Positions 1 through 64,000 of a DNA stretch of 64,000 nt are shown here, in pieces. The stretch comes from Emcibacteraceae bacterium (lineage in GTDB: Bacteria > Pseudomonadota > Alphaproteobacteria > Sphingomonadales > Emcibacteraceae). Position 1 is the stretch's first letter. Each line of letters starts with the position of its first letter. Position numbers and translations under genes: made by a program. Below the pieces are notes generated by a model that saw only the letters and a list, made by a program, of their open reading frames with translations, was not told where the DNA came from and did no database searches. The stretch lies in NCBI GenBank assembly GCA_021774795.1, contig JAJFIR010000042.1:1-64000 (forward strand), read 5' to 3'.

Positions 1-84
1 GCGAAGAAGATGATCCTTCGGCACCAGAGATTCCATCTGGACCATCTCGAATGCAAACTGTTTCTGACCTATTTTCTTTAACAT
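1..84 (-). CDS. IS1182/IS5-like transposase, N-terminal fragment cut by window edge
   Basis: The minus strand opens with ATG at 84-82 and stays open for 28 codons to the left edge. The peptide contains MLKKIGQKQF and then ESLVPKDHLLR, which resembles the N-terminus of DUF772-type transposases of the IS1182/IS5 group (a short lead-in, then 'LVPxDHLLR'). Only the first 28 residues are in the window, so the DDE catalytic residues cannot be checked and the element may be intact or broken. It lies next to a peroxiredoxin gene and just upstream of the aminotransferase array, so an insertion sequence borders that array. The call rests on a short motif match recalled from the family. Confidence 0.6.
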   Translation of the reverse strand, partial: MLKKIGQKQFAFEMVQMESLVPKDHLLR

Positions 85-97
85 GCCCCATTGAATC

Positions 98-123
98 AAA
101 AAGTCCCGGCAAAAGCCAGGACT
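98..123 (-). terminator. Rho-independent terminator of the peroxiredoxin gene
   Basis: Read on the minus strand, a 9-bp stem (AGTCCTGGC / GCCGGGACT, one G-U pair) with a TTTT loop is followed by a run of T. It lies about 45 bases past the peroxiredoxin stop codon and before the transposase start. Confidence 0.75.
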
Positions 124-138
124 TTGTCAACAGTCTGA

Positions 139-168
139 GCCGGAGGAAAACTCTTCCGGCTTTTTTTA
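139..168 (+). terminator. Rho-independent terminator reading rightwards
   Basis: GCCGGAG pairs with CTTCCGGC (one G-U pair) around a short loop and is followed by seven T on the plus strand. No plus-strand gene ends just to its left, so it may shield against transcription coming out of the insertion sequence, or be part of the end of that element. Confidence 0.65.
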
Positions 169-690
169 TTAATTGGATTTTATATAATTATACATCGTAT
201 CAGCATCAGATACTTCAAACGGATCAGTAGGGCAATTATCGCTGTAACCTTCTTCAGAGAAGATCTTTACAATTTCACCATTATCAACGAGCATTGAATA
301 GCGCCAGCTACGCATACCAAAACCCAAATTATCTTTATTTACAAGCATGCCCATTTTGCGGGTAAATTCACCGTTACCATCAGGCAGCAAGAAAACATTT
401 TCCGCCTTTTGACTGAGACCCCATTGATACATAACAAAAGCATCATTAACTGAAATACAGACAATTGCATCAACACCTTCAGCTTTAAACTGATCATAAA
501 GTTCTTCATATCTTGGAAGATGGCTTGTTGAACATGTTGGTGTAAATGCACCTGGTAGTGAAAAGACCACTACTTTCTTATTCTTGAATATTTCATCCGT
601 ACTCAAATCTTTCCACTCAAATGGATTTGGGCCGTCTATTGCGTCGTTTCTTACTCTGGTTTTAAAAACCACATTTGGAACATTAGTCAT
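169..690 (-). CDS. Peroxiredoxin, Prx5 subfamily
   Basis: A thiol peroxidase expected to reduce hydrogen peroxide and alkyl hydroperoxides in the cytoplasm. The Prx5-type active-site stretch PGAFTPTCS is present; with the start used here the peroxidatic cysteine is about residue 53. A later [15 protein letters not shown] stretch is also typical of Prx5/AhpC-TSA proteins. An ATG nine bases upstream (699) sits directly on the AAAGGA ribosome-binding sequence, so the ATG at 690, which gives MTNVPNV and 173 residues, is the better start. No glutaredoxin domain is fused. The gene is a single unit with its own terminator and is divergent from the aminotransferase array. Function is confident; the physiological reductant is not known. 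Confidence 0.9.
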
Positions 691-927
691 TATTTTCATC
701 CTTTAAAATATCGTTACAACATCTTATATAGTAGTTTAGAATAATTATAAAGTAATTTTTGTAAAAAAATAGGTTAAATCCACAACTCGAATTAAGCTTC
801 GCGAGATTTTATCGACTATAAACACATTATTCTGAAACACCCACGGCAAAAATTATAAAATATTGAAAAAATCTATGTTGGCAGATAGTATTTACCAGTA
901 ACAAAATATGAAGACAGAGGATAGAAA

Positions 928-2046
928 ATGACATCAGAAATAACACGTCGTGAATGGCTAGCTGGCGGCACTTTACTAGCAGGTAGCCTGATTGCTTCAA
1001 ACATCGCAAAAGCGCAAACCGTCATGGAACCAAATTTAAACCCCACACCAAATAATGCTATACGGGCAGGTTCAAACGAAAATGTTTATGGCCCGTCTCT
1101 AAAAGCACAAGAAGCGATGAACAAAGCAATGAAAACCGCACATTTATACGACTTTAGGTCGCAGTTCGTCTTAAAAAAAGTTATCTCGGAAATTGAAAAC
1201 ATACCGGAAGACCATATTGCTATGGCAAATGGCTCGAGCCCGTTTCTCGAAAAAGCGGGTTATGTTTCGCGGATTCAAGATGGAACCGTACTCGCCCCCT
1301 ATCCAACCTATAATACGTTATCCAGTACCGCCAGAACACTCGGCGGAAAAGTCATTGACGTTCCCGTTGATGAAAATATGTCCGTCGACCTTGAAGCGAT
1401 GAGAACTGCAATGACTGACGAAGTAAAGATGATATATATATGCAATCCGAATAATCCAATACCAACGATAATTGAAAAAAAAGCGCTACGCGAATTTTGC
1501 ATTGAAATGTCGAAAAGAGCCATCATCGTCATCGATGAAGCTTATTATGAATATGTAGATAATCCTGACTTTTCATCAATGGTTGACCTCGTTACAGAAC
1601 ATAAAAATATTATTGTTGCGAGAACTGCCTCAAAAATTCATGCGTTCGCCGGTATTCGCGTTGGATTTGCCTTCGCACATCCCGAAACTTTGTTGCTCAT
1701 TGCAGGAAGATTTAATTTATCTATGGGTAATGTCGCAATGCAAGGCGCAATAGTAAGTTATCAGGACACTGAATATCAGAATTTCATAAAGCAAAAAAAT
1801 AAAGAAAGTATGGCCATTCTGTATGAGTTATTTGAAGACCTTAATCTTCCTTATATAAAATCGAATACAAATTTTGTTTTCTTTAAAGCGGGTCGTCCGT
1901 CTAAGGAAATAGCAACAGAACTGCGAAAACACGGTATCATGAGCGGACGTGAATTTAAACCGTTCACGGATTGGGTCAGGTGGAGTACCGTCAAGCCACA
2001 AGAAATGCAATATGTAGCGGACACCTATAAAAAATTGTACGGTTAA
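928..2046 (+). CDS. Tat-exported HisC-like PLP aminotransferase, array gene 1
   Basis: Fold-type I, PLP-dependent aminotransferase related to histidinol-phosphate aminotransferase, 372 residues. The N-terminus has the twin-arginine motif TRREWL, a hydrophobic stretch and a likely cleavage after AKA-Q, so the enzyme should be exported folded to the periplasm. Landmarks are NPNNP, DEAYYEY (Asp for the PLP ring nitrogen), K236 in TASKIHAFAG (Schiff base) and the following Arg in AGIRVG. It is the most diverged copy: NENVYG replaces NENPYG, and GSSPF stands where HisC-type proteins have GSxE near the cofactor phosphate. AGAGGA precedes the ATG. Genes 1-3 of the array share HLYDF-like and GREFKPF segments and end in Gly. 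The substrate is unknown; it may be catalytically altered. Confidence 0.85.
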   Translation: MTSEITRREWLAGGTLLAGSLIASNIAKAQTVMEPNLNPTPNNAIRAGSNENVYGPSLKAQEAMNKAMKTAHLYDFRSQFVLKKVISEIENIPEDHIAMANGSSPFLEKAGYVSRIQDGTVLAPYPTYNTLSSTARTLGGKVIDVPVDENMSVDLEAMRTAMTDEVKMIYICNPNNPIPTIIEKKALREFCIEMSKRAIIVIDEAYYEYVDNPDFSSMVDLVTEHKNIIVARTASKIHAFAGIRVGFAFAHPETLLLIAGRFNLSMGNVAMQGAIVSYQDTEYQNFIKQKNKESMAILYELFEDLNLPYIKSNTNFVFFKAGRPSKEIATELRKHGIMSGREFKPFTDWVRWSTVKPQEMQYVADTYKKLYG

Positions 2047-2069
2047 TAGCGCGAAAGAACAATATTTAA

Positions 2070-2101
2070 CGGCATCTGGTTTTGATCATGTGCCGCTTTT
2101 A
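2070..2101 (+). terminator. Weak possible terminator after array gene 1
   Basis: CGGCA and TGCCG form a 5-bp stem with a long loop, followed by CTTTTATTT. The stem is short, so this is only suggestive. Confidence 0.35.
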
Positions 2102-2140
2102 TTTGGTTCTTGGATTTCTGAATTATTTGTGATTAAATAT

Positions 2141-2154
2141 GTTATATTATTTCA
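2141..2154 (+). repeat. 14-base block shared upstream of array genes 2 and 5
   Basis: GTTATATTATTTCA occurs here, 46 bases before the gene 2 ATG, and identically at 5746-5759 before gene 5. It may be a duplicated promoter or operator remnant. AT-rich content makes chance similarity possible. Confidence 0.45.
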
Positions 2155-2200
2155 AAAATATATTACGTACAAAAACCATAGCCCAAAAAAAGAGATATAA

Positions 2201-3325
2201 ATGACCAAAAGTATTACACGCCGCGAATGGCTAACTGGCACTACAACCGCTGCTGCAACAGGTTTAATGCTATCTACAGTAAGTGCCACTGCGCAAAGTT
2301 TTATGCAGCCAAATATAAACCCAACTGCGAAAAATCCGATAAGAGCACATTTAAACGAAAATGCTTATGGGCAATCATTAAAAGCAAGAAAAGCCATTGC
2401 TGCCGCTGCCGACGATTCTCATAAATATGCGTTTGAATCAATTTTCGAATTCTTGGCACTGCTTACAAAGTTAGAAGATATTCCACGCGAATATGTCATG
2501 GTTGGTGGTGGTTCTACTGAGTTTCTCGAAAAGGCTGCCGTTTTTAACGCGATTGAGGGGGGCGATATTTTGTTGCCTACCCCTACATACGGTGATATCG
2601 CCCGCTTTGGCCGCACGCTTGGGTCAAAGTTGATCGAAGTTCCCGTTGGTGAAGATATGGCCATTAACCTTAATGCGATGCGCGAAGCAATGACCGATAA
2701 CACAAAACTTATCTATCTTTGTAATCCAAACAACCCAATTCCATCAATCATAGAAAAAAATGCGTTAAAAGAATTCTGCAATGAAATGTCAGAAAAAGCG
2801 ACAGTACTTATTGATGAGGCATATTTCGAATATGTGGATAATCCCTCCTACGAAAGTATGATCAGCCTGGTTAAAGAAAACAAAAATATAATTGTCACGC
2901 GCACCGCATCAAAAATTCACGCGTTCGCAGGGATGCGCATTGGTGCTTGCTATGCTCATCCGGATATAATTAAGAAAATGTTTGGTCTTTTTACCAACAC
3001 GCTAAATTTGCCCGCTTTGCGCGGCGCAATTGAAAGCTATCAGGATATGGAATATCAAGCTTTCTTAAAACAAAAAAACAGCGAAAACCAACAGATTATA
3101 TATAAAATGCTGGATGACCTCGACCTTGAATATGTTGAAAGCAACGCGAATTTCATTTTCTTCAATGCTGGTCGTCCGTCAAGCGACGTCGCTGACACTA
3201 TGAAGAAACATCATATTCTGACCGGCCGCGAATTCAAACCATTTACAAACTGGGTGCGGCTCAGTTTGACAAAACCAGAAGAAATGCAATATTTCGCAGA
3301 TATTTATCGCCGCGAATTTGGTTAA
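2201..3325 (+). CDS. Tat-exported HisC-like PLP aminotransferase, array gene 2
   Basis: Second paralogue, 374 residues. It has the Tat signal TRREWL followed by an Ala-rich hydrophobic segment and ATAQ. PLP landmarks are NPNNP, DEAYFEY, K238 in TASKIHAFAG and the Arg in GMRIG. The position equivalent to NENPYG reads NENAYG, and the cofactor-phosphate loop is GGGSTEF, keeping the Glu that gene 1 lacks. It starts an apparent operon: gene 3 begins 27 bases after its stop and gene 4 35 bases after gene 3. AAGAGAT precedes the ATG. The reaction is unknown; family membership says transamination or a related PLP reaction on an amino acid or amine in the periplasm. Confidence 0.87.
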   Translation: MTKSITRREWLTGTTTAAATGLMLSTVSATAQSFMQPNINPTAKNPIRAHLNENAYGQSLKARKAIAAAADDSHKYAFESIFEFLALLTKLEDIPREYVMVGGGSTEFLEKAAVFNAIEGGDILLPTPTYGDIARFGRTLGSKLIEVPVGEDMAINLNAMREAMTDNTKLIYLCNPNNPIPSIIEKNALKEFCNEMSEKATVLIDEAYFEYVDNPSYESMISLVKENKNIIVTRTASKIHAFAGMRIGACYAHPDIIKKMFGLFTNTLNLPALRGAIESYQDMEYQAFLKQKNSENQQIIYKMLDDLDLEYVESNANFIFFNAGRPSSDVADTMKKHHILTGREFKPFTNWVRLSLTKPEEMQYFADIYRREFG

Positions 3326-3352
3326 AATATAACTTACTATCGGGAGACTAAA

Positions 3353-4480
3353 ATGACAAATAATATCACCAGACGCGAATGGTTAGTTGGAACAACGGCT
3401 GTAGCAGGCGGCATGGTTCTTAACAGTTCCGTATCTGCACAAAATATGAGCGAAATGATGAATATGGGGGCGCCGATAAGCAAAGATAATCCCATCCGTT
3501 ACACCAATAATGAAAACCCATATGGTATTAATCCAAAAGCTATGAAGGTGATCCTCGAAGCTTATAAAAAAGCCCACCTTTATAATTTCACCATAAGACG
3601 AGAACTGATAGATTTAATCGCAGGCATAGAAAAAATACCTTCAGAGTGTATCGCCGTTGGTGCCGGGTCAGGTGAATATTTAATGGCTTCGGGGGCACTC
3701 GCCGGGATTACTGGAGGAGATGTCATCGTCCCACACCCGACTTTTGCAGCCATCACCCGAAGTGCTTCAGCACTCGGCGCTAATATCATTCGTGTCCCTG
3801 TCGAAGATGATCTTTCTATCAGTCTTGAATCGATGCGAAAAGCAATGACGAATAATACAACATGTGTATATTTGTGTAATCCAAACAACCCTATCCCAAG
3901 CATCATTGAAAAAACCTCGCTTGAGCAATTCTGTTTGGAAGTTTCAAAAAAAGCGATGCTAGTTATTGACGAAGCTTACTTTGAATATGTCCGCGATGAC
4001 GGATACTCGACAATGGCACATCTGGTGAAAGATAATCCAAACATTATTATCCTGAGAACCGCCTCAAAAATTCACGGCTTCGCAAACGTGCGTATCGGGT
4101 TTGCTTTTACTCATCCAGACACCATGAAAAAGTTGATGACATTCAGATCAGGAACCACGTCATACCCCGCTATCATGGGTGCTATTGCGAGCTATAAGGA
4201 CACTGAATATCAAAAATTTATTGTTGATAAAAACTATGAATCTCTTGGGATACTCTACAAAATGTTTAAAGAACTTGATATGCCATATGTCAATGCGCAC
4301 GCAAATTTCGTTTATGCAAATGCTGGCAGAGATGCTATGGAAGTTAGAAGTAAACTCCTTGAATCCGGTATTCTAATCGGACGAAAATATGACCCGTTCC
4401 CCAACTGGATCCGCATAAGCACCGCTAAACCCGAAGAAATGGAATATTTGGTGAATATTTACAAAAGGGACTTCGGCTAA
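3353..4480 (+). CDS. Tat-exported HisC-like PLP aminotransferase, array gene 3
   Basis: Third paralogue, 375 residues, with a TRREWL Tat signal and a VSAQ cleavage region followed by a Met-rich linker. It retains NENPYG, GSGEYL, NPNNP, DEAYFEY and K239 in TASKIHGFAN. The usual FAGxR just after the lysine is FANVR here, a Gly-to-Asn change next to the phosphate-binding Arg that none of the other five copies has. The C-terminal PFPNWIRIS segment is aligned with the substrate-carboxylate Arg region of HisC. CGGGAGA precedes the ATG. It is the middle gene of the 2-3-4 transcription unit. By sequence it groups with genes 1 and 2. Substrate unknown. Confidence 0.87.
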   Translation: MTNNITRREWLVGTTAVAGGMVLNSSVSAQNMSEMMNMGAPISKDNPIRYTNNENPYGINPKAMKVILEAYKKAHLYNFTIRRELIDLIAGIEKIPSECIAVGAGSGEYLMASGALAGITGGDVIVPHPTFAAITRSASALGANIIRVPVEDDLSISLESMRKAMTNNTTCVYLCNPNNPIPSIIEKTSLEQFCLEVSKKAMLVIDEAYFEYVRDDGYSTMAHLVKDNPNIIILRTASKIHGFANVRIGFAFTHPDTMKKLMTFRSGTTSYPAIMGAIASYKDTEYQKFIVDKNYESLGILYKMFKELDMPYVNAHANFVYANAGRDAMEVRSKLLESGILIGRKYDPFPNWIRISTAKPEEMEYLVNIYKRDFG

Positions 4481-4515
4481 AAAAAAATAAAACGACATAA
4501 TTAAAGGGACATAAA

Positions 4516-5640
4516 ATGACAAACAATTTGACAAGACGCCATTGGTTGAAAGGAACCACCGCTGTCGTCAGTGGGTTATTACTTGCAAATTCCGCCTCAG
4601 CGCAAAGCGTAACCATCGATGGCTACACACCTACGCCAGAAAACCCTATTCACTTTAGCTCCAATGAAAATCCATATGGTATAAATAGAACGGCGCGGAA
4701 AGCGATGAATAAGGCATATGATGTCTCTCATCTCTACGGTGGGCCGGGACGGCGCGAGCTTACTGACTTGATTGCAAGCATTGAAAAAGTTCCAACAGAA
4801 AATATTTTAATTTCAACAGGCTCCGGTGAAATATTAAACACCTTAGCTTTGATTGTTGCAATCGAAGGCGGAAGCATTCTTGCCCCGAACCCGACATTTG
4901 ATAATCAATTTATGGCTTACGCTGAAAGAATGGGAATTAATAAAGTTCGCGTTCCAGTAGCAGATGACATGAGTATTGATTTAAATGCCATGCGTGCTGC
5001 TATGACCGATGATGTCAAAATAATTTATTTGTGCAACCCTAATAATCCGACGCCGACCATAATGCACGGCGAAGAATTAAGAGAGTTTTGCCTTGAAATG
5101 TCAAGAAGATGTTATGTATTTGTCGATGAAGCATATTACGAATATGTAAACGATCCAAATTACGAAACGATGGTTCCACTTGCAATCGAAAATGAAAATA
5201 TCATTGTGACACGTACCGCATCGAAAATTCACGGATTTGCAGGTGTGCGCATCGGTTTTGGATTTGGATCGACCGCTATTTTAAGAAAAATTAAAAATCA
5301 TCTGACCGGCACTGTAAACACCATTGGCCTATATGGTGCGATCGCCAGCTATAAAGACAAAGCTTATCAAGAATTTGTTCTGCGTAAAAATCAAGAATCG
5401 CTCGAAATTCTCTATGAACTTTTTGAAAAACATAATTTAAGATATATCGAATCCCATACCAACTTTACCTATGTTGAAATGGGTATCGAGGCAAAGGAAG
5501 TTGGTGAAAGGTTCAGAAAGTACGGTATTCGGGTTGGAAGACCGTTTCAACCCTTCACAAATTGGTGCCGAATTAGTACAGGAAAACCTGAAGACACAAG
5601 ATACCTAGCAGAGGTTTACGAAAAAGAATTTGTCTCTTGA
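4516..5640 (+). CDS. Tat-exported HisC-like PLP aminotransferase, array gene 4
   Basis: Fourth paralogue, 374 residues, and the first of the second subclass (genes 4-6). Signature differences from genes 1-3 are HLYGGPGR in place of HLYxF, GSGEIL, YVFVDEAYYEY, GRPFQPFTNWCRIS and an EFxS C-terminal end. The Tat motif is TRRHWLKG with cleavage near ASAQ. K237 lies in TASKIHGFAG and the Arg follows in GVRIG. AAAGGGA precedes the ATG. It closes the 2-3-4 unit and is followed by a strong terminator. The segment NPNNPTPT departs from NPNNPTG of cytosolic HisC, as in all six. Probably periplasmic; substrate unknown. Confidence 0.88.
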   Translation: MTNNLTRRHWLKGTTAVVSGLLLANSASAQSVTIDGYTPTPENPIHFSSNENPYGINRTARKAMNKAYDVSHLYGGPGRRELTDLIASIEKVPTENILISTGSGEILNTLALIVAIEGGSILAPNPTFDNQFMAYAERMGINKVRVPVADDMSIDLNAMRAAMTDDVKIIYLCNPNNPTPTIMHGEELREFCLEMSRRCYVFVDEAYYEYVNDPNYETMVPLAIENENIIVTRTASKIHGFAGVRIGFGFGSTAILRKIKNHLTGTVNTIGLYGAIASYKDKAYQEFVLRKNQESLEILYELFEKHNLRYIESHTNFTYVEMGIEAKEVGERFRKYGIRVGRPFQPFTNWCRISTGKPEDTRYLAEVYEKEFVS

Positions 5641-5665
5641 AGTTGCATAACATATTGAGAAAAAA

Positions 5666-5694
5666 GGCATTGCTGTAATTCAGTAATGCCTTTT
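5666..5694. terminator. Strong bidirectional terminator after array gene 4
   Basis: A 10-bp stem (GGCATTGCTG / CAGTAATGCC, one G-U pair) with a 5-base loop is flanked by A-runs on the left and TTTT on the right. It separates genes 2-4 from gene 5. Confidence 0.85.
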
Positions 5695-5715
5695 CAATTT
5701 TCAGAAATGATTTTC

Positions 5716-5743
5716 GTGACAAATCAGTAAAAATTGGTATGTT
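5716..5743 (+). promoter_or_regulatory. Predicted promoter of array gene 5
   Basis: GTGACA (-35-like) is followed after 16 bases by TATGTT (-10-like), ending 39 bases before the ATG. The same GTGACA-N16-TATxxT geometry precedes gene 6, which supports it. The 14-base block shared with gene 2 begins at 5746. Confidence 0.45.
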
Positions 5744-5782
5744 GAGTTATATTATTTCATTACATTTCATAAAGGGCCGAAA

Positions 5783-6904
5783 ATGAAAAACGATATCTCA
5801 AGACGTGATTGGTTAAAAGGTGGTTCAGCGCTTGCAGGGGCGCTCTTAATGGGCAGCAGGGCTAATGCGCAAAATATGGCCGTTCCCGGTTTCGTCCCCA
5901 CACCGGAAAGTCCATTGCGGTTAGGCACCAACGAAAACCCTTACGGTATATCACGAGTGGCACGAAACGCTATCATCGATATGTTCGATACCGCCCACCA
6001 TTACGGCAGAGGCCGCAGAATGGAACTCACGAACATTATTGCTGAAATAGAAGGCGTCGACGCCAAAAACATCACTTTTTCAGGTGGCTCTGGTGAGATA
6101 TTAAAAACCTTGGCTTTAATCACTGCGGTTGAAGGAGGCACTGTTTTAACGGCTGATCCAACTTATCATGATCTAACCCGCTATGCGGAACGTCGCGGTG
6201 TCAAAATAAACCGCGTTCCAGTCGATGAAAGTATGACGATTGATCTAGATGCGCTTAAAGCAGCATATACTGATGATGTAAGCATAATTTATTTGGTTAA
6301 CCCGAATAACCCACTACCGACAATTATGGAAAAAAATAAACTCAAAGAATTCTGCATCGAGATGTCAAAAAAATGCTTGGTGTTTATTGACGAAGCGTAT
6401 CACGAATATGTACAAAATCCCGATTATGAAACTATGGTCCCTCTCGCCGTCGCAAATGATAATATCATGGTTGCGCGAACCGCGTCAAAAATTCATGGTT
6501 TTGCCGGCATTCGCCTCGGCATCGCATATTCAACCGAGAAATGGATTGGTAAGCTAAGAGAATTTATGACAGGCTCAACAAATCAGCTTGCTATCGCAGG
6601 TGCCGCAGCCAGTTACAAAGATACAGCAACACAAGATTTTTTGCGCCGGAAAAATAAGGAAGCATTTGATATCACATATGCTTTATTTGATAAGCATAAT
6701 GTTAAGCACATCAAGTCTAATGCTAATTTCACATTTTTCGAAACAGGAATGGATATAACGGAAGTTCGCGAAAAATTCAGAGCGAACGGAATTATAGTGG
6801 GTCGTCCCTTCCCGCCATTCACGACCTGGTGCCGGGTCAGCATGGGCAAACCGGAAGACATGGAATATTTTTCAAAAATTTATGAAAAAGAATTCACAAG
6901 CTAA
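5783..6904 (+). CDS. Tat-exported HisC-like PLP aminotransferase, array gene 5
   Basis: Fifth paralogue, 373 residues, second subclass. Its Tat motif is SRRDWLKGG with a hydrophobic core and cleavage near ANAQ. It has NENPYG, HHYGRGR, GSGEIL, NPNNPLPT, DEAYHEY (His where the others have Tyr or Phe), K236 in TASKIHGFAG and Arg in GIRLG. It carries YLVNPNNP where the other copies have a Cys before NPNNP. AAAGGG precedes the ATG. It has its own predicted promoter and a terminator on each side, so it is probably transcribed alone. Substrate unknown; predicted to act in the periplasm with PLP loaded before export. Confidence 0.88.
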   Translation: MKNDISRRDWLKGGSALAGALLMGSRANAQNMAVPGFVPTPESPLRLGTNENPYGISRVARNAIIDMFDTAHHYGRGRRMELTNIIAEIEGVDAKNITFSGGSGEILKTLALITAVEGGTVLTADPTYHDLTRYAERRGVKINRVPVDESMTIDLDALKAAYTDDVSIIYLVNPNNPLPTIMEKNKLKEFCIEMSKKCLVFIDEAYHEYVQNPDYETMVPLAVANDNIMVARTASKIHGFAGIRLGIAYSTEKWIGKLREFMTGSTNQLAIAGAAASYKDTATQDFLRRKNKEAFDITYALFDKHNVKHIKSNANFTFFETGMDITEVREKFRANGIIVGRPFPPFTTWCRVSMGKPEDMEYFSKIYEKEFTS

Positions 6905-6926
6905 GCTTCATTAGTTATCGAGATAA

Positions 6927-6957
6927 GGCATCGTTTCACTGGAACGGTGCCTTTTTT
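6927..6957 (+). terminator. Terminator after array gene 5
   Basis: GGCATCGTT pairs with AACGGTGCC (one G-U pair) around a 7-base loop and is followed by six T. It resembles the hairpin after gene 4 (both begin AAGGCAT), suggesting that the intergenic segment was duplicated with the gene. Confidence 0.85.
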
Positions 6958-6965
6958 CTATTTAA

Positions 6966-6993
6966 GTGACAAACACATTATTTTTGTTATTCT
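6966..6993 (+). promoter_or_regulatory. Predicted promoter of array gene 6
   Basis: GTGACA, 16 bases, then TATTCT, ending 30 bases before the chosen ATG. It is the same -35-like hexamer and spacing as at gene 5. Confidence 0.5.
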
Positions 6994-7023
6994 ATATCCA
7001 TTCACAAAATGAAGGGACAAAAA

Positions 7024-8151
7024 ATGACGGGAAAAATCACAAGAAGAGAATGGCTGATTGGCGGCACTGCACTTGCTGGCGGGCTTGTACTAGCAAGCGA
7101 AGCACATGCGCAAAGCATTACGATTGAAGGATACGTACCGACCCCGGAAAATCCAATCAGGATGAATGCAAATGAAAATCCGTATGGTGTTAACAAGAAA
7201 GCCAGTATTGCAATGCACAAAGCTCATCAAATGGGCCACCTATATGGCGGCGGCGGCGCGCAGGGACCACTTACAGAACTCATTGCAGGCATGGAAAATG
7301 TACCGGTAGAAAATACGATGGTTGCGGGCGGCTCCGGTGAAATTCTAAAAACACTTGCTTTAATAGTCGCCATGGAAGGCGGTAAAATTCTGGCACCACT
7401 GCCCACATATGACGACACTTTCATGGATTATAGTAACCGTCGTGGTATAGAAAAAATATGGGTTCCGGTCGCTGATGACCTTTCAATTGACTTAGACGCA
7501 ATGAAAGCGGCCTACACGGATGACGTAAAAATTATCTATCTATGTAATCCCAATAATCCAATCCCAACGGTGATACACGGCGAAAAATTAAAGGAATTCT
7601 GCAAGGAAATGTCGCAAAAATGTTATGTTTTTGTTGATGAAGCTTATTATGAATATGTCAATGACCCTAACTACCAAACCATGATTCCACTGGTAACCGA
7701 ATACCCGAATGTGGTTGTGACACGCACAGCATCAAAAATCCATGCCTTTGCTGGCATCCGCATTGGTTTCGGTTTCGGTTCGCCGGAAATGCTTGCCAAA
7801 ATTAAAAGCTTAATGACCGGGTCAATTAATGGTCCCGCCATGTGGGGGGCTATCGAAAGCTATAAAGATACTGAATACCAACAATTCGTCCTGCGTAAAA
7901 ACAAAGAAGCATTGCAAGTTCTCTATGATTTCTTTGATAAACATAATATGCGCCATATCAAATCCAACGCTAACTTCACTTTCTTTGAAACCGGTATGGA
8001 TGTGGAGGAAGTTTACGCAAGGGTGAGAAAACACGGCATTGCAATCGGTCGCCCGTTCCCGCCTTTCTTAAAATGGATGCGGATCAGTACCGCGAGGCCA
8101 GAGGACATGGTATTATTCACAGAAGTTTATGAGAAAGAATTTTTCAGTTAA
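7024..8151 (+). CDS. Tat-exported HisC-like PLP aminotransferase, array gene 6
   Basis: Sixth paralogue, 375 residues from the chosen start, second subclass. An upstream in-frame ATG at 7009 sits on the GAAGGGA ribosome-binding sequence; the ATG at 7024 gives MTGKITRREW, matching the other five. Cleavage is likely near AHAQ. Landmarks are NENPYG, HLYGGGG, GSGEIL, NPNNPIPT, DEAYYEY, K238 in TASKIHAFAG, Arg in GIRIG and GRPFPPFLKWMRIS. It is most like genes 4 and 5 by its C-terminal EFFS end and FFETGMD segment. It has its own promoter and converges with trxA. Substrate unknown. Confidence 0.88.
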   Translation: MTGKITRREWLIGGTALAGGLVLASEAHAQSITIEGYVPTPENPIRMNANENPYGVNKKASIAMHKAHQMGHLYGGGGAQGPLTELIAGMENVPVENTMVAGGSGEILKTLALIVAMEGGKILAPLPTYDDTFMDYSNRRGIEKIWVPVADDLSIDLDAMKAAYTDDVKIIYLCNPNNPIPTVIHGEKLKEFCKEMSQKCYVFVDEAYYEYVNDPNYQTMIPLVTEYPNVVVTRTASKIHAFAGIRIGFGFGSPEMLAKIKSLMTGSINGPAMWGAIESYKDTEYQQFVLRKNKEALQVLYDFFDKHNMRHIKSNANFTFFETGMDVEEVYARVRKHGIAIGRPFPPFLKWMRISTARPEDMVLFTEVYEKEFFS

Positions 8152-8171
8152 GCAAAAAAATTAGTTAAGCC

Positions 8172-8203
8172 AAAAGAAAAGACGCCTTCATAATGAAGAC
8201 GCC
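8172..8203 (-). terminator. Terminator of trxA
   Basis: On the minus strand GGCGTCTTCA pairs with TGAAGGCGTC (two G-U pairs) around TTA, followed by TTTTCTTTT. On the plus strand the wobbles become C-A mismatches, so it serves trxA better than array gene 6. Confidence 0.7.
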
Positions 8204-8226
8204 TTTTCGTAATTTCGGTGTTAGGA

Positions 8227-8544
8227 TTACACGTTTTCGCTAATCCAGCTTTCAAAGTCACCTTTTGAAGTATTGCCAACTTTCATTGCCGCAACTTCAC
8301 CGTTTTTAAACATAAGCATAGTGGGAATACCTCGAACACCATATTTTGTTGGTGCTTCAGGGTTCTCATCAATATTGACTTTAGCAAAAGTCACTTCTTC
8401 CATATTATTTGAGACGTCCTCAAAAACAGGACCAAATTGCTTACATGGTCCGCACCACTCTGCCCAAAAATCAACGATTACTGGTTTATCCGACTTTAAT
8501 ACTTCCTGATCGAATGCGGAATCTGTTACTGCAATTATGCTCAT
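8227..8544 (-). CDS. trxA: Thioredoxin
   Basis: Cytoplasmic thiol-disulfide reductant of 105 residues, full length for a classical thioredoxin. The active site is WCGPC with C31 and C34, preceded by VIVDFWAEW, and the cis-Pro region RGIPTMLMF is present. There is no signal peptide. It lies 77 bases downstream of addA on the same strand, an arrangement common in alphaproteobacteria, and ends at a good terminator. It may be co-transcribed with addBA or have its own promoter in the gap. GGAAATAA precedes the start. Confidence 0.97.
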   Translation of the reverse strand: MSIIAVTDSAFDQEVLKSDKPVIVDFWAEWCGPCKQFGPVFEDVSNNMEEVTFAKVNIDENPEAPTKYGVRGIPTMLMFKNGEVAAMKVGNTSKGDFESWISENV

Positions 8545-8621
8545 TATTATTTCCTTAAAAAATGTCCTTCATTAATAATGAACTTAAGAAGCGATGGCCA
8601 CATCGTCAAGAGCCAAGGCAG

Positions 8622-11600
8622 TTAAAAGGTAATTTTATTTAATATTTCATCGGGTATTTCCATTAAAGTGCAGATATCCGTCCAAAGCAAAAAGGACCGA
8701 ACGTCAAATCCCGGATAAATATTCTTAAGCACCGCCGAATATGCTGCCATTTGCCGTAAATAAATTCTTGGAATTTTATCTGCGCGTTCCGCCGGCGGTC
8801 TGTTGGTCTTATAATCCACTATGAGTATCTTATTACCACTTATCACCAGCCTGTCCACTTGACCACTCAACGAATATGCCCCAATTTGCCCAACAATTGG
8901 CACTTCAGCCTTGCTGTCTGGACCAAATAATACCGCAAGACTTTCATCTTCTATTATTGTAAGAACTTCAGTTGAAATTTTGCTTATATCCGAAGCCGAA
9001 AGATCAACCGCTTTTTGCGATAGATATTTAATAGCAGCATTTGCGCGGTCATCCGGCGGCAAATCAGGTAAGATTTCAAGTAACTTATGGATCACCCGGC
9101 CACGATGATATTTTCGTTTATCCAGCTTGATGTGTTCCGCTAATTGAAGCGGGCTTGTTGTCACTTCTTCTGAATCATCTGGTCGTGACGGGCTAAGTGG
9201 TCTGCTGGGTATCGGCTCGGCCGCTGGCAAAGTATATGCCCAGCCCGGCAGCTTATCCGAGAATGGTGGGCTTTTCTCTTCTTTTTTAACCTTTTTAACG
9301 TACGACTTGGCCATATGCTCTCGCCTGAGTATTGCATGATCGCCTTCGGCAACCTCCTCGCAACCCTCCATTTCAAGCACGGCATTTCGGATTAAATCGT
9401 ACCAACAACCTTCTTTGCGATTACTATTATGCTTATTTTCCCACCCTGTGATATAAAGTCTGTCTTCCGCGCGCGTCATTGCCACATAAAGAAGCCTTTT
9501 ATTCTCGTCTTCTAACTCTCTTTTGCGATTTTCATAGGCAGTTTTCCCGGCTCCAACCCGTGTATCTTTATTTTTTACCCAAAGCATATAACGTTGGCGA
9601 TCTTTCTGGTGCCAGAATAATGTATCTTTAATATCAACGGCTTGACAAGTATCAGGTAAAAAAACTATCGGTGCCTGAAGCCCTTTTGCGCCGTGAACAG
9701 TCATAATGCGAACCATGTCCCCACCTTGCTCCATATCGCGTTTTATTTTAATCTCCCCTTTTTCAATCCAACTCAAGAATCCTTGCATGGATGAAATGTT
9801 ATTTTGCTCGTAACTCATTGCTTTATTTAAAAACTCATCCACTGGATCATTGGATTGCTCTCCAAGGCGGGCGATAAGCATTTTACGCCCCTTCAATGGC
9901 CCCAAAAGATAGGAAAAAAATTCAAACGGAGGATGAAAATCCGCATAATTGGTCAGACGTGTCAAATAGTCGGCAGCTTCACCAAAAGAAGTACGCTCTT
10001 TGCGCCTTTTTAGCAGTGCGGACCAGAGACTTTCTCTTTCCCCTCTTGGATTAGCAACGTCGAATAAATCTTCTTCACTCATTCCGATAAACGGACTTTT
10101 AAGAACCACTGCTAAAGTCAAATCATCGCCTGGCAGGAGCGTGAAGTTCGCCATTGCCATAAGATCCATCACAGCAAGCTGGTCAGTTAATACCATTTGA
10201 TCAAGGCCCGCGACGGCAATTTTGCGTTTTTTGAGTGCTCGGATCATATAATGGACAAATTCCTTACGCTTTTGTACTAAGATTAAGATATCACCCGGTG
10301 TGATAGGGCGGCCTTTAGATGCAAGAATTTCACCACTTCTGATCCAAGATTGAATTTTATCCGCTATCTGATCTGCTAATTTACGTTTGGGATCATGAGT
10401 AGGATTTTGAATTATCGGAGGTGACCAGTTTTCCTGTTGTTCGACCTCTTCCGGTAACTGTGGATCCCATATTTCGATCAATCCCGGTTCATTCGTGCGG
10501 TGAGTATTGTGGCGAATTTCGTCGGAAGCAAAGGATATGGCATGTCGATGGTCTTCGCTTTTAAAAACCTGATCAACCACTTCAAGCACTGCTGCCGTCG
10601 ATCTGAATGAAAGATTCATTGGCACGTTCTTAAAATTAAGTTCCGCTTCTTCCACCTGTTTATTGAAATAGTCTCTGGTGATATTAAAAAGCTTTGGTTC
10701 AGCCTTTTGAAAGGAATAAATGGATTGTTTAACGTCACCCACCGCAAAAATTGTCCTTGGACTATGTCGCGCAACGTCCGAATCCCGCGTTCCTATGCCC
10801 GCAAAAAACTCAAGTGCCAATTTTCTAATAATATTCCATTGTTCCGGGTTGGTATCTTGCGCTTCATCAATCAAAATATGATCAATCCCTTCATCCAGTT
10901 TATAAAGAATCCAACTCGCACTAACATTTTGAAATAAAAGGCTTACTTTTGAAATAAGGTCATCATAATCGACAACATTGCGGCTGCGTTTACGCGCACC
11001 ATAGGTTTTTATCAGCTCAAACCCCATTCGTAAAATCGCACAAGTATTTTCGTAAAGATTATATGCCTTCAGCCGTTCTTCTATAAACTTAATTCGCTCT
11101 GCCTCTTCATATAGAATTTCTAACTCATGTGGATATTTTTCAGCAAGATTTTTGGTCATATATTTTGCAAAATAATCTCCCTTGGCTGTCAGGAACGCCC
11201 GCTTATATTGGTCAAAACTATCAGGCCGTGCCTCTATCTCCTTTAACCAGCCCTCTATTATCCTGCCTCTGCCTTCATCCACTTTTGATCCCGCCAAAAG
11301 CACTACGGAAGCCTCTAACAAACCTCGATGATTAAAATTATCGTCATCACATGCAGAACTTAAAATAGTTGATCTATCATCAGTTTCTAAAAACCCAAGA
11401 AGTTCCTTTAACGACCGGGATACTTCTTCAAAAGACGACATGTTTCTTTTAATGAGTTGCTCTAAACTGCCTCGTTCATTCGTCAGGCTTTTCATCAGGG
11501 CCGCGAATGTATCTTCTGCAAGCATCCCGGAAAGAAAACTCAGAGCCAATGACAACTGTTCGTTTTTGCCACTGTCAATGTCCCTAAGCAGCTCATCCTG

Positions 11601-12068
11601 CGAATGTCTTAGTTGTTCGTTGATCGTAATATCATCCAGTAAATCAAAGTTCGGAGACACCTTCGCCTCAATGGGAAAACGACCGAGCAATGACTGGCAA
11701 AAAGAATGAATGGTTTGAATTTTTAGCCCGCCAGGCACATCAAGCACTTGTGCGAATAATTTACGTGCCAGCATCATTTGATCTTGCGTGGGCGGCTTGC
11801 CCAATACGTCACTTAATTCGGTAAATAATTCTTTATCTGCCTTGGATATCCATGCAGATAGATGCTTATTGACCCGAATGGCCATTTCAGCAGCCGCTGT
11901 GTTGGTATAAGTAAGGCACAATATTTTATCTGGACGGTTCCCGGCTAACATGAGGCGAAGCACTCTATTAGACAGAACGAATGTTTTACCGGTACCGGCC
12001 GAAGCACCAACCCAGACCGATGATTTAGGGTCAGACGCAGCTAGTTGCTCGGCTGTTTGCACCACCAT
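8622..12068 (-). CDS. addA: Double-strand break repair helicase-nuclease AddA
   Basis: Motor and nuclease subunit of the AddAB complex that resects double-strand breaks for RecA-dependent repair; 1148 residues with the start used here. UvrD-type motifs occur in order: Walker A ASAGTGKT near residue 25, Walker B LIDEAQDTNP, GDVKQSIYSFQ, TVHGAKGL and YVAMTRAEDR. The C-terminal RecB-type nuclease has the VDRL...VDYKTNR pattern. The start is ATG at 12068, inside a TAATG overlap with the addB stop and preceded by GGAGAAGG, which implies translational coupling. A longer frame starting at 12083 has no such support. Confidence 0.96.
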   Translation of the reverse strand: MVVQTAEQLAASDPKSSVWVGASAGTGKTFVLSNRVLRLMLAGNRPDKILCLTYTNTAAAEMAIRVNKHLSAWISKADKELFTELSDVLGKPPTQDQMMLARKLFAQVLDVPGGLKIQTIHSFCQSLLGRFPIEAKVSPNFDLLDDITINEQLRHSQDELLRDIDSGKNEQLSLALSFLSGMLAEDTFAALMKSLTNERGSLEQLIKRNMSSFEEVSRSLKELLGFLETDDRSTILSSACDDDNFNHRGLLEASVVLLAGSKVDEGRGRIIEGWLKEIEARPDSFDQYKRAFLTAKGDYFAKYMTKNLAEKYPHELEILYEEAERIKFIEERLKAYNLYENTCAILRMGFELIKTYGARKRSRNVVDYDDLISKVSLLFQNVSASWILYKLDEGIDHILIDEAQDTNPEQWNIIRKLALEFFAGIGTRDSDVARHSPRTIFAVGDVKQSIYSFQKAEPKLFNITRDYFNKQVEEAELNFKNVPMNLSFRSTAAVLEVVDQVFKSEDHRHAISFASDEIRHNTHRTNEPGLIEIWDPQLPEEVEQQENWSPPIIQNPTHDPKRKLADQIADKIQSWIRSGEILASKGRPITPGDILILVQKRKEFVHYMIRALKKRKIAVAGLDQMVLTDQLAVMDLMAMANFTLLPGDDLTLAVVLKSPFIGMSEEDLFDVANPRGERESLWSALLKRRKERTSFGEAADYLTRLTNYADFHPPFEFFSYLLGPLKGRKMLIARLGEQSNDPVDEFLNKAMSYEQNNISSMQGFLSWIEKGEIKIKRDMEQGGDMVRIMTVHGAKGLQAPIVFLPDTCQAVDIKDTLFWHQKDRQRYMLWVKNKDTRVGAGKTAYENRKRELEDENKRLLYVAMTRAEDRLYITGWENKHNSNRKEGCWYDLIRNAVLEMEGCEEVAEGDHAILRREHMAKSYVKKVKKEEKSPPFSDKLPGWAYTLPAAEPIPSRPLSPSRPDDSEEVTTSPLQLAEHIKLDKRKYHRGRVIHKLLEILPDLPPDDRANAAIKYLSQKAVDLSASDISKISTEVLTIIEDESLAVLFGPDSKAEVPIVGQIGAYSLSGQVDRLVISGNKILIVDYKTNRPPAERADKIPRIYLRQMAAYSAVLKNIYPGFDVRSFLLWTDICTLMEIPDEILNKITF

Positions 12069-15022
12069 TAACCTTCTCCCCATTCTTTGGTCCGCGCGAG
12101 ATGATCATATTCACCGTAACCAACTGCTTCGGGTCGCGGTTTATTTAAATATGGGGTTTCCAGAAAATCAAACGTCGTCACCAGATTGATAAGGCCTTCA
12201 TAGGCATTTTGCGCTTCAGCCATCACATCAATTTTTTTTGTAGCGTTGAATAAGTTGATCGAACCCGCTTTTTCCCCGCCGGAAAGTTGCCAATATGATA
12301 GCTCACTTACCGCTGATGCCGGTAATAACGAAAACCCGCCTTCTATCGCTATTGCTGCCTCAAGGGGTAATTGCGGTTCGAAACCCGCTTTTAACGACCT
12401 TAAAGTTGGTGGTTTTCCGGTCTTATAATCAATAATACTTAGGCTTCCGTCAGAAAATTGATCAATCCTGTCGGCTCTTGCACTAAGCGTGAAAGCTCCG
12501 CCCGGTAAATTAAATACCATTTTACCAATGGTTTCGGTAACAACCGTTTTTATTTCGGGCCGTCTTTTTCTTTCTTGCTCAATAAACCAAGTGGCAATTT
12601 GCTTAAACCGTGGCCACCAGAAAGCTCTTACCGTCGGTTTATCAATAGCGTCGCTAAAATAGCCTCTCGCGATTTCAATAAGCTTTTCATCGGCGTCATC
12701 CGGGAGATGATCCTGATAACGGCTCATGAAATCTTCTAAAATGTCATGGATCATGATCCCTTTATCGATAGCTCCCGGGTCCTGGTCCAGATCATCAAGT
12801 TTTTTGAGACGCAATATTTTGTTGGCATATAGACTATAAGGGTCTTGCATCCAGAGCCGAATGCGAGTTACCGACAATTCCCGGGGTCTTGCAATTGCCG
12901 GTGGTCTCGGTTCTGGTGCTTTTATTTCAATTGGTTGATCTGGCTGATCCAACATTCGATACCAGTTAAGCCATTTTTGGCTTTCCTGTCTATGATGATC
13001 ATCACCAATTATCGCGTGAAGCCTCCCCAACCAACGGGATTTTACCGTTGGGGCACCGTTCTGTTTCTCTGGCCGCGTGATGACGACTTTTTCCGCTGAT
13101 GCCGTTTGTACGAAGTCATGGGCACTAAGGCCTATTTTCTGTTCAAGGCCCGGAAGTCCGAAATCCCGCCTCATCGGTCTGCTCATCCAAGGATCAGCAG
13201 ATATTTCCGGTGGCCATACGCCTTCATTTAAGCCACCAAGTATCATTAAATCCGCATGTTGCAGTCGCGCTTCGAGCGGCCCCCAGATATTAAGCCTCGG
13301 ATGCTGGCCATATTTCTGCCTAACCGTAATACTGCTCATAAACCGTTCAAACAGTGCCGCATATTCACTTGCGTTAAAATGCCGGAGGTACGGCGCCGCC
13401 TCTATCAAATCCTCTATAAGCTTCGCGGCTGCGTCACCAGCATCACCTTTCCACAGCAGTTTAGCACCGTCAACCTCGTTTGTTGCAGCAAGTTTTTCAG
13501 CCATTTCTATATGAGCTAAGAGCATTTCACCGAAGCTTATATCCTCTTTTTCAAACAACGCACAAAACGGCTCAATAATTGCCCGAAGCGACTGCCACCA
13601 TTTTCTCAGATCATCGTCTGCGACACCGATTTCAGAATTAAAGCAAGCATCAATACCATCCGACCCAGGCGTGGGTCTTACTCCCCTAAGCAGATTTTGT
13701 TCAAATCTTCGAACGTGAGCCCGGAAGTCACCGACATTCAAACCACCTGCCATAAGCGGATGTTTTAATGCGCTCATTAATGAAATTGGTTCCATTTTCT
13801 CGGACACCATTTCGGCGACAAGACGTAAGTAAATACCTGTAGCAGTATTAAAAAGTGGCGTACCGGCACTATCGTCAATTTCAATATCCCACCGTCTTAA
13901 CTCGCCCGCTACTTGTCGGGCCAGCATCCTGTCAGGTGTCACTAGTGCTGCCGTCTTACCGGGAACACTTAATTGTTCGCGCATCATAAGTGCTATTATC
14001 CCCGCTTCTTCGCGTGTACCTGGCGTAACAACCTGGATAATATCATCCATAGCAACCAAAGGGTTCCAATCAAGGTCACGCCAGACATGCGTCGTTTCTG
14101 CGGGCCTCATTATTTCACGAAAAAGACGGGTTTTTATATGATCGCTGTCATCACCTGATACCCAGTTATCAATTTCTATCCGATCGGCACCAATGGCATT
14201 TAACAGCTTTTTCATCGTCGCCTGAGGATGCGTATCTTCGATCGCTTCCCAGCTGTCGTCGTCAATATTTTGATCAAGCCCGGGAAGCACAACCATACCC
14301 TTGGGAAGTCGAGCTATAACTTCCAGGAGCGCAGAAGTCGCCCTTATTGAGCCGGTCGATCCTGCTGCTATGATAGGATGATCAGGAGGATTTCGAAGCC
14401 AGTTTTCACAAAGCGCGTGCAGGAGATGGTTTCGTCGTTCGGCCGCATCCATATACCCTGTTCCATCCAGTAAATCTGGCCAGTTCTTCGTCAATATCTG
14501 TAAAAACTTTAGCGTCTCTTGCCAATGGATTGCGAATTCCTCTGGAACCAAATTTTCCAATTCATCGAAGTTTACACCTTCTGTCTGGACTTGATCCAGA
14601 AGCCCCCCAAGAGCTTCTGCAAGAACGGAACGCCCGGCACTTTCCGGCGTGTCATCCGGTTGATTTTCGTACCAGGAATAGATAATATTCATCAGAATCA
14701 TCTGACGCACATAACCGGGCACAGCAGGTTTTATCGATAAATCTTCGTACAGCGGACCTGCGCCCATGATCAAGCCATCTTCATCCACATCGCCAATTGG
14801 CTGCATGTTTGGAAGTATAATCGAATGGCCATCTGTAATCCGTAAAAAGGCATCACGCAGCGAGCGAACGGCCCGACGATTGGGCAGTAAAATCAAAACT
14901 TCACTCAGACTTATGGGGTCATCGCCGTACCTCGCCATGATACCTTCCGCAAGAACATCTACAAATGAAAAATATGCGGGAATATTATAAAGCTCGGGGT
15001 TTTTTCCAAGACGTCTTGGCAT
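12068..15022 (-). CDS. addB: Double-strand break repair protein AddB
   Basis: Partner subunit of AddA, 984 residues. It has the N-terminal LLPNRRAVRSLRDAFL segment, an inactive helicase-like middle and a C-terminal RecB-family nuclease domain with ARADRID...SIIDYKTGKPP. I see no Cys cluster flanking the nuclease domain, unlike the iron-sulfur AddB of Bacillus; the last 30 residues contain no Cys. The gene begins 7 bases after the amgK-murU stop and its stop overlaps the addA start, so it is part of the same operon. Expected to load RecA with AddA at Chi-like sites. Confidence 0.95.
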   Translation of the reverse strand: MPRRLGKNPELYNIPAYFSFVDVLAEGIMARYGDDPISLSEVLILLPNRRAVRSLRDAFLRITDGHSIILPNMQPIGDVDEDGLIMGAGPLYEDLSIKPAVPGYVRQMILMNIIYSWYENQPDDTPESAGRSVLAEALGGLLDQVQTEGVNFDELENLVPEEFAIHWQETLKFLQILTKNWPDLLDGTGYMDAAERRNHLLHALCENWLRNPPDHPIIAAGSTGSIRATSALLEVIARLPKGMVVLPGLDQNIDDDSWEAIEDTHPQATMKKLLNAIGADRIEIDNWVSGDDSDHIKTRLFREIMRPAETTHVWRDLDWNPLVAMDDIIQVVTPGTREEAGIIALMMREQLSVPGKTAALVTPDRMLARQVAGELRRWDIEIDDSAGTPLFNTATGIYLRLVAEMVSEKMEPISLMSALKHPLMAGGLNVGDFRAHVRRFEQNLLRGVRPTPGSDGIDACFNSEIGVADDDLRKWWQSLRAIIEPFCALFEKEDISFGEMLLAHIEMAEKLAATNEVDGAKLLWKGDAGDAAAKLIEDLIEAAPYLRHFNASEYAALFERFMSSITVRQKYGQHPRLNIWGPLEARLQHADLMILGGLNEGVWPPEISADPWMSRPMRRDFGLPGLEQKIGLSAHDFVQTASAEKVVITRPEKQNGAPTVKSRWLGRLHAIIGDDHHRQESQKWLNWYRMLDQPDQPIEIKAPEPRPPAIARPRELSVTRIRLWMQDPYSLYANKILRLKKLDDLDQDPGAIDKGIMIHDILEDFMSRYQDHLPDDADEKLIEIARGYFSDAIDKPTVRAFWWPRFKQIATWFIEQERKRRPEIKTVVTETIGKMVFNLPGGAFTLSARADRIDQFSDGSLSIIDYKTGKPPTLRSLKAGFEPQLPLEAAIAIEGGFSLLPASAVSELSYWQLSGGEKAGSINLFNATKKIDVMAEAQNAYEGLINLVTTFDFLETPYLNKPRPEAVGYGEYDHLARTKEWGEG

Positions 15023-15029
15023 CAGCGCA

Positions 15030-16748
15030 TTACTTCCCCTTCAAATGTTGTTCGGTATCTTTCAGTGAACTTATTGTACCGACATGATACCACACACCAT
15101 CATGGGGCAAACCAAATAAACGTCCTTCTTTTTGCGATTTTCTGAAAATTTTCCGTAATGTAAATGGTCCGTCAGGCGTGTTTTCAAAACATTCCGGTCG
15201 AATAATTAAAACGCCGCCATAATGATAATCACTAAATGCGTCATCACCTCGCCACCTCAGACTACCATTTTCATTCAAATGAAAATCACCAACGCCGTCA
15301 TGGCCACGTGCTTCATCACGTTTTATCAACAGCATTAAAATATCCATATCATCACGCCAAAATGTCGCTAAGCGGCTGAGAGCTAATTGACCATTGTCCG
15401 TCCAGATCATATCGCTGTTTAAAATATAAAATGGTTCACCGCCAAGCATTGGCAACGCTTTTTTTACACCGCCACCGCTATCCAATAATTCATCACATTC
15501 ATTGGATAAAATAATATTTGGTCGCCAATCTTTACGGTTATCAACAAATGCGTCGATCTGATCGGCATGATGATGTTTATTAATCACCGCATTTGCAACG
15601 CCAGCTGCCGCTAATGCATCAAGAGTGTGATCAAGCATCGCTTTTCCTGCCACTTTAAGGAGCGGTTTTGGTGTATTATCAGTGAGCGGCTTCATTCGTG
15701 TGCCAAGTCCCGCTGCGAGAATCATAGCATGATTAGGCACCAAAGCAATTGCATCCAGGGCAATATCACGTTTATCGGGTGTCTCAAGGTCAAGCCAGTT
15801 TTTAATATCAATTAATAACGGATGCTCTATACATCTTTCAAGCAAACCCCACATTCTTGGAATTAGGTTTAAATATTGCCGCTTGCTATCACGTAGGCAT
15901 AGTCGCGCGAAGATACCTATTATCTTTACGCTGCGCTGTGCACCTAGAACGGCATAATCAGCCCTAAACCGGCTTTCATCGCGCCCCAACTTTTCTGTGA
16001 AATATTTAATCAATTTTTCTTCTGTTTCAACTGATGCATCACGCCGGGAATCTTGCAACAGAGAAACCAGATCATATGCGCTGTGGCCAATTACTGCATC
16101 TTGAAAATCAAGTTGTCCAACATTTCCATTACCTAGATCAACCAGATTTTCCGCGTGGTAATCTCTAAGAACCAAACATTCTTTTGCGGTACTTACATCC
16201 TTTAGAACGGAGTACCATAAATTTAAAAACACCTTGCGTTTATCTACGCAAAGTCTATGCCCGGTTAATGCCGGATAGTACCAGTCGGTAAATAACGATA
16301 TCTCCGTCAAAAGCATATTCATATCATAATGAGAAAGTTCATAATCACCTTCACCATAAGAAAGTTTAGGCGGCACGTCGCAAGCATTTAGTGTCACAAG
16401 CTCGTCTACTGCATTCCTGTACAGCTCTAATTCTCTTTCGGGGTGTTGTTCTAAAACGGTCTTAAAAAGGCCTGCACCCAAATCTTCTAATAACAAAAAC
16501 CCATTTTCAAAATCTTTTGCATAAATTTTAGGTGAATTTAGGTCTGAACAAGACAGAAAATCAGCAATTGCGTAAAAAGGCCTGGTATCTTCAAATTCAG
16601 GTGGAGCGTCCATCAGCACTTTTATGTTACCGTCATGCTCTACACGGTCATATCTTCTAAACGAAGCGTCTCCTGCTAAAGGAGAAATTTTTGCGTCTTT
16701 GATGCCAGTTTTCTTTAAAAATTGTATAATTTGATCTGATCTAGACAT
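15030..16748 (-). CDS. Fused MurNAc/GlcNAc kinase and MurNAc-1-phosphate uridylyltransferase
   Basis: A single 572-residue chain joins two enzymes usually encoded by neighbouring genes. Residues 1 to about 330 are an aminoglycoside-phosphotransferase-fold kinase (AmgK type) with LRDYHAENL and QLDFQDA catalytic and metal-binding motifs. Residues from about 338 to the end are a MurU-type nucleotidyltransferase opening with MILAAGLGTRMKPL and TPKPLLKV, with a later LNSDMIW. Known AmgK and MurU recycle peptidoglycan sugars to UDP-MurNAc, bypassing fosfomycin-sensitive synthesis. The ATG at 16748 follows the tsaE stop by one base; an in-frame TTG at 16760 is less likely. No frameshift or internal stop is seen at the junction. 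Confidence 0.9.
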   Translation of the reverse strand: MSRSDQIIQFLKKTGIKDAKISPLAGDASFRRYDRVEHDGNIKVLMDAPPEFEDTRPFYAIADFLSCSDLNSPKIYAKDFENGFLLLEDLGAGLFKTVLEQHPERELELYRNAVDELVTLNACDVPPKLSYGEGDYELSHYDMNMLLTEISLFTDWYYPALTGHRLCVDKRKVFLNLWYSVLKDVSTAKECLVLRDYHAENLVDLGNGNVGQLDFQDAVIGHSAYDLVSLLQDSRRDASVETEEKLIKYFTEKLGRDESRFRADYAVLGAQRSVKIIGIFARLCLRDSKRQYLNLIPRMWGLLERCIEHPLLIDIKNWLDLETPDKRDIALDAIALVPNHAMILAAGLGTRMKPLTDNTPKPLLKVAGKAMLDHTLDALAAAGVANAVINKHHHADQIDAFVDNRKDWRPNIILSNECDELLDSGGGVKKALPMLGGEPFYILNSDMIWTDNGQLALSRLATFWRDDMDILMLLIKRDEARGHDGVGDFHLNENGSLRWRGDDAFSDYHYGGVLIIRPECFENTPDGPFTLRKIFRKSQKEGRLFGLPHDGVWYHVGTISSLKDTEQHLKGK

Positions 16749-16749
16749 T

Positions 16750-17244
16750 CTAAAGTTCAAGTTCCTTTAATCTTAACAACCAATAATTACTTCCCTTAAA
16801 GATAACTTTTCTTGAACCTTCATCGACACCCATGGATAATAGTATTTGCAAACGCTCTTCAGGTAAATAATTTTCCATCCGCTCAGGCCACTCTATTAAG
16901 CTGATGGCCGTATCGAAACCATCTTCAAGCCCTAATTCTATGACATCTTTCGGGTTTTCAAGTCGGTATAAATCCGAATGCCACACAGATGGTGTGGTTA
17001 AGTCATCGACTGATGGTTCATAGATTTGAACCAAATTAAATGTCGGACTTGGCACGTCTTCTTTAAATCCCAACGCGTGAATTATTGCGCGACAAAATTC
17101 CGTCTTTCCTGCACCGAGATTCCCTTGAAAAGTTATGATATCACCGGTCTTTAAGATACCCGCTAATTTACCGGCAAGCACTTGACTGGCGGTCAAGTCA
17201 CATAAATAAAACTCTTTGATAATGTCTTTTAAAGGCATGTTCAT
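16750..17244 (-). CDS. tsaE: tRNA threonylcarbamoyladenosine biosynthesis ATPase TsaE
   Basis: P-loop ATPase that supports TsaB-TsaD in making t6A37 on ANN-decoding tRNAs; 164 residues, usual size. Walker A GNLGAGKTEFCRAII is near residue 42, followed by SPTFNLVQIYEP and LIEWPERM, both TsaE hallmarks. It lies between divL and the AmgK-MurU fusion, the standard alphaproteobacterial position, and its stop is one base from the next start. Two in-frame ATGs (17244 and 17238) are possible starts. Confidence 0.95.
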   Translation of the reverse strand: MNMPLKDIIKEFYLCDLTASQVLAGKLAGILKTGDIITFQGNLGAGKTEFCRAIIHALGFKEDVPSPTFNLVQIYEPSVDDLTTPSVWHSDLYRLENPKDVIELGLEDGFDTAISLIEWPERMENYLPEERLQILLSMGVDEGSRKVIFKGSNYWLLRLKELEL

Positions 17245-17251
17245 TCAATTG

Positions 17252-19768
17252 CTATACTTGCCCATCATCCACTGATAAATTACCGGGATCCGGGATTTTT
17301 TTGGGTAGCGTGCATATTATATCTGTACCAACATCAATCGTTGACACTACTTCAATGTTACCACCGTGTTTTTCGATAAATATTTTAACAAGTGAAAGAC
17401 CTAAACCCGTACCCTTATCTTTTTGGACATTGGAACCCGTGTAAAATTTCTCAAAAATATCGTCAATTTCCGACGTTTCAATACCAACACCGTTATCTTT
17501 AACGCTTATGAAATAATGGTCGGTGTCTTGCCAGGTTTTGAGAGCAATATTTCCTGAATCATTTGTGAATTTAACAGCGTTACTTAGCAAATTTGAAATA
17601 CAATGCTGGATACGTCTCTCATCGCCAGTAACAGTTTCTGGACCTTCGTCACAATCAACTTCTACTTGGAGTGATTTTTGTTTAATACGTTCATCCAGTT
17701 TCGTAACTACACCAGTGATAAGTTTGGGTAATTCAAATTCCGATGCTTCAATGGAAAGTCCCCCAGCTTCAATTACAGAAACATCGAGAATATCATTAAT
17801 AAGGTCAAGTAAGTAATCTGAGGCGCTTAGTATATTTCTCATATATTGATGTTGTACGTCATTTAAAGGACCTTGATACTCTTTCTCAAGAAGCTCCGCA
17901 AAGCCAAGCACACTATTTAAGGGATTTCGCAGTTCATATGACATATGAGCCAAGAAATCAGTTTTAATATTCTGTGCTTCTTCCAATGCCTCATTATGTT
18001 TGCGAAGTGAATATTCAACTCTGTAGCTATCTGTTACATCGATAAAGATAACGAGCACAGACCCGTCCGGCAAAGGCACAAGTGAATAATTTACGACGCG
18101 CTCGTTACTCAATTTAAACTGACCTGATGACGCTTCTTTTTTCACATCACCGCCGACAATAAGTTGTTGGAAACTCTGCTGCGTATCACTTGAACTAAAT
18201 AATTCTTCGCACTTATTCAAAACATCCATTGCATGGGGGTTTGTATCCAGAAATTCAGAAGATACTTGCCAGATGTCTATAAAACCATCGTTAAAAAGTT
18301 TCAATCTACCATCTACACCAAATACAGCTATACCTTCATGAAGATTATCAAGCGTTTCGCGCTGCACCGCAATTAATGTATTATATGAGCTCTCCAGCGC
18401 AAAATAATCGGTAACATCCTCATAAAAAACCAGCATTCCACCAAGAGGATGATGTTGCATCACCACCCTTAACGTTTTGCCATCCGGCAAATGTAACATG
18501 GACTCAACCGGATCATTAACCTCAGTATAAGCTTCAAGCTGCTTTTTCTTCCATTCGGGAAAGTTTGCCTGTTCCGGCAACTTCCGTGCTTCCCTTAATG
18601 CTTCTAATATTTCACCATAATGAGGATGGCTAAAAAGAAGGCTTTCCGGTAGCTTCCATAAACGCAAATATGATTTATTATAGTATTCAAGCCGCATATT
18701 GGAATCGAAAATGGCAACGGCACTAGAAAACTTGTCTAACGTTTCAGCATAAGATTCAGTGTGATCTGCCAAACTCCCTCTGGCTTCTTCCAGCTCTGTA
18801 ATATCCTGCGCATAGCCCAAAATAGCATCCGTTTGATCATCAATAGAGAACGGAATATTATGAAATTCCATCGAGCGGCGGTGACCATTAATCACCACAA
18901 AATGACTCTCCGAGCTTAGTTCATCCCGAACACTGACATCCTCTGCCATACTTCGCAAACTTACCCCCAGCGTGTTAATGGCCATTTCCTGGCCATTTTC
19001 TATAACTTTTTTAAATGTATCGCCATCTACTGCATCACGATAAGCTTTATTTACCCAGATTAGCTTAAGGTCATCGCCCCTGATCCATATAGGAAATTTT
19101 GCCTTATTAAGTGCATTTTCAAGCAACTTCGTCCGCTTGATATTTTCTTTAGATTCAAGCGTTTGATATCGCTGAATTTTTTCAGCAACCGTATTATCGC
19201 GTATCCACACCACGAAAAACCTGTCGCCAAAAGCTGTTGGCTTGATGCAATCCCCGGTAATCAACAAATGCATATTAAATTGATTAAGGTCTAAAGTTAA
19301 TGAGAAGTCAGCACCTGTTGATAATAAATTCTTCAAGTTGGCTTCAAACTTCGCTTGATCAATCATCGAAAATCTATTTTTTAGATCTTCTAAATCAACC
19401 GGGTAAGTTTCGTCTTCGAAGCAAATCTCTATAGCGGAACTCAAGATCATTTGACCTTTATCATCCCATAACAAAAAACTATCTTGTTTATGGGCAATCA
19501 TATCTTTCAAATAATCTTGGGTGGTTATCGCATTTTTTAGTCTGATTAATATCTTTTTTCGGTCCCAAAGCGCCCATATAAAAAACAAGAACGTGATGAA
19601 AAAGAACAAGAATAAAATTATCATGAACTGGTTATTTTGCTCCGAGCCAAAATCCACACCACCAATGATGCCTGCCTTTACAGACGAAAGGCAGACTACG
19701 TTGGTCGTTAGAGATAAAAATATCAGTTTGATGAATAAAATCAGGCGAATTTTAAAGGACCCCTTCAC
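17252..19768 (-). CDS. divL: DivL-like PAS sensor kinase with Tyr in place of the phospho-His
   Basis: Membrane-bound sensor-kinase homologue of 838 residues. A hydrophobic N-terminus, then a transmembrane segment (about residues 49-68, rich in Phe and Leu), several PAS-like repeats (about 90-575), a dimerisation helix and a HATPase domain with NLLSNAVKF, DNGVGI and GTGLGL. The H-box reads MSYELRNPL: Tyr611 replaces the autophosphorylated His, the hallmark of Caulobacter DivL, which controls CckA and the cell cycle. Synteny with tsaE and addBA agrees. The start is GTG. The terminator upstream separates it from ahcY, so it likely has its own promoter. Expected to act as a pseudokinase or regulator rather than a classical His kinase. 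Confidence 0.88.
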   Translation of the reverse strand: MKGSFKIRLILFIKLIFLSLTTNVVCLSSVKAGIIGGVDFGSEQNNQFMIILFLFFFITFLFFIWALWDRKKILIRLKNAITTQDYLKDMIAHKQDSFLLWDDKGQMILSSAIEICFEDETYPVDLEDLKNRFSMIDQAKFEANLKNLLSTGADFSLTLDLNQFNMHLLITGDCIKPTAFGDRFFVVWIRDNTVAEKIQRYQTLESKENIKRTKLLENALNKAKFPIWIRGDDLKLIWVNKAYRDAVDGDTFKKVIENGQEMAINTLGVSLRSMAEDVSVRDELSSESHFVVINGHRRSMEFHNIPFSIDDQTDAILGYAQDITELEEARGSLADHTESYAETLDKFSSAVAIFDSNMRLEYYNKSYLRLWKLPESLLFSHPHYGEILEALREARKLPEQANFPEWKKKQLEAYTEVNDPVESMLHLPDGKTLRVVMQHHPLGGMLVFYEDVTDYFALESSYNTLIAVQRETLDNLHEGIAVFGVDGRLKLFNDGFIDIWQVSSEFLDTNPHAMDVLNKCEELFSSSDTQQSFQQLIVGGDVKKEASSGQFKLSNERVVNYSLVPLPDGSVLVIFIDVTDSYRVEYSLRKHNEALEEAQNIKTDFLAHMSYELRNPLNSVLGFAELLEKEYQGPLNDVQHQYMRNILSASDYLLDLINDILDVSVIEAGGLSIEASEFELPKLITGVVTKLDERIKQKSLQVEVDCDEGPETVTGDERRIQHCISNLLSNAVKFTNDSGNIALKTWQDTDHYFISVKDNGVGIETSEIDDIFEKFYTGSNVQKDKGTGLGLSLVKIFIEKHGGNIEVVSTIDVGTDIICTLPKKIPDPGNLSVDDGQV

Positions 19769-19822
19769 GGATATTCTATACGCACTTATATCCTTTTAAA
19801 ATAACGACTTTAAGAGCAAAAG

Positions 19823-19864
19823 AAAAGCCCGATCATGATTAATAAATCATAATTCGGGCTTTTT
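19823..19864. terminator. Bidirectional terminator between ahcY and divL
   Basis: GCCCGA...TCGGGC with an inner ATGATT/AATCAT stem, flanked by AAAA on the left and TTTTT on the right. It ends ahcY transcription leftwards. Confidence 0.88.
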
Positions 19865-19882
19865 AAAATAATCTAAATTAAA

Positions 19883-21178
19883 TTAGTAGCGATAATGTTC
19901 CGGCTTAAACGGACCATTGGAACTTATACCAATATAGTCGGCTTGCTCTTCGTTAAGTTTTGTCAGCTTAACGCCAAGTTTATCAAGATGCAGTGAAGCT
20001 ACTTTTTCATCGAGATGTTTAGGAAGAACATAGACCTTATTTTCATAGTTTTCGTGACTATTGTATAGTTCCATTTGCGCCAAAACCTGATTGGTAAATG
20101 AAGCACTCATTACGAAGCTTGGATGTCCCGTGCCACACCCCAGGTTTACCAATCGTCCCTTTGCAAGAACAATTAGGCGTTTTCCGTCAGGGAATACCAC
20201 CTCGTCAACTTGTGGTTTAACTTCCTCCCACTGATAGTTTTCCAAGGCCGCAATTTGAATTTCTGAATCGAAATGCCCTATATTACATACGATAGCGCGG
20301 TCTTTCATGGCACGCATATGATCAATAGTGATAATGTCGAAATTCCCGGTACAGGTCACGAAAAGATCACCTAGCGATGCAGCATCATCCATTGTTACAA
20401 CTTCGTATCCTTCCATTGCAGCTTGCAACGCACAAATTGGGTCAATTTCGGTAATAAGAACCCGGGCACCTTGGCTGCGAAGTGACGCCGCTGATCCTTT
20501 GCCAACATCACCAAACCCGGCGACTACACAAACCTTACCGGCGATCATCACATCTGTCGCACGCTTAACACCATCCACGAGGCTTTCACGGCACCCATAA
20601 AGATTATCAAATTTCGACTTCGTAACACTATCATTGACGTTAATGGCAGGTACAGTAAGGCGTCCTTCTTTCTCCATTTGATAAAGACGAAGCACACCCG
20701 TGGTTGTTTCTTCTGAAATTCCTCTAATATCATCAAGAAGTTCTGGAAAATCATCATAAATCATAGCCGTTAAATCACCCCCATCATCGAGAATGACATT
20801 TGGGTGCCATCCATCCGGGCCGACAATCGTTTCACGTATACACCAGTTAAACTCTTCTTCGCTAAGGCCTTTCCACGCAAATACAGGAATTTTCGCGTCT
20901 GCCATAGCGGACGCCGCATGGTCTTGAGTGGAAAAGATATTGCATGAAGACCAGCGCACTTCCGCGCCCAACGCAGTTAATGTTTCCATCAAAACAGCTG
21001 TCTGGATCGTCATATGCAGACAACCAGCTATTCTTGCTCCAGCCAGTGGCTTTGATGTACCAAATTCATCGCGAAGCGCCATCAAACCAGGCATTTCAGT
21101 TTCGGCGATATTTATTTCGCGGCGCCCCCATTCAGCCAAGGAAATGTCGGCGACTTTATAGTCAGTAAATTCAGTCAT
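19883..21178 (-). CDS. ahcY: Adenosylhomocysteinase
   Basis: NAD-dependent hydrolysis of S-adenosylhomocysteine to homocysteine and adenosine in the activated-methyl cycle; 431 residues. Seen are the N-terminal [12 protein letters not shown], the substrate region HMTIQTAVL, the NAD-binding [11 protein letters not shown] and the C-terminal [11 protein letters not shown] followed by FKPEHYRY, the expected terminal motif. It lacks the roughly 40-residue insertion of longer bacterial forms. AGGATG precedes the ATG. A 149-base AT-rich gap separates it from HPr; I could not make out an SAH riboswitch there. Confidence 0.97.
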
Positions 21179-21327
21179 TGGAAAAGCATCCTTTAGATAT
21201 CATATATAAAAATTAGTATAAAAAAATTAAAACCTATATACCTGCCTAAGATAAAAATGGCAAGCATAAAGAAATCTTTATATATCTATATATGATGATA
21301 TTATTAAAATTTCGTAAAGTAATATGC

Positions 21328-21615
21328 TTAAATTTCTTCACCAAATTTATTGGATACCAGTAATTCTAATGCGTCCAGGAGTTTTTCTTTTTCATTTCCT
21401 TCACCAATGATAGTTATTTTCTCACCTATTCCAGCAGCCAACATCATTAACCCCATAATTGAAGTGCCGCAAACGGAGCTACCATCCTTGGAAACCTGCA
21501 CTGTGGCATCAAATTCACCGGCAGTCGTTACGAATTTTGCTGAGGCGCGCGCATGCAATCCTCGTTGATTACGAATAATTAGAGTTCGGCAATCGGTGCC
21601 TTTTTCTGAATTCAT
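21328..21615 (-). CDS. ptsH: HPr-family phosphocarrier protein
   Basis: Small phosphocarrier of an alphaproteobacterial regulatory PTS, 95 residues. H21 in RGLHARAS is the PEP-dependent phosphorylation site and S52 in GTSIMGLMML corresponds to the HprK-regulated Ser46 of classical HPr. Its ATG overlaps the EIIA stop as ATGA, so the two are translationally coupled. With hprK two genes upstream, Ser phosphorylation is expected. There is no PTS permease in the window, so a regulatory rather than sugar-transport role is inferred. Confidence 0.95.
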   Translation of the reverse strand: MNSEKGTDCRTLIIRNQRGLHARASAKFVTTAGEFDATVQVSKDGSSVCGTSIMGLMMLAAGIGEKITIIGEGNEKEKLLDALELLVSNKFGEEI

Positions 21616-22019
21616 GTATTCTCACCGGATAATACATGTGATGCAACATTGATATATTTTCGGCCAGACTCCTGTGCGGCGGTAACGGCTTCTTCCATGC
21701 TGCAAACGCGTCGTACACTCGCGAGTTTTATCAACATCGGCAAATTAATACCCGCTATTACTTCTACGTTAGTACTCTCCATGATAGAAATGGCCAAGTT
21801 TGAAGGTGTCCCACCAAACATATCAGTTAGTAAAATAACACCGCTACCTTCATCAACTTCCGAAACAGCATCCAGAATATCCTGACGGCGTTGTTCCATA
21901 TCATCGTCGGGACCAATGGATATCGCTAACAACGCAGATTGGGGGCCAACAACATGTTCCATGGCCGCTATAAATTCCTCCGCAAGCCTCCCGTGTGTTA
22001 CAACTACCATTCCAATCAT
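21612..22019 (-). CDS. PTS EIIA component, mannose family
   Basis: Cytoplasmic EIIA of the mannose superfamily, 135 residues, with the phospho-accepting H9 in VVVTHG, the LLTDMFGGTPSN signature and a hydrophobic INLPMLIKL stretch. There is no fused EIIB or membrane partner. In alphaproteobacteria this stand-alone EIIA lies between rapZ and HPr and accepts phosphate from HPr in a regulatory chain; its output is not established from sequence. AAAGGT precedes the ATG and the 3' end overlaps HPr. Confidence 0.93.
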   Translation of the reverse strand: MIGMVVVTHGRLAEEFIAAMEHVVGPQSALLAISIGPDDDMEQRRQDILDAVSEVDEGSGVILLTDMFGGTPSNLAISIMESTNVEVIAGINLPMLIKLASVRRVCSMEEAVTAAQESGRKYINVASHVLSGENT

Positions 22020-22090
22020 ATTTTTACCTTTTTTATTATTCAGCTAAGTATAACAATTATAATCTGTCTTGTAATCAAGAACAACGCAAT

Positions 22091-22996
22091 TCAAAGGGGT
22101 AATTCCCGATGATGTAAATTGACTTTAAAATTTTTTTCTTTCAATAAAGCAGAAAATTTTTCGGCGACGAAAACAGATCGATGCCGCCCACCTGTGCAGC
22201 CAAATGCGATGGTCAGGTAGGACTTGCCTTCCTTTTTATATTCGGGCAGCAATGATAGAATTAGTCCCGATATTTTATCCCAACTGCTGCCAAATATTGG
22301 ATCTTTTACGATATATTCACCGACTTTTTGATCTTTGCCAGTTCTATTCTTTAATAGTTCGTCGTAATGAGGATTACGTAAATACCTCATATCAAATACC
22401 AAATCGGCGTCACGCGGTAATCCTTTAGGGTAACCGAAAGAACATATTGAAATATTGAGACCTTCATCTTGATTCCTATCAAAATGTTGTGAAAGCATCC
22501 GCCGAAGATCATGGGGGCTTAGTTCAGAAGTATCAAAGACATAATCACTTTGCGCTTTAATCACTTGCATCATTTGGCGTTCACGGATAATGCCGTCGTT
22601 AACCGGCCGGTCTTTAGCAAGAGGATGTCGTCGCCGCGTTTTCGTGAAGCGCGACGTTAACATTTCATTGCTACTATCAAAATATAATATTTTAATTGAA
22701 ATGTTTTCCTGACTACGCAATTGGTTTAGAACGCCCGTTATCTTATCAGGTTGAAAGTTTCTTGTTCTCGCATCAATCCCGATTGCCAACGCAGGGTTTG
22801 CCCGGTCAGGATCATTTTTCATTGCAAGTTCAATAAGGCTGGACAGCAGGTTAATAGGCAAATTATCAATTGCTTCATAATCAATATCTTCTAACACACT
22901 TAATGCAGTAGATTTTCCCGCACCGGACATACCGGTTATGAGAAGAACATTTAATACAGGGTTTTTTCCGGTGATTACTGATTTATTCTTTGCCAT
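22091..22996 (-). CDS. rapZ: RNase adapter protein RapZ
   Basis: P-loop protein of about 301 residues. Walker A is TGMSGAGKST, followed by DYEAIDNLP, and the C-terminal half has SFGYPKGLP, DLVFDMRYLRNP and GCTGGRHRSV, all RapZ signatures. In E. coli RapZ directs RNase E to the GlmZ small RNA and so tunes glucosamine-6-phosphate synthase; in alphaproteobacteria the target is less clear, but it sits with hprK and PTS genes. The ATG at 22996, with TTGGA upstream, is preferred over an in-frame TTG at 23008. Confidence 0.93.
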   Translation of the reverse strand: MAKNKSVITGKNPVLNVLLITGMSGAGKSTALSVLEDIDYEAIDNLPINLLSSLIELAMKNDPDRANPALAIGIDARTRNFQPDKITGVLNQLRSQENISIKILYFDSSNEMLTSRFTKTRRRHPLAKDRPVNDGIIRERQMMQVIKAQSDYVFDTSELSPHDLRRMLSQHFDRNQDEGLNISICSFGYPKGLPRDADLVFDMRYLRNPHYDELLKNRTGKDQKVGEYIVKDPIFGSSWDKISGLILSLLPEYKKEGKSYLTIAFGCTGGRHRSVFVAEKFSALLKEKNFKVNLHHRELPL

Positions 22997-23093
22997 CACA
23001 TTGTCCAATAGATACCTTCTATAAAGTAAGCTTCAAAATAGTGGATATGTCAACGTTATTTAGAAATCCTATCAACGATAAGTCATTTATATA

Positions 23094-23498
23094 TTATTTT
23101 AGCGCCACTCTGATTTTTGCAACCGCTGAAACCGAGAAAGCATCAAATTCAAGCAAAGGAATCTGACATCCTTCTTGGTCGAAAATCTTATCAACGGGAA
23201 GCCTTTCTATCTTATCCCGATGAATGAGTTCGAGCGCCAGATGAAGTGTGGTATATTTTAAATAATCCATTTTAATCAGACCCACCCCTCTCACCTCTAT
23301 AAGTCCCTCAATATTGGGAACACAATGGGCGATTAATTGTCCTTTTTCACATTTTATCTCGACGTAGTCGTCAGAAATTAAAGTCGCGCCGTGGTCAATC
23401 AATCGCAATGCAAGATCGGATTTTCCGGAGTCCGAAGGCCCTAAAATTACGACTCCTTTACCATTGAAATCAACACATGTCGCATGGTGAAGTGTCAT
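23094..23498 (-). CDS. hprK: HPr kinase/phosphorylase, short alphaproteobacterial form
   Basis: 134 residues, corresponding only to the C-terminal catalytic domain of the roughly 310-residue Firmicutes enzyme, as usual in alphaproteobacteria. Walker A is GPSDSGKSDLA, then HGATLISDDYVEI, and the HprK signature EVRGVGLIKM is present. Expected to phosphorylate and dephosphorylate the Ser of HPr. ATG at 23498 with GAGGG upstream is preferred to TTG at 23513, which overlaps the chvG stop. It lies directly after chvG, linking the PTS branch to the envelope two-component system. Confidence 0.93.
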   Translation of the reverse strand: MTLHHATCVDFNGKGVVILGPSDSGKSDLALRLIDHGATLISDDYVEIKCEKGQLIAHCVPNIEGLIEVRGVGLIKMDYLKYTTLHLALELIHRDKIERLPVDKIFDQEGCQIPLLEFDAFSVSAVAKIRVALK

Positions 23499-23509
23499 TT
23501 TATTTACCC

Positions 23510-25165
23510 TCAATCATCTGTCAGTGGAAGTAAAACAGTGAAACAGGTGCCAACAATATTTTTTGATTTATCCATTTTATTCGCTGCAAATATTTCTCCG
23601 CCGTGGGCGTCAACAACCTGCTTACAAATATTTAAACCCAGTCCCGAATGCTTGCCGAACGCTTCACCCTTAGGTCGTTCCGAATAAAAACGGTCAAAAA
23701 TGCTTTCCAGCTTATCAATAGGTATACCCACACCTTCATCTTCAACAGTTAGTTCAACCATATTATTTTTACGCCTTAAATTAATAAGTATATTTCCATC
23801 TTTTTTTGAAAATGAAATAGCATTATCAACCAGATTTCGCACCACTTGTCCGAGCTGCCCCTCAAGGCCTCTAACAAAATAAGGTGCGGGTTTCCCGTCC
23901 TGGGATTTAAACCGACGTTTTTTAATATCTAGTATTAAGTTAGGCAAGTTATTTTTTTGCGTCGTAAGATAAATATCGACCAACGTTTCAAGAAGTGCCG
24001 TCATGTTCACCTTAGTCATCGACGCATTTGACATTTCCGCATCAAGCCTTGAAACATCAGAAATATCGGTTATCAGACGATCAAGTCGTTTTACATCATC
24101 ACCTATTATCTCTCTTAATTTTCTTCTATTATCTTCTGTCTTTGCATATTCCATTGTCTCAATAGCGCTACGCATTGATGTTAAGGGATTTTTTAATTCA
24201 TGTGCCACATCAGCGGCGAAGCTTGCTACAGCATCTATTTGCGTCGCCAATATATTCGTCATGTCTTTAAGTGATCGTGACAAGTCGCCAATCTCATCAT
24301 TTCGCGCTGAAAGATCCGGTATATCCGACTTTCCACCAAGACTGATATTATCAGCAGACCGCGCCAATTTAACAACAGGTCTAACGATTGTTTTGGCTAA
24401 AAACAAAGACATTAGCAACGTAATAAATAACGAAGCAAAAAAGAATTGAATGATCGTAAGTCGCACATCCTGTACCGCTGCATATATATCACCGGTATCA
24501 GCGGATAACATCAGTGCACCAAGAACCCTGCGAAATCTCTGGACAGGAACAGCAACCGTAATAATATCGCTTGCATCGTTCAGCCTTCTGATCCGGCTGC
24601 TTACTTCACCCTGGAGAGCTTCAAGTATCTCGGGATAGTCGGTAGCCGTTTCATTTTCAACTTCATGATATTCTTCAAGTTCATCTCGTTGTTGAAGTTT
24701 GTCCAGAAGGTTGGAGACTTCCGAATTAACTATTTCCCAAAAATTCTCAAATCCAAGTTGCCGTGGCATAGTATCAACTACTACGACATTATTAATTGCC
24801 AAATCTCTACTATCAATAAGCAATTCGTGGCTCACACCAAAGTAGCGAGTTCGAATATCTGTCACACCCACTAACCGGATGAGAATATTTTCCGCCGGCT
24901 CTAATAAAAGTTCAGTTGTATCAGTCCCCCCCGTGGCGGCTTCGCCCAGTGCTCCGGCCATAATATTTGCATCTTTGACCAGTTCTTCAATGCGCGATTG
25001 CAGCAATGTATTCTGAACTTGATCGACGTATAATATGCCGCCACCCAGAAAAATAAGCGCAAAAAGATTAACCGCCATAATGCGGATAGTCAGGGGAGAA
25101 ATTAATCTATTTTTTCTCTTGATATGATGCTTCTTAGCTTTCACTATACCTATATCCGACACCAT
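23510..25165 (-). CDS. chvG: Sensor histidine kinase ChvG
   Basis: Inner-membrane sensor of the ChvG-ChvI system that responds to acid or envelope stress in alphaproteobacteria; 551 residues. A transmembrane segment is at about residues 30-47, then a roughly 210-residue periplasmic domain, a second membrane segment ([17 protein letters not shown]), HAMP, the H-box [29 protein letters not shown] and GLGLNIC. The start shown is ATG at 25165, which overlaps chvI by 32 bases; a GTG at 25144 giving an 11-base overlap is also possible. The plus-strand frames inside it are shadows. Confidence 0.95.
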
Positions 25166-25838
25166 AAAGTGTCTCTATTCCGTCAAATGTGTCATCTGCT
25201 TTGCGGAACTTTTTGCGAAGACGCTTAATATGACTGTCGATGGTACGGTCATCAACATATATATCGTCATTATAAGCAACATCCATCAATTGATCTCTGC
25301 TTTTCACGTGCCCAGGGTGCTGAACCAACGCCTGTAATATTAGAAATTCCGTGACCGTCAATTTGACATCATTACCGTCCCAATCACAAATATGGCGTAC
25401 TGGATCTATTTTTAAACGCCCCCGGATTATGATGCCACCATCGTCTTCATCATCTGATTTTACTTTTTTAATGGCTTCCATGCGTCGCAATATTGTTTTA
25501 ATGCGCTCAATCAACAAACGTTGGGAAAAGGGTTTTTTAATATAATCATCTGCGCCCATTTTAAGGCCCAGCATCTCATCAATCTCATCGTCTTTTGATG
25601 TAAGAAAGATCACTGGTAAAGATTGCTTCTCACGTAATCTTCTTAAAAGCTCCATACCATCCATTCGCGGCATTTTTATATCAAGTACGGCAAGATCACC
25701 GGGATTTTCGCTCATTCCTTCGAGCGCACTTGCTCCGTCTGTGAACGTTCGCACGTCAAACCCTTCACTTTCAAGAGCCATACTTACAGATGCCAGAATA
25801 TTTTGATCATCATCGACAAGAGTAATCATTGAAGCCAT
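25134..25838 (-). CDS. chvI: OmpR-family response regulator ChvI
   Basis: 234 residues: receiver domain with acidic pocket VDDD, phospho-acceptor D53 in VLDIKMP, Thr/Lys positions in FLTSKDD and DDYIKKPFS, then an OmpR-type winged helix ending in [12 protein letters not shown]. The gene is divergent from pckA across 250 bases, as in many alphaproteobacteria. Three GTnnCA-like hexamers about 10 bases apart lie 75-100 bases upstream and are candidate self-binding sites. It is the first gene of the chvI-chvG-hprK run. Confidence 0.96.
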
Positions 25839-25912
25839 TAGTTATTTTTCCTTTTTTGAGCGAATCTTAACCGAGGATATCACGTATTAATCCAAGAGTT
25901 CAAAAAAATTGC

Positions 25913-25938
25913 GTTACAAAAGTGTCATAAATGTGACA
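25913..25938. promoter_or_regulatory. Candidate ChvI operator between chvI and pckA
   Basis: Three direct hexamers on the plus strand, GTTACA (25913), GTGTCA (25922) and GTGACA (25933), start 9 and 11 bases apart, roughly one helical turn as expected for an OmpR-family regulator. The site is 75 bases upstream of chvI and 150 upstream of pckA. It could serve either gene. The assignment to ChvI is inference. Confidence 0.42.
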
Positions 25939-26088
25939 TTTTTCTCCTTATAAATCAACAGTTTGAAAAAATATTCAGAATGGATTTTCCTATGACGACA
26001 AAATCACTATTAATAATGCTTGGACATATGAATAAATAAACTAATGAATTAATGATCAAGAATCGTAATTCAGTAAAAAGGAAGTAAC

Positions 26089-27693
26089 ATGATTAACGTT
26101 GGGAAATACGTCAGTAAAAATGGCGTAGAAAACCAAAATATTACTAGTGAAAAGAATATTTTTTGGAATTTTGGTGCGGAAGTACTTTATGAGCACACGA
26201 TAAAAGCGGGCCTTGGAATTATGGGCAAAGGCGGTGCACTCGTAGTCGAAACTGGGCAGCATACCGGCCGCAGTGCAAATGATAAATTCATAGTCGAAGA
26301 ACCTACTTCTAAAGATAATATCTGGTGGGGAAAAGTTAATAAACCAATTAGCGAAGAAAATTTTAACAAAATAGAAGCAAAAATTTTAAACTACTTAAAC
26401 AGGCATGATCTCTACGTTCAAGACCTTTATGGTGGGACTGACCCTGCCCATAGGATCTCAGTAAGGACCATTTCGCCGTCACCTTGGCACAGCCTTTTTA
26501 TTCGCAACCTTCTTGTTAGACCGGATAGTGCATATCTCACAAATTTTGCTCCAGATTTCACAATTTTGCATGCTCCTGAATTCAAAGTTAATCCTGCCAC
26601 TGACGGTACAAATTCCGAAACGGTTATTACTGTTAATATTGCTCGTAAATTAGTACTTATTGCAGGAACTTCCTATGCCGGCGAGATGAAAAAATCGGTA
26701 TTTTCTATTCTAAATTATCTACTTCCTGAAAAAGGTATTATGCCAATGCACTGTTCTGCAAATATTGGCAAGAATGGTGACACGGCTGTTTTCTTTGGCT
26801 TATCCGGTACTGGCAAAACAACACTTTCCGCAGATCCTGAGCGCCAATTGATCGGTGATGATGAACATGGGTGGTCAGATAATACTATTTTTAATTTTGA
26901 AGGCGGGTGCTACGCAAAAGTAATTCGTTTAAGCAAAGAAGCTGAACCAGAAATTTATGCAACCACACGTATGTTCGGTACTGTACTTGAAAATGTGGTG
27001 ATCGACCCCGATACACGGGAAATTGATCTTGACGATGGCTCACTTGCTGAAAATACCCGCGCCGCCTACCCCATCTCATCAATTCCTAATACAACAGAAG
27101 GAGCACCGGGCGGATATCCCGAGAATGTCATTATGTTAACCGCAGATGCGTTTGGCGTAATGCCGCCAATGGCACGTTTGACGCCAGAGCAGGCCATGTA
27201 TCATTTCCTATCAGGTTATACCGCCAAAGTGGCCGGCACAGAAAAAGGCCTCGGCAAAGAGCCGCAGGCCACTTTCTCAACTTGTTTCGGTGCACCATTT
27301 ATGCCAAGACACCCATCAGTTTACGGTAATTTACTACGTAAAAAAATCGCAGATGGTGATGTTACATGCTGGCTAGTGAATACAGGCTGGACCGGCGGCG
27401 TTTATGGTGTTGGTAACAGAATGCCTATTAAATATACGCGCGCCTTACTTCATGGGGCTTTAGACGGCACGTTAAATGGTGTTGAATTTCGAACTGATCC
27501 TAATTTCGGCTTCGAAGTGCCTATGAGCTGCCCTGGTGTCGATAGTGCCGTTCTTGACCCACGCGGCACATGGGAAGATGCGACTGCCTATGATGAGAAA
27601 GCAAAACATCTCGCCGGTTTATTTAAAGAAAACTTCGTTGAATTTGAAAAACATGTAGATGATGCTGTGAAAGCTGCTGGCCCTATTGTTTGA
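26089..27693 (+). CDS. pckA: Phosphoenolpyruvate carboxykinase (ATP)
   Basis: Converts oxaloacetate plus ATP to PEP, CO2 and ADP in gluconeogenesis; 534 residues, full length. The kinase-1a loop [13 protein letters not shown] and the kinase-2 region IGDDEHGW with [10 protein letters not shown] are intact, and NTGWTGG and [11 protein letters not shown] match the family. AAGGAAG precedes the ATG. It is divergent from chvI and may share its regulatory region. A bidirectional terminator follows. Confidence 0.97.
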
Positions 27694-27718
27694 TTTTTAA
27701 TATGTCTTAATTTAAAAA

Positions 27719-27744
27719 CCCTATCATTCGGATAGGGCTTTTTT
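27719..27744. terminator. Bidirectional terminator between pckA and the GNAT gene
   Basis: CCCTATC pairs with GATAGGG around a 5-base loop, with AAAA on the left and TTTTTT on the right. It lies between converging genes. Confidence 0.85.
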
Positions 27745-28339
27745 ATAGATTCAATGAAAATAATGAGACGGTCCCGCGATACGGCATGGCCGGGTGATCA
27801 GGAACACCCAAACTTGAAATACGTTTAAAACCGACCTTTTCATAAAGACCAATGGCCAATTTATTTTCATCAAAAGCGAGTAGACATATTTTTTTATCAT
27901 TTCTATTTCTCGCTATTTCAATTGTGTCTTCCAGCATCAGACGGCCAAACTTCCGTCCTCTAAATTCTGGCATGACAGCAAGCGAATCCAAATAATATGA
28001 ACCAACTGTAGTTTGCGTAAGATTACTGAAGACCATAAATAAATCAGGTATTTTTTCTAAATCTTCAGCGGTCTTCTTTACGATTACAAATGACATAGCA
28101 ACTGCTGCTATTTTGCCACCACATGCAATAACTCTCATATTATTATATGAATAATTGCCGTCCTCGGCTGCGATAATGCGGCCACCATAGTCGAATGGAT
28201 TTTCACCTTCCTCAGCATCAAGTGTCCAGCCAACAATATCAATGCCATTGTTATTTGGCCCGGTGCCCGCGTGATTTATCAGAACTGCGAGTTCCCTTGC
28301 TTCTTCCTTATGGGCATCGCGCAAGATATAATCTACCAT
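27743..28339 (-). CDS. GNAT-family N-acetyltransferase
   Basis: Acetyl-CoA-dependent acetyltransferase of unknown substrate, 198 residues. The middle to C-terminal part shows the GNAT fold: LDSLAVMPEFRGRKFGRLML contains the acetyl-CoA pyrophosphate-binding RGRKFG loop, followed by LLAFDENKLAIGLYEKVGFKR. A TTG 12 bases upstream (28351) is possible, but the ATG at 28339 with GGAAAAAG upstream is preferred. It stands alone, convergent with pckA and divergent from the J-domain gene. Confidence 0.85.
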   Translation of the reverse strand: MVDYILRDAHKEEARELAVLINHAGTGPNNNGIDIVGWTLDAEEGENPFDYGGRIIAAEDGNYSYNNMRVIACGGKIAAVAMSFVIVKKTAEDLEKIPDLFMVFSNLTQTTVGSYYLDSLAVMPEFRGRKFGRLMLEDTIEIARNRNDKKICLLAFDENKLAIGLYEKVGFKRISSLGVPDHPAMPYRGTVSLFSLNL

Positions 28340-28415
28340 CACTTTTTCCAATTAAAGCTTGTTAAACATTCACAAAAACTGTTAGTTATGCTTTTTTTAA
28401 TATAAGGAAACAAGG

Positions 28416-28913
28416 ATGTCACGATCCAAATCATGGACATTTCCTAAATGGGGCGAATATACCAGCGAGAGAGACCCTGTCTCAGTGCGCCTTTGTGACT
28501 ATGACGGCTGTGCTAACCCTGGTGACTTTCCTGCACCCAAAAATCCTGATAGCAAAGAAAAATGGTATTTTTGCCAACCCCATGTTGCAGAATTTAATAA
28601 AAACTGGAACTATTTTGAAGGCTTAAGCAAGGAAGAAGCTTATAAACGCGCCCAGGAAGAAATGCGTAAAAGTCGGGGATATAAGGGTAGCAGTTCTTAT
28701 ATGGGCGGTGAACAAACTTACGGCAAAGAAGAGCGTCGAAATGATGCACTTGAAATACTTGATCTGGATGAGGATGCGACAGATAAGGATATCAAGTCCG
28801 CGTATAGACGGCTTGTAAAACTATATCACCCTGACACAAATATGGGTGACGCAGAATCAGCGATTAAATTCCAACAAGTAAAAACCGCCTATGAAGTATT
28901 AATTACAAAATAA
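28416..28913 (+). CDS. J-domain protein with N-terminal Cys/His motif
   Basis: 165 residues. The C-terminal 55 residues are a J domain (LDLDEDATDKDIKSAYRRL, then the HPD tripeptide needed to stimulate Hsp70). The N-terminal half has a C-x4-C-x20-C-x2-H pattern (CDYDGC ... CQPH) that could bind zinc, followed by NKNWNYFEGLS. There is no Gly/Phe linker or substrate domain, so it is not DnaJ itself. A paralogue with the same pattern is at 49449 beside cobS. Expected to be a specialised DnaK co-chaperone; client unknown. AAGGAAACAAGG precedes the ATG. Confidence 0.85.
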   Translation: MSRSKSWTFPKWGEYTSERDPVSVRLCDYDGCANPGDFPAPKNPDSKEKWYFCQPHVAEFNKNWNYFEGLSKEEAYKRAQEEMRKSRGYKGSSSYMGGEQTYGKEERRNDALEILDLDEDATDKDIKSAYRRLVKLYHPDTNMGDAESAIKFQQVKTAYEVLITK

Positions 28914-29037
28914 TCCTCATATAGAACGGCAACCTGCCGCAGCAAATAAAGCAAAGTTTGTCATAAGTTCAAAACAATATTATAGTCATACGCTGAAATT
29001 AGGGTCCAATAACTATATCTAAAAATTTGGGTGGATT

Positions 29038-31284
29038 ATGAATAAGATTTCGACACTATTTATACTGTTTCTTTTAGTGCCATGCTCAACTTTAGCACAA
29101 AATTCTGGCATGCTCACTGTTGACAGAATTTATACCGGCAAAGATTTTGAAGCCGACCGTCTTCCCTCAAGTAAATGGATTGATGGCGGTGAAGCTTATA
29201 CAACAATTGACGACAACGAAGACATAGAAGATGGTTACGACATAGTGAAAAATAACACCTTAACCGGTGAGCGCGATGTACTGGTTTCCGCTGACAAGCT
29301 TGTCCCGCAAGGCGAGGAAAAACCGTTGGAAATTAAAGATTACCAGTGGTCAGAAAATGGTAGATATGTGCTTATTTCCACTAATACACGCAAATTTAGA
29401 AGGCGTGAATCATTTGGTGATTATTGGTTACTAAACCTTGAAAATGATAAACTAAAACAAATAGGTACCAAGGCCCCTTCTCAAAGTTTAATGTATGCAA
29501 AATTTTCTCCTGATAGTAAGAAAATTGCTTATATGTACGAAAATAATATTTACGTCGAAACAATTAGAAATAACGAAGTTAAGCAACTCACCAGCGACGG
29601 TGACGAATATATCGTAAACGGGACCGGTGACTGGGTATATGAAGAGGAACTCGGACTTCGTGATGCATTTCTGTGGAGCCCTGATTCAAAACGTATCGCT
29701 TACTGGCAATCTGATACAGAGGGTGTCGGCACCTTTTACATGATGGATAACACCGCAGACATCTATTCCGAACCGGTTGCACTTCAATATCCGAAAGCCG
29801 GTACAACAAACTCTTCTGTACGGGTAGGCAGCGTCAAGGCCAGCGGTGGTCGCACGACATGGTTTAAGGTAGAAGGTGATCCCCGACAGCACTATATTGC
29901 GAGAATGCAATGGGCAGAAAGTTCGGATGAGGTAATCATACAACAATTAAACCGACTTCAAAATGTTAACCACGTAATGCTTGGCAATGCAAAAAACGGC
30001 AACGTGACAACAGTCCTCAAGGATAGCGATGAAGCATGGGTCGATGTTCGCACCGATGGCATGAGATGGGTGCAAGACGGTGAGTATTTCACTTGGTTAA
30101 GTGAAAAAGACGGGTGGCGCCACCTTTATTTGGTATCACGTGACGGTTCACAGGAAACACTTCTGACTAAAGGCAAATATGATGTAATCAATATCATCAA
30201 TGTGGATGAGGACGCAGGATGGGTGTATTATCTTGCCTCGCCCGAAGATGCTACGCAACAATATCTTTACCGGGTAACGTTGTTTGGTGAGCCAAAGATT
30301 GAAAAACTAACGCCAAATACGCAAATAGGCACCCATAGTTACAATATGGCCGCTGATTCAAATTTCGCATTTCATACTTATTCAAAATTTGGCACACCAC
30401 CGATAATAGACCTTGTATCCCTTCCCGCTCACAATTCTGAAAAAATCATGGTCGCAAATGAACCCCTTCATAAAGCGGCAAATGATCTTACCCGAGGTAA
30501 TGTCGAATTTTTTAGAACTGACGTCCCAAACGGTTCATCGCATGATAGTTGGATGATGTATCCTCCAGATTTTGATTCAAGCAAAAAATATCCGCTTCTT
30601 GTGTTTGTTTACGGATATCCGGGCGGCAGAACCGTGGTCGATAGCTGGGGTGGCAAGCGCTATCTTTGGCACACGATGCTCACGCAAAAAGGATATGTGG
30701 TTGCAAGTTTTAATACTCAAGGAGGCGCTTCACCACGTGGACGAGCATGGCGAAAGAATATATACAAGCAAGTTGGCCAGCTGTCCTCAAAAGTTCAATC
30801 ACAGGCCGTGCAAGAATTGCTGAAGAAACATTCATTTTTGGACGCCGAACGCGTTGGCGTCTGGGGTTGGAGCGGTGGTGGAGCATCCACTTTTGATGCG
30901 ATGACCCGTTATCCGGAAATTTATAAAACCGGCATCGCCGTTGCGGGAATAAGTGATCTGCGTCTTTACGACAGCGTATATCAAGAACGATATCTTGGGC
31001 TACCGGAGGGCGGCGAAGATGCATATTATAAAGGTTCCGCAATTAACTTTGCCCATCAGTTTAAAGGCAATATGTTGATTGTTCATGGTACGGGGGATGA
31101 TAATGTTCATTACCAGAACCTCGAATATATGACCAATAAATTAATAGAGCTTAACAAACCATTTCAAATGATGAGTTATCCTATGCGCGCGCATGGAATA
31201 AGTGAAGGTGATAATACGCAATTACATTTATTTTCGCTAATGACGGATTATTTAGAAGAGCATTTACCGGCGGGAGCAATGTAA
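29038..31284 (+). CDS. Dipeptidyl peptidase IV-type S9 peptidase, exported
   Basis: Serine exopeptidase releasing X-Pro or X-Ala dipeptides; 748 residues. A Sec signal peptide covers about residues 1-21 (cleavage near TLAQ), followed by a beta-propeller (about 40-490) and an alpha/beta-hydrolase domain. The catalytic Ser is S612 in GWSGGG, with Asp in GTGDDNVH and His in MRAHGI. The EELGLRDAFLWSPDS segment holds the Glu pair that binds the substrate N-terminus in DPP4. Probably periplasmic, for peptide scavenging. It stands alone with no clear terminator. Confidence 0.93.
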   Translation: MNKISTLFILFLLVPCSTLAQNSGMLTVDRIYTGKDFEADRLPSSKWIDGGEAYTTIDDNEDIEDGYDIVKNNTLTGERDVLVSADKLVPQGEEKPLEIKDYQWSENGRYVLISTNTRKFRRRESFGDYWLLNLENDKLKQIGTKAPSQSLMYAKFSPDSKKIAYMYENNIYVETIRNNEVKQLTSDGDEYIVNGTGDWVYEEELGLRDAFLWSPDSKRIAYWQSDTEGVGTFYMMDNTADIYSEPVALQYPKAGTTNSSVRVGSVKASGGRTTWFKVEGDPRQHYIARMQWAESSDEVIIQQLNRLQNVNHVMLGNAKNGNVTTVLKDSDEAWVDVRTDGMRWVQDGEYFTWLSEKDGWRHLYLVSRDGSQETLLTKGKYDVINIINVDEDAGWVYYLASPEDATQQYLYRVTLFGEPKIEKLTPNTQIGTHSYNMAADSNFAFHTYSKFGTPPIIDLVSLPAHNSEKIMVANEPLHKAANDLTRGNVEFFRTDVPNGSSHDSWMMYPPDFDSSKKYPLLVFVYGYPGGRTVVDSWGGKRYLWHTMLTQKGYVVASFNTQGGASPRGRAWRKNIYKQVGQLSSKVQSQAVQELLKKHSFLDAERVGVWGWSGGGASTFDAMTRYPEIYKTGIAVAGISDLRLYDSVYQERYLGLPEGGEDAYYKGSAINFAHQFKGNMLIVHGTGDDNVHYQNLEYMTNKLIELNKPFQMMSYPMRAHGISEGDNTQLHLFSLMTDYLEEHLPAGAM

Positions 31285-31327
31285 AGATCAGGACCATGTA
31301 TAAGTTTATTGGTACGACACTCTGTCA

Positions 31328-31837
31328 TCAATTATCCAACATCCGGTCAACAAGTGCTGCATAGTCAATGCGCCAATTTTCGAATGGCCTGCTAGCAAGG
31401 CTGGCATTATAAAATTTGCTTAATTCTGTTACTTCGGGGCCGACCCATTCGGGGATAGTTACATCTTCCTGCAATGACGTCAGTTCTACTTCCGCGACAA
31501 GCAACCCTTTATTTGCCCCTTCGAATATATCTAATTCCCAGACATGGCTACCGACAGTATAAAGTTCACGTTTTTTTACTATCGGATGATGATTAAGTGA
31601 TGAAAATAAAATCTTGGCTTCATCCTGTGTAACCTCATATTCAAGTTCATAACGTCCGTCGCCAATCTTAGCAGTTTTAATGCTTAGGATATGTTTTCCA
31701 TCCAATTCACGAATACGGACGCTATTACTGCCTTCACGGGCAATATATCCTTGACGGATGAATTGAATTTTATCGGGTTTTTGATCCGGCCTCATTAATA
31801 TCAAAAACTTACGTTCAATTTCTACGTTTGGAGCCAC
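31328..31837 (-). CDS. CYTH-domain protein
   Basis: 169 residues with the N-terminal EIERKF motif (ExExK) that defines CYTH phosphatases and class IV adenylate cyclases, then RIRELDGKHILSIK and ELEYEV, which line the triphosphate tunnel. Bacterial stand-alone members are mostly inorganic triphosphatases; cyclase activity cannot be excluded. The start is GTG, 3 bases after the class V aminotransferase stop, so the two are probably co-transcribed. Confidence 0.88.
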   Translation of the reverse strand: MAPNVEIERKFLILMRPDQKPDKIQFIRQGYIAREGSNSVRIRELDGKHILSIKTAKIGDGRYELEYEVTQDEAKILFSSLNHHPIVKKRELYTVGSHVWELDIFEGANKGLLVAEVELTSLQEDVTIPEWVGPEVTELSKFYNASLASRPFENWRIDYAALVDRMLDN

Positions 31838-31840
31838 TTT

Positions 31841-32974
31841 CTAAAGTTCACTTTCTAAAACATCGAACAGACGATCAACATCTGCTTTATCGTTATAAAT
31901 ATGCGGTGAAACTCTTATACTGTCACCCCGAACACTTACAAATACCTTTTTGGCAGCAAGCACCGGCGCAAGGCCCGTTGGCACACCGTTTTTAAAATTT
32001 ATTCCTATTAAATTTGGTGAGCGAAATTTATCGTCCGCTACATTCAACCCAATGAATTTAGCACGTTCAGCAATATAATCCGTTAGTGTTTTAAGATATT
32101 CGGCAATATTTTCTACACCCAATTCATTCAGTTTTCCAAGTGCAGACTTTGCAATTGGTATGTTGATAAAATTGCTTTTTTCGCCCATATCATAACGCCT
32201 TGCGCCTGCCTCATATTCATCTTTATAATCCACTAGGCGGGCAAAATCATGGGCGTCTTTTCGGGTAATCCAACTTTCTTCGATTGGCTTGCCACCATGA
32301 TGGCGCGCAGCCACATACATAAATCCAAGCGAATAAGGCCCAAGCAACCACTTATAAGTACCTGCAATCATAAAATCAGGGTCAACATCCTTTACGGAAA
32401 ACGGGTTTACACCAACGGATTGGGTAAGATCAAGAACGAGCGCGGCACCAACCTGCCGGACTTTTTTACCTATGGCAACTAAATCGATTGCTGTGCCGTT
32501 GGTCCAATGAGCCTGGCAGCATGCCACCAGTGCCGTTTTATCATCAATTGCATCTAAAAGTGCCGTTGTCCAATCAGCGTCTGCCGGCCAAGGCAACGTT
32601 ATGATGTTTGCCCTATTTTCTTCTGCTAGTTCCCTCCACGGGTAAACATTAGACGGAAATTGATCAGCTAAAACAATAATATTTTGCCCATTTTTGACTT
32701 TCAGGTTTTTAACGGCAATTGCGGTGCCGTATGATACGGAAGGAACGACGGCGATTTCAGAAGACTGGGCATCTATCAATTGTGCAAATAATGCGCAGGC
32801 TTCTTGGGGCGGAGTAAAAAAATCATCGATTGTTATATTCCAGGGACGTGTTTTTTGGTCCACTGCCCGCCGGCCTATAGCTGCGGTTTCTTTCATTATC
32901 GGCCCCATGTAAGCGGCATTCAAGTAAGTTATTTCGTCGGGTATGTCGAACAGATCTTTTTGACATTTTATCAT
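31841..32974 (-). CDS. Class V aminotransferase-fold PLP enzyme
   Basis: 377 residues, PLP-dependent, related to cysteine desulfurases and isopenicillin-N epimerase-like proteins. Seen are LNAAYMGP at the N-terminus, VPSVSYGTA (cofactor phosphate loop), LVLDLTQSVG (Asp over the pyridine ring) and the Schiff-base Lys in GTYKWLLGPYS. No SufS/IscS-type catalytic Cys loop is evident, so a desulfurase role is doubtful. No signal peptide, so it is cytoplasmic, unlike the Tat aminotransferases at 928-8151. It lies 12 bases after the frameshifted DUF3137-like gene in a minus-strand run. Substrate unknown. Confidence 0.87.
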   Translation of the reverse strand: MIKCQKDLFDIPDEITYLNAAYMGPIMKETAAIGRRAVDQKTRPWNITIDDFFTPPQEACALFAQLIDAQSSEIAVVPSVSYGTAIAVKNLKVKNGQNIIVLADQFPSNVYPWRELAEENRANIITLPWPADADWTTALLDAIDDKTALVACCQAHWTNGTAIDLVAIGKKVRQVGAALVLDLTQSVGVNPFSVKDVDPDFMIAGTYKWLLGPYSLGFMYVAARHHGGKPIEESWITRKDAHDFARLVDYKDEYEAGARRYDMGEKSNFINIPIAKSALGKLNELGVENIAEYLKTLTDYIAERAKFIGLNVADDKFRSPNLIGINFKNGVPTGLAPVLAAKKVFVSVRGDSIRVSPHIYNDKADVDRLFDVLESEL

Positions 32975-32986
32975 TTTTCTTCCTGC

Positions 32987-33912
32987 TTAAATTTTTGATA
33001 TACGTGTTAAGTTCAAATCTTCAACAATGTCGAATACGAATTTAAGGTCTTCGATAATAGTCGCAGACATTTTTTTACTGTGTAAAGGCATACCATCACC
33101 TTCGAAATCAACCCCTTTCGTCTCAATTATCATATACATTTTACCTTCAAAGAAAGCTATTTTTATTTGATTCGTCTCCCGTTTTGTTGAAAACCTGTAA
33201 ATATTCTCCATCATCGTAGGGGTTAATATATACTGGCTTCCACTTGGTCTGATGAGGTTACCCAAAATTTCTTTGAAAAATCACTTTCTTCAAGATTGAC
33301 CGTTTCGGTAGATGAACCTTCTGTTCGAAGAAATTTTACTTCTTTATTTACTATTGTTACTTCCCGAATTTTTTTTGGAAAATCGAAGCTAACCAATAAT
33401 CCTTCAAAAACATCCGTCTCGTACTCTCTAGTAATTGAATATTCAACTTGCATAAGCCGTGCTTCAAACATTGTAAATTCCACACCATCTATTTCGCCAG
33501 ACAGCCCATCTTCCAAATAAGATCTATTGAACCATGGAATAAGATTTAATCTGAAAAAGACATTAAGTTGCTGACTTTCTGGTGCAGCCAAAAAAGTAAA
33601 GCCTACCGCTTTGCTAAATTCCGACAAAATTATATTTTTTGCTTCTTTTCTCGTATTTGAAATTTCGTCCGGCCCGAATGACACAAGATATCCATATACT
33701 AATATTAGACCTGCCGAATAAACTACATTCTTGTAAGAAATAAGAAACAATGCGATAGCAATAAAAGAAACAATTACAAAACCTATTTTTCTATTTATTT
33801 TATGCTTTTCATTTTCCTGATTAAGAACTTCCAGATAGCCTATATGTTTTGAAAAATCGACTTGTCTGAATTTCGCTATTAATTCGTTTTTCGTCAAGCC
33901 CCTGCCCCCCAC
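32987..33912 (-). pseudogene. DUF3137-like membrane protein, broken by a one-base frameshift
   Basis: Second copy of the gene just upstream (33912-34835). The first part (33912 to 33223) gives 229 residues with two membrane segments and ends SSDQVEASIY-stop. The sequence then continues in another frame as YILTPTMMENIYRFS to 32987, matching the paralogue's VEARYLLTPSFMERML. Adding one base after GCCAG at about 33233-33236 restores VEA-R/S-YILTP and a 308-residue protein, close to the paralogue's 307. The site is in a TA repeat (AGTATATATTA), so slippage or a read error is plausible. The start is GTG or a nearby TTG. Function unknown. Confidence 0.8.
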
Positions 33913-34835
33913 TAAATTTTTGTTTCTTGCGTCAGATTTAGCTCAATTACCATGTCAAATATCATGGCGATATCGCTAATGTTTTGTGCAATAAGTGCTG
34001 GATCATTCAGCTTAAACGAGCCGCCTTCAAACGCGTTCCCGTTTCTTTTGATTGCCATATAAACTGAACCGTCCTTGAATGCCATCTGAAGCTGCTTGAC
34101 GCTCGGTAATCGTGAAAATTTTAGCATCCGTTCCATAAATGAAGGCGTGAGCAAGTATCTTGCTTCGACTTGATCTGTGGAGTGGACTTCAAACTGACTT
34201 TCAAATTCATGGTCTTCCAATTTAACGCGTTGCCCATTTTTCGCCCACCCAGAAAAGAAATTTCCTATAACTGTTCGGTCTTTTGCGATAATCGTCTGAC
34301 CTTCAAAATTCTTATGAAAATCAAATTGCACAAGAAAACCGTTAAATACTGTTCTCGTAGATTTTCGTCCTTTGCTATCGCGGTGAACAGCTAACAACTT
34401 AGCCTCTAATAATTCGAAATCCACGTCTTCAATTTTTCCCGTAACTTGATCTTCCAGCGTCTTTTCATCGTAGGGTGGAATAATGGACAGGTTTTTAAAT
34501 GGCTCAATTGCCAAATCCGTTGGGCGAAGCGTGTAATCAAACCCTATCCGAAAACAAAGCGCGGGCATTAATTGCTTTTTGGCTTCCTGTCGAATAGCTG
34601 CCATTCGGCGATAGAAGAAAATCGATATAAGAATCGCTGCAACACCAGCGAACTTAACAATTTCAGTCATCCCCTGACTAAGCATTAGGAAAAAAACAAT
34701 AGACCCCAAAACAAAAACAACCACAAGAAACAAATTAAAAGCGTCCTTGCGTTTCTGTTCGAGCTCATCAAGTTGAGTGCTAAAACTATTGCTGTCAAAC
34801 GTACGGAGTGCTTCACGCATTTCCATAATGTTCAT
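33912..34835 (-). CDS. DUF3137-like membrane protein
   Basis: 307 residues. Two adjacent hydrophobic segments (about 33-50 and 57-73) follow an N-terminal coiled-coil-like stretch; the remaining 220 residues look cytoplasmic. No catalytic motif is recognised. Proteins of this type are commonly encoded beside LemA, as here (lemA lies 11 bases upstream), which suggests a joint membrane-associated complex. The paralogue immediately downstream is frameshifted, so this may be the only working copy. The family name is from resemblance and context and is less sure than the gene itself. Confidence 0.75.
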   Translation of the reverse strand: MNIMEMREALRTFDSNSFSTQLDELEQKRKDAFNLFLVVVFVLGSIVFFLMLSQGMTEIVKFAGVAAILISIFFYRRMAAIRQEAKKQLMPALCFRIGFDYTLRPTDLAIEPFKNLSIIPPYDEKTLEDQVTGKIEDVDFELLEAKLLAVHRDSKGRKSTRTVFNGFLVQFDFHKNFEGQTIIAKDRTVIGNFFSGWAKNGQRVKLEDHEFESQFEVHSTDQVEARYLLTPSFMERMLKFSRLPSVKQLQMAFKDGSVYMAIKRNGNAFEGGSFKLNDPALIAQNISDIAMIFDMVIELNLTQETKI

Positions 34836-34846
34836 AATTTAATGCC

Positions 34847-35410
34847 TTAAATATATTGAGAAGCATCCACCGGTTTTTTTTCTGCCTCATCCATTTCAAA
34901 AAACGGCATCGCCTGAATACCAATCATATTGGCAATGGTGCTACTTGGGAAAATTTCAACCGCATTTTTGAGCTCGGTAACCGCAGAATTATAAAAACGG
35001 CGAGCCGCAGATATGTGTCCCTCTACTTCTTCGAATGTTTCCTGAGACCGAACCATGGTTTCCTGCGATTTAAGGTCAGGATAGTTTTCTGCAACAGCAA
35101 ATAGGTTCATCATTGCAGATTGAAGTTGCTTGTTGGCTTCAAGGTGTTGTGACACCTCTTCCGGGTTTCCTTTGTCATAATCGCTGGATGAAATGGATCT
35201 CATTTGCGTCACTTTTGAAAGTACTGCTTCTTCGTGATCCATAAATTTCTTGGCAATTGTCAGGATATTCGGAATTAGATCGTGACGTTTCTTTAGCTGC
35301 ACGTCAATTGACGATAGTGCCTCCAAGGCATTGTTTTTTTTCTTTATCAGGCCAGAGTAAATCATATAAATGAAAAATACGATCACACCCGTCACAATAA
35401 GAGCTACCAC
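34847..35410 (-). CDS. lemA: LemA-family protein
   Basis: 187 residues: an N-terminal transmembrane helix (VALIVTGVIVFFIYMIYS) followed by the LemA helical bundle with NNALEALSSIDVQLKKRHDLIPNIL, ENYPDLKS and ARRFYNSAVTELKN, the diagnostic segments. The biochemical role of LemA is unresolved. GTG start with AAAGGA upstream. It heads, or is second in, a minus-strand run with two DUF3137-like genes, a PLP enzyme and a CYTH protein. Confidence 0.93.
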   Translation of the reverse strand: MVALIVTGVIVFFIYMIYSGLIKKKNNALEALSSIDVQLKKRHDLIPNILTIAKKFMDHEEAVLSKVTQMRSISSSDYDKGNPEEVSQHLEANKQLQSAMMNLFAVAENYPDLKSQETMVRSQETFEEVEGHISAARRFYNSAVTELKNAVEIFPSSTIANMIGIQAMPFFEMDEAEKKPVDASQYI

Positions 35411-35433
35411 GACTAATTCCTTTCATCTAAGCA

Positions 35434-36201
35434 TTACTGAGGTATAAGTCCTTTTAGCTTGTTACCAACTTGATCAACAACTTTATCTTCTAATTCCTTG
35501 ACAACATTTCCGGCTGCATCTTTAGCACCACCAACAACATCGCCAAGCATTTGACTTTGAGCCACTTTGGTCACACTTCCACTTATCGCGCCAAAAATTT
35601 GCTTCATAACATCAGAAGCAATCGCCCCATTTTCTTCTTTTCCGATGTCAGTCAAATGAAGATCTGGAAGCGGAAAACCAAGCCCCCTTCCACCGAGTAA
35701 ATCACTCGCTACCTTTACATTAGTTCCATTTACATAAACATGATCGACAATGAACTTCTTTTCGCTTTCATCTTCGCTAAGTTCAATACCCAAATCACTG
35801 ATATATTTATCAATATTTTCCTGAATTTTGCCAACATTATTGCCGTTTGATCCAATTTCATAAATCATATCGGCACTCTCTAGACGAATTTCATCAATCT
35901 TAATAACGTCAGACGTAAGGTTATCTATACCAACGTCCATCTTTACCAGCAATTGTTCCATCTTAAATAAATGGTCTGATTTAAAACCCTCAGGGTTACC
36001 GATAACCAATCCGTTAAGAGAGGCCACGCCTGCGGTAGGGTCAAGAACTACATTGGCCAATTGCACATCCGCACCAATAACAGGGGGTACATACTCAACC
36101 ACACCATCTTTAACGAGGCCACCTGCATTCGATGACAAATAATATAAACCGCCCGCACCTGCCACAACGATGATAACAATAGCAATCAAAAGTTTTTTCA
36201 T
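35434..36201 (-). CDS. Membrane-anchored AsmA-like protein
   Basis: 255 residues from the ATG at 36201 (AGGAAA upstream); an in-frame ATG at 36219 has no ribosome-binding site. An N-terminal anchor (LLIAIVIIVVAGAGGLYYL) precedes a periplasmic beta-rich region whose alternating pattern (VKMDVGIDNLTSDVIKIDEI, ADMIYEIGSNGNNVGKI) resembles AsmA/DUF748 repeats. The C-terminus is helical and charged. It lies 23 bases upstream of lemA, probably in the same operon. AsmA-like proteins take part in envelope lipid traffic; that role here is only inferred. Confidence 0.65.
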   Translation of the reverse strand: MKKLLIAIVIIVVAGAGGLYYLSSNAGGLVKDGVVEYVPPVIGADVQLANVVLDPTAGVASLNGLVIGNPEGFKSDHLFKMEQLLVKMDVGIDNLTSDVIKIDEIRLESADMIYEIGSNGNNVGKIQENIDKYISDLGIELSEDESEKKFIVDHVYVNGTNVKVASDLLGGRGLGFPLPDLHLTDIGKEENGAIASDVMKQIFGAISGSVTKVAQSQMLGDVVGGAKDAAGNVVKELEDKVVDQVGNKLKGLIPQ

Positions 36202-36331
36202 TTTATATTTCCTATTCATATTTCAGTTTAGTTTCTCTGATTAATTAGCCAATTGCAACCATTAATGACTTGACCTTTGCAAACTTAACCACAACAATCT
36301 GTTATATAATGAACAAAAAAGGGGCACAATT

Positions 36332-37375
36332 ATGGGTGTTTTATCATATGCAGGCGGACTAGGTCTGATTACAATGACCGTATATATTATGGTTGTGGGG
36401 CGAGATCTTATTGTACCCTTTCTTATCAGTGTCGTCATTTGGTATTTGATCAACACTTTAGCCGATTATTATAAAAAAATTTCAATTCGCAGTTATTCCC
36501 TGCCTAAATCATTGTGCTTTGTTGCCGCACTGCTCACTATGATAATAGTCTTATCATTACTCGTAGATATGATTGGTAATAATATCGCTGACGTCAAGGC
36601 TGCGGCTCCGCTCTACCAGGAAAATTTGTTAAAACTATCTGACCGGATTTATAATCTGCTTGGCATTGAAAACCAGCCCAATCTTACACAGCTTATTGGT
36701 CAAATCGACATACGGCCCTTTATAAGCAACATAGCTGGCACAATGGCCAGTATTGCAGGAAACTCGGGGTTAATTTTAATATACGTACTATTTATATTCT
36801 TAGAACAAGCGAGCTTCAATACTAAGTTAAAGGCCTTACTTAATGGTTCGAAACTTACTGGCACAGTAGAAGAAATAATTACAACGATTTCACATAAAAT
36901 TGAAACCTACGTCGCAATTAAAACTTTTGTCAGTATACTAACCGGCACAGCTTGTTACATTGTACTTATTTTAAATGATGTAGATTATGCAAGCTTCTGG
37001 GCATTTATTATTTTCTTGTTAAATTACATTCCAACAGTTGGATCAATGCTTGCTGTGCTATTTCCTGCTTTACTAAGTTTGGTTCAATTTCCAACATTTA
37101 CACCTTTTTTAATAATCATCTCAAGTTTGGGATTCATTCAAGTTCTTATCGGCAATATTCTGGAACCGCGATTAATGGGAAATTCGCTTAATCTAAGTCC
37201 TCTGGTTGTTATGCTATCGCTCGCATTATGGGGAAGTATTTGGGGTATCGCCGGAATGTTCTTAAGTGTACCTTTTACGGTCATATTGATGATAATATTT
37301 TCAGAATTCCCCAAAACAAAACCGATCGCGATAATATTATCGCACAATGGTAAAATAGGTAAAAGCCAGCCCTGA
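36332..37375 (+). CDS. AI-2E family (PerM/YdiK-type) membrane protein
   Basis: 347 residues with about eight membrane segments: a hydrophobic pair at the N-terminus, a long middle loop with LYNLLG-like helices, and a C-terminal set containing FLLNYIPTVGSMLAVLFPALLSL and LEPRLMGNSLNLSPLVVMLSLALWG, which are characteristic of the family. Substrates vary (AI-2, Na+/H+ exchange, unknown). AGGGGC precedes the ATG. Divergent from the lemA run and convergent with the ArsR gene across a palindrome-bearing gap. Confidence 0.9.
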   Translation: MGVLSYAGGLGLITMTVYIMVVGRDLIVPFLISVVIWYLINTLADYYKKISIRSYSLPKSLCFVAALLTMIIVLSLLVDMIGNNIADVKAAAPLYQENLLKLSDRIYNLLGIENQPNLTQLIGQIDIRPFISNIAGTMASIAGNSGLILIYVLFIFLEQASFNTKLKALLNGSKLTGTVEEIITTISHKIETYVAIKTFVSILTGTACYIVLILNDVDYASFWAFIIFLLNYIPTVGSMLAVLFPALLSLVQFPTFTPFLIIISSLGFIQVLIGNILEPRLMGNSLNLSPLVVMLSLALWGSIWGIAGMFLSVPFTVILMIIFSEFPKTKPIAIILSHNGKIGKSQP

Positions 37376-37378
37376 TAA

Positions 37379-37432
37379 ATACACTTTATATTCGAACATT
37401 CGTATATATTAATATTCTAATATAAAGTGTAT
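37379..37432. repeat. 14-bp perfect inverted repeat between converging genes
   Basis: ATACACTTTATATT (37379-37392) is repeated inverted as AATATAAAGTGTAT (37419-37432) with a 26-base loop. The loop begins CGAACATTCG, giving a second imperfect palindrome TATATTCGAACATTCGTATA. There is no T-tail, so it may be an operator or mRNA-end structure rather than a classical terminator. Confidence 0.6.
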
Positions 37433-37437
37433 CGCCG

Positions 37438-37746
37438 TTAATTTCTTAAACCATCATCTTCATAAAACATTTTACAGATAACCTTAATCAGTTCTTTTAC
37501 ACGATCATCACTTACCGAATAAAATATTTGCTGACGGGCACGACGATGTGAAACGATTCCCTCGCTTCGCATCCTACTTAAATGTTGTGATAAAGCAGAC
37601 TGAGAAATATTCAAACCCTTCTCAAGATCTCCTACACATGTCTCACCTTCCATAAGACTTCCAAGGATAATCAACCTATTCGGATTAGCTAATGTTTTTA
37701 GTATTTTTGCTGCGTTATCAGCTACTTGAACCAACTCTTTTTTCAT
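37438..37746 (-). CDS. ArsR/SmtB-family transcription regulator
   Basis: 102-residue winged-helix repressor: RLIILGSLMEGETCVGDLEKGLNISQSALSQHLSRMRSEG is the recognition-helix region of the family (SQSALSQHL). It has two cysteines only, C37 and C91, so a thiol or metal signal is possible, but the classical CVCDL arsenic motif reads TCVGDL and the BigR/HlyU cysteine positions are not matched. The 381 bases upstream contain no gene, so it is an orphan regulator; a palindrome lies just past its 3' end. Effector unknown. Confidence 0.88.
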   Translation of the reverse strand: MKKELVQVADNAAKILKTLANPNRLIILGSLMEGETCVGDLEKGLNISQSALSQHLSRMRSEGIVSHRRARQQIFYSVSDDRVKELIKVICKMFYEDDGLRN

Positions 37747-38128
37747 GATCTGGAATCCATATTATGTTCCACCGCTGAAATACCCAATAAATTTTAATAT
37801 TACATACCCCATCGCAATTCATTAAAAATGACTTGATATTTTTACCAAAATGCTATTCTAAACCAGTTATATTCAATTAAAAATCAAATATAATTCAATA
37901 ATTTAGAACTGAGCCATTAATTTGAATCACAAGATAATATCATCAAGCAAGTTCCTGAATATCCAGACAGTAACGTAATGATATTTAGAAAATCATTCCT
38001 TACCGTAACTACATCAAATTCATGATACTCAATCTAATGTAGTGTTTCTAATATATTCCATTCTATAATCCAAGCCTTTTTTGAAAAATATGGTGGAATG
38101 CAACTTTGACTAGATAACGTACGATAAT
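37747..38128. other. Gene-free AT-rich region
   Basis: About 380 bases between the ArsR gene and the end of the leucine operon. No open frame with a ribosome-binding site, tRNA or strong hairpin is visible. TTCCACC near the left end and GGTGGAA near the right end form a 7-base inverted pair, too short to call a mobile-element remnant. It should contain the arsR promoter. Confidence 0.6.
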
Positions 38129-39298
38129 CTAACGCGTTTCATTAAAGAGTTCTCGACCGATGAGCATTCGTCTAATTTCACTGGTACCGGCACCAATTTC
38201 ATATAACTTGGCGTCCCGAAGTAGGCGACCCGTAGAAAATTCATTGATATATCCGTTGCCGCCAAGACATTGAATCGCCTGTAATGCCATTTGCGTCGCT
38301 TTTTCCGCTGCATATAATATACATCCCGCGGAATCCTTACGCGTCGTTTCACCGCGGTCGCAGGCCGCAGCCACCGCATATACATAACTGCGGCAAGCAT
38401 TAAGCTCCGTATACATATCCGCCACTTTTCCCTGAATAAATTGAAACTCCCCGATCGGCGTATCAAATTGCTTTCTATCGTGTATATAGGGAAGAACAAC
38501 ATCCAAGCAAGCTTGCATTATACCAAGTGGTCCGCCTGACAAAACGACGCGCTCATAATCCAATCCAGACATTAAAACCCGCACGCCACCGCCTTCAATA
38601 CCGAGGACACTTTCTGCTGGAACCTGACAATCATCGAATACAAGTTCGCAGGTATTCGATCCTCGCATACCAAGTTTATCGAGTTTTTGCGCCGTTGAAA
38701 ATCCCTCAAAATCTTTTTCAATTATAAAAGCCGTAATACCTTTTGAGCCAACACTCAAATCAGTCTTGGCATAAACAACCAATATATCGGCGTCCGGCCC
38801 GTTGGTAATCCACATTTTTGTCCCGTTAAGAATATATTTGTTTCCACTTTTTTCCGCCTTCAGTTTCATGCTGACAACATCGGAACCAGAACCAGCTTCG
38901 CTCATCGCCAGAGCGCCTACATGTTCTCCAGAAATCAGTTTTGGCAGATATTTTATTTTTTGTTGATCGTTGCCGTTTCGGTTAATTTGGTTCACACATA
39001 AATTTGAATGCGCCCCGTAACTTAATCCGACGCTCGCAGACGCTCTCGAAATTTCCTCAACGGCTATTGTATGCGCCAGGTAACCCATTTCGGCACCACC
39101 AAACTGCTCCGATACAGTCATTCCCAGCAGCCCAAGTTCACCAAACTTTTCCCATAGATCAGATGGAAATTCATTTTCATAATCAATTTTTTCTGCGCGT
39201 GGTGCTATTTCGCTGTTCGAAAACTTCCGTACCATATCACGCAACATATTTACATCATCACCGTGATTAAAATTTAATGTAGGATAAGAAACCATCAT
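38129..39298 (-). CDS. liuA: Isovaleryl-CoA dehydrogenase
   Basis: FAD-dependent oxidation of isovaleryl-CoA to 3-methylcrotonyl-CoA in leucine degradation; 389 residues. [19 protein letters not shown] carries the catalytic Glu in the position typical of isovaleryl-CoA dehydrogenases, and [13 protein letters not shown] and [11 protein letters not shown] are acyl-CoA-dehydrogenase signatures. The ATG at 39298 overlaps the HMG-CoA lyase stop as ATGA with AAAGGTG upstream, better than the in-frame GTG at 39304. It is the last gene of the operon, whereas in many liu operons it is the first. Confidence 0.94.
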
Positions 39299-40185
39299 GA
39301 ACACCTTTTCGTAAGAGAGATTTTTGAATTGGGCACACGCCCTAGCTTATTTGATATAAACCAAGCCGTATCAATAATTTTATCAAGATCAATGCCCGTG
39401 TTAAGCCCTAGTCCGTTAAGCAAATATAAAACATCTTCCGTAGCGACATTCCCACTGGCCCCTTTCGCATAGGGGCAGCCACCAAGCGCCGCGACCGAGC
39501 TATCAATAGTCCGAATACCCAGTTCTAAACCAGTCAATATATTTGCGATCGCCTGCCCGTAAGTATCGTGACAATGAAGGGCAAAATTCTCAATAGGGAA
39601 TGAATTTCTGATAAGTAAGAGAAGGTCCTTGATTTCCTTTGACGTCGCTTGACCCGTCGTATCCCCAAGCGATATCTCATAACAACCCATGTCTAAAAGT
39701 AGCTTGCTAACCTTCATCACCTGTTTCGGATCAACAGCTCCTTCATACGGGCAGTGAGTGACACACGAAACATACCCCCGCACCGCAATATTATTTTCCT
39801 TCGCCATTGCCATTAATGGCCTAAAACGCTCTATGCTTTCCGATATTGAACAATTAATGTTTTTTTTGCTGAAAGATTCCGATGCTGCTGCAAAGACGGC
39901 CACCTCCCGTACATCTGCACCAATTGCCGCGTAGAAGCCTTTTAAGTTGGGCGTAAGTGCTGAGTAAGTTACAGAATTTGACCGTTTTATTGCCCTCATG
40001 ACATCTAGATTATCAGCCAACTGTGGCACCCATTTCGGCGATACGAAGCTAGTCGCTTCAATTTTTTTTAGCCCTGTTTCTGATAACTTATTGATTAGTT
40101 CAATTTTTATATCTGTATCCACAAAATCTTTTTCATTTTGAAGTCCGTCTCGTGGGCTAACTTCATAAAGTAATACGTCAATCAT
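39295..40185 (-). CDS. liuE: Hydroxymethylglutaryl-CoA lyase
   Basis: Cleaves HMG-CoA to acetoacetate and acetyl-CoA, the last step of leucine breakdown; 296 residues, usual size. Seen are [11 protein letters not shown] (metal Asp and catalytic Arg), the [12 protein letters not shown] metal-binding His pair and the signature [12 protein letters not shown] with the active-site Cys. Its start overlaps the mccA stop by 8 bases and its stop overlaps the liuA start, so translation is coupled along the operon. Confidence 0.95.
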
Positions 40186-42169
40186 CTGCCGACCTTCTCA
40201 TGACTCTTGCCAATGATTGCCCCTCACCGATCTGCATTCCTTCTTGCAGAGCATGTAATATGATCTGACCGGAAACAGAGGCTTTTATCGTATGCTCCAT
40301 TTTCATTGCTTCCAAAACGAAGAGTGCTTGACCTTCCTCTATTTCCTCGTCGTCCTTAACGAAAATCTTCGCAAGTTTACCCGGCATCGGTGTTAAAATG
40401 TTGCCATCTTGACTTTCCATCTCTTCCTTATCGGAACCGGGAATAAAATGATGCAAGTAAGATACTTGTCCTTCATAAAACACTGTAAAGTCTTCTTTGT
40501 TTCTGATGACTGAACCTGTAATTTTCTTCCCATCCAACAAGATACTAAGCTTGTGAGCATCCTGTTTTAAAAGTTTCAATTTATAATTCCGGCCACCGAT
40601 ACTAACGGAAAAACCATCATCCATATAAGTTACATCAACGTCATAGGGCGTATCGTTTTCGATGAAAGTCAATTTGACATTGAGGTTAAGATTGAGCAGC
40701 CAACCGTCCGACCAATCCCAAACATCACTACCAGATTTATGTGGCATTAACTCGCAAAGTGCTGCCAGAGCCAACACTGTTGGTGAAACACCTTCTTTTG
40801 ATGGGATTAGTGTAGAGCTATATTTCTCGATAAAACCTGTATCAAAATCAGCCACGCTAAATGCATCATGATCAAAAATATTATAGAGAAACTCCAAATT
40901 AGTTTTAATACCGGCAATCGTTGTACTTTTTAAAACTCTTCGCATATGTCGAAGGGCTTCGCCGCGATTATGCCCCCAGACTATTAATTTCGCGATCATC
41001 GGATCATAAAAGACACTAACCTCGTCACCTTGGTCAATACCGCTATCTAATCGAAGCCAGTTATCCTGTATTGGCACAGAAAAATGATGCAGTGTCCCCG
41101 TTTGTGGCAGAAAATCTTTATAGGGGTCTTCCGCGTATAATCTGACCTCAAATGCGTGACCATTGAGTTTAATATCCCTCTGGCCGAGCGGAAGTCTTTC
41201 ACCTGCTGCGATGCGCAATTGCCATTCCACAAGATCAATCCCGGTAATGAGTTCCGTCACAGGGTGTTCGACCTGTAGACGTGTATTCATTTCCATGAAG
41301 TAAAATGGCGCATCCTTTAGACCATTTTCCACATCAACGATGAACTCAATAGTACCCGCTCCCTTGTATTTAATGGCTTTAGCCGCTTGAATAGCAGTTT
41401 CACCCAACTCATACCGCATATCTTCGCTTAGATCCGGCGCAGGGGCTTCTTCCACTACTTTTTGATGGCGCCGCTGTAGTGAACAATCGCGTTCATGTAA
41501 ATAAACGACGTTACCCACCATGTCGGCAAATATTTGTACCTCGATATGTCGGGAATTTCTTATATATTTTTCAAGCAAAACACGATCATTTCCAAATGAC
41601 GATAGTGCCTCGCGTTTTGCGCTTTCTAAAGCAGGCGAAAACTTATCCCTGGTTTCAACCAGCCTCATCCCCTTGCCGCCACCGCCAGCAACCGCTTTAA
41701 TTAAAACAGGAAAACCTATTTCTCCGGCTTGTTGTTCCAGATACTGAGCTGATTGGTTTTCGCCATCATATCCGGGAATTGTCGGAATGCCGGCTTGCTT
41801 CATTGCAATTTTCGCTTCGTCTTTTAACCCCATAATATGGATGGATTCGGCTGCCGGTCCGATAAAACGAATATCAACCTCTTCACATTTACGGGCAAAT
41901 TCTTCGTTTTCCGATAAAAATCCATAGCCCGGATGAATGGCTTCAGCACCGGACGTTCGCGCAACCTCGACTATTCTATCCATGCTTAGGTAGCTGTCGC
42001 TGGCTTCTGGACCCCCTATTTCATAAGCTTCGTCAGCAAGTCTTACATGACGTGCTGCCGCATCCGCTGATGAATATACTGCAACAGTTTTAATACCCTT
42101 CTTTTGGGCCGTACCCATAATTCGACAGGCAATCTCACCTCGGTTGGCAATTAGAATTTTCTCAAACAT
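40178..42169 (-). CDS. liuD: Methylcrotonyl-CoA carboxylase alpha (biotin) subunit
   Basis: 663 residues: biotin carboxylase domain (about 1-445, with GGGGKGMRLV, the ATP-binding HIEVQIFAD and FMEMNTRLQVEHPVTE), a BT linker domain and a C-terminal biotin carrier with the biotinyl Lys in LEAMKMEH. With the LiuB subunit it carboxylates 3-methylcrotonyl-CoA to 3-methylglutaconyl-CoA. The operon context separates it from propionyl-CoA and geranyl-CoA carboxylases. Its start overlaps the liuC stop by 8 bases. Confidence 0.95.
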   Translation of the reverse strand: MFEKILIANRGEIACRIMGTAQKKGIKTVAVYSSADAAARHVRLADEAYEIGGPEASDSYLSMDRIVEVARTSGAEAIHPGYGFLSENEEFARKCEEVDIRFIGPAAESIHIMGLKDEAKIAMKQAGIPTIPGYDGENQSAQYLEQQAGEIGFPVLIKAVAGGGGKGMRLVETRDKFSPALESAKREALSSFGNDRVLLEKYIRNSRHIEVQIFADMVGNVVYLHERDCSLQRRHQKVVEEAPAPDLSEDMRYELGETAIQAAKAIKYKGAGTIEFIVDVENGLKDAPFYFMEMNTRLQVEHPVTELITGIDLVEWQLRIAAGERLPLGQRDIKLNGHAFEVRLYAEDPYKDFLPQTGTLHHFSVPIQDNWLRLDSGIDQGDEVSVFYDPMIAKLIVWGHNRGEALRHMRRVLKSTTIAGIKTNLEFLYNIFDHDAFSVADFDTGFIEKYSSTLIPSKEGVSPTVLALAALCELMPHKSGSDVWDWSDGWLLNLNLNVKLTFIENDTPYDVDVTYMDDGFSVSIGGRNYKLKLLKQDAHKLSILLDGKKITGSVIRNKEDFTVFYEGQVSYLHHFIPGSDKEEMESQDGNILTPMPGKLAKIFVKDDEEIEEGQALFVLEAMKMEHTIKASVSGQIILHALQEGMQIGEGQSLARVMRRSADD

Positions 42170-42941
42170 CTTTTATCCAATTCGCCTTTCGCTTCTCAAA
42201 AAAAGCACTTAATCCTTCTTTCGCTTCTTTCGAAGCACGCGTTTTTGCAATCCTACCCGCACTGTCATTCCTTAAACCGACGGTAATGCGCTCCCCTGCA
42301 AAATCCAAAACGAGTTTTTTCGCGTCCTTAACGGCATCTGGCGCATTCTTTAATATATTTTTCAGAAGATCATCAAGTTTGTTGTCACCGGGTGAGGTTA
42401 TTTCATGAACCAACCCAATATTTTGCGCTTCTTTCGCGTCAAAAAACTCCCCCGTTTGAAAGTATCGCTTTGCCTGCCGCGCACCAATCGATTCAATCAC
42501 AAATGGTGCTATCGTAGCGGGAATTAGGCCGAGTTTTACTTCGGATAAAGCAAATTTGGTTTCAGGCTCCGCTATAACAACATCAACACAAGAAATAAGA
42601 CCAAGACCGCCACCCATAACCGCCCCGTGAACGTTGGCTATTGTTAATTGTCTTAAGTTATATAAAGCGTTTAACATATCGCTCAATAGGTTTGCATCGG
42701 TTAAATTCTCATCGAATGAATAGTTAGCAGCACGTTTCATCCAGTCAAGATCGGCACCCGCAGAAAAACTTTTACCACCTCCCGACAAGACAACAACATG
42801 AATATCTTCACTTTGTTCCAATTCATTAAATGCCTTAGTTAGGTCAGCAATCATTTTCTCATCAAAAGCATTATGAACTTCTGGGCGGTTCAATGTTATA
42901 TTCGCAACACCATTTTGGTTTTTTTCAAACAATATCGTCAT
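42162..42941 (-). CDS. liuC: Methylglutaconyl-CoA hydratase (enoyl-CoA hydratase family)
   Basis: Crotonase-fold enzyme of 259 residues that should hydrate 3-methylglutaconyl-CoA to HMG-CoA. The oxyanion-hole segments KSFSAGADLDWMKR and GAVMGGGLGLISCVDVVIA are present, and a Glu in SEVKLGLIPATIAPF matches the catalytic region. Specificity is assigned from position between the two carboxylase subunits. The ATG is 2 bases after the liuB stop. Confidence 0.92.
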   Translation of the reverse strand: MTILFEKNQNGVANITLNRPEVHNAFDEKMIADLTKAFNELEQSEDIHVVVLSGGGKSFSAGADLDWMKRAANYSFDENLTDANLLSDMLNALYNLRQLTIANVHGAVMGGGLGLISCVDVVIAEPETKFALSEVKLGLIPATIAPFVIESIGARQAKRYFQTGEFFDAKEAQNIGLVHEITSPGDNKLDDLLKNILKNAPDAVKDAKKLVLDFAGERITVGLRNDSAGRIAKTRASKEAKEGLSAFFEKRKANWIKDV

Positions 42942-42943
42942 GA

Positions 42944-44551
42944 TTACATCCTAAATATGCCAAACTTAGTATCATTAATAGCCGCATTAAGGCTTGCAGA
43001 TAAACCTAATCCCAGGACGCGCCGCGTATCAATAGGATCTATCACACCATCGTCCCAAAGGCGCGCGGAAGAATAATAAGGGTGGCCTTGATGTTCATAC
43101 TGTTCAATAATCGGTTTTTTGAATTCCGCTTCTTCCTTTTTTGGCCATTTCTTTCCTTGTCTTTCAATACCATCACGTTTTACCGTCGCAAGAACGCCGG
43201 CTGCTTGTTCTCCGCCCATAACCGATATACGGGCATTTGGCCACATCCATAAGAAACGAGGGTCATAAGCCCGTCCGCACATGCCGTAATTACCTGCTCC
43301 AAATGAACCTCCGATAATCACGGTGAATTTCGGCACCTCAGCACATGATACGGCTGTGACCATTTTTGCACCGTCGCGTGCAATACCACCAGTTTCATAT
43401 TTTTCGCCAACCATAAACCCCGTAATATTTTGTAAAAACACAAGCGGTATTTTGCGCGACGCACAAAGTTCGATAAAATGCGCACCTTTCAAAGCAGATT
43501 GTGAGAACAAAACCCCGTTATTAGCCACAATACCGACGGGCATTCCAAAGATATGAGCAAATCCACACACCAACGTTGTGCCGTAGCGTTTCTTGAATTC
43601 ATCAAAATCACTACCATCGACAATCCTGGCAATTACTTCGCGCACGTCAACCGATATTTTTAAATCTGAAGGGATAATTCCGTACAGTTCTGCCGCCTCA
43701 TAAATAGGATCAACAACTTCCCTCAATACCATATTATGCTTCTTTTCACGATTTAAGTTGCCAACAATTGACCGTGTAATTTCCAAGGCATGATTATCGT
43801 CGTCGGCCAAGTGATCAGCAACACCGGACACGCGCGTGTGAACATCTCCGCCCCCTAAATCTTCTGCACTAACGATTTCACCCGTCGCTGCTTTCACAAG
43901 TGGCGGACCCGCAAGGAATATTGTCCCTTGGTCCTTTACAATAACATTTTCATCGCTCATTGCCGGTACATAAGCGCCGCCAGCGGTACATGATCCCATA
44001 ACAACCGCAATTTGCGGAATTGATTTTGATGACATTTTCGCTTGGTTATAGAAAATACGCCCGAAATGATCTCTGTCCGGAAAAACATCTTCCTGATTGG
44101 GCAAATTAGCCCCACCACTGTCAACCAGATAAATACAGGGAAGATTATTATGGGTTGCTATTTCCTGCGCACGAAGATGTTTTTTTACTGTTAGCGGAAA
44201 GTATGTGCCGCCTTTAACAGTTGCGTCATTACAAACAATCACACATTCAAGCCCGGCAATGCGGCCTATCCCAGTAATAATACCGGCTGCGGGAATTTCA
44301 TCGTCATAAACTTTATAAGCTGCAAGCTGGGAAAATTCCAGAAATGCGCTTCCTTTATCGAGAACTCTTCTTATTCTCTCTCGTGGTAACAGTTTGCCCC
44401 GTTCGACATGGCGTTCGCGATATTTTTCAACTCCACCTTGCTCAATCGAGGCGATCTTTTGCTTTAAATCGGCGATAAGCGTTTCCATAGCATCTTTGCT
44501 GGCTGCATATTCCGGTGAAAGACGGTCAATATTACTTTTAAGTATGGCCAT
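42944..44551 (-). CDS. liuB: Methylcrotonyl-CoA carboxylase beta subunit
   Basis: Carboxyltransferase subunit, 535 residues, full length. N-terminal [49 protein letters not shown] and the C-terminal [27 protein letters not shown] region with GGEQAA are characteristic of methylcrotonyl-CoA carboxylase beta. It is the first gene of the five-gene liu operon; no liuR (MerR) gene is adjacent, and the short gap to the dus gene downstream of 44633 carries the promoter. Confidence 0.96.
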
Positions 44552-44632
44552 TAATTCTAACCTTGTTATTCATTAACGACAACAAGATAGCAGAAGTGAT
44601 ATCATAGATAAAATTAATAATATTTATACTAT

Positions 44633-45568
44633 CTATAGATATTTTCTATTAATAATTACTACTATTTCGTCCAGTTCCCTTAGCGTCTTTATATGCTGAA
44701 ACATAATTGCCGCTTCTGGATATTCCCTTTTTAGATATGAGAACCATTGCTTAATCCTGTTCGGTAGAAAGTTTTGTTTTTTATCATCTCTTTTATACTG
44801 ACTATAAAGGACTAACGCATCGCAAACATCTGACCAACTTGCGGGCGCATCATTATTTTTAATGACATCTGCTATGTTGGGAAGTGACAAAGCACCCCTC
44901 CCGATCATTATATCTTCGCAGCCAGATTGCTGCACGCAATCTAGTGCATCATGTTTCGACCAGATGTCACCATTTGCAATAAGTGGTATTTTCACATGTT
45001 TCTCTATTTTAGCGATCCAGTGCCAATGAGCGGGCGGTTTATAACCTTCTATCTTGGTGCGGGCATGCACTGCCAAACTGGTTGCGCCGGCTGTTTCAAT
45101 AGCCAGTGCGTTTTCAATTGCCAACGATTTATCTTCATAACCTAACCGCATTTTTACTGTCACAGGAATATGACCCGGTACAGCTTTCCTTACCGCAGAA
45201 ACAATATCATGCACAAGATCAGGTTCATTAAGAAGAATAGAACCACCTTTATGTCTATTCACGGTTTTAGCAGGACAGCCAAAATTAATATCAATACCGG
45301 GCGCACCAATGTCAGCTGCCCGAATAGCATTCTCCGCCATCCAGTTTGGATGTTGACCAAGTAGCTGAACATAAACAGGTGTCCCCGATTTTGTTAGTCC
45401 GTAATTTGCAAGTTCGGGACAATATCTAACAAAAACGGAGCGGGGCAATAATTGATCGTTGACACGAATAAATTCTGTAACTGCACGGTCATAGGAACCG
45501 CTCGCCGTTAAAATCTCACGCAATGCAAAATCAATGACACCTTCCATTGGTGCTAATATAATATTCAT
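44633..45568 (-). CDS. tRNA-dihydrouridine synthase, DusC-like
   Basis: FMN enzyme reducing uridines in the tRNA D-loop, 311 residues. It has APMEGVID at the N-terminus, the catalytic Cys in INFGCPAKTVNRHKGGSIL, VKMRLGY and NGDI...MIGRGAL in FMN-binding positions. The opening MNIILAPMEGVIDFALREIL and overall length are closest to DusC (U16) rather than DusA or DusB. It starts 9 bases after the beta-lactamase-fold gene stop, so these two are likely co-transcribed. Confidence 0.92.
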   Translation of the reverse strand: MNIILAPMEGVIDFALREILTASGSYDRAVTEFIRVNDQLLPRSVFVRYCPELANYGLTKSGTPVYVQLLGQHPNWMAENAIRAADIGAPGIDINFGCPAKTVNRHKGGSILLNEPDLVHDIVSAVRKAVPGHIPVTVKMRLGYEDKSLAIENALAIETAGATSLAVHARTKIEGYKPPAHWHWIAKIEKHVKIPLIANGDIWSKHDALDCVQQSGCEDIMIGRGALSLPNIADVIKNNDAPASWSDVCDALVLYSQYKRDDKKQNFLPNRIKQWFSYLKREYPEAAIMFQHIKTLRELDEIVVIINRKYL

Positions 45569-45577
45569 GGCAAGGTT

Positions 45578-46801
45578 TTATTCCGATGCAGGAATAGTGG
45601 TTGGTTTATCTCTAGGAATGTAGGTTTTAGCCGTTCTGATATTTCGTGGAGCTGCTTTTTTCTTAACTAACTTAACTTTTGGTTCAGGTTTATAAACTTC
45701 GGACCAGAATTCCGCATTTAAATCACTGCCCATTCGCGTTTCAGAATTAAGCAAAATAACCAATGCTAAATCTTTATCTTTTGAATATGCGACTTCCGTG
45801 CGAAAACCTGCAACAGCACCACCATGATAAACGAGATCTTCTCCGCCCATATCATAAATGCGCCAGCCGTAGCCATAATGAGCATTTTTAAGAACTGGTC
45901 GCCAATTGCGTTTACGCATTTCTTTACGCGTTCGAATACGTTTTGTTGTAACAGCGTCAATGACATTTGGTGAAAAACTTTCAGGATTTTTGCCCATTTG
46001 TGCCAACATCCATTTGGACATATCCGCGACACTTGCATTAACGCCGACAGCCGGCAGAAGAGTATAATAATTCTTCTTTACTTTTGTTTTAACCCATCCT
46101 TTACGTGTAAGAACATGTGGCTCAGCGTGGTTCGGTGTTTCAAGAAATGCTTCATAACCAAGTGATGATCTTTCCATTTGAAGGGGATCAAAAATATGGC
46201 TATGCATCAAATCTGTATAGGTGGATGAAGTTGATTTTTCTATCACCGGCTGAATAAAACTATAAAGAACATTTTGATACCCATAACATTCGCCAAGCCG
46301 ACACATAGGATCAATTTCCTTAAACATATCAATAATCTTTGGCATCGGGTAATTAGCCTCTACCAGGTTATCATATGCGTTGTGAACCAAACTCGAGCTT
46401 TGGCTCATAATATGGTTAACCGTCAGGTTTGATGAGTATTTCTTAGACTTAAATCTAAATTCCGGAATATAGCTGACAATTTTATCATTCCACCCAAATC
46501 TTTGTTCTTCAACCAATTGTGCCGCGAGGCCCGCTGCAAAAGTTTTCGATACACTTGCAAGTCGAAAAACAGTATTCTCATCCACAGGCTCATTGCTGCC
46601 AATCGCACGGACGCCAACCCCTTCCATCGCGATAACTTTACCACCACTGATAATGGCGTACGCTCCACCGGGGACCTTGTTTTCTTTTAATTTAACTTTG
46701 AATTCTTTTTTAAAATCAGCAATTGCCTCTTCTACAGACCCTGCAAAAGAGGGCGATACTAGTAAGAAAGAAAACAAAATTATTAAACGTATCAATCGCA
46801 T
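45578..46801 (-). CDS. Exported serine hydrolase of the beta-lactamase/transpeptidase fold
   Basis: 407 residues from ATG 46801; an in-frame TTG at 46813 has no better support. The Sec signal is MRLIRLIILFSFLLVSPSFA. The SxxK motif is S83-V-S-K86, a YQN occurs at the place of the YxN element, and HGGAVAGF supplies the third HxG motif. This places it with class C-like esterases and D,D-peptidases (Pfam Beta-lactamase family); true antibiotic hydrolysis cannot be read from sequence. The C-terminal 40 residues are basic and Pro/Lys-rich. Periplasmic. Confidence 0.88.
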   Translation of the reverse strand: MRLIRLIILFSFLLVSPSFAGSVEEAIADFKKEFKVKLKENKVPGGAYAIISGGKVIAMEGVGVRAIGSNEPVDENTVFRLASVSKTFAAGLAAQLVEEQRFGWNDKIVSYIPEFRFKSKKYSSNLTVNHIMSQSSSLVHNAYDNLVEANYPMPKIIDMFKEIDPMCRLGECYGYQNVLYSFIQPVIEKSTSSTYTDLMHSHIFDPLQMERSSLGYEAFLETPNHAEPHVLTRKGWVKTKVKKNYYTLLPAVGVNASVADMSKWMLAQMGKNPESFSPNVIDAVTTKRIRTRKEMRKRNWRPVLKNAHYGYGWRIYDMGGEDLVYHGGAVAGFRTEVAYSKDKDLALVILLNSETRMGSDLNAEFWSEVYKPEPKVKLVKKKAAPRNIRTAKTYIPRDKPTTIPASE

Positions 46802-46847
46802 AAATAAACCCAAAAATATTCCGTTGATTAACCTTATCTCGAAAGGG

Positions 46848-47222
46848 TTAATCTTTAAATAACTTGTGTAATTTCTGATAACTATACAGCAAATAACCGA
46901 AAATGAGAACTAAAACTGCTACAATTAAGCCTGCCCAAAGTGGCCCCATGTAAGTTTTCGCAAGCGTTGGCGAATAAAATAAAGATAAAAACCCTAGAAA
47001 CTCGAACACAAAACACGCCCAAAATAGCATTATTTTCGCCCATTTATGCCCCTTGCTGCTATAATATACTATATTTCCGGCAATAAGCGCCGGCGGCAAC
47101 CATTGTATAGATGGTATTATAAAATGATGCTCAAGAACACTTTGTTCAAAAACTTTCCATAACAATATCAAGCAAATAAGACCCACTAAAAACTCAGGCC
47201 AGGTTTTTTTTATTTTTTCCAC
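46848..47222 (-). CDS. Small four-helix membrane protein of unknown function
   Basis: 124 residues with about four hydrophobic segments (FLVGLICLILLWKVF, LPPALIAGNIVYY, IMLFWACFVFEFLGFLSLF and WAGLIVAVLVLIFGYLLY) and charged ends. No family recognised. GTG start with AAGGAT upstream. It is 46 bases upstream of the beta-lactamase-fold gene on the same strand and divergent from the LysR gene. Confidence 0.7.
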   Translation of the reverse strand: MEKIKKTWPEFLVGLICLILLWKVFEQSVLEHHFIIPSIQWLPPALIAGNIVYYSSKGHKWAKIMLFWACFVFEFLGFLSLFYSPTLAKTYMGPLWAGLIVAVLVLIFGYLLYSYQKLHKLFKD

Positions 47223-47335
47223 GATCTATCCTTCTAAATATTTTTTTTAGGAATTTAAACCAAAAGAAGAAAATTTACAATTATCTTAAATATAGATATT
47301 ATCTATCGATAAACTAAATTAGGTAAATAACTTCT

Positions 47336-48223
47336 ATGATTGAAAATTACCAGTTAAGATATTTTTTAGCTATTGTTGAAACTGGAAGCTTCACGAAAGC
47401 CGCAAAGCGCGTATTTGTCACGCAACCGACCTTATCGGCAGGGATCAAAAAGCTTGAAGGTGATCTCGGTAGCAAATTATTTGATCGCACTTCTAAGCGA
47501 GTATTTTTAACCGAAAGCGGGACGAGGTTTGTACCGCACGCCAAGTCGATCCTGTATCAACTGAATTTGGCGGAAGCTGATATAAAAACAACCGGAAAAC
47601 CACATCTTTTGCGTCTTGGCGTATTAATGACTGTACCAACAACGATCATTCAATCCATTTTAACTGCTTTCAATAGGGAAGTAAGCGGCCTCGTCACCGA
47701 ACTCTTTGAAGGTACAGAGCAAGAAATTCAAAATCGGCTTGATGAAGGCAAGATCGATATCGCCATAACGATTATAAAACCAACATCCAAGCAGGATAAA
47801 ATTTCACTTTATAAAGAGGGCTATTCCATCGCAATCGCAGAACACCATCCTCTCTCGCAAAAAGACACTGCGCATCCCGTTGATTTTGCCGGTGAAGCAA
47901 CAATCGTACGTTCGCGCTGCGAAATTTTAAGTGAAACAAGCCGCTTTTTCACCGATCATAATGTTCGGCCCCGCCTTGTCTTTAATACTGCGCAAGACGA
48001 ACGAGCCCTAGCTATGGTGGCTGCTGGTGTTGGCTTCACTACAATGCCGGACCACTACGAAATGGGTGGCGTAAAACGCTTAAAAATGGTTGGATACGAT
48101 TTTCAACGCGAAATTGGCCTCTTAAGAACTTCGTATCAACTAAGCAAGGAAAGAAGCTCTTTACTGGATCAATTTATTAACTTTACTAAATCTCATCTTC
48201 CCGAAATCACTTATATTTCTTAA
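47336..48223 (+). CDS. LysR-family transcription regulator
   Basis: 295 residues. N-terminal winged helix: LRYFLAIVETGSFTKAAKRVFVTQPTLSAGIKKLE matches the LysR DNA-binding consensus, followed by the linker helix and a periplasmic-binding-like effector domain. It lies directly upstream of an AEC permease gene on the same strand (22 bases), which it may control, and is divergent from the small membrane protein. Effector unknown. Confidence 0.93.
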   Translation: MIENYQLRYFLAIVETGSFTKAAKRVFVTQPTLSAGIKKLEGDLGSKLFDRTSKRVFLTESGTRFVPHAKSILYQLNLAEADIKTTGKPHLLRLGVLMTVPTTIIQSILTAFNREVSGLVTELFEGTEQEIQNRLDEGKIDIAITIIKPTSKQDKISLYKEGYSIAIAEHHPLSQKDTAHPVDFAGEATIVRSRCEILSETSRFFTDHNVRPRLVFNTAQDERALAMVAAGVGFTTMPDHYEMGGVKRLKMVGYDFQREIGLLRTSYQLSKERSSLLDQFINFTKSHLPEITYIS

Positions 48224-48245
48224 TTTTACTGAAAGCCAAAATTTA

Positions 48246-49121
48246 ATGTTTATCCAGCTTTTCAATGTTATATCACCAGTATTGATTTGTGCTTTGGTGG
48301 GATATATCTGGGTTAAAAGAGGATACGAATACTCAACTGAATTTGTCACACGCCTAAATATGAACTTTGGCGCGCCTTGCCTCGTTTTTGTTGGCATGCT
48401 TGATTTAGGTCAGGATCTGGACTCAATGAAAACTTTCATGTTCGCGGCGTTCGTTTCTTTGACAATGATGTTGATCATTACCTATCTATTTGTTGTCGTA
48501 ACAAAACTTCCGAGACGAGGATATATTATCGCTCTTTCATCCACCAACTGCGGAAACATGGGCATACCGCTTTGTTTGTTTGCATTTGGCCAAACTGGCA
48601 TGTCGTTGGCAATTGCCTATTTTACAATAGGTGCGTTTTTTCAATTCACAGTATCTTTATTCATCTCACACGGTAACTTGAAACCAGGGTCACTGCTCAG
48701 AATTACACTATTATGGGGGATTGTAGCTGCCCTCTTTTTCATCCTGACAGATATAACACCGCCTGTTTGGCTCATGAACACGACTGAACTGTTTGCCGGG
48801 GTCACGATACCTCTCATGCTATTGACACTTGGAGCTTCGCTTGCCACGCTCAAGGTTATTAAAATTGGGAAAATATTGACAATTAGTGTTTTAAAAATGG
48901 CCATGGGCATATCTATAGGTATTGCAACCGCGGCCTATTTTGGGTTTCAGGGTCTGGAAAGAAATGTTTTGATTATGCAATTGTCTATGCCTGTAGCCGT
49001 TTTTAGCTACTTACTCGCTTCAAAATTCAATCGAAACCCTGATGAAGTAGCCAGTCTAATTTTTGTCACCACTTTGCTTTCGTTTGTGACCGTACCCCTG
49101 ATGCTCATATATTTATTTTAA
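48246..49121 (+). CDS. AEC-family (auxin efflux carrier-like) transporter
   Basis: 291 residues with eight to ten membrane segments. The first half has LNMNFGAPCLVFVGML and ALSSTNCGNMGIPLCLFAFG, the second VTIPLMLLTLGASLATL and MPVAVFSYLLASKFNRNPDEVASLIFVTTLLSF, all typical of AEC permeases, which move organic acids or auxin-like compounds. Its stop overlaps the BolA gene by 4 bases on the opposite strand. Probably co-transcribed with the LysR gene. Confidence 0.93.
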   Translation: MFIQLFNVISPVLICALVGYIWVKRGYEYSTEFVTRLNMNFGAPCLVFVGMLDLGQDLDSMKTFMFAAFVSLTMMLIITYLFVVVTKLPRRGYIIALSSTNCGNMGIPLCLFAFGQTGMSLAIAYFTIGAFFQFTVSLFISHGNLKPGSLLRITLLWGIVAALFFILTDITPPVWLMNTTELFAGVTIPLMLLTLGASLATLKVIKIGKILTISVLKMAMGISIGIATAAYFGFQGLERNVLIMQLSMPVAVFSYLLASKFNRNPDEVASLIFVTTLLSFVTVPLMLIYLF

Positions 49122-49384
49122 TCGTTGCTACCTTTTAAAGTGAGTGACAATGCATGTACGGGACCCGCTAGTTCTTCAGCGAGAATTTTATAGATAAGCC
49201 GCTGCCTTTCAACGCGGTTTTTTCCGTCCAGTTCTGAAGAAGTCATATTAATATGGAAATGCGTTTCCCCTTCAGGGCGAGCACCAACATGCCCGGCATG
49301 TTTATGGGATTCGTCTATAACTTCCAAAAATTCGGATTTTATGACTTTATTCACTTTTAATTCAATATTTTCTTTTACAGTCAC
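49118..49384 (-). CDS. BolA-family protein
   Basis: 88 residues with the class-defining HAGHVGARPEGETHFHI segment and RLIYKILAEELAGPVHAL. BolA-like proteins bind [2Fe-2S] clusters together with monothiol glutaredoxins; the His in this segment is the expected ligand. GTG start. Converges with the AEC gene and is divergent from the J-domain gene at 49449. Confidence 0.93.
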   Translation of the reverse strand: MTVKENIELKVNKVIKSEFLEVIDESHKHAGHVGARPEGETHFHINMTSSELDGKNRVERQRLIYKILAEELAGPVHALSLTLKGSND

Positions 49385-49448
49385 TTCTTCACTTTCTAAT
49401 ATTAGTTAAAACCAGAATATCAGGCTATAATAGCAGAGACTATTAACG

Positions 49449-49964
49449 ATGACAGGCGAAAATAAAAATTCCACAAATACGACCCAAAACCAGCGCCTAT
49501 GCGAATGGGATAATTGTAAAAGCGAGGGTCGCTTTCGCATTCAAACCACCGCAAATCGCGATGATATCCATTGGTTTTGCCATATACATGCCCGCATGTT
49601 CGATTTAAGTGTTGTATCTGACGGGCCTTTTTTTGGTTCTGCGGGACCAAATTGGACCCAAAAACAAAACGCATCCAAACAATCCGAAGAGAAACCGATT
49701 AATCACAATGTAGATTATAATGATGGCATACGACTTCGTCATATTGACGGCACACAAGTCATGAAATATACAAAAGAAGACATGGAAAACCTAAAAACAT
49801 TAGGTCTGGAATCCGGTGCCAAGCCTGATGAAATAAAAAAAGCTTATAAAAGACTTGTCAAACATTGTCATCCCGATCAAAATCCCGACCTTGAACATGG
49901 AACGTTAATCTTTAACAGGGTAAACGAAGCTTATAGTGCTTTAAAAGATAAAGATTTTACGTAA
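49449..49964 (+). CDS. J-domain protein linked to cobST
   Basis: 171 residues. The N-terminal motif C-x4-C-x20-C-x2-H (CEWDNC ... CHIH) may bind zinc; the C-terminal J domain has LGLESGAKPDEIKKAYKRL and the HPD tripeptide. It is a paralogue of the protein at 28416, with identical Cys/His spacing. It lies 25 bases upstream of cobS on the same strand, the usual position of this J protein in alphaproteobacteria, so it may help assemble the CobS-CobT AAA+ complex. Confidence 0.87.
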   Translation: MTGENKNSTNTTQNQRLCEWDNCKSEGRFRIQTTANRDDIHWFCHIHARMFDLSVVSDGPFFGSAGPNWTQKQNASKQSEEKPINHNVDYNDGIRLRHIDGTQVMKYTKEDMENLKTLGLESGAKPDEIKKAYKRLVKHCHPDQNPDLEHGTLIFNRVNEAYSALKDKDFT

Positions 49965-49989
49965 CAATTATACTTAAGTGGAATATAAT

Positions 49990-50979
49990 ATGACGACCAA
50001 GATAACGGCAGAATCCGGCATTCCCGATATGCTTTTAAATGTAAATCAAGTATTTGGCATTGAATCAAACATGGAAATTCGTGGCTTTTCCGAAGCAGAT
50101 GAACATGTGCCGGAAATCGATAAAAATTATATTTTTGATCATGACACGACGTTAGCAATCCTGGCTGGGTTTGCTCATAACCGCCGCGTAATGATACAGG
50201 GATATCACGGAACTGGAAAATCCACTCATATCGAACAAGTTGCGGCAAGGCTAAATTGGCCATGTTTAAGAGTGAACCTAGATAGTCATATAAGCAGAAT
50301 TGACTTGATCGGAAAAGACGCCATAACATTAAAGGACGGCGTACAAGTCACCGAATTTAAAGAAGGTATTTTACCGTGGGCCCTGCAAAACCCAACAGCG
50401 CTTGTTTTTGATGAATATGACGCAGGGCGTCCGGATGTTATGTTCGTAATTCAACGTGTTCTGGAGGTCGCGGGCAAGCTTACATTGCTTGATCAAAATA
50501 AGGTTATCAAGCCGCATCCTTCGTTTCGTCTATTTTCAACGACCAACACAATTGGTCTAGGCGATACAACCGGGCTATATCATGGCACGCAACAGATTAA
50601 TCAGGGTCAGATGGACCGTTGGAGCATTGTATCAACGTTAAATTATTTATCCCACGAACAGGAAGAAAATATAATCACCGCGAAAATGCCTCTTATGCAA
50701 AATGATAAAGATATGAAAATCATTAAGCAAATGGTCCAAGTTGCTGATTTAAGCCGTAAAGGGTTTATCAATGGTGATATTTCAACCGTAATGTCACCCC
50801 GCACAGTACTGACATGGGCAGAAAATTTCGAGATATTTAAAGATCTCGATTTCTCGTTCCGTTTATCTTTCTTGAATAAATGTGATGAACTTGAGCGGCC
50901 AATCATTGCGGAATATTACCAGAGATCGTTTGGCGATGAATTGAAATCAGCGCCAATCATTCAAAAACCTGAAATCTAG
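49990..50979 (+). CDS. cobS: CobS, AAA+ ATPase subunit of aerobic cobaltochelatase type
   Basis: 329 residues from ATG 49990, with GTGGA upstream; a GTG at 49978 in frame is less likely. Walker A is [21 protein letters not shown], Walker [15 protein letters not shown], and [29 protein letters not shown] is the CobS sensor region. CobS and CobT form the MoxR-type chaperone ring that drives cobalt insertion by CobN. No cobN or other cobalamin gene is in the window. Confidence 0.94.
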
Positions 50980-51001
50980 AAAATTAGCCGAGGTTGGTAT
51001 T

Positions 51002-52843
51002 TTGACTAAAAGTAACCTCCATAACCTTGAAAATTTTAAAAGAGCCGTATCATCGACGGTGCGTGCTCTGGCGAATGACGCAGAAATTGAAGTCAGCTTC
51101 GGCACCGCACCCACGCCAACGGCGGGCCAACTTCGCCTACCAATGGTTTATTCGGACATGTCCAAACAGGAAATTGCGGAATTAAGAGGGAAAGGCGATA
51201 GTTTCTCCCTGCATAAACGTCATCACGATAACAAACTCCATTCCAAATATATGCCAAAAGGCGATATTGCAGCCACCGTTTATAATGCGATCGAAGATGC
51301 CAGAGTTGAAGCCATTGGCAGTAACGAAATGAAGGGGGTCGCAAAAAATTTAAGAGCTTACGTCGAAAAATATTATCAGGATCACGAAATTAACCCTTCG
51401 GAGGATAACGATAAAGAGCCCTTAGGCGATGTTTTGAAACTACTGGTACGTGAGAGGCTTACTCATGAACTTCCGCCTAAAGCTGCCCGCAAGGCCGTTA
51501 ATATTCTGCGTTACGAAGTTGAAGAAAAGGCAGGCGAGCATCTGGACCGACTGATTGACAACATTCATGATCAGGATCAGTTTTCAATCTTAAGCCGGAA
51601 AATAATTTCTGATTTAAATCTGGCACTTGATTATGACGAGGAAGAAAACACGGAAGATGACGGCGGAAATGACCTTGAAGATCAGATGCAGGAAAATGAG
51701 CAATCTGATGACGATATAGATAACGAAGCCGATACCAGTGATGATGGATCTGATGATGGCGGCGACCCATCCGACGAACAGGTTGAGGATAACGCCAGTG
51801 GTGATCAATCCAGCGAAATGACGACAGAAGAACTCATGGAAATGTTAAAGCAAGCTCAAAATGAGAATGCCTCGCCACCCAGAAGTGATAACGATCCCTA
51901 TGGTTTATATTCTATGGGACCCGGTTACCGCGTTTACACCGACGAATTTGATGAATATGTAGCGGCAGAGGATTTGTGCGATCCTGAAGAATTAATTCTG
52001 TTGCGTAAAAAACTTGACCAACAACTGTATCATTTACAGGGTATGGTTTCCAAGCTCGCTAATAGACTGCAACGACTATTAATGGCGAAACAAACCCGCT
52101 CATGGGAATTTGACTTGGAGGAAGGCATATTGGATACAGCGCGCCTTACTCGCGTAGCAACAAATCCGATGCATCCGCTCTCCTTTAAAGCGGAAAATGA
52201 TAGCGACTTTAAAGATACCGTCGTCACGCTACTGATCGATAACTCAGGTTCTATGAGGGGCCGCCCTATTTCCATCGCTGCCATGTGTGGCGATATTTTA
52301 GCACGCACGCTCGAACGCTGCGGCGTAAGAGTTGAAATTCTTGGCTTTACAACCAAAGCATGGAAGGGCGGAAAATCAAGACAAAAATGGACAGAAAGTG
52401 GAAAACCGGAAAAGCCGGGTCGCCTTAATGATTTAAGGCATATTATCTACAAATCAGCCGACAGCCCGCTGCGCAGAAGCCGAAATAATTTGGGACTTAT
52501 GCTGCGTGAAGGTTTACTAAAAGAAAATATTGACGGTGAAAGTTTGCTTTGGGCTCATAATAGGTTAATCGTGCGCTCTGAAGAGCGTCGTATTCTAATG
52601 GTTATATCTGACGGTGCGCCGGTGGACGATAGTACCCTTTCATCCAATAATGCCAATTATCTGGAAGATCATCTTCGTCATGTAATTGAAGTTATAGAGA
52701 ACAGATCACCCGTAAAGTTGCTCGCTATCGGTATTGGGCATGACGTAACCCGTTATTATAAAAATGCCATAACGATAATGGATGCGGATCAATTAGGCGG
52801 GGCAATAACAGAGCAACTTGCTAATTTATTTGAAGACAAGTAA
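51002..52843 (+). CDS. cobT: CobT, von Willebrand A subunit of cobaltochelatase type
   Basis: 613 residues. The N-terminal helical domain ends in a roughly 60-residue Asp/Glu/Ser-rich linker (about 215-275), followed by a VWA domain with the MIDAS motif LLIDNSGSM near residue 410 and [21 protein letters not shown] before it. The only available start is TTG at 51002 after a GAGG ribosome-binding sequence, an unusual codon that may lower CobT relative to CobS. It lies 22 bases after cobS. Confidence 0.93.
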
Positions 52844-52855
52844 AAAGAAAGAATT

Positions 52856-53725
52856 ATGGATCTTCAGGAACAACTGAAACACGATGGTTTCTTTAAGGTA
52901 GAAAACCTTATTGCTCCTTCTATCATCAAGCAATTATTATCCAGCTCAAAGCACATTATTAATCAGTGTACTGACGAACATAGAGAGAGCGTCAAGTCCA
53001 ACGGCACAATGTGTAATTTAGCAAAGCTCCCCGAATTCGTGGACATAATTACTTATCGCCCCATACTTGATTTGCTGGAAAGAATTGGCGGTAAAGATAT
53101 TCGCTGGACAGGTGGATATCTTATTTCTAAGCCGGCGGGTGGGCCACCGCTATTTTGGCACCAGGATTGGTGGGGATGGGATGATCCAGTGAGTTATCAA
53201 TCGGAGGCTGTGCAATTATTCGTAATGATTTACCTTACTGAAACTTCACCGGATAAAGGTTGTTTAAGGGTTATACCCGGTAGCCACCGGAAAGTTCACG
53301 CCCTTCATAAATTGGGGCAAGCCCACTCGGAAAATTTAATCAGGGTTGAAAATCCGCTTGACCCTGCATTCGCTTCTCATCCTGATGAAATAGCGGTTAC
53401 AGCAAAACCTGGTGACGTTATCATCGGTGATAGCAGGGTTATTCATGGCGCGTACGCAAACGAGAAAGGCGGCGAAAGACCACTACTTACTTTGTGGTAT
53501 TCACCTAACTTCAGGGACTTGCCGAAACCAATTATGGCCCATTATGAAAATGCTTTAAGAACTGAAGCAGATGACATTAAAGACGGCACTAACGCTACAG
53601 AAATGCCTTACGAATGGCCCGATAATGATAAAGAAAAAATACTTTCCGTTTTGCCACAATATTCGGGAACCGTGCGGCCACAAAAATGGAACCGCTTACC
53701 CGATTTAGATAAACTTATTCAATAA
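52856..53725 (+). CDS. Phytanoyl-CoA dioxygenase family (PhyH) oxygenase
   Basis: 289 residues, Fe(II)/2-oxoglutarate oxygenase. The metal triad is H102-x-D104 (WHQDWW) and H198 (VIHGAYAN), and R209 (GGERP) should bind 2-oxoglutarate. The substrate is unknown. It begins 12 bases after cobT with AAAGAAAG upstream, so it is likely in the same operon, and its 3' end overlaps the RoxA-like gene by 7 bases in convergent orientation. Confidence 0.9.
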   Translation: MDLQEQLKHDGFFKVENLIAPSIIKQLLSSSKHIINQCTDEHRESVKSNGTMCNLAKLPEFVDIITYRPILDLLERIGGKDIRWTGGYLISKPAGGPPLFWHQDWWGWDDPVSYQSEAVQLFVMIYLTETSPDKGCLRVIPGSHRKVHALHKLGQAHSENLIRVENPLDPAFASHPDEIAVTAKPGDVIIGDSRVIHGAYANEKGGERPLLTLWYSPNFRDLPKPIMAHYENALRTEADDIKDGTNATEMPYEWPDNDKEKILSVLPQYSGTVRPQKWNRLPDLDKLIQ

Positions 53726-54588
53726 TCATCCTTGTTTGCAAAATAACCTCTAAGCCATTTATCAAAATGTTCCGAATCAATCGCACCTTTTAAAGTATCT
53801 CTAAAGTTATCAACTTCTTGACCAGCAATTTGGTTGCCAGCAGATAAAATATTCAATGCATGACCTTCATATCGACTATTTATCTGGTCCTGTTCTTCAA
53901 TATATTGACCATATTCAACGAACAATTCTGAAAGTGACGGCCCGAGGAATCCGATAGAGAATGTTAAACCCTCCTCAAGTGTTTCGCCTTTATGTGGAAA
54001 TTTAGGTGGAATATAAATGACGTCCCCATTCTCCACCTCGAAAACATCTCCCTCAAAGTCATCTTTTAATATTTTAAGGTCAATATTATCAATAAATTGT
54101 TCGTTATCAATAGCAACCCGCCCTATTTTCCACCTTCTTTTTCCGGTGCCCTGAACAAGAAACACATGATAACTATCAAGATGAGGCCCTACACCACCCC
54201 CCGGCGTCGAATAGCTCACCATTACATCATCAATCAGCCAGCAAGGGGAGAACAAAAACGGATCAATGATATTTTTTGTTGGCAAATGATATCGTTCTAC
54301 ATTCTGAACAAGCAAGCTCCAGTTCTCTTCACCCAGCGCATCAAATATTTCTTCACCAAACGGCCCATGATCACAAGTCCAATCGTTTTGCGTCGGTCCA
54401 TTTTTCACAATGCGTGAGCGCACATCTTCTTCTAGTGATAGCCCTGCAAGTTCATCCGCTTCGATCAAACCATTCATTACCGATCCGGGCACACCGTTTT
54501 TCACAACGAGTGCTTTTTTATTCCAATAAGTTTCATAAAATTCTGCTTCGCCAGGTAGTTTTTCAAGATAGTGGACCGGTATCGTCAT
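53719..54588 (-). CDS. roxA: RoxA-like ribosomal protein uL16 arginine hydroxylase
   Basis: Cupin/JmjC-type 2-oxoglutarate oxygenase. GGGVGPHLDSYHVFLVQGTG is close to the RoxA (YcfD) core; iron ligands are H136, D138 and H199 (FPHKGETL). E. coli RoxA hydroxylates an Arg of ribosomal protein uL16. At 289 residues it is clearly shorter than the roughly 370-residue E. coli protein, lacking much of the C-terminal winged-helix region while keeping the catalytic fold and a helical dimer segment. Whether this is normal for its clade or a truncation is unclear. Confidence 0.82.
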   Translation of the reverse strand: MTIPVHYLEKLPGEAEFYETYWNKKALVVKNGVPGSVMNGLIEADELAGLSLEEDVRSRIVKNGPTQNDWTCDHGPFGEEIFDALGEENWSLLVQNVERYHLPTKNIIDPFLFSPCWLIDDVMVSYSTPGGGVGPHLDSYHVFLVQGTGKRRWKIGRVAIDNEQFIDNIDLKILKDDFEGDVFEVENGDVIYIPPKFPHKGETLEEGLTFSIGFLGPSLSELFVEYGQYIEEQDQINSRYEGHALNILSAGNQIAGQEVDNFRDTLKGAIDSEHFDKWLRGYFANKDDY

Positions 54589-54658
54589 GATTAGTATCTT
54601 TTATAAATGAATAAATAATATAAACTTTATCATAGCGCAGTTTTACGAAAGAACAAGA

Positions 54659-54904
54659 ATGTCAAAATGGACGCTCTATATATTAAAATGTAGTGATGAT
54701 AGTTATTATACCGGCATCACCAATGACTTAAATAAGAGATTATCTGACCATGGAAATGGTACAGGAGCAAAATATACGCGCGGTCGTGGCCCATTTGAAG
54801 TTATTTACTCTGAAAAACATGATGATAGAAGCACAGCATCAAAGCGCGAATTTTTTATCAAAAAACTAAGCCGCTCTGAAAAAGAAGCACTTGTTAAAAA
54901 ATAA
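54659..54904 (+). CDS. GIY-YIG nuclease-domain protein
   Basis: 81 residues, a single GIY-YIG domain: WTLYILKCSDDSYYTGITNDLNKRLSDH carries both halves of the name motif (as LYI and YTG) and the following Arg, and RGPFEVIYSEKHDDRSTASKRE supplies the catalytic Glu helix. Small stand-alone members (YhbQ/UPF0213-type) are widespread, with poorly known roles in DNA repair. Convergent with the sulfatase, 1 base apart. Confidence 0.93.
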   Translation: MSKWTLYILKCSDDSYYTGITNDLNKRLSDHGNGTGAKYTRGRGPFEVIYSEKHDDRSTASKREFFIKKLSRSEKEALVKK

Positions 54905-54905
54905 C

Positions 54906-56300
54906 CTAATCCAATACGGGATCATCTATTTTGATGAGCCATTTTTGCAACATTTCATCCAGCTTATTTCTAATTTCTTGATGCTCCGCACTATTTATCA
55001 AATTTAATGTTTCACCGGGATCATCGGTCACATGATAAAGTTGATCAATCAAATTCGCGTCAGCCCCCTGTTTAAACCGCCTTACCAATTTCCAGTCTTC
55101 AAACCGAACCATTCGCAAATGAGCCAAGCCAAAATTTTCCATATTATACTGGGCAAACACCGGTTTCGAATAATCATTATTTGCCCCGGTCAGCACCTCA
55201 GAGATATCCTTTCCTTCCGGTTTTATGCCGTCCGGCACATCTATTTCAAGCATACTTAAGATCGTCGGAAAAACATCAACATTTGACACTGGTACGTGAA
55301 TAACACTTTGACTTTCTACTTTTCCCGGCCAGCGTACAATGAAAGGTATTTTTATGGCTTCGTCATAAAGATTTGCCACCCCTTCTCCACCAACGACTTC
55401 ATCACCTGAAATTGCCCCAACTGCACCCCTGCCAAAATAACCATGATGACCGATCAGCATACCGTGATCGCCCACATACATAACAATAGTATTCTCCGCA
55501 AGGCCCAGACGGTCAAGCTCATCCATTATTTCACCAACCGCACGGTCCAGCGCATGAATTGCGGCATAATTATCGCGGGTTACTTTCTTCAGCCATGCGG
55601 TGTCCATGCCAGGGGACGTGGGAACGATGGGATCAATATGGGCAACAGCATCCAAATCCTCTTGCGGGACAGCTTCCCACGGACGTTGCGGTTCGCGAAA
55701 TGTCATGGTCAACGCAAATTTATTATTCTTATTATCCTGTAAAAACTCTTTAGCATATTTGACAAAAATATTTGAAGTATGACCTTTCACTTCCTTGATA
55801 ACGCCATTTACATCCAACATGGGATTAAATGCTTTTGAATCTTGTCCGTAACCAACAAAATAATCAAAACCGCGATTGATTGGATGAAAGCGGTCCGCCG
55901 CCCCCAAATGCCATTTACCAATCAGGCCGGTTTTATAGCCATTATTTTTCAAAATTTGTGGCCATAGCGTTGCCGTTTCATCCATCCCGCGTTCTGCGTA
56001 ATATTCGTTTAGCAACAGGAAATCATTGATACCAACTTGACTAGGGTATTTACCACTGAAAAATGCGGCTCGACTTGGCGAGCACACCGGGGCCGCCGCA
56101 TAAGCATGTGTGAAGCGTGCTCCCTGACTGGCCAATCGGTCGAAATTTGGAGTCACGGCCTGATTATCCCCATAAGCACCCATTGCGCGCCTGGAATGAT
56201 CGTCGGGCACTATCGCAACTATATTCCAATTTGTTGCGGCTATAGCATTATCCATAATCAGTACCGAAAAAACAGAAAAAACAAATAATCTAAACATCAT
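54906..56300 (-). CDS. Exported type I sulfatase
   Basis: 464 residues from ATG 56300 (AGAGGTG upstream); a longer in-frame start at 56339 would spoil the signal peptide MMFRLFVFSVFSVLIMDNAIAA. The formylglycine site is C73 in VCSPSR, followed by GKYPSQVG; IVPDDHSRRAMGAYG, IGKWHLG and GDHGMLIGHHG give other metal and sulfate ligands (the usual DD pair appears as PDDH). It hydrolyses sulfate esters, probably of polysaccharides, in the periplasm. No sulfatase-maturing enzyme is nearby. Confidence 0.92.
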   Translation of the reverse strand: MMFRLFVFSVFSVLIMDNAIAATNWNIVAIVPDDHSRRAMGAYGDNQAVTPNFDRLASQGARFTHAYAAAPVCSPSRAAFFSGKYPSQVGINDFLLLNEYYAERGMDETATLWPQILKNNGYKTGLIGKWHLGAADRFHPINRGFDYFVGYGQDSKAFNPMLDVNGVIKEVKGHTSNIFVKYAKEFLQDNKNNKFALTMTFREPQRPWEAVPQEDLDAVAHIDPIVPTSPGMDTAWLKKVTRDNYAAIHALDRAVGEIMDELDRLGLAENTIVMYVGDHGMLIGHHGYFGRGAVGAISGDEVVGGEGVANLYDEAIKIPFIVRWPGKVESQSVIHVPVSNVDVFPTILSMLEIDVPDGIKPEGKDISEVLTGANNDYSKPVFAQYNMENFGLAHLRMVRFEDWKLVRRFKQGADANLIDQLYHVTDDPGETLNLINSAEHQEIRNKLDEMLQKWLIKIDDPVLD

Positions 56301-56446
56301 TAAACACCTCTGAAAGTTAGTTTGCAGAAACAGTAGCAACTATAAAGCACCTTACTCTATAGTTAACAAAAAATTAAACAAATTGCTAAAAACCGCATTT
56401 AGAGGCACTATGTGATTCCATAAGACAATTATAGAGAGGAATAATT

Positions 56447-56689
56447 ATGGGATTAATTGGAGCTATTATCATTGGGGCTTTAGCCGGTTGGCTGGCGGGT
56501 AAATTCATGAAGGGGGCAGGATTTGGCCTGCTTGGAAATATTATTGTCGGTATCATAGGTGGTATCGTCGGTAGTTTTGCATTTGATCTTCTTGGCATTT
56601 CAATGGGCGGTGAATTAATCGGTTCTTTGGTTACGGCAACTGTAGGTGCGGTTATATTACTTTTCATTATTGGCCTAGTGAAAAAATAA
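56447..56689 (+). CDS. GlsB/YeaQ/YmgE-family membrane protein
   Basis: 80 residues, three Gly-rich membrane segments: IGAIIIGALAGWLAGKFMKG, GLLGNIIVGIIGGIVGSFAFDLLG and VTATVGAVILLFIIGLVKK. This is the transglycosylase-associated family, often stress-induced; function not established. GAGAGGAAT precedes the ATG. It lies 60 bases upstream of the aquaporin gene. The 121-residue frame on the other strand is a shadow. Confidence 0.92.
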   Translation: MGLIGAIIIGALAGWLAGKFMKGAGFGLLGNIIVGIIGGIVGSFAFDLLGISMGGELIGSLVTATVGAVILLFIIGLVKK

Positions 56690-56749
56690 CCACGATCAAA
56701 TAAATCATCAAAATCAACAAGATCAAAGTTATGAAGAGGGGAAATCATC

Positions 56750-57439
56750 ATGAAGAGTTATGTTGCAGAAACATTTGGCACATTCTGGCTCGTATTAGGC
56801 GGCTGCGGTAGTGCTGTTCTCGCGGCCGGATTTCCGGAAGTTGGGATAGGATTACTGGGAGTATCACTAGCATTTGGACTAACCGTGCTGACGATGGCTT
56901 ACGCGATAGGACATATTTCGGGTTGCCACCTTAATCCTGCTGTTTCTATTGGACTATGGGCAGGCGGACGTTTTCCTGTCGAAAAACTATTACCCTATAT
57001 CATTGCGCAGGTCATCGGCGGATTGCTCGGTGGTGGCGTTCTTTACGCGATAGCTGTTGGTCAAGTTGGTTTTGATGTTACTGCCGGTTTCGCCTCAAAC
57101 GGCTACGGGGTAAATTCACCGGGTGGATATACTATGATAGCGGCCCTTATCACCGAAGTGGTCATGACGATGATGTTCCTGATCGTTATTATGGGTGCAA
57201 CCGATAAAAAGGCACCCGCAGGGATGGCTCCAATTGCAATTGGACTATGTCTTACACTTATTCATCTGATAAGTATTCCCGTCACCAATACATCCGTAAA
57301 TCCCGCACGAAGTACGGGCGTCGCATTGTTTGCGGGCGACTGGGCCATATCACAACTATGGCTTTTTTGGCTGGCACCAATAATCGGTGCCATTCTTGGT
57401 GCCGTAATTTATAATTATATTAGCAGCGACGATAATTAA
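56750..57439 (+). CDS. aqpZ: Aquaporin Z
   Basis: Water channel of 229 residues with six membrane segments and both NPA-type loops: N62-P-A (HLNPAVS) and N184-P-A-R (VNPARS). The Arg of the second loop and His in [18 protein letters not shown] fit the narrow aquaporin filter rather than a glycerol facilitator. AAGAGGGGAA precedes the ATG. Its stop overlaps the hidden leader region of the next gene. Confidence 0.95.
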
Positions 57440-58178
57440 AAAACTCAGCAATTTAATATATTCTGTATCATTCCTAATTGTAGTGACCCTGACAAGTGAA
57501 GGGTCATTGGCAAGTGAATACGCCGTTTATTATGTCAAAAAAGGCGACATCACTGTTAACGGTGATATTAATTTAATCGAATGGGAAAAAACCAATACGA
57601 TACACAGATCTTTTCATTATCCTTGGCGCAACGAAAAAGCGCCACACACTATCTTTAGAGCCGCGTGGAATGAAGAAGGTTTATATTTTTCATTCGATGT
57701 TGATGATGACAATATTGTGCTCGCGAGCACGAATGAAGGTGAGAAGGCCGTTGATAATTCGGACCGCGTCGAAATATTTTTAGCACCAAATGAGCCTAAA
57801 GAAGCCCTTCCGAATTTAAAAAAATATTACGGCCTTGAAATCGCCCCTAACGAAATCGTTCACGAATATTCAGCAGAATATTACCGAAAATTTGATAGTA
57901 CCTGGGCGCTTGATAAGGCGACATATAAAACCACTATACATAATTCAGGATATCAGGTGGAAGGTTTTATCTCCACACAAAGCCTTGCCGCGATTAATAT
58001 TAATATTGATGATGACAGTGGAGTTTTTATGGGTGTTTTTCGTGCTGAATTTGAGATAAAGGATAAAAAACTTCAGTCAAAATGGATCAGCTGGATTACT
58101 CCGAAATCAAAAACACCCGATTTTCATATTCCATCTGCGTTCGGACTTATGAAATTTGTTAATAAAGGCCGAAAATAA
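57435..58178 (+). CDS. Exported CBM9-like carbohydrate-binding protein, start codon unclear
   Basis: The first canonical start is GTG at 57483 (231 residues), but the frame is open back to 57408 and the codons before the GTG read [17 protein letters not shown] then [10 protein letters not shown], a convincing Sec signal peptide. No ATG, GTG or TTG lies there; ATT at 57435, overlapping the aqpZ stop (aATTAA), is the most upstream plausible start. The mature part has the CBM9/DOMON-like pattern: [43 protein letters not shown]-type segment and YQVEGFIS. Likely binds glycans in the periplasm; no catalytic motif. Confidence 0.7.
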
Positions 58179-58180
58179 GC

Positions 58181-59200
58181 ATGTATAAACTCACCGTTAT
58201 CGACCAGTCACCTGTTCAACCTGGTTCAATTGATAAAAGACCGGCTCCCGTTCTTTCCGCCGAACTCGCAAAATCATGCGAAGACTGGGGATATAATCGT
58301 TATTGGCTTGCTGAGCATCATAATACCAACTATTTTTCCGGCCCAAATCCCGTAGCGCTTATAAGTCACATTGCTTCATGCACGAATTCAATCAGAGTCG
58401 GTAGTGGTGGTGTTATGCTTTCCCACTATAGCCCTTACATGGTGGCGGAACAGTTCAGATTACTCGCTACTTTATATCCGAACAGAATTGATCTTGGTAT
58501 TGGCCGCGCGCCGGGCGGCGATCCATTGGCAAGTGCTGCGCTCGCCAACCCAGGGAATGCAACACACGGCGGGCTATATTCCCGCCAGGCCCATGATTTA
58601 AAAAATCATTTGGAAGGAAATCTGGAAGAAGACCACCCCTTCAAAAGCTTAAAAGTTTCGCCGTATGATGAATATATACCTGAATTCTGGATGCTCGGCA
58701 CCAGTGGCGACAGCGCGGCTCTCGCTGGTCACCTGGGCTATAATTTATCGCTTGGTCTATTCGTCGCGCCTACAGGACAAAAATATGACATTATCGAAAG
58801 TTATTTGCGCGCTTACGAAAACGCAGGTCATCACGCCGACCCAAAAGTGATGATCGCAGTTGGTGGTGTCTGTGCCGAAACCAGCGAAGAAGCCCACTAT
58901 ATAGCTTCGTCACAGCTTTATAAAAAAACAACCACACAGACCCGCGGCAATGATGAACCGTGGATTAGCCCTGATGAAGTTCAAAGTGAGATTAAAAACT
59001 TTTCGCCGCGTGAGCATCGGTTTTATAATTTATTAAAAAGCAGCTTTATCATTGGTTCCCCAAGGGAATGCGAAGAAAAAATGTGCGAACTAATGAATTA
59101 CTGGAAGACAGATGAATTTGCATTCTTGACGGTAACACATGATTTTGAAAGCCGAAAAAGAAGCTATCAGCTGCTCGCAGAGACATTAATCACCACCTAG
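58181..59200 (+). CDS. Luciferase-like flavin-dependent oxidoreductase
   Basis: 339 residues, LLM class. SPVQPGSI, YWLAEHHNTNYFSGPNPVALISHIA and RIDLGIGRAPGGDP match the single-chain LuxA/LuxB-like group (YhbW type). It should use reduced FMN or F420; the substrate is unknown. The ATG is 2 bases after the CBM9-like gene stop, so they are co-transcribed. Confidence 0.92.
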   Translation: MYKLTVIDQSPVQPGSIDKRPAPVLSAELAKSCEDWGYNRYWLAEHHNTNYFSGPNPVALISHIASCTNSIRVGSGGVMLSHYSPYMVAEQFRLLATLYPNRIDLGIGRAPGGDPLASAALANPGNATHGGLYSRQAHDLKNHLEGNLEEDHPFKSLKVSPYDEYIPEFWMLGTSGDSAALAGHLGYNLSLGLFVAPTGQKYDIIESYLRAYENAGHHADPKVMIAVGGVCAETSEEAHYIASSQLYKKTTTQTRGNDEPWISPDEVQSEIKNFSPREHRFYNLLKSSFIIGSPRECEEKMCELMNYWKTDEFAFLTVTHDFESRKRSYQLLAETLITT

Positions 59201-59264
59201 TCCATCATTTTATTGAAACATTAGATATAGCGATTTTACTATACCTAAACTCCAAAAATCTACA

Positions 59265-59293
59265 TTGACATTATAGCTGGATTACATTTAGCC
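59265..59293 (+). promoter_or_regulatory. Possible promoter of the TRAP-binding-protein pair
   Basis: A consensus TTGACA (59265-59270) is followed after 17 bases by TTAGCC, a poor -10 match. It is in the 171-base gap before the solute-binding genes, which holds nothing else recognisable. Confidence 0.3.
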
Positions 59294-59371
59294 TATTTTC
59301 ACATAATTCGTTACTGCTTTTGAATTTGCAATTAACAAATCACAATGCGTAGACATTCATGGGAGCTGAAC

Positions 59372-60424
59372 ATGTGGTCAATATTATCTTTATCCCTGTA
59401 TTTTTTATTCGCTCTAACAAATTTATCTGTCGCTCAGACACCCGTCATTATAAAAATGGGTAACGTTATTGGGGATAGTACTGCGGGAAGAATGCCGCTT
59501 CATACTGGACAAATTCAAAAATTAATCTCAAAGAAAATAACCGAATATACAAACGGCGAAGTGATTTGGGAAGTGCTCGACGGAAAGCGGCCTGATATAC
59601 CCGTATTTTTAATGCCCGGGATGACTGCAAAAGGCGATATCATTCAGGCAACTAATGTGCCTTCGTTATTCATGCCAAAAGTGCCGGAGATGGGCATACA
59701 GGCCATCCCATTCTTATTTGATGGTGATGAACATTCAAGGCGGTTTATAAATTCAGAAGCTGACAAATGGATGTCAGAAAAAGTCGAAAAGGTTTATAAT
59801 GTTAAAGTGTTAGGCAGTTTCCATCATTCCAATGCAGTAAGCATCAACGGCACTAGCCCAATTTATGAGCCGGAGGATTTTTCGGAAAAAGTATTAAATG
59901 ATTTTTCTAAAAGCTGGGCACCAATGTGGGTTAACATCAAACCAAAGGAACTCCACTATATTGGATATGCTGAAGCCGCAGAAGGAAAACTTATTGAAGC
60001 AGGATCAACCATTGAAGTTAATATTGGTATGTTGCAAAATAATCATATTCAGCGGCTACATGAACGCTTCAAATATCTGACACTTGTCCCCAATATGTAT
60101 AATATTTATTATACCATTTTAATAAATAACGATGTCTGGGACGGACTAACCAAATTTCAGCAAGACGGCATAAGCAGTGCCATCAGGGACGGTCAGGAAG
60201 CGTCGATTGCACTGCATCTGGATACTATGATGTGGGCGATGCAGTTGATCCAGTCGGAAGGCGTCGATATTCATTTCATTACATCCGCTGAACGAAAAAA
60301 ATGGAAAGATGAGTTTTATCCAAAAATTAAACAATCCATAATTGAAGAAAGCACCAATCCAGCGAAAACGGCGGCAATGATCAAAAAAATCGAAAATTTG
60401 ACTAAAGATTTGGAGTGGAAATAA
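59372..60424 (+). CDS. TRAP transporter solute-binding protein, DctP type, copy 1
   Basis: 350 residues from ATG 59372, which has GGGAG upstream and gives a clean signal peptide (MWSILSLSLYFLFALTNLSVAQ); an ATG at 59345 adds nine hydrophilic residues. The mature protein has the DctP layout with IQAIPFLFDGDEHSRRF, VKVLGSFHHSN, EVNIGMLQNNHI and YNIYYTILINNDVW. It binds an organic or sugar acid in the periplasm for a TRAP membrane unit, but no DctQ/DctM genes are in the window. It is a tandem paralogue of the next gene. Confidence 0.88.
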   Translation: MWSILSLSLYFLFALTNLSVAQTPVIIKMGNVIGDSTAGRMPLHTGQIQKLISKKITEYTNGEVIWEVLDGKRPDIPVFLMPGMTAKGDIIQATNVPSLFMPKVPEMGIQAIPFLFDGDEHSRRFINSEADKWMSEKVEKVYNVKVLGSFHHSNAVSINGTSPIYEPEDFSEKVLNDFSKSWAPMWVNIKPKELHYIGYAEAAEGKLIEAGSTIEVNIGMLQNNHIQRLHERFKYLTLVPNMYNIYYTILINNDVWDGLTKFQQDGISSAIRDGQEASIALHLDTMMWAMQLIQSEGVDIHFITSAERKKWKDEFYPKIKQSIIEESTNPAKTAAMIKKIENLTKDLEWK

Positions 60425-60425
60425 A

Positions 60426-61487
60426 ATGTATAAAATACTTTTATCATTACTTCTAAGTAGCAGCTTTTTATTTATCTCAAATGCTTATGCGCAACAAGAA
60501 CCCGTAATAATTACTATGGCAAATGTCTTTGGCGAGGTACCAGAGGGACGAATGCCAGGCCATACAGGAAGAATACAAGAACTCATAGCCAAAAGAATTG
60601 CCGAACATACCAACGGCCAAGTGAAATGGAATATTTTAAAAGGGAAGCAGCCCGGTGGTGTCTCCGTCTTTCAGTCACCAAGTTTGACCGCAGACAATAA
60701 CCGCATTCAGGCGACAAACGTTCCGGCGTTTTTCCTTCCGCGCGTTCCGGAAATTATGATCCAGTCTATCCCGTTCTTATTCGAAGGGGCGGAACATTCC
60801 CGTAGATTTATCACTTCCCAACCAGCAAAATGGTTATCAAAAAAGATTGAGGATGCATATGGCGTTAAAGTCTTGGGTCATTTTCATAACGCTGCCTTTG
60901 TAAGTGTTAACGGCACAACCCCTATCCGGGAGCCGGAAGACTTTGTCAATAAAATCATTAATGGCTTTGACAAAACATGGGACCCGATGTGGACAGATAT
61001 AATACCAAAAGAAAGAAGATTTATTGGCACACAGGAAGCCTGGACAGGCGCACTCGTAAAGCCAGATTCCGATTTTGATATCAATCTCGGGATGATACAA
61101 AACAATCATAGGCAGCACCTCCATCAGCGATTTAAGCATACGACTTTAGTCACAAATTTTTATAATATATTCTATACCATGATGATTAATCGCGATGTCT
61201 GGCACAGTCTGACAGATTTTCAACGGACCGGCATTAAAAAAGCCATAAAAGAAGCGCAAAATGCATCAATCGCCTATCAACTGGACACGACACTGTGGGC
61301 ATTGCAGCTCAATCAATCGGAAGGCGTCGAAATTCATATTCAAACCGCGGACGAGCGACAAAGGTGGAAAGCCGAGTTTTATCCAAAGATGGTAAAGGCG
61401 GTTTCTGACAGAAGTAGCAACCCATCAGAAACCCGTGAAATGATTAAACAAATTGAAGCACTGGTCGATGATCTTAGGTGGCAGTGA
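60426..61487 (+). CDS. TRAP transporter solute-binding protein, DctP type, copy 2
   Basis: 353 residues, starting 1 base after copy 1. Signal peptide to about NAYAQ. It shares with copy 1 the segments GRMPxHTGxIQ, IQATNVP, IPFLFxGxEHSRRF and IQSEGV-like NQSEGVEIH, showing a recent tandem duplication with divergence. Its last 14 bases overlap the FAH-family gene convergently. With no adjacent permease genes, the ligand is inferred only from the neighbouring sugar-acid catabolic genes. Confidence 0.88.
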   Translation: MYKILLSLLLSSSFLFISNAYAQQEPVIITMANVFGEVPEGRMPGHTGRIQELIAKRIAEHTNGQVKWNILKGKQPGGVSVFQSPSLTADNNRIQATNVPAFFLPRVPEIMIQSIPFLFEGAEHSRRFITSQPAKWLSKKIEDAYGVKVLGHFHNAAFVSVNGTTPIREPEDFVNKIINGFDKTWDPMWTDIIPKERRFIGTQEAWTGALVKPDSDFDINLGMIQNNHRQHLHQRFKHTTLVTNFYNIFYTMMINRDVWHSLTDFQRTGIKKAIKEAQNASIAYQLDTTLWALQLNQSEGVEIHIQTADERQRWKAEFYPKMVKAVSDRSSNPSETREMIKQIEALVDDLRWQ

Positions 61488-62319
61488 CCACCGTTTGGTT
61501 TTGCTCCCCTAACCCATCAATAGTCAACGATATTTTATCACCAGGATTAAGCCAAACTTGTGGTTTTTGTCCCATCCCAACACCCGGCGGGGTTCCTGTC
61601 GAGATTACATCACCCGGCTGTAAGCTCATATACTGGCTTAAAAAACTGACGATATAAGCCGGCTTATATACCATTGTACTTGTGTTTCCATTTTGATACT
61701 GCTTCCCGTTCATGCTGAGCCGCATACCAAGGTTATGCACGTCTTTAACTTCATCTTTCGTCACAAGCCACGGTCCGATAGGTCCAAATGTATCACAACC
61801 TTTACCCAAATCCCACTGACCACTTCGCTCCAGTTGAAATTCACGCTCTGAAATATCATTACAAACACAGTAACCTGCGATTGCCTGTTCTGCTTCGGCT
61901 TCGCCAGCGTATGAAACATTTTTACCGATCACCATCGCGAGCTCTACTTCCCAATCAAGCTTGGTACTTCCTCTTGGCTTTATGATGTCATCATTCGAGC
62001 CGCATATTGCACTTGTATTTTTAATGAACATAACAGGTTCCGGTGGAATAGTCATGCCCGCTTCTTCGGCATGATCCGCATAATTAAGTCCAATACAAAT
62101 GAACTTACCAACGTTTCCAACACAGGCACCAATACGCGGATCACCATCAATTATAGGAAGTTCATCGACATCTAAACCAGCAATGTACGTTAGTTTTTCA
62201 TCGGAAAGAGCACTACCGTCCACATCATCTATATGATTACTTAAATCGCGAATATTTCCGTTGTCATCCAGTAAGCCCGGTAATTCTTGTCCTGCTGGTC
62301 CGTATCTTAATAGTTTCAT
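61474..62319 (-). CDS. Fumarylacetoacetate hydrolase-family protein
   Basis: 281 residues. The C-terminal FAH fold carries IGLNYADHAEEAG, PVMFIKNTSAICG, LDWEVELAMVIGKN (metal-binding Glu residues) and STGTPPGVGMGQKP. This subgroup includes 2,4-diketo-3-deoxy-L-fuconate hydrolase and related 2-keto acid hydrolases. With the SDR and UxaA-family genes next to it on the same strand, an L-fuconate-type diketo-acid hydrolase role is likely but not proven. Confidence 0.85.
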   Translation of the reverse strand: MKLLRYGPAGQELPGLLDDNGNIRDLSNHIDDVDGSALSDEKLTYIAGLDVDELPIIDGDPRIGACVGNVGKFICIGLNYADHAEEAGMTIPPEPVMFIKNTSAICGSNDDIIKPRGSTKLDWEVELAMVIGKNVSYAGEAEAEQAIAGYCVCNDISEREFQLERSGQWDLGKGCDTFGPIGPWLVTKDEVKDVHNLGMRLSMNGKQYQNGNTSTMVYKPAYIVSFLSQYMSLQPGDVISTGTPPGVGMGQKPQVWLNPGDKISLTIDGLGEQNQTVVTAT

Positions 62320-62349
62320 TTTATTTCTTTCAACATTTTAGTTATTTCA

Positions 62350-63084
62350 TTATGAATTTGTCCAACCGCCATCAATAATATGTGTTTGCCCAGTTGTAAA
62401 ACCGGAAGCATCACTCGCTAAATATGTCGCAAGTTCCGCTATTTCATCAGGTTCACCAATTCGGCCCATGGGTTGACGCGCAACGAAATCTTTATAAGCT
62501 TTTTCATAATCACCTGTTGCGGCAAGCCTTTCATCCAGAGACGGAGAATGAACGGTTCCCGGGCATATGGCATTACATCTTATACCTTTGGTTACAAAAT
62601 CTGCTGCTGTGGCCTTGGTTAAGCCAATAACGGCGGCTTTGCTTGAACAATAAACCAAACGATTAGGAACACCGAGGATAGAACTTGCCGCCGATGACAT
62701 GTTAATGATTGAACCGCCACCATTATCAAGCATCGCTGGCAAAAAAGCTTTCATCATTCGGTACATCGCTTTTACATTTAAATCAAAAGCAAAATCCCAT
62801 TCTTCTTCAGTGCTTTCCAATATGGATCCCGCATGGACAAAACCCGCGCAATTAAAAAGAACGTCTATTGCCCCAAGTTCATCCGCCAGAGATTTAATGG
62901 CGGAGCCATCCCGCACGTCGAGCTTACGCGCGTCACAACCGGTCAACGTCGCAAGTGCCTCTTCATTAATATCCGTCGCGATAACACGCGCACCTTCGGC
63001 AATAAATAATTCTGCCGTCGCACGGCCAATACCCTGCCCGGCAGCCGTAATAACGGCCATTTTACCTTCTAATCTTCCACTCAT
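62350..63084 (-). CDS. SDR dehydrogenase, probable 2-keto-3-deoxy-L-fuconate dehydrogenase
   Basis: 244 residues, short-chain dehydrogenase. NAD-binding AAGQGIGRATA, acidic Asp in ATDINEEAL (NAD preference), NCAG, and the Ser/Tyr/Lys triad in NMSSAAS and YCSSK. The run LFNCAGFVHAG, ADFVTKGIRCNAICPGTV and the DGGW tail resemble 2-keto-3-deoxy-L-fuconate dehydrogenase and BDH2-like SDRs. It lies 30 bases upstream of the FAH gene and 28 bases downstream of the UxaA gene. Confidence 0.87.
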   Translation of the reverse strand: MSGRLEGKMAVITAAGQGIGRATAELFIAEGARVIATDINEEALATLTGCDARKLDVRDGSAIKSLADELGAIDVLFNCAGFVHAGSILESTEEEWDFAFDLNVKAMYRMMKAFLPAMLDNGGGSIINMSSAASSILGVPNRLVYCSSKAAVIGLTKATAADFVTKGIRCNAICPGTVHSPSLDERLAATGDYEKAYKDFVARQPMGRIGEPDEIAELATYLASDASGFTTGQTHIIDGGWTNS

Positions 63085-63112
63085 TGAATGTCCTCGTACT
63101 TTGTTCGATTTA

Positions 63113-64000
63113 TTATCGGGTCGGCAAACAGGACGGGCCTATCGGCTCGAAACTTTTATAGGTTAAAATAAATTCTTGATGGCCTAGTTCTTCGGACACA
63201 GACGACTTGCCTGACGCAACAGCATCCACATAATTCAGGATTTCTGCGCCGACTTCGTCTATATCCGCGTCACCTTTTAATATTCGCCCGGCGTTAATAT
63301 CCATATCATGTGAAAGTTTTTCATACGTTTCCGGATTGGCGCAAACCTTGATCACTGGCGATATAGCCGATCCTACAACCGAACCACGTCCCGTTGTAAA
63401 TAGAATAAGATGCGCGCCAGACGCAATCATTTCAACAATCTCAGCATTATCGGAGATATTAGGAAATCCAAACCTTGGTTCACCGTCAGGAATAACATCC
63501 ATTAAATATAATCCGCCTCCGGGCGGTATATCACCGGGTTTAATCAAGCCGGAGATTGGGCTGTCTCCCGATTTTGAATAAGCACCGATTGATTTTTCTT
63601 CTAATGTCGTAAGCCCTCCTTCAGCATTTCCCGGCGCGAAACTGCCGTATCCCATAATCGTGTAATATGTTGCCGCTTTATCGACGCTTTTCTTAATCAG
63701 CTCTCCGAGTTCAGGTGTAATAGCACGCTCCGCCATAATTTGCTCGCAGCCAATAAGCTCACCCGTTTCCTCAAAAATGCATGCTGCACCTTGCTCTACC
63801 AGTTGATCAAAGCACCGTCCCACCGCCGGGTTAGCCGAAATTCCGCTTGTGCCGTCCGATCCACCACATATCGTGCCAACCACAAGATCGCTCATATTCA
63901 TTGGTGCTTTTGGTGTTTTGTCTGATTCAATACGTAATCTTTCAACGGCTTCTTTGCCAAGACGGATGGTCTCTGCAGTGCCACCGTTTTCCTGTATCAC
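63113..64000 (-). CDS. UxaA-family (altronate dehydratase-like) hydrolase, 5' end cut by window edge
   Basis: The last 295 residues of a UxaA-type dehydratase: VGTICGGSDGTSGISANPAVG, GELIGCEQIMAERA, MDVIPDGEPRFGFPNISDNAEIVEMIASGAHLILFTTGRGSVVGSAISPVIKVCANPETYEKL. The frame is open to the right edge, so the start and N-terminal part are missing. The family dehydrates sugar acids such as altronate and galactarate; beside the SDR and FAH genes it is a candidate L-fuconate-type dehydratase. It is probably the first or an early gene of the operon. Confidence 0.88.
   Translation of the reverse strand: MIQENGGTAETIRLGKEAVERLRIESDKTPKAPMNMSDLVVGTICGGSDGTSGISANPAVGRCFDQLVEQGAACIFEETGELIGCEQIMAERAITPELGELIKKSVDKAATYYTIMGYGSFAPGNAEGGLTTLEEKSIGAYSKSGDSPISGLIKPGDIPPGGGLYLMDVIPDGEPRFGFPNISDNAEIVEMIASGAHLILFTTGRGSVVGSAISPVIKVCANPETYEKLSHDMDINAGRILKGDADIDEVGAEILNYVDAVASGKSSVSEELGHQEFILTYKSFEPIGPSCLPTR

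Follow-up and report, generated by a model that had tools for sequence, protein, structure and literature searches.

Transamination outside the cytoplasm has an experimentally established example in PtaA of Pseudomonas, a periplasmic transaminase described in a review as converting the glutamate of pyoverdine to alpha-ketoglutarate in the periplasm (PMC6206403). A second kind of system is known from Gluconacetobacter diazotrophicus, in whose lao-cccA-ridA cluster the LAAO has a predicted Tat signal according to the account in PMC5053998, which also cites a periplasmic LAAO-RidA complex of Chlamydomonas in which extracellular amino acids are deaminated outside the cytoplasm. RidA, for its part, is described as hydrolysing the imines produced by snake-venom LAAO (PMC4433059).

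The window analysed here, a stretch of 64,000 nucleotides from a marine Emcibacteraceae bacterium (contig JAJFIR010000042.1 of GCA_021774795.1), carries at positions 928-8151, on the plus strand, six neighbouring full-length genes for HisC-like PLP enzymes of 372-380 residues (Table 1). The original prediction of six adjacent full-length Tat-type HisC-like paralogues with an intact active site is confirmed by open reading frames, Pfam and alignment; the true start of S6, just ahead of its Tat motif, probably lies at 7024. The stem between S5 and S6 is weak evidence for separate transcripts, with 11 terminator-like sites observed against 7.6 (sd 2.5) in shuffles, an excess that is not compelling. 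On the 5′ side, the flanking gene, presumably of a peroxiredoxin-like family, had no NCBIfam match at 1e-60; it also borders several arrays elsewhere, a retention that probably reflects synteny only. On the other side, the thioredoxin gene is followed by two long genes, by eye addA and addB, and across the genus the array typically ends, on its 3′ side, at thioredoxin-addA-addB. No biosynthetic genes occur among those flanking genes that were annotated.

Table 1. Features of the aminotransferase array and its borders in the window.
Feature	Position	Strand	Details
S1, Tat-type HisC-like PLP aminotransferase	928..2046	+	372 aa; ortholog group of 8
S2, Tat-type HisC-like PLP aminotransferase	2201..3325	+	374 aa; ortholog group of 12
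S3, Tat-type HisC-like PLP aminotransferase	3353..4480	+	375 aa; ortholog group of 11
S4, Tat-type HisC-like PLP aminotransferase	4516..5640	+	374 aa; ortholog group of 5; sister group S4b of 9
S5, Tat-type HisC-like PLP aminotransferase	5783..6904	+	373 aa; ortholog group of 12
S6, Tat-type HisC-like PLP aminotransferase	7009..8151	+	380 aa; most conserved group
Terminator-like stem between S5 and S6	6925..6953	+	13 pairs, then TTTTT
Flanking gene, peroxiredoxin-like by eye	169..699	-	
Flanking thioredoxin, by eye	8227..8544	-	WCGPC in translation

Pfam Aminotran_1_2 covers most of the mature part of all six proteins (124-153 bits), and the alignment shows in every copy the motifs NENxYG, NPNNP, DEAYxEY and TASKIH and two C-terminal arginines (R341 and R351 in copy 1), the PLP lysine within TASKIH being K236 in copy 1 and K243 in copy 6. 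Fifty residues are invariant in all 69 grouped array proteins, including, in S6 numbering, the PLP lysine Lys243, Asp210, Tyr213, Asn183, Arg251 and the C-terminal Arg348 and Arg358. We take these to fill the fold-type I roles of Schiff-base lysine, aspartate to the pyridine nitrogen, tyrosine, asparagine, arginine at the PLP phosphate and C-terminal arginine, with Arg358 presumably anchoring the alpha-carboxylate, as is common in transaminases of this type. The Aminotran_1_2 match and these key residues place the array proteins among fold-type I PLP aminotransferases, the residues kept in all six copies supporting the transaminase-type active sites originally proposed, and transaminase chemistry may be expected of them. 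An AlphaFold2 model of S6 (mean pLDDT 90.3) most closely matches, in the PDB, 3ly1 from Erwinia carotovora (TM 0.83 by query length, 28% identity), followed by HisC entries and, further down, Rv3772 (4r2n) and CobD; 3ly1, titled a putative histidinol-phosphate aminotransferase, is also the solved structure that comes nearest in the profile comparison (E 2e-71).

Among family profiles, NCBIfam PRK09105 (NF006580) is best or second best for all six copies, with a match extending into the N-terminal signal region, yet the scores, 197-240 bits where the cut-off is 444, mark it as a relative rather than a family to which they belong. HisC (TIGR01141) shares their fold and active-site motifs; the array copies score 198-210 bits against its cut-off of 276.55, carry a Tat-type signal and form a separate clade, whereas the genome's own HisC candidate reaches 317 bits. 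Scores against CobD are lower still than those against HisC, PRK09105 and PtaA (123-141 bits, cut-off 290.55). The six copies match the PtaA model (NF051461) along the whole or almost the whole of its length and have both its Tat motif and its HisC-type catalytic domain, but their scores, 168-206 bits, stay below its cut-off of 500; PtaA was an apt comparison, albeit one whose cut-off is not reached.

Near the N-terminus RR-x-WL is invariant in the six copies, each reading [S/T]RRxWL, then an uncharged stretch, then an xxAQ-type signal end; a script found the A-x-A-Q cut-site pattern in five, the third copy ending in VSAQ. The strict motif is present in 77 of 82 full-length genus copies, the remainder comprising two cut at a contig start and one each with NRREWL, RRDC and SKREL, and a loose RRx-hydrophobic motif is present in 71 of 73 homologue rows of other taxa (71 loci; L064 and L094 were too short), the two exceptions being Marinimicrobia with SRQQF and SRKSF. 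Since the homologue loci were retrieved by active-site patterns, without use of the Tat motif, and the motif is kept across the genus, its presence is not due to chance. Judged by the motif and its conservation, which bear out the predicted Tat-type signals, the six aminotransferases appear to be exported. The tree places the array proteins in a single clade of 43 rows, 41 of them with RR (support 100/99), near PRK09105 and PtaA and separate from 17 cytosolic HisC-like rows, so that the concern that single copies might sit inside cytosolic HisC is removed.

All 13 genus genomes searched, one of them in a single contig, have tandem copies, in arrays of 4-8 with their order kept, and each has S4, its sister group S4b, or both. 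The paralogues form orthologous groups common to several species, with mean identities of 43-62% between S1-S6 and median identities of 70-85% within groups. They are under purifying selection, with dN/dS medians of 0.050-0.106 on non-saturated pairs, and pocket-side stretches vary from group to group. The notion of several distinct members is thereby supported, as groups long kept, common to species and different in these stretches.

The original prediction that no pathway gene sits beside the array holds for the window but not for relatives, which adjoin LAAO-type oxidases or a lipoprotein-type RidA. At 13 loci an LAAO lies 0-126 bases from the aminotransferase. In a sample of 295 genomes of one Bacteroidota class, drawn around one seed genome, the aminotransferase occurs in 17 and LAAO in five, all five of which also have the aminotransferase (4/4 without the seed; Fisher 6e-6 without the seed), in pairs 33-112 bases apart on one strand and in both gene orders. 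The other 12 of the 17 aminotransferase genomes of this sample lack LAAO, and in many Bacteroidota a membrane protein adjoins the gene instead. In Gammaproteobacteria, LAAOs of this type occur in all 13 of the searched genomes with the sister aminotransferase, compared with 5 of 368 sampled gammaproteobacterial genomes; in the random sample, two non-seed aminotransferase genomes (242 and 302 bits) lacked LAAO and five non-seed LAAO genomes lacked the aminotransferase. The search covered 40 aminotransferase genomes in all; among the 27 that are left when these 13 are set aside, 19, including both Marinimicrobia, have no such LAAO at 1e-60, and within the window's order three genomes have the aminotransferase (231-252 bits) and no LAAO above 200 bits, while four have LAAO and no aminotransferase. 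In the two Marinimicrobia a gene for a lipoprotein-type RidA precedes the aminotransferase by 15-16 bases, and at one Pseudomonadales locus such a gene lies on the opposite strand at a distance of 571 bases.

The window's own genome also speaks against the lack of pathway genes, as it has an LAAO-cytochrome c-RidA-RidA operon elsewhere (G000:C42), whose signals, judged by eye, make it an exported module with a Tat-type LAAO, a cytochrome c and a secreted RidA. This operon is full in six and partial in two of the eight genus genomes whose LAAO locus was fetched. LAAOs, whose best solved relative is the L-amino acid oxidase 2jae (E 2e-98), are multiplied in the genus, being present, often in tandem, in 13/13 genomes, and no LAAO above 200 bits was found in 19 genomes from the family's other genera; the signals of the genus LAAOs have KR in place of RR, and Tat-type M19 dipeptidases adjoin the LAAO array. 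Aminotransferase array (C37) and LAAOs (C25, C42 and C58) lie on different contigs, the array genes sharing no operon with LAAO, and their link in this genus is one of genome content only and counts as one event.

The adjacency of relatives to exported amino-acid oxidases suggests that such bacteria may strip amino-acid nitrogen outside the cytoplasm. The reading we prefer, at a little under even confidence, is that the array comprises periplasmic, PLP-loaded, Tat-exported aminotransferases, kin of PtaA and PRK09105 within the HisC superfamily, through which free amino acids enter an extracytoplasmic transdeamination system. The amino acids would be released by exported peptidases and dipeptidases, and each paralogue would take its own set of them, handing the amino group to a hypothetical 2-oxo acid acceptor; exported flavin LAAO oxidases or dehydrogenases would oxidise the re-formed amino acids, regenerating that acceptor and passing electrons to cytochrome c, and secreted RidA would hydrolyse the imines. 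The net outcome would be ammonium and 2-oxo acids in the periplasm, with amino acids not imported first. Against this reading stand the genomes that have one of the two gene families and lack the other, the membrane protein that adjoins the gene in many Bacteroidota, the separate contigs in the window's own genome and the KR-type LAAO signals; a broad-specificity LAAO, too, would have no need of transaminases. The predicted periplasmic transamination system of six specialised members is supported as regards signals, active sites and distinct groups, while its function is a matter of inference. More tentatively still, transamination, respiratory oxidative deamination and imine clearance may together have moved out of the cytoplasm, specialised exported transaminases feeding LAAO dehydrogenases via a periplasmic 2-oxo acid pool, in an arrangement recurring as gene pairs of certain Bacteroidota, as co-occurrence in one set of Gammaproteobacteria and as double expansions in this alphaproteobacterial genus.

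Other explanations find less favour. The paralogues might, like PtaA, interconvert amino and keto groups on some metabolite of the periplasm, be it a siderophore, a lipid, a glycan or a small peptide, six copies meaning several products. PtaA is their closest experimentally described relative by profile, and its reported product, alpha-ketoglutarate made from pyoverdine glutamate in the periplasm (PMC6206403), is a precedent, but the scores far under its cut-off and the annotated flanking genes, none of them biosynthetic, count against such tailoring, which is rather unlikely. A search of the genome found no NRPS condensation domain, which disfavours an NRPS peptide as substrate, and transamination of pyoverdine glutamate by the array copies is unlikely. 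A shade less probable are PLP lyases, racemases or decarboxylases on a HisC scaffold, yielding enamines that RidA clears, or converting D- into L-amino acids usable by LAAO. The lipoprotein-type RidA genes that immediately precede the aminotransferase in both Marinimicrobia, the described action of RidA behind 2-aminoacrylate-forming PLP enzymes (PMC4433059) and the presence of the decarboxylase CobD among HisC-fold relatives speak for such chemistry; the low CobD scores speak against it, as do the retained canonical transaminase residues, compatible though these are with other PLP reactions.

Extracellular production of an aryl-pyruvate such as indole-3-pyruvate, to serve as a signal or to bind iron, with transaminases and LAAO acting in parallel on aromatic amino acids, would accord with the reported loss of indole-3-acetic acid production from tryptophan in G. 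diazotrophicus LAAO mutants (PMC5053998). It is nonetheless improbable, as a single product seems too little for six diverged groups whose pocket-side stretches vary. Hardly credible is the idea of ordinary cytosolic HisC-like enzymes with mis-called starts, for which no supporting point was found and which is opposed by the motif counts within and beyond the genus, the separation in the tree and the ATG starts directly before the motif.

If extracytoplasmic transdeamination does operate, bacteria could draw both ammonium and reducing power from amino acids while these are still in the periplasm, the 2-oxo acids being released or imported, and the reading of marine bacterial amino-acid turnover from genomes would change, transporters no longer marking the first step. 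A role would also be found for a widespread family of exported HisC-like proteins, of which the nearest solved relative is titled a putative histidinol-phosphate aminotransferase, and cofactor recycling by a PLP enzyme outside the cytoplasm would become testable.

The array is a variation on systems of already known kinds, PtaA and LAAO-CccA-RidA. With PtaA it shares a HisC-type PLP enzyme with a Tat signal, but it differs from PtaA in its six tandem copies and in a genome without a detected NRPS condensation domain. The array does not itself constitute an LAAO-CccA-RidA module; it is the separate operon of the same genome that, like the G. diazotrophicus cluster as described, unites LAAO, cytochrome c and RidA (PMC5053998), though with multiplied LAAO genes in the genome and a doubled RidA, and the parts of that report drawn on here mention no exported aminotransferase. 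The Chlamydomonas complex, from an alga and without aminotransferases in the description cited there (PMC5053998), resembles the proposed system in its extracytoplasmic deamination with RidA.

Six head-to-tail open reading frames of 372-380 amino acids, designated S1-S6, make up the aminotransferase array of the window, with intergenic gaps of 154, 27, 35, 142, and 104 bases, and each of them matches the Pfam domain Aminotran_1_2. Their N-termini carry RRxWL, then an uncharged stretch of alanine, glycine and leucine, and an xxAQ end, and all six proteins keep the PLP lysine and its partner residues intact, which bears out the original prediction of six Tat-type paralogues with an intact PLP site, export being predicted from the motif. 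In the window's own genome (G000) the array lies on a contig, C37, that begins at base 1 of the window, and this limits the upstream view; in several genomes of the genus the flanks include peroxiredoxin-like, thioredoxin-like, AddAB-like, GSDH/DUF7133-like and outer-membrane beta-barrel genes, a conservation that we read as synteny. No RNA element reached the gathering threshold within the window.

S1-S6 fall below the cut-offs of the HisC profile (198-210 bits vs 276.55) and of the NCBIfam profiles for PRK09105, a related PLP aminotransferase subfamily (197-240 vs 444), and for PtaA, a periplasmic transaminase of Pseudomonas (168-206 vs 500); the HisC candidate of the same genome, L011, scores 317 bits on the HisC profile. 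An IQ-TREE phylogeny of 61 rows, which includes L011, resolves a clade of 43 rows (support 100/99) separate from 17 cytosolic HisC-like rows, with a protein devoid of the Tat motif from another genus genome (G007_L139) as its sister. The RRx-hydrophobic motif is found in 41 of the 43 rows, two Marinimicrobia having SRQQF and SRKSF instead. Within the clade, the array copies group with a distant seventh type (from G000 contig C56 and from G005; 98/94), and their neighbours are single-copy Tat-type gammaproteobacterial proteins (100/97). This tree placement, which puts the array copies outside cytosolic HisC in the comparison that the original prediction had proposed, and the conservation of the Tat motif rule out that S1-S6 are cytosolic HisC enzymes with mis-called starts. 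The structural check, run for S6, gave a model of mean pLDDT 90.3 whose best match is 3ly1 (TM 0.83), followed by HisC entries, with Rv3772 and CobD entries ranking lower.

Tandem copies are present in all 13 genus genomes searched (the window's own and 12 more), one of which, G012, is a single contig with four copies in a row and one more about 48 kb away, and an assembly artefact is thereby ruled out. No match above 200 bits was found in 19 genomes searched from other genera of the family, and 3 of 28 genomes from the rest of the order have one match each, of 231-252 bits. One additional array-type copy occurs elsewhere in each of G008, G009 and G012, and the distant seventh type in G000, G003 and G005; the aminotransferase-DUF885 pair formed by the G000 seventh copy recurs, with the same DUF885 cluster, in two Marinimicrobia (L068, L071). 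Recent gene amplification is ruled out by a 169-row tree in which S1-S6 are groups common to different species with their order preserved; members of one group share a median identity of 70-85%, as against a mean of 43-62% between the groups. That tree does not contain L011, and neither tree includes PtaA; the orthologous groups were picked by hand from the 169-row tree and cover 69 of its 79 array-type copies, the remainder comprising four S5 sisters, two S3 sisters and two S1-like copies from outside arrays, besides a divergent S2 and an S3 truncated by a contig end.

Median dN/dS is 0.050-0.106, from pairs with unsaturated synonymous divergence (dS <2.5) only; the usable pairs range from 7 of 28 in S1 to 27 of 36 in S4b, the sister group of S4. 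Fifty positions are invariant across all 69 grouped proteins, and the active-site flanks differ between groups before NENxYG, after H-x-Y and in the loop after the PLP-lysine region, with four columns alone being strictly group-specific. These sequence differences suggest that the pockets of the S1-S6 groups may be specialised; of the six specialised members originally envisaged, the groups kept across species stand, and pocket specialisation is suggested rather than proved. The genus has two other sets of HisC-like proteins with Tat-type signals, each with neighbours of its own, a secreted-looking cupin gene directly upstream in 4/4 loci (L130, L132, L133, L135) in one set, and NmrA-like and RraA-like genes downstream in 3/3 loci (L129, L131, L134) in the other.

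Features of the array and of related loci (G, genome; C, contig; L, fetched locus, with positions counted within it)
Feature	Location	Remarks
Array S1-S6	window 928-8151 (+)	borders: peroxiredoxin-like gene on one side; convergent thioredoxin-like gene, then addA-like and addB-like genes (by eye) on the other
Array sizes in fetched stretches of genus genomes		G000 6; G001 6; G002 5; G003 6, with a further copy on a second contig; G004 5, truncated by the contig start; G005 7, the first truncated; G006 3 + 3 across two contigs; G007 5; G008 8, one copy with RRDC and long branch; G009 6; G010 7; G011 5; G012 4
Dipeptidyl-peptidase-IV-like S9 peptidase	window 29038-31284	signal-like N-terminus
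Cluster reading as leucine degradation	window 38129-44551	acyl-CoA dehydrogenase, HMG-CoA lyase, biotin carboxylase (methylcrotonyl-CoA-type domain), enoyl-CoA hydratase, carboxyltransferase
Distant seventh array-type copy adjoining DUF885 protein	L158 (G000:C56:56001-73000) 7989-10813	
LAAO, cytochrome c, RidA, RidA	L177 (G000:C42:30001-48000) 7667-10954	operon-like; LAAO Tat-type, both RidA with Sec-type signals by eye
Three tandem LAAOs divergent to two Tat-type M19 dipeptidases	L178 (G000:C58:46001-64000) 7469-14885	
Two tandem YjgF/RidA-like exported-looking proteins	L179 (G000:C58:1-12000) 1270-2384	one lipoprotein-type, one Tat-like N-terminus

Outside the genus, 13 Bacteroidota loci among 73 homologue loci (L056-L128) hold a flavin amine oxidase of 520-553 amino acids, with its own RR-type signal, 0-126 bases from the aminotransferase. 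The original statement that no pathway gene sits beside the array therefore holds for the window but not for relatives elsewhere, which adjoin this L-amino acid oxidase/dehydrogenase (LAAO) in these loci or the imine-hydrolysing protein RidA. The link was tested independently of the chosen loci in 295 genomes sampled from the class of one Bacteroidota seed genome: the aminotransferase (E <= 1e-85) occurs in 17 and the oxidase in five, all within the 17, and in each of these five the two genes lie on the same strand, 33-112 bases apart, with the oxidase first in three and the aminotransferase first in two. Removal of the seed genome leaves four of four oxidase genomes with the aminotransferase (Fisher 6e-6); one of the five LAAO matches (genome G757) has an in-frame stop. 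For this sample and the gammaproteobacterial one below, scoring was limited to the best 4-6 first-look candidates of each genome; for a 40-genome LAAO search it covered all of them.

Other genes also accompany the Bacteroidota aminotransferases. A secreted-looking protein, mostly of 307-348 amino acids, lies close by, after the aminotransferase, in 16 loci (L082, L085, L095, L106, L109 and others), 13 of which also have LAAO, and the sole one checked (L095) has a C-terminal Hint module. Thirteen loci (L086, L088, L125 and others) have a membrane protein of 364-383 amino acids 0-144 bases after the aminotransferase; that of L125, the sole one checked, has no Pfam match and is carrier-like by eye.

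G000 itself encodes five LAAO-family oxidases with KR-type signals, whose similarity to the Bacteroidota oxidases spans the full length (E 2e-117) and whose closest PDB entry is 2jae, an L-amino acid oxidase. Each of the 13 genus genomes has at least one such oxidase scoring 870 bits or above, often in tandem, and LAAO matches above 200 bits occur in 0/19 other genomes of the family and 4/28 others in the order. Within the genus the LAAO genes lie apart from the array, and the co-expansion of the two there counts as one evolutionary event. LAAO loci were partly fetched for nine genus genomes besides G000; the LAAO-cytochrome c-RidA-RidA order is complete in six of the eight genomes with the locus fetched and partial in two, the cytochrome c/RidA gaps in G010 and G007 being possible calling failures because genes are longest-ORF calls (RidA, LAAO and peptidase signals were judged by eye). 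The LAAO-M19 dipeptidase arrangement recurs, whole or in part, in nine genus genomes, and several secreted RidA copies retain the arginine that we take to be catalytic. The S9-type peptidase and the putative leucine-degradation cluster of the window fit an amino-acid-eating organism.

All 13 gammaproteobacterial genomes searched as carriers of the sister aminotransferase have one to three LAAO-type oxidases, against a background of 5/368 genomes sampled irrespective of it; the Fisher value of 4e-19 overstates independence because the genomes were picked as aminotransferase carriers and several are closely related. The two genes are not adjacent in the gammaproteobacterial loci read, and 20 stretches around the oxidases contain a CxxCH protein and RidA (7), a CxxCH protein only (3), RidA only (1) or neither (9). 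The random sample also includes two non-seed aminotransferase genomes without LAAO and five non-seed LAAO genomes without the aminotransferase. The LAAO search of aminotransferase genomes drew on 41 of the 73 outside-genus loci, all of them but L076 being covered; the gammaproteobacterial L087, L094, L100, L103 and L113, whose aminotransferases are more distant or cut, were outside this set. It found no LAAO in 19 of 27 other, non-gammaproteobacterial genomes. In the order outside the genus, the single exported aminotransferase (>200 bits) and LAAO do not occur together in any genome searched. Since many carriers lack LAAO and there is no such overlap in the order, the family can work without this LAAO. 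Two Marinimicrobia have the gene order RidA (lipoprotein-type N-terminus), aminotransferase, DUF885 protein, M28 peptidase, and in one Pseudomonadales locus a lipoprotein-type RidA lies 571 bases from the aminotransferase on the opposite strand.

From these observed gene contents we infer a cycle between transamination and LAAO. PLP enzymes exported by Tat are already folded and carry their cofactor when they leave the cell; the cases described are PvdN and PtaA (PMC6206403). A transaminase outside the cytoplasm would require an acceptor, and exported LAAO could provide one in its 2-oxo acid product, which the transaminase would turn back into LAAO substrate as it takes the amino group from another amino acid. 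The imine first formed by LAAO would be hydrolysed by RidA, as shown for Salmonella RidA with snake-venom LAAO (PMC4433059), and LAAO electrons could pass to cytochrome c, as has been proposed for lao-cccA-ridA (PMC5053998). Several transaminase groups would broaden the amino-acid range. Periplasmic transdeamination with specialised transaminases seems to us almost an even call, our confidence being reduced because 12 of the 17 sampled Bacteroidota aminotransferase genomes have no LAAO-type oxidase and the Marinimicrobia proteins no RR; the reading is strongest for the genus, for its sister lineages in Gammaproteobacteria and for those Bacteroidota in which the two genes are paired. That a whole branch of amino-acid catabolism, comprising transamination, respiratory oxidative deamination and imine clearance, has moved out of the cytoplasm is a more doubtful, tentative proposal. 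A role in NRPS siderophore tailoring was rejected, a condensation domain search of the genome being negative.

Among the literature matches listed (titles and abstract starts, with incomplete coverage, and for one listing 12 of 2,441 matches), none deals with tandem Tat-exported HisC-like enzymes, an aminotransferase-LAAO-RidA export system or a genetic tie of such arrays to exported LAAO. Already in print are the exported transaminase PtaA (PMC6206403), the LAAO-CccA-RidA cluster (PMC5053998), and the clustering of RidA with amine oxidases and PLP enzymes (PMC4433059).
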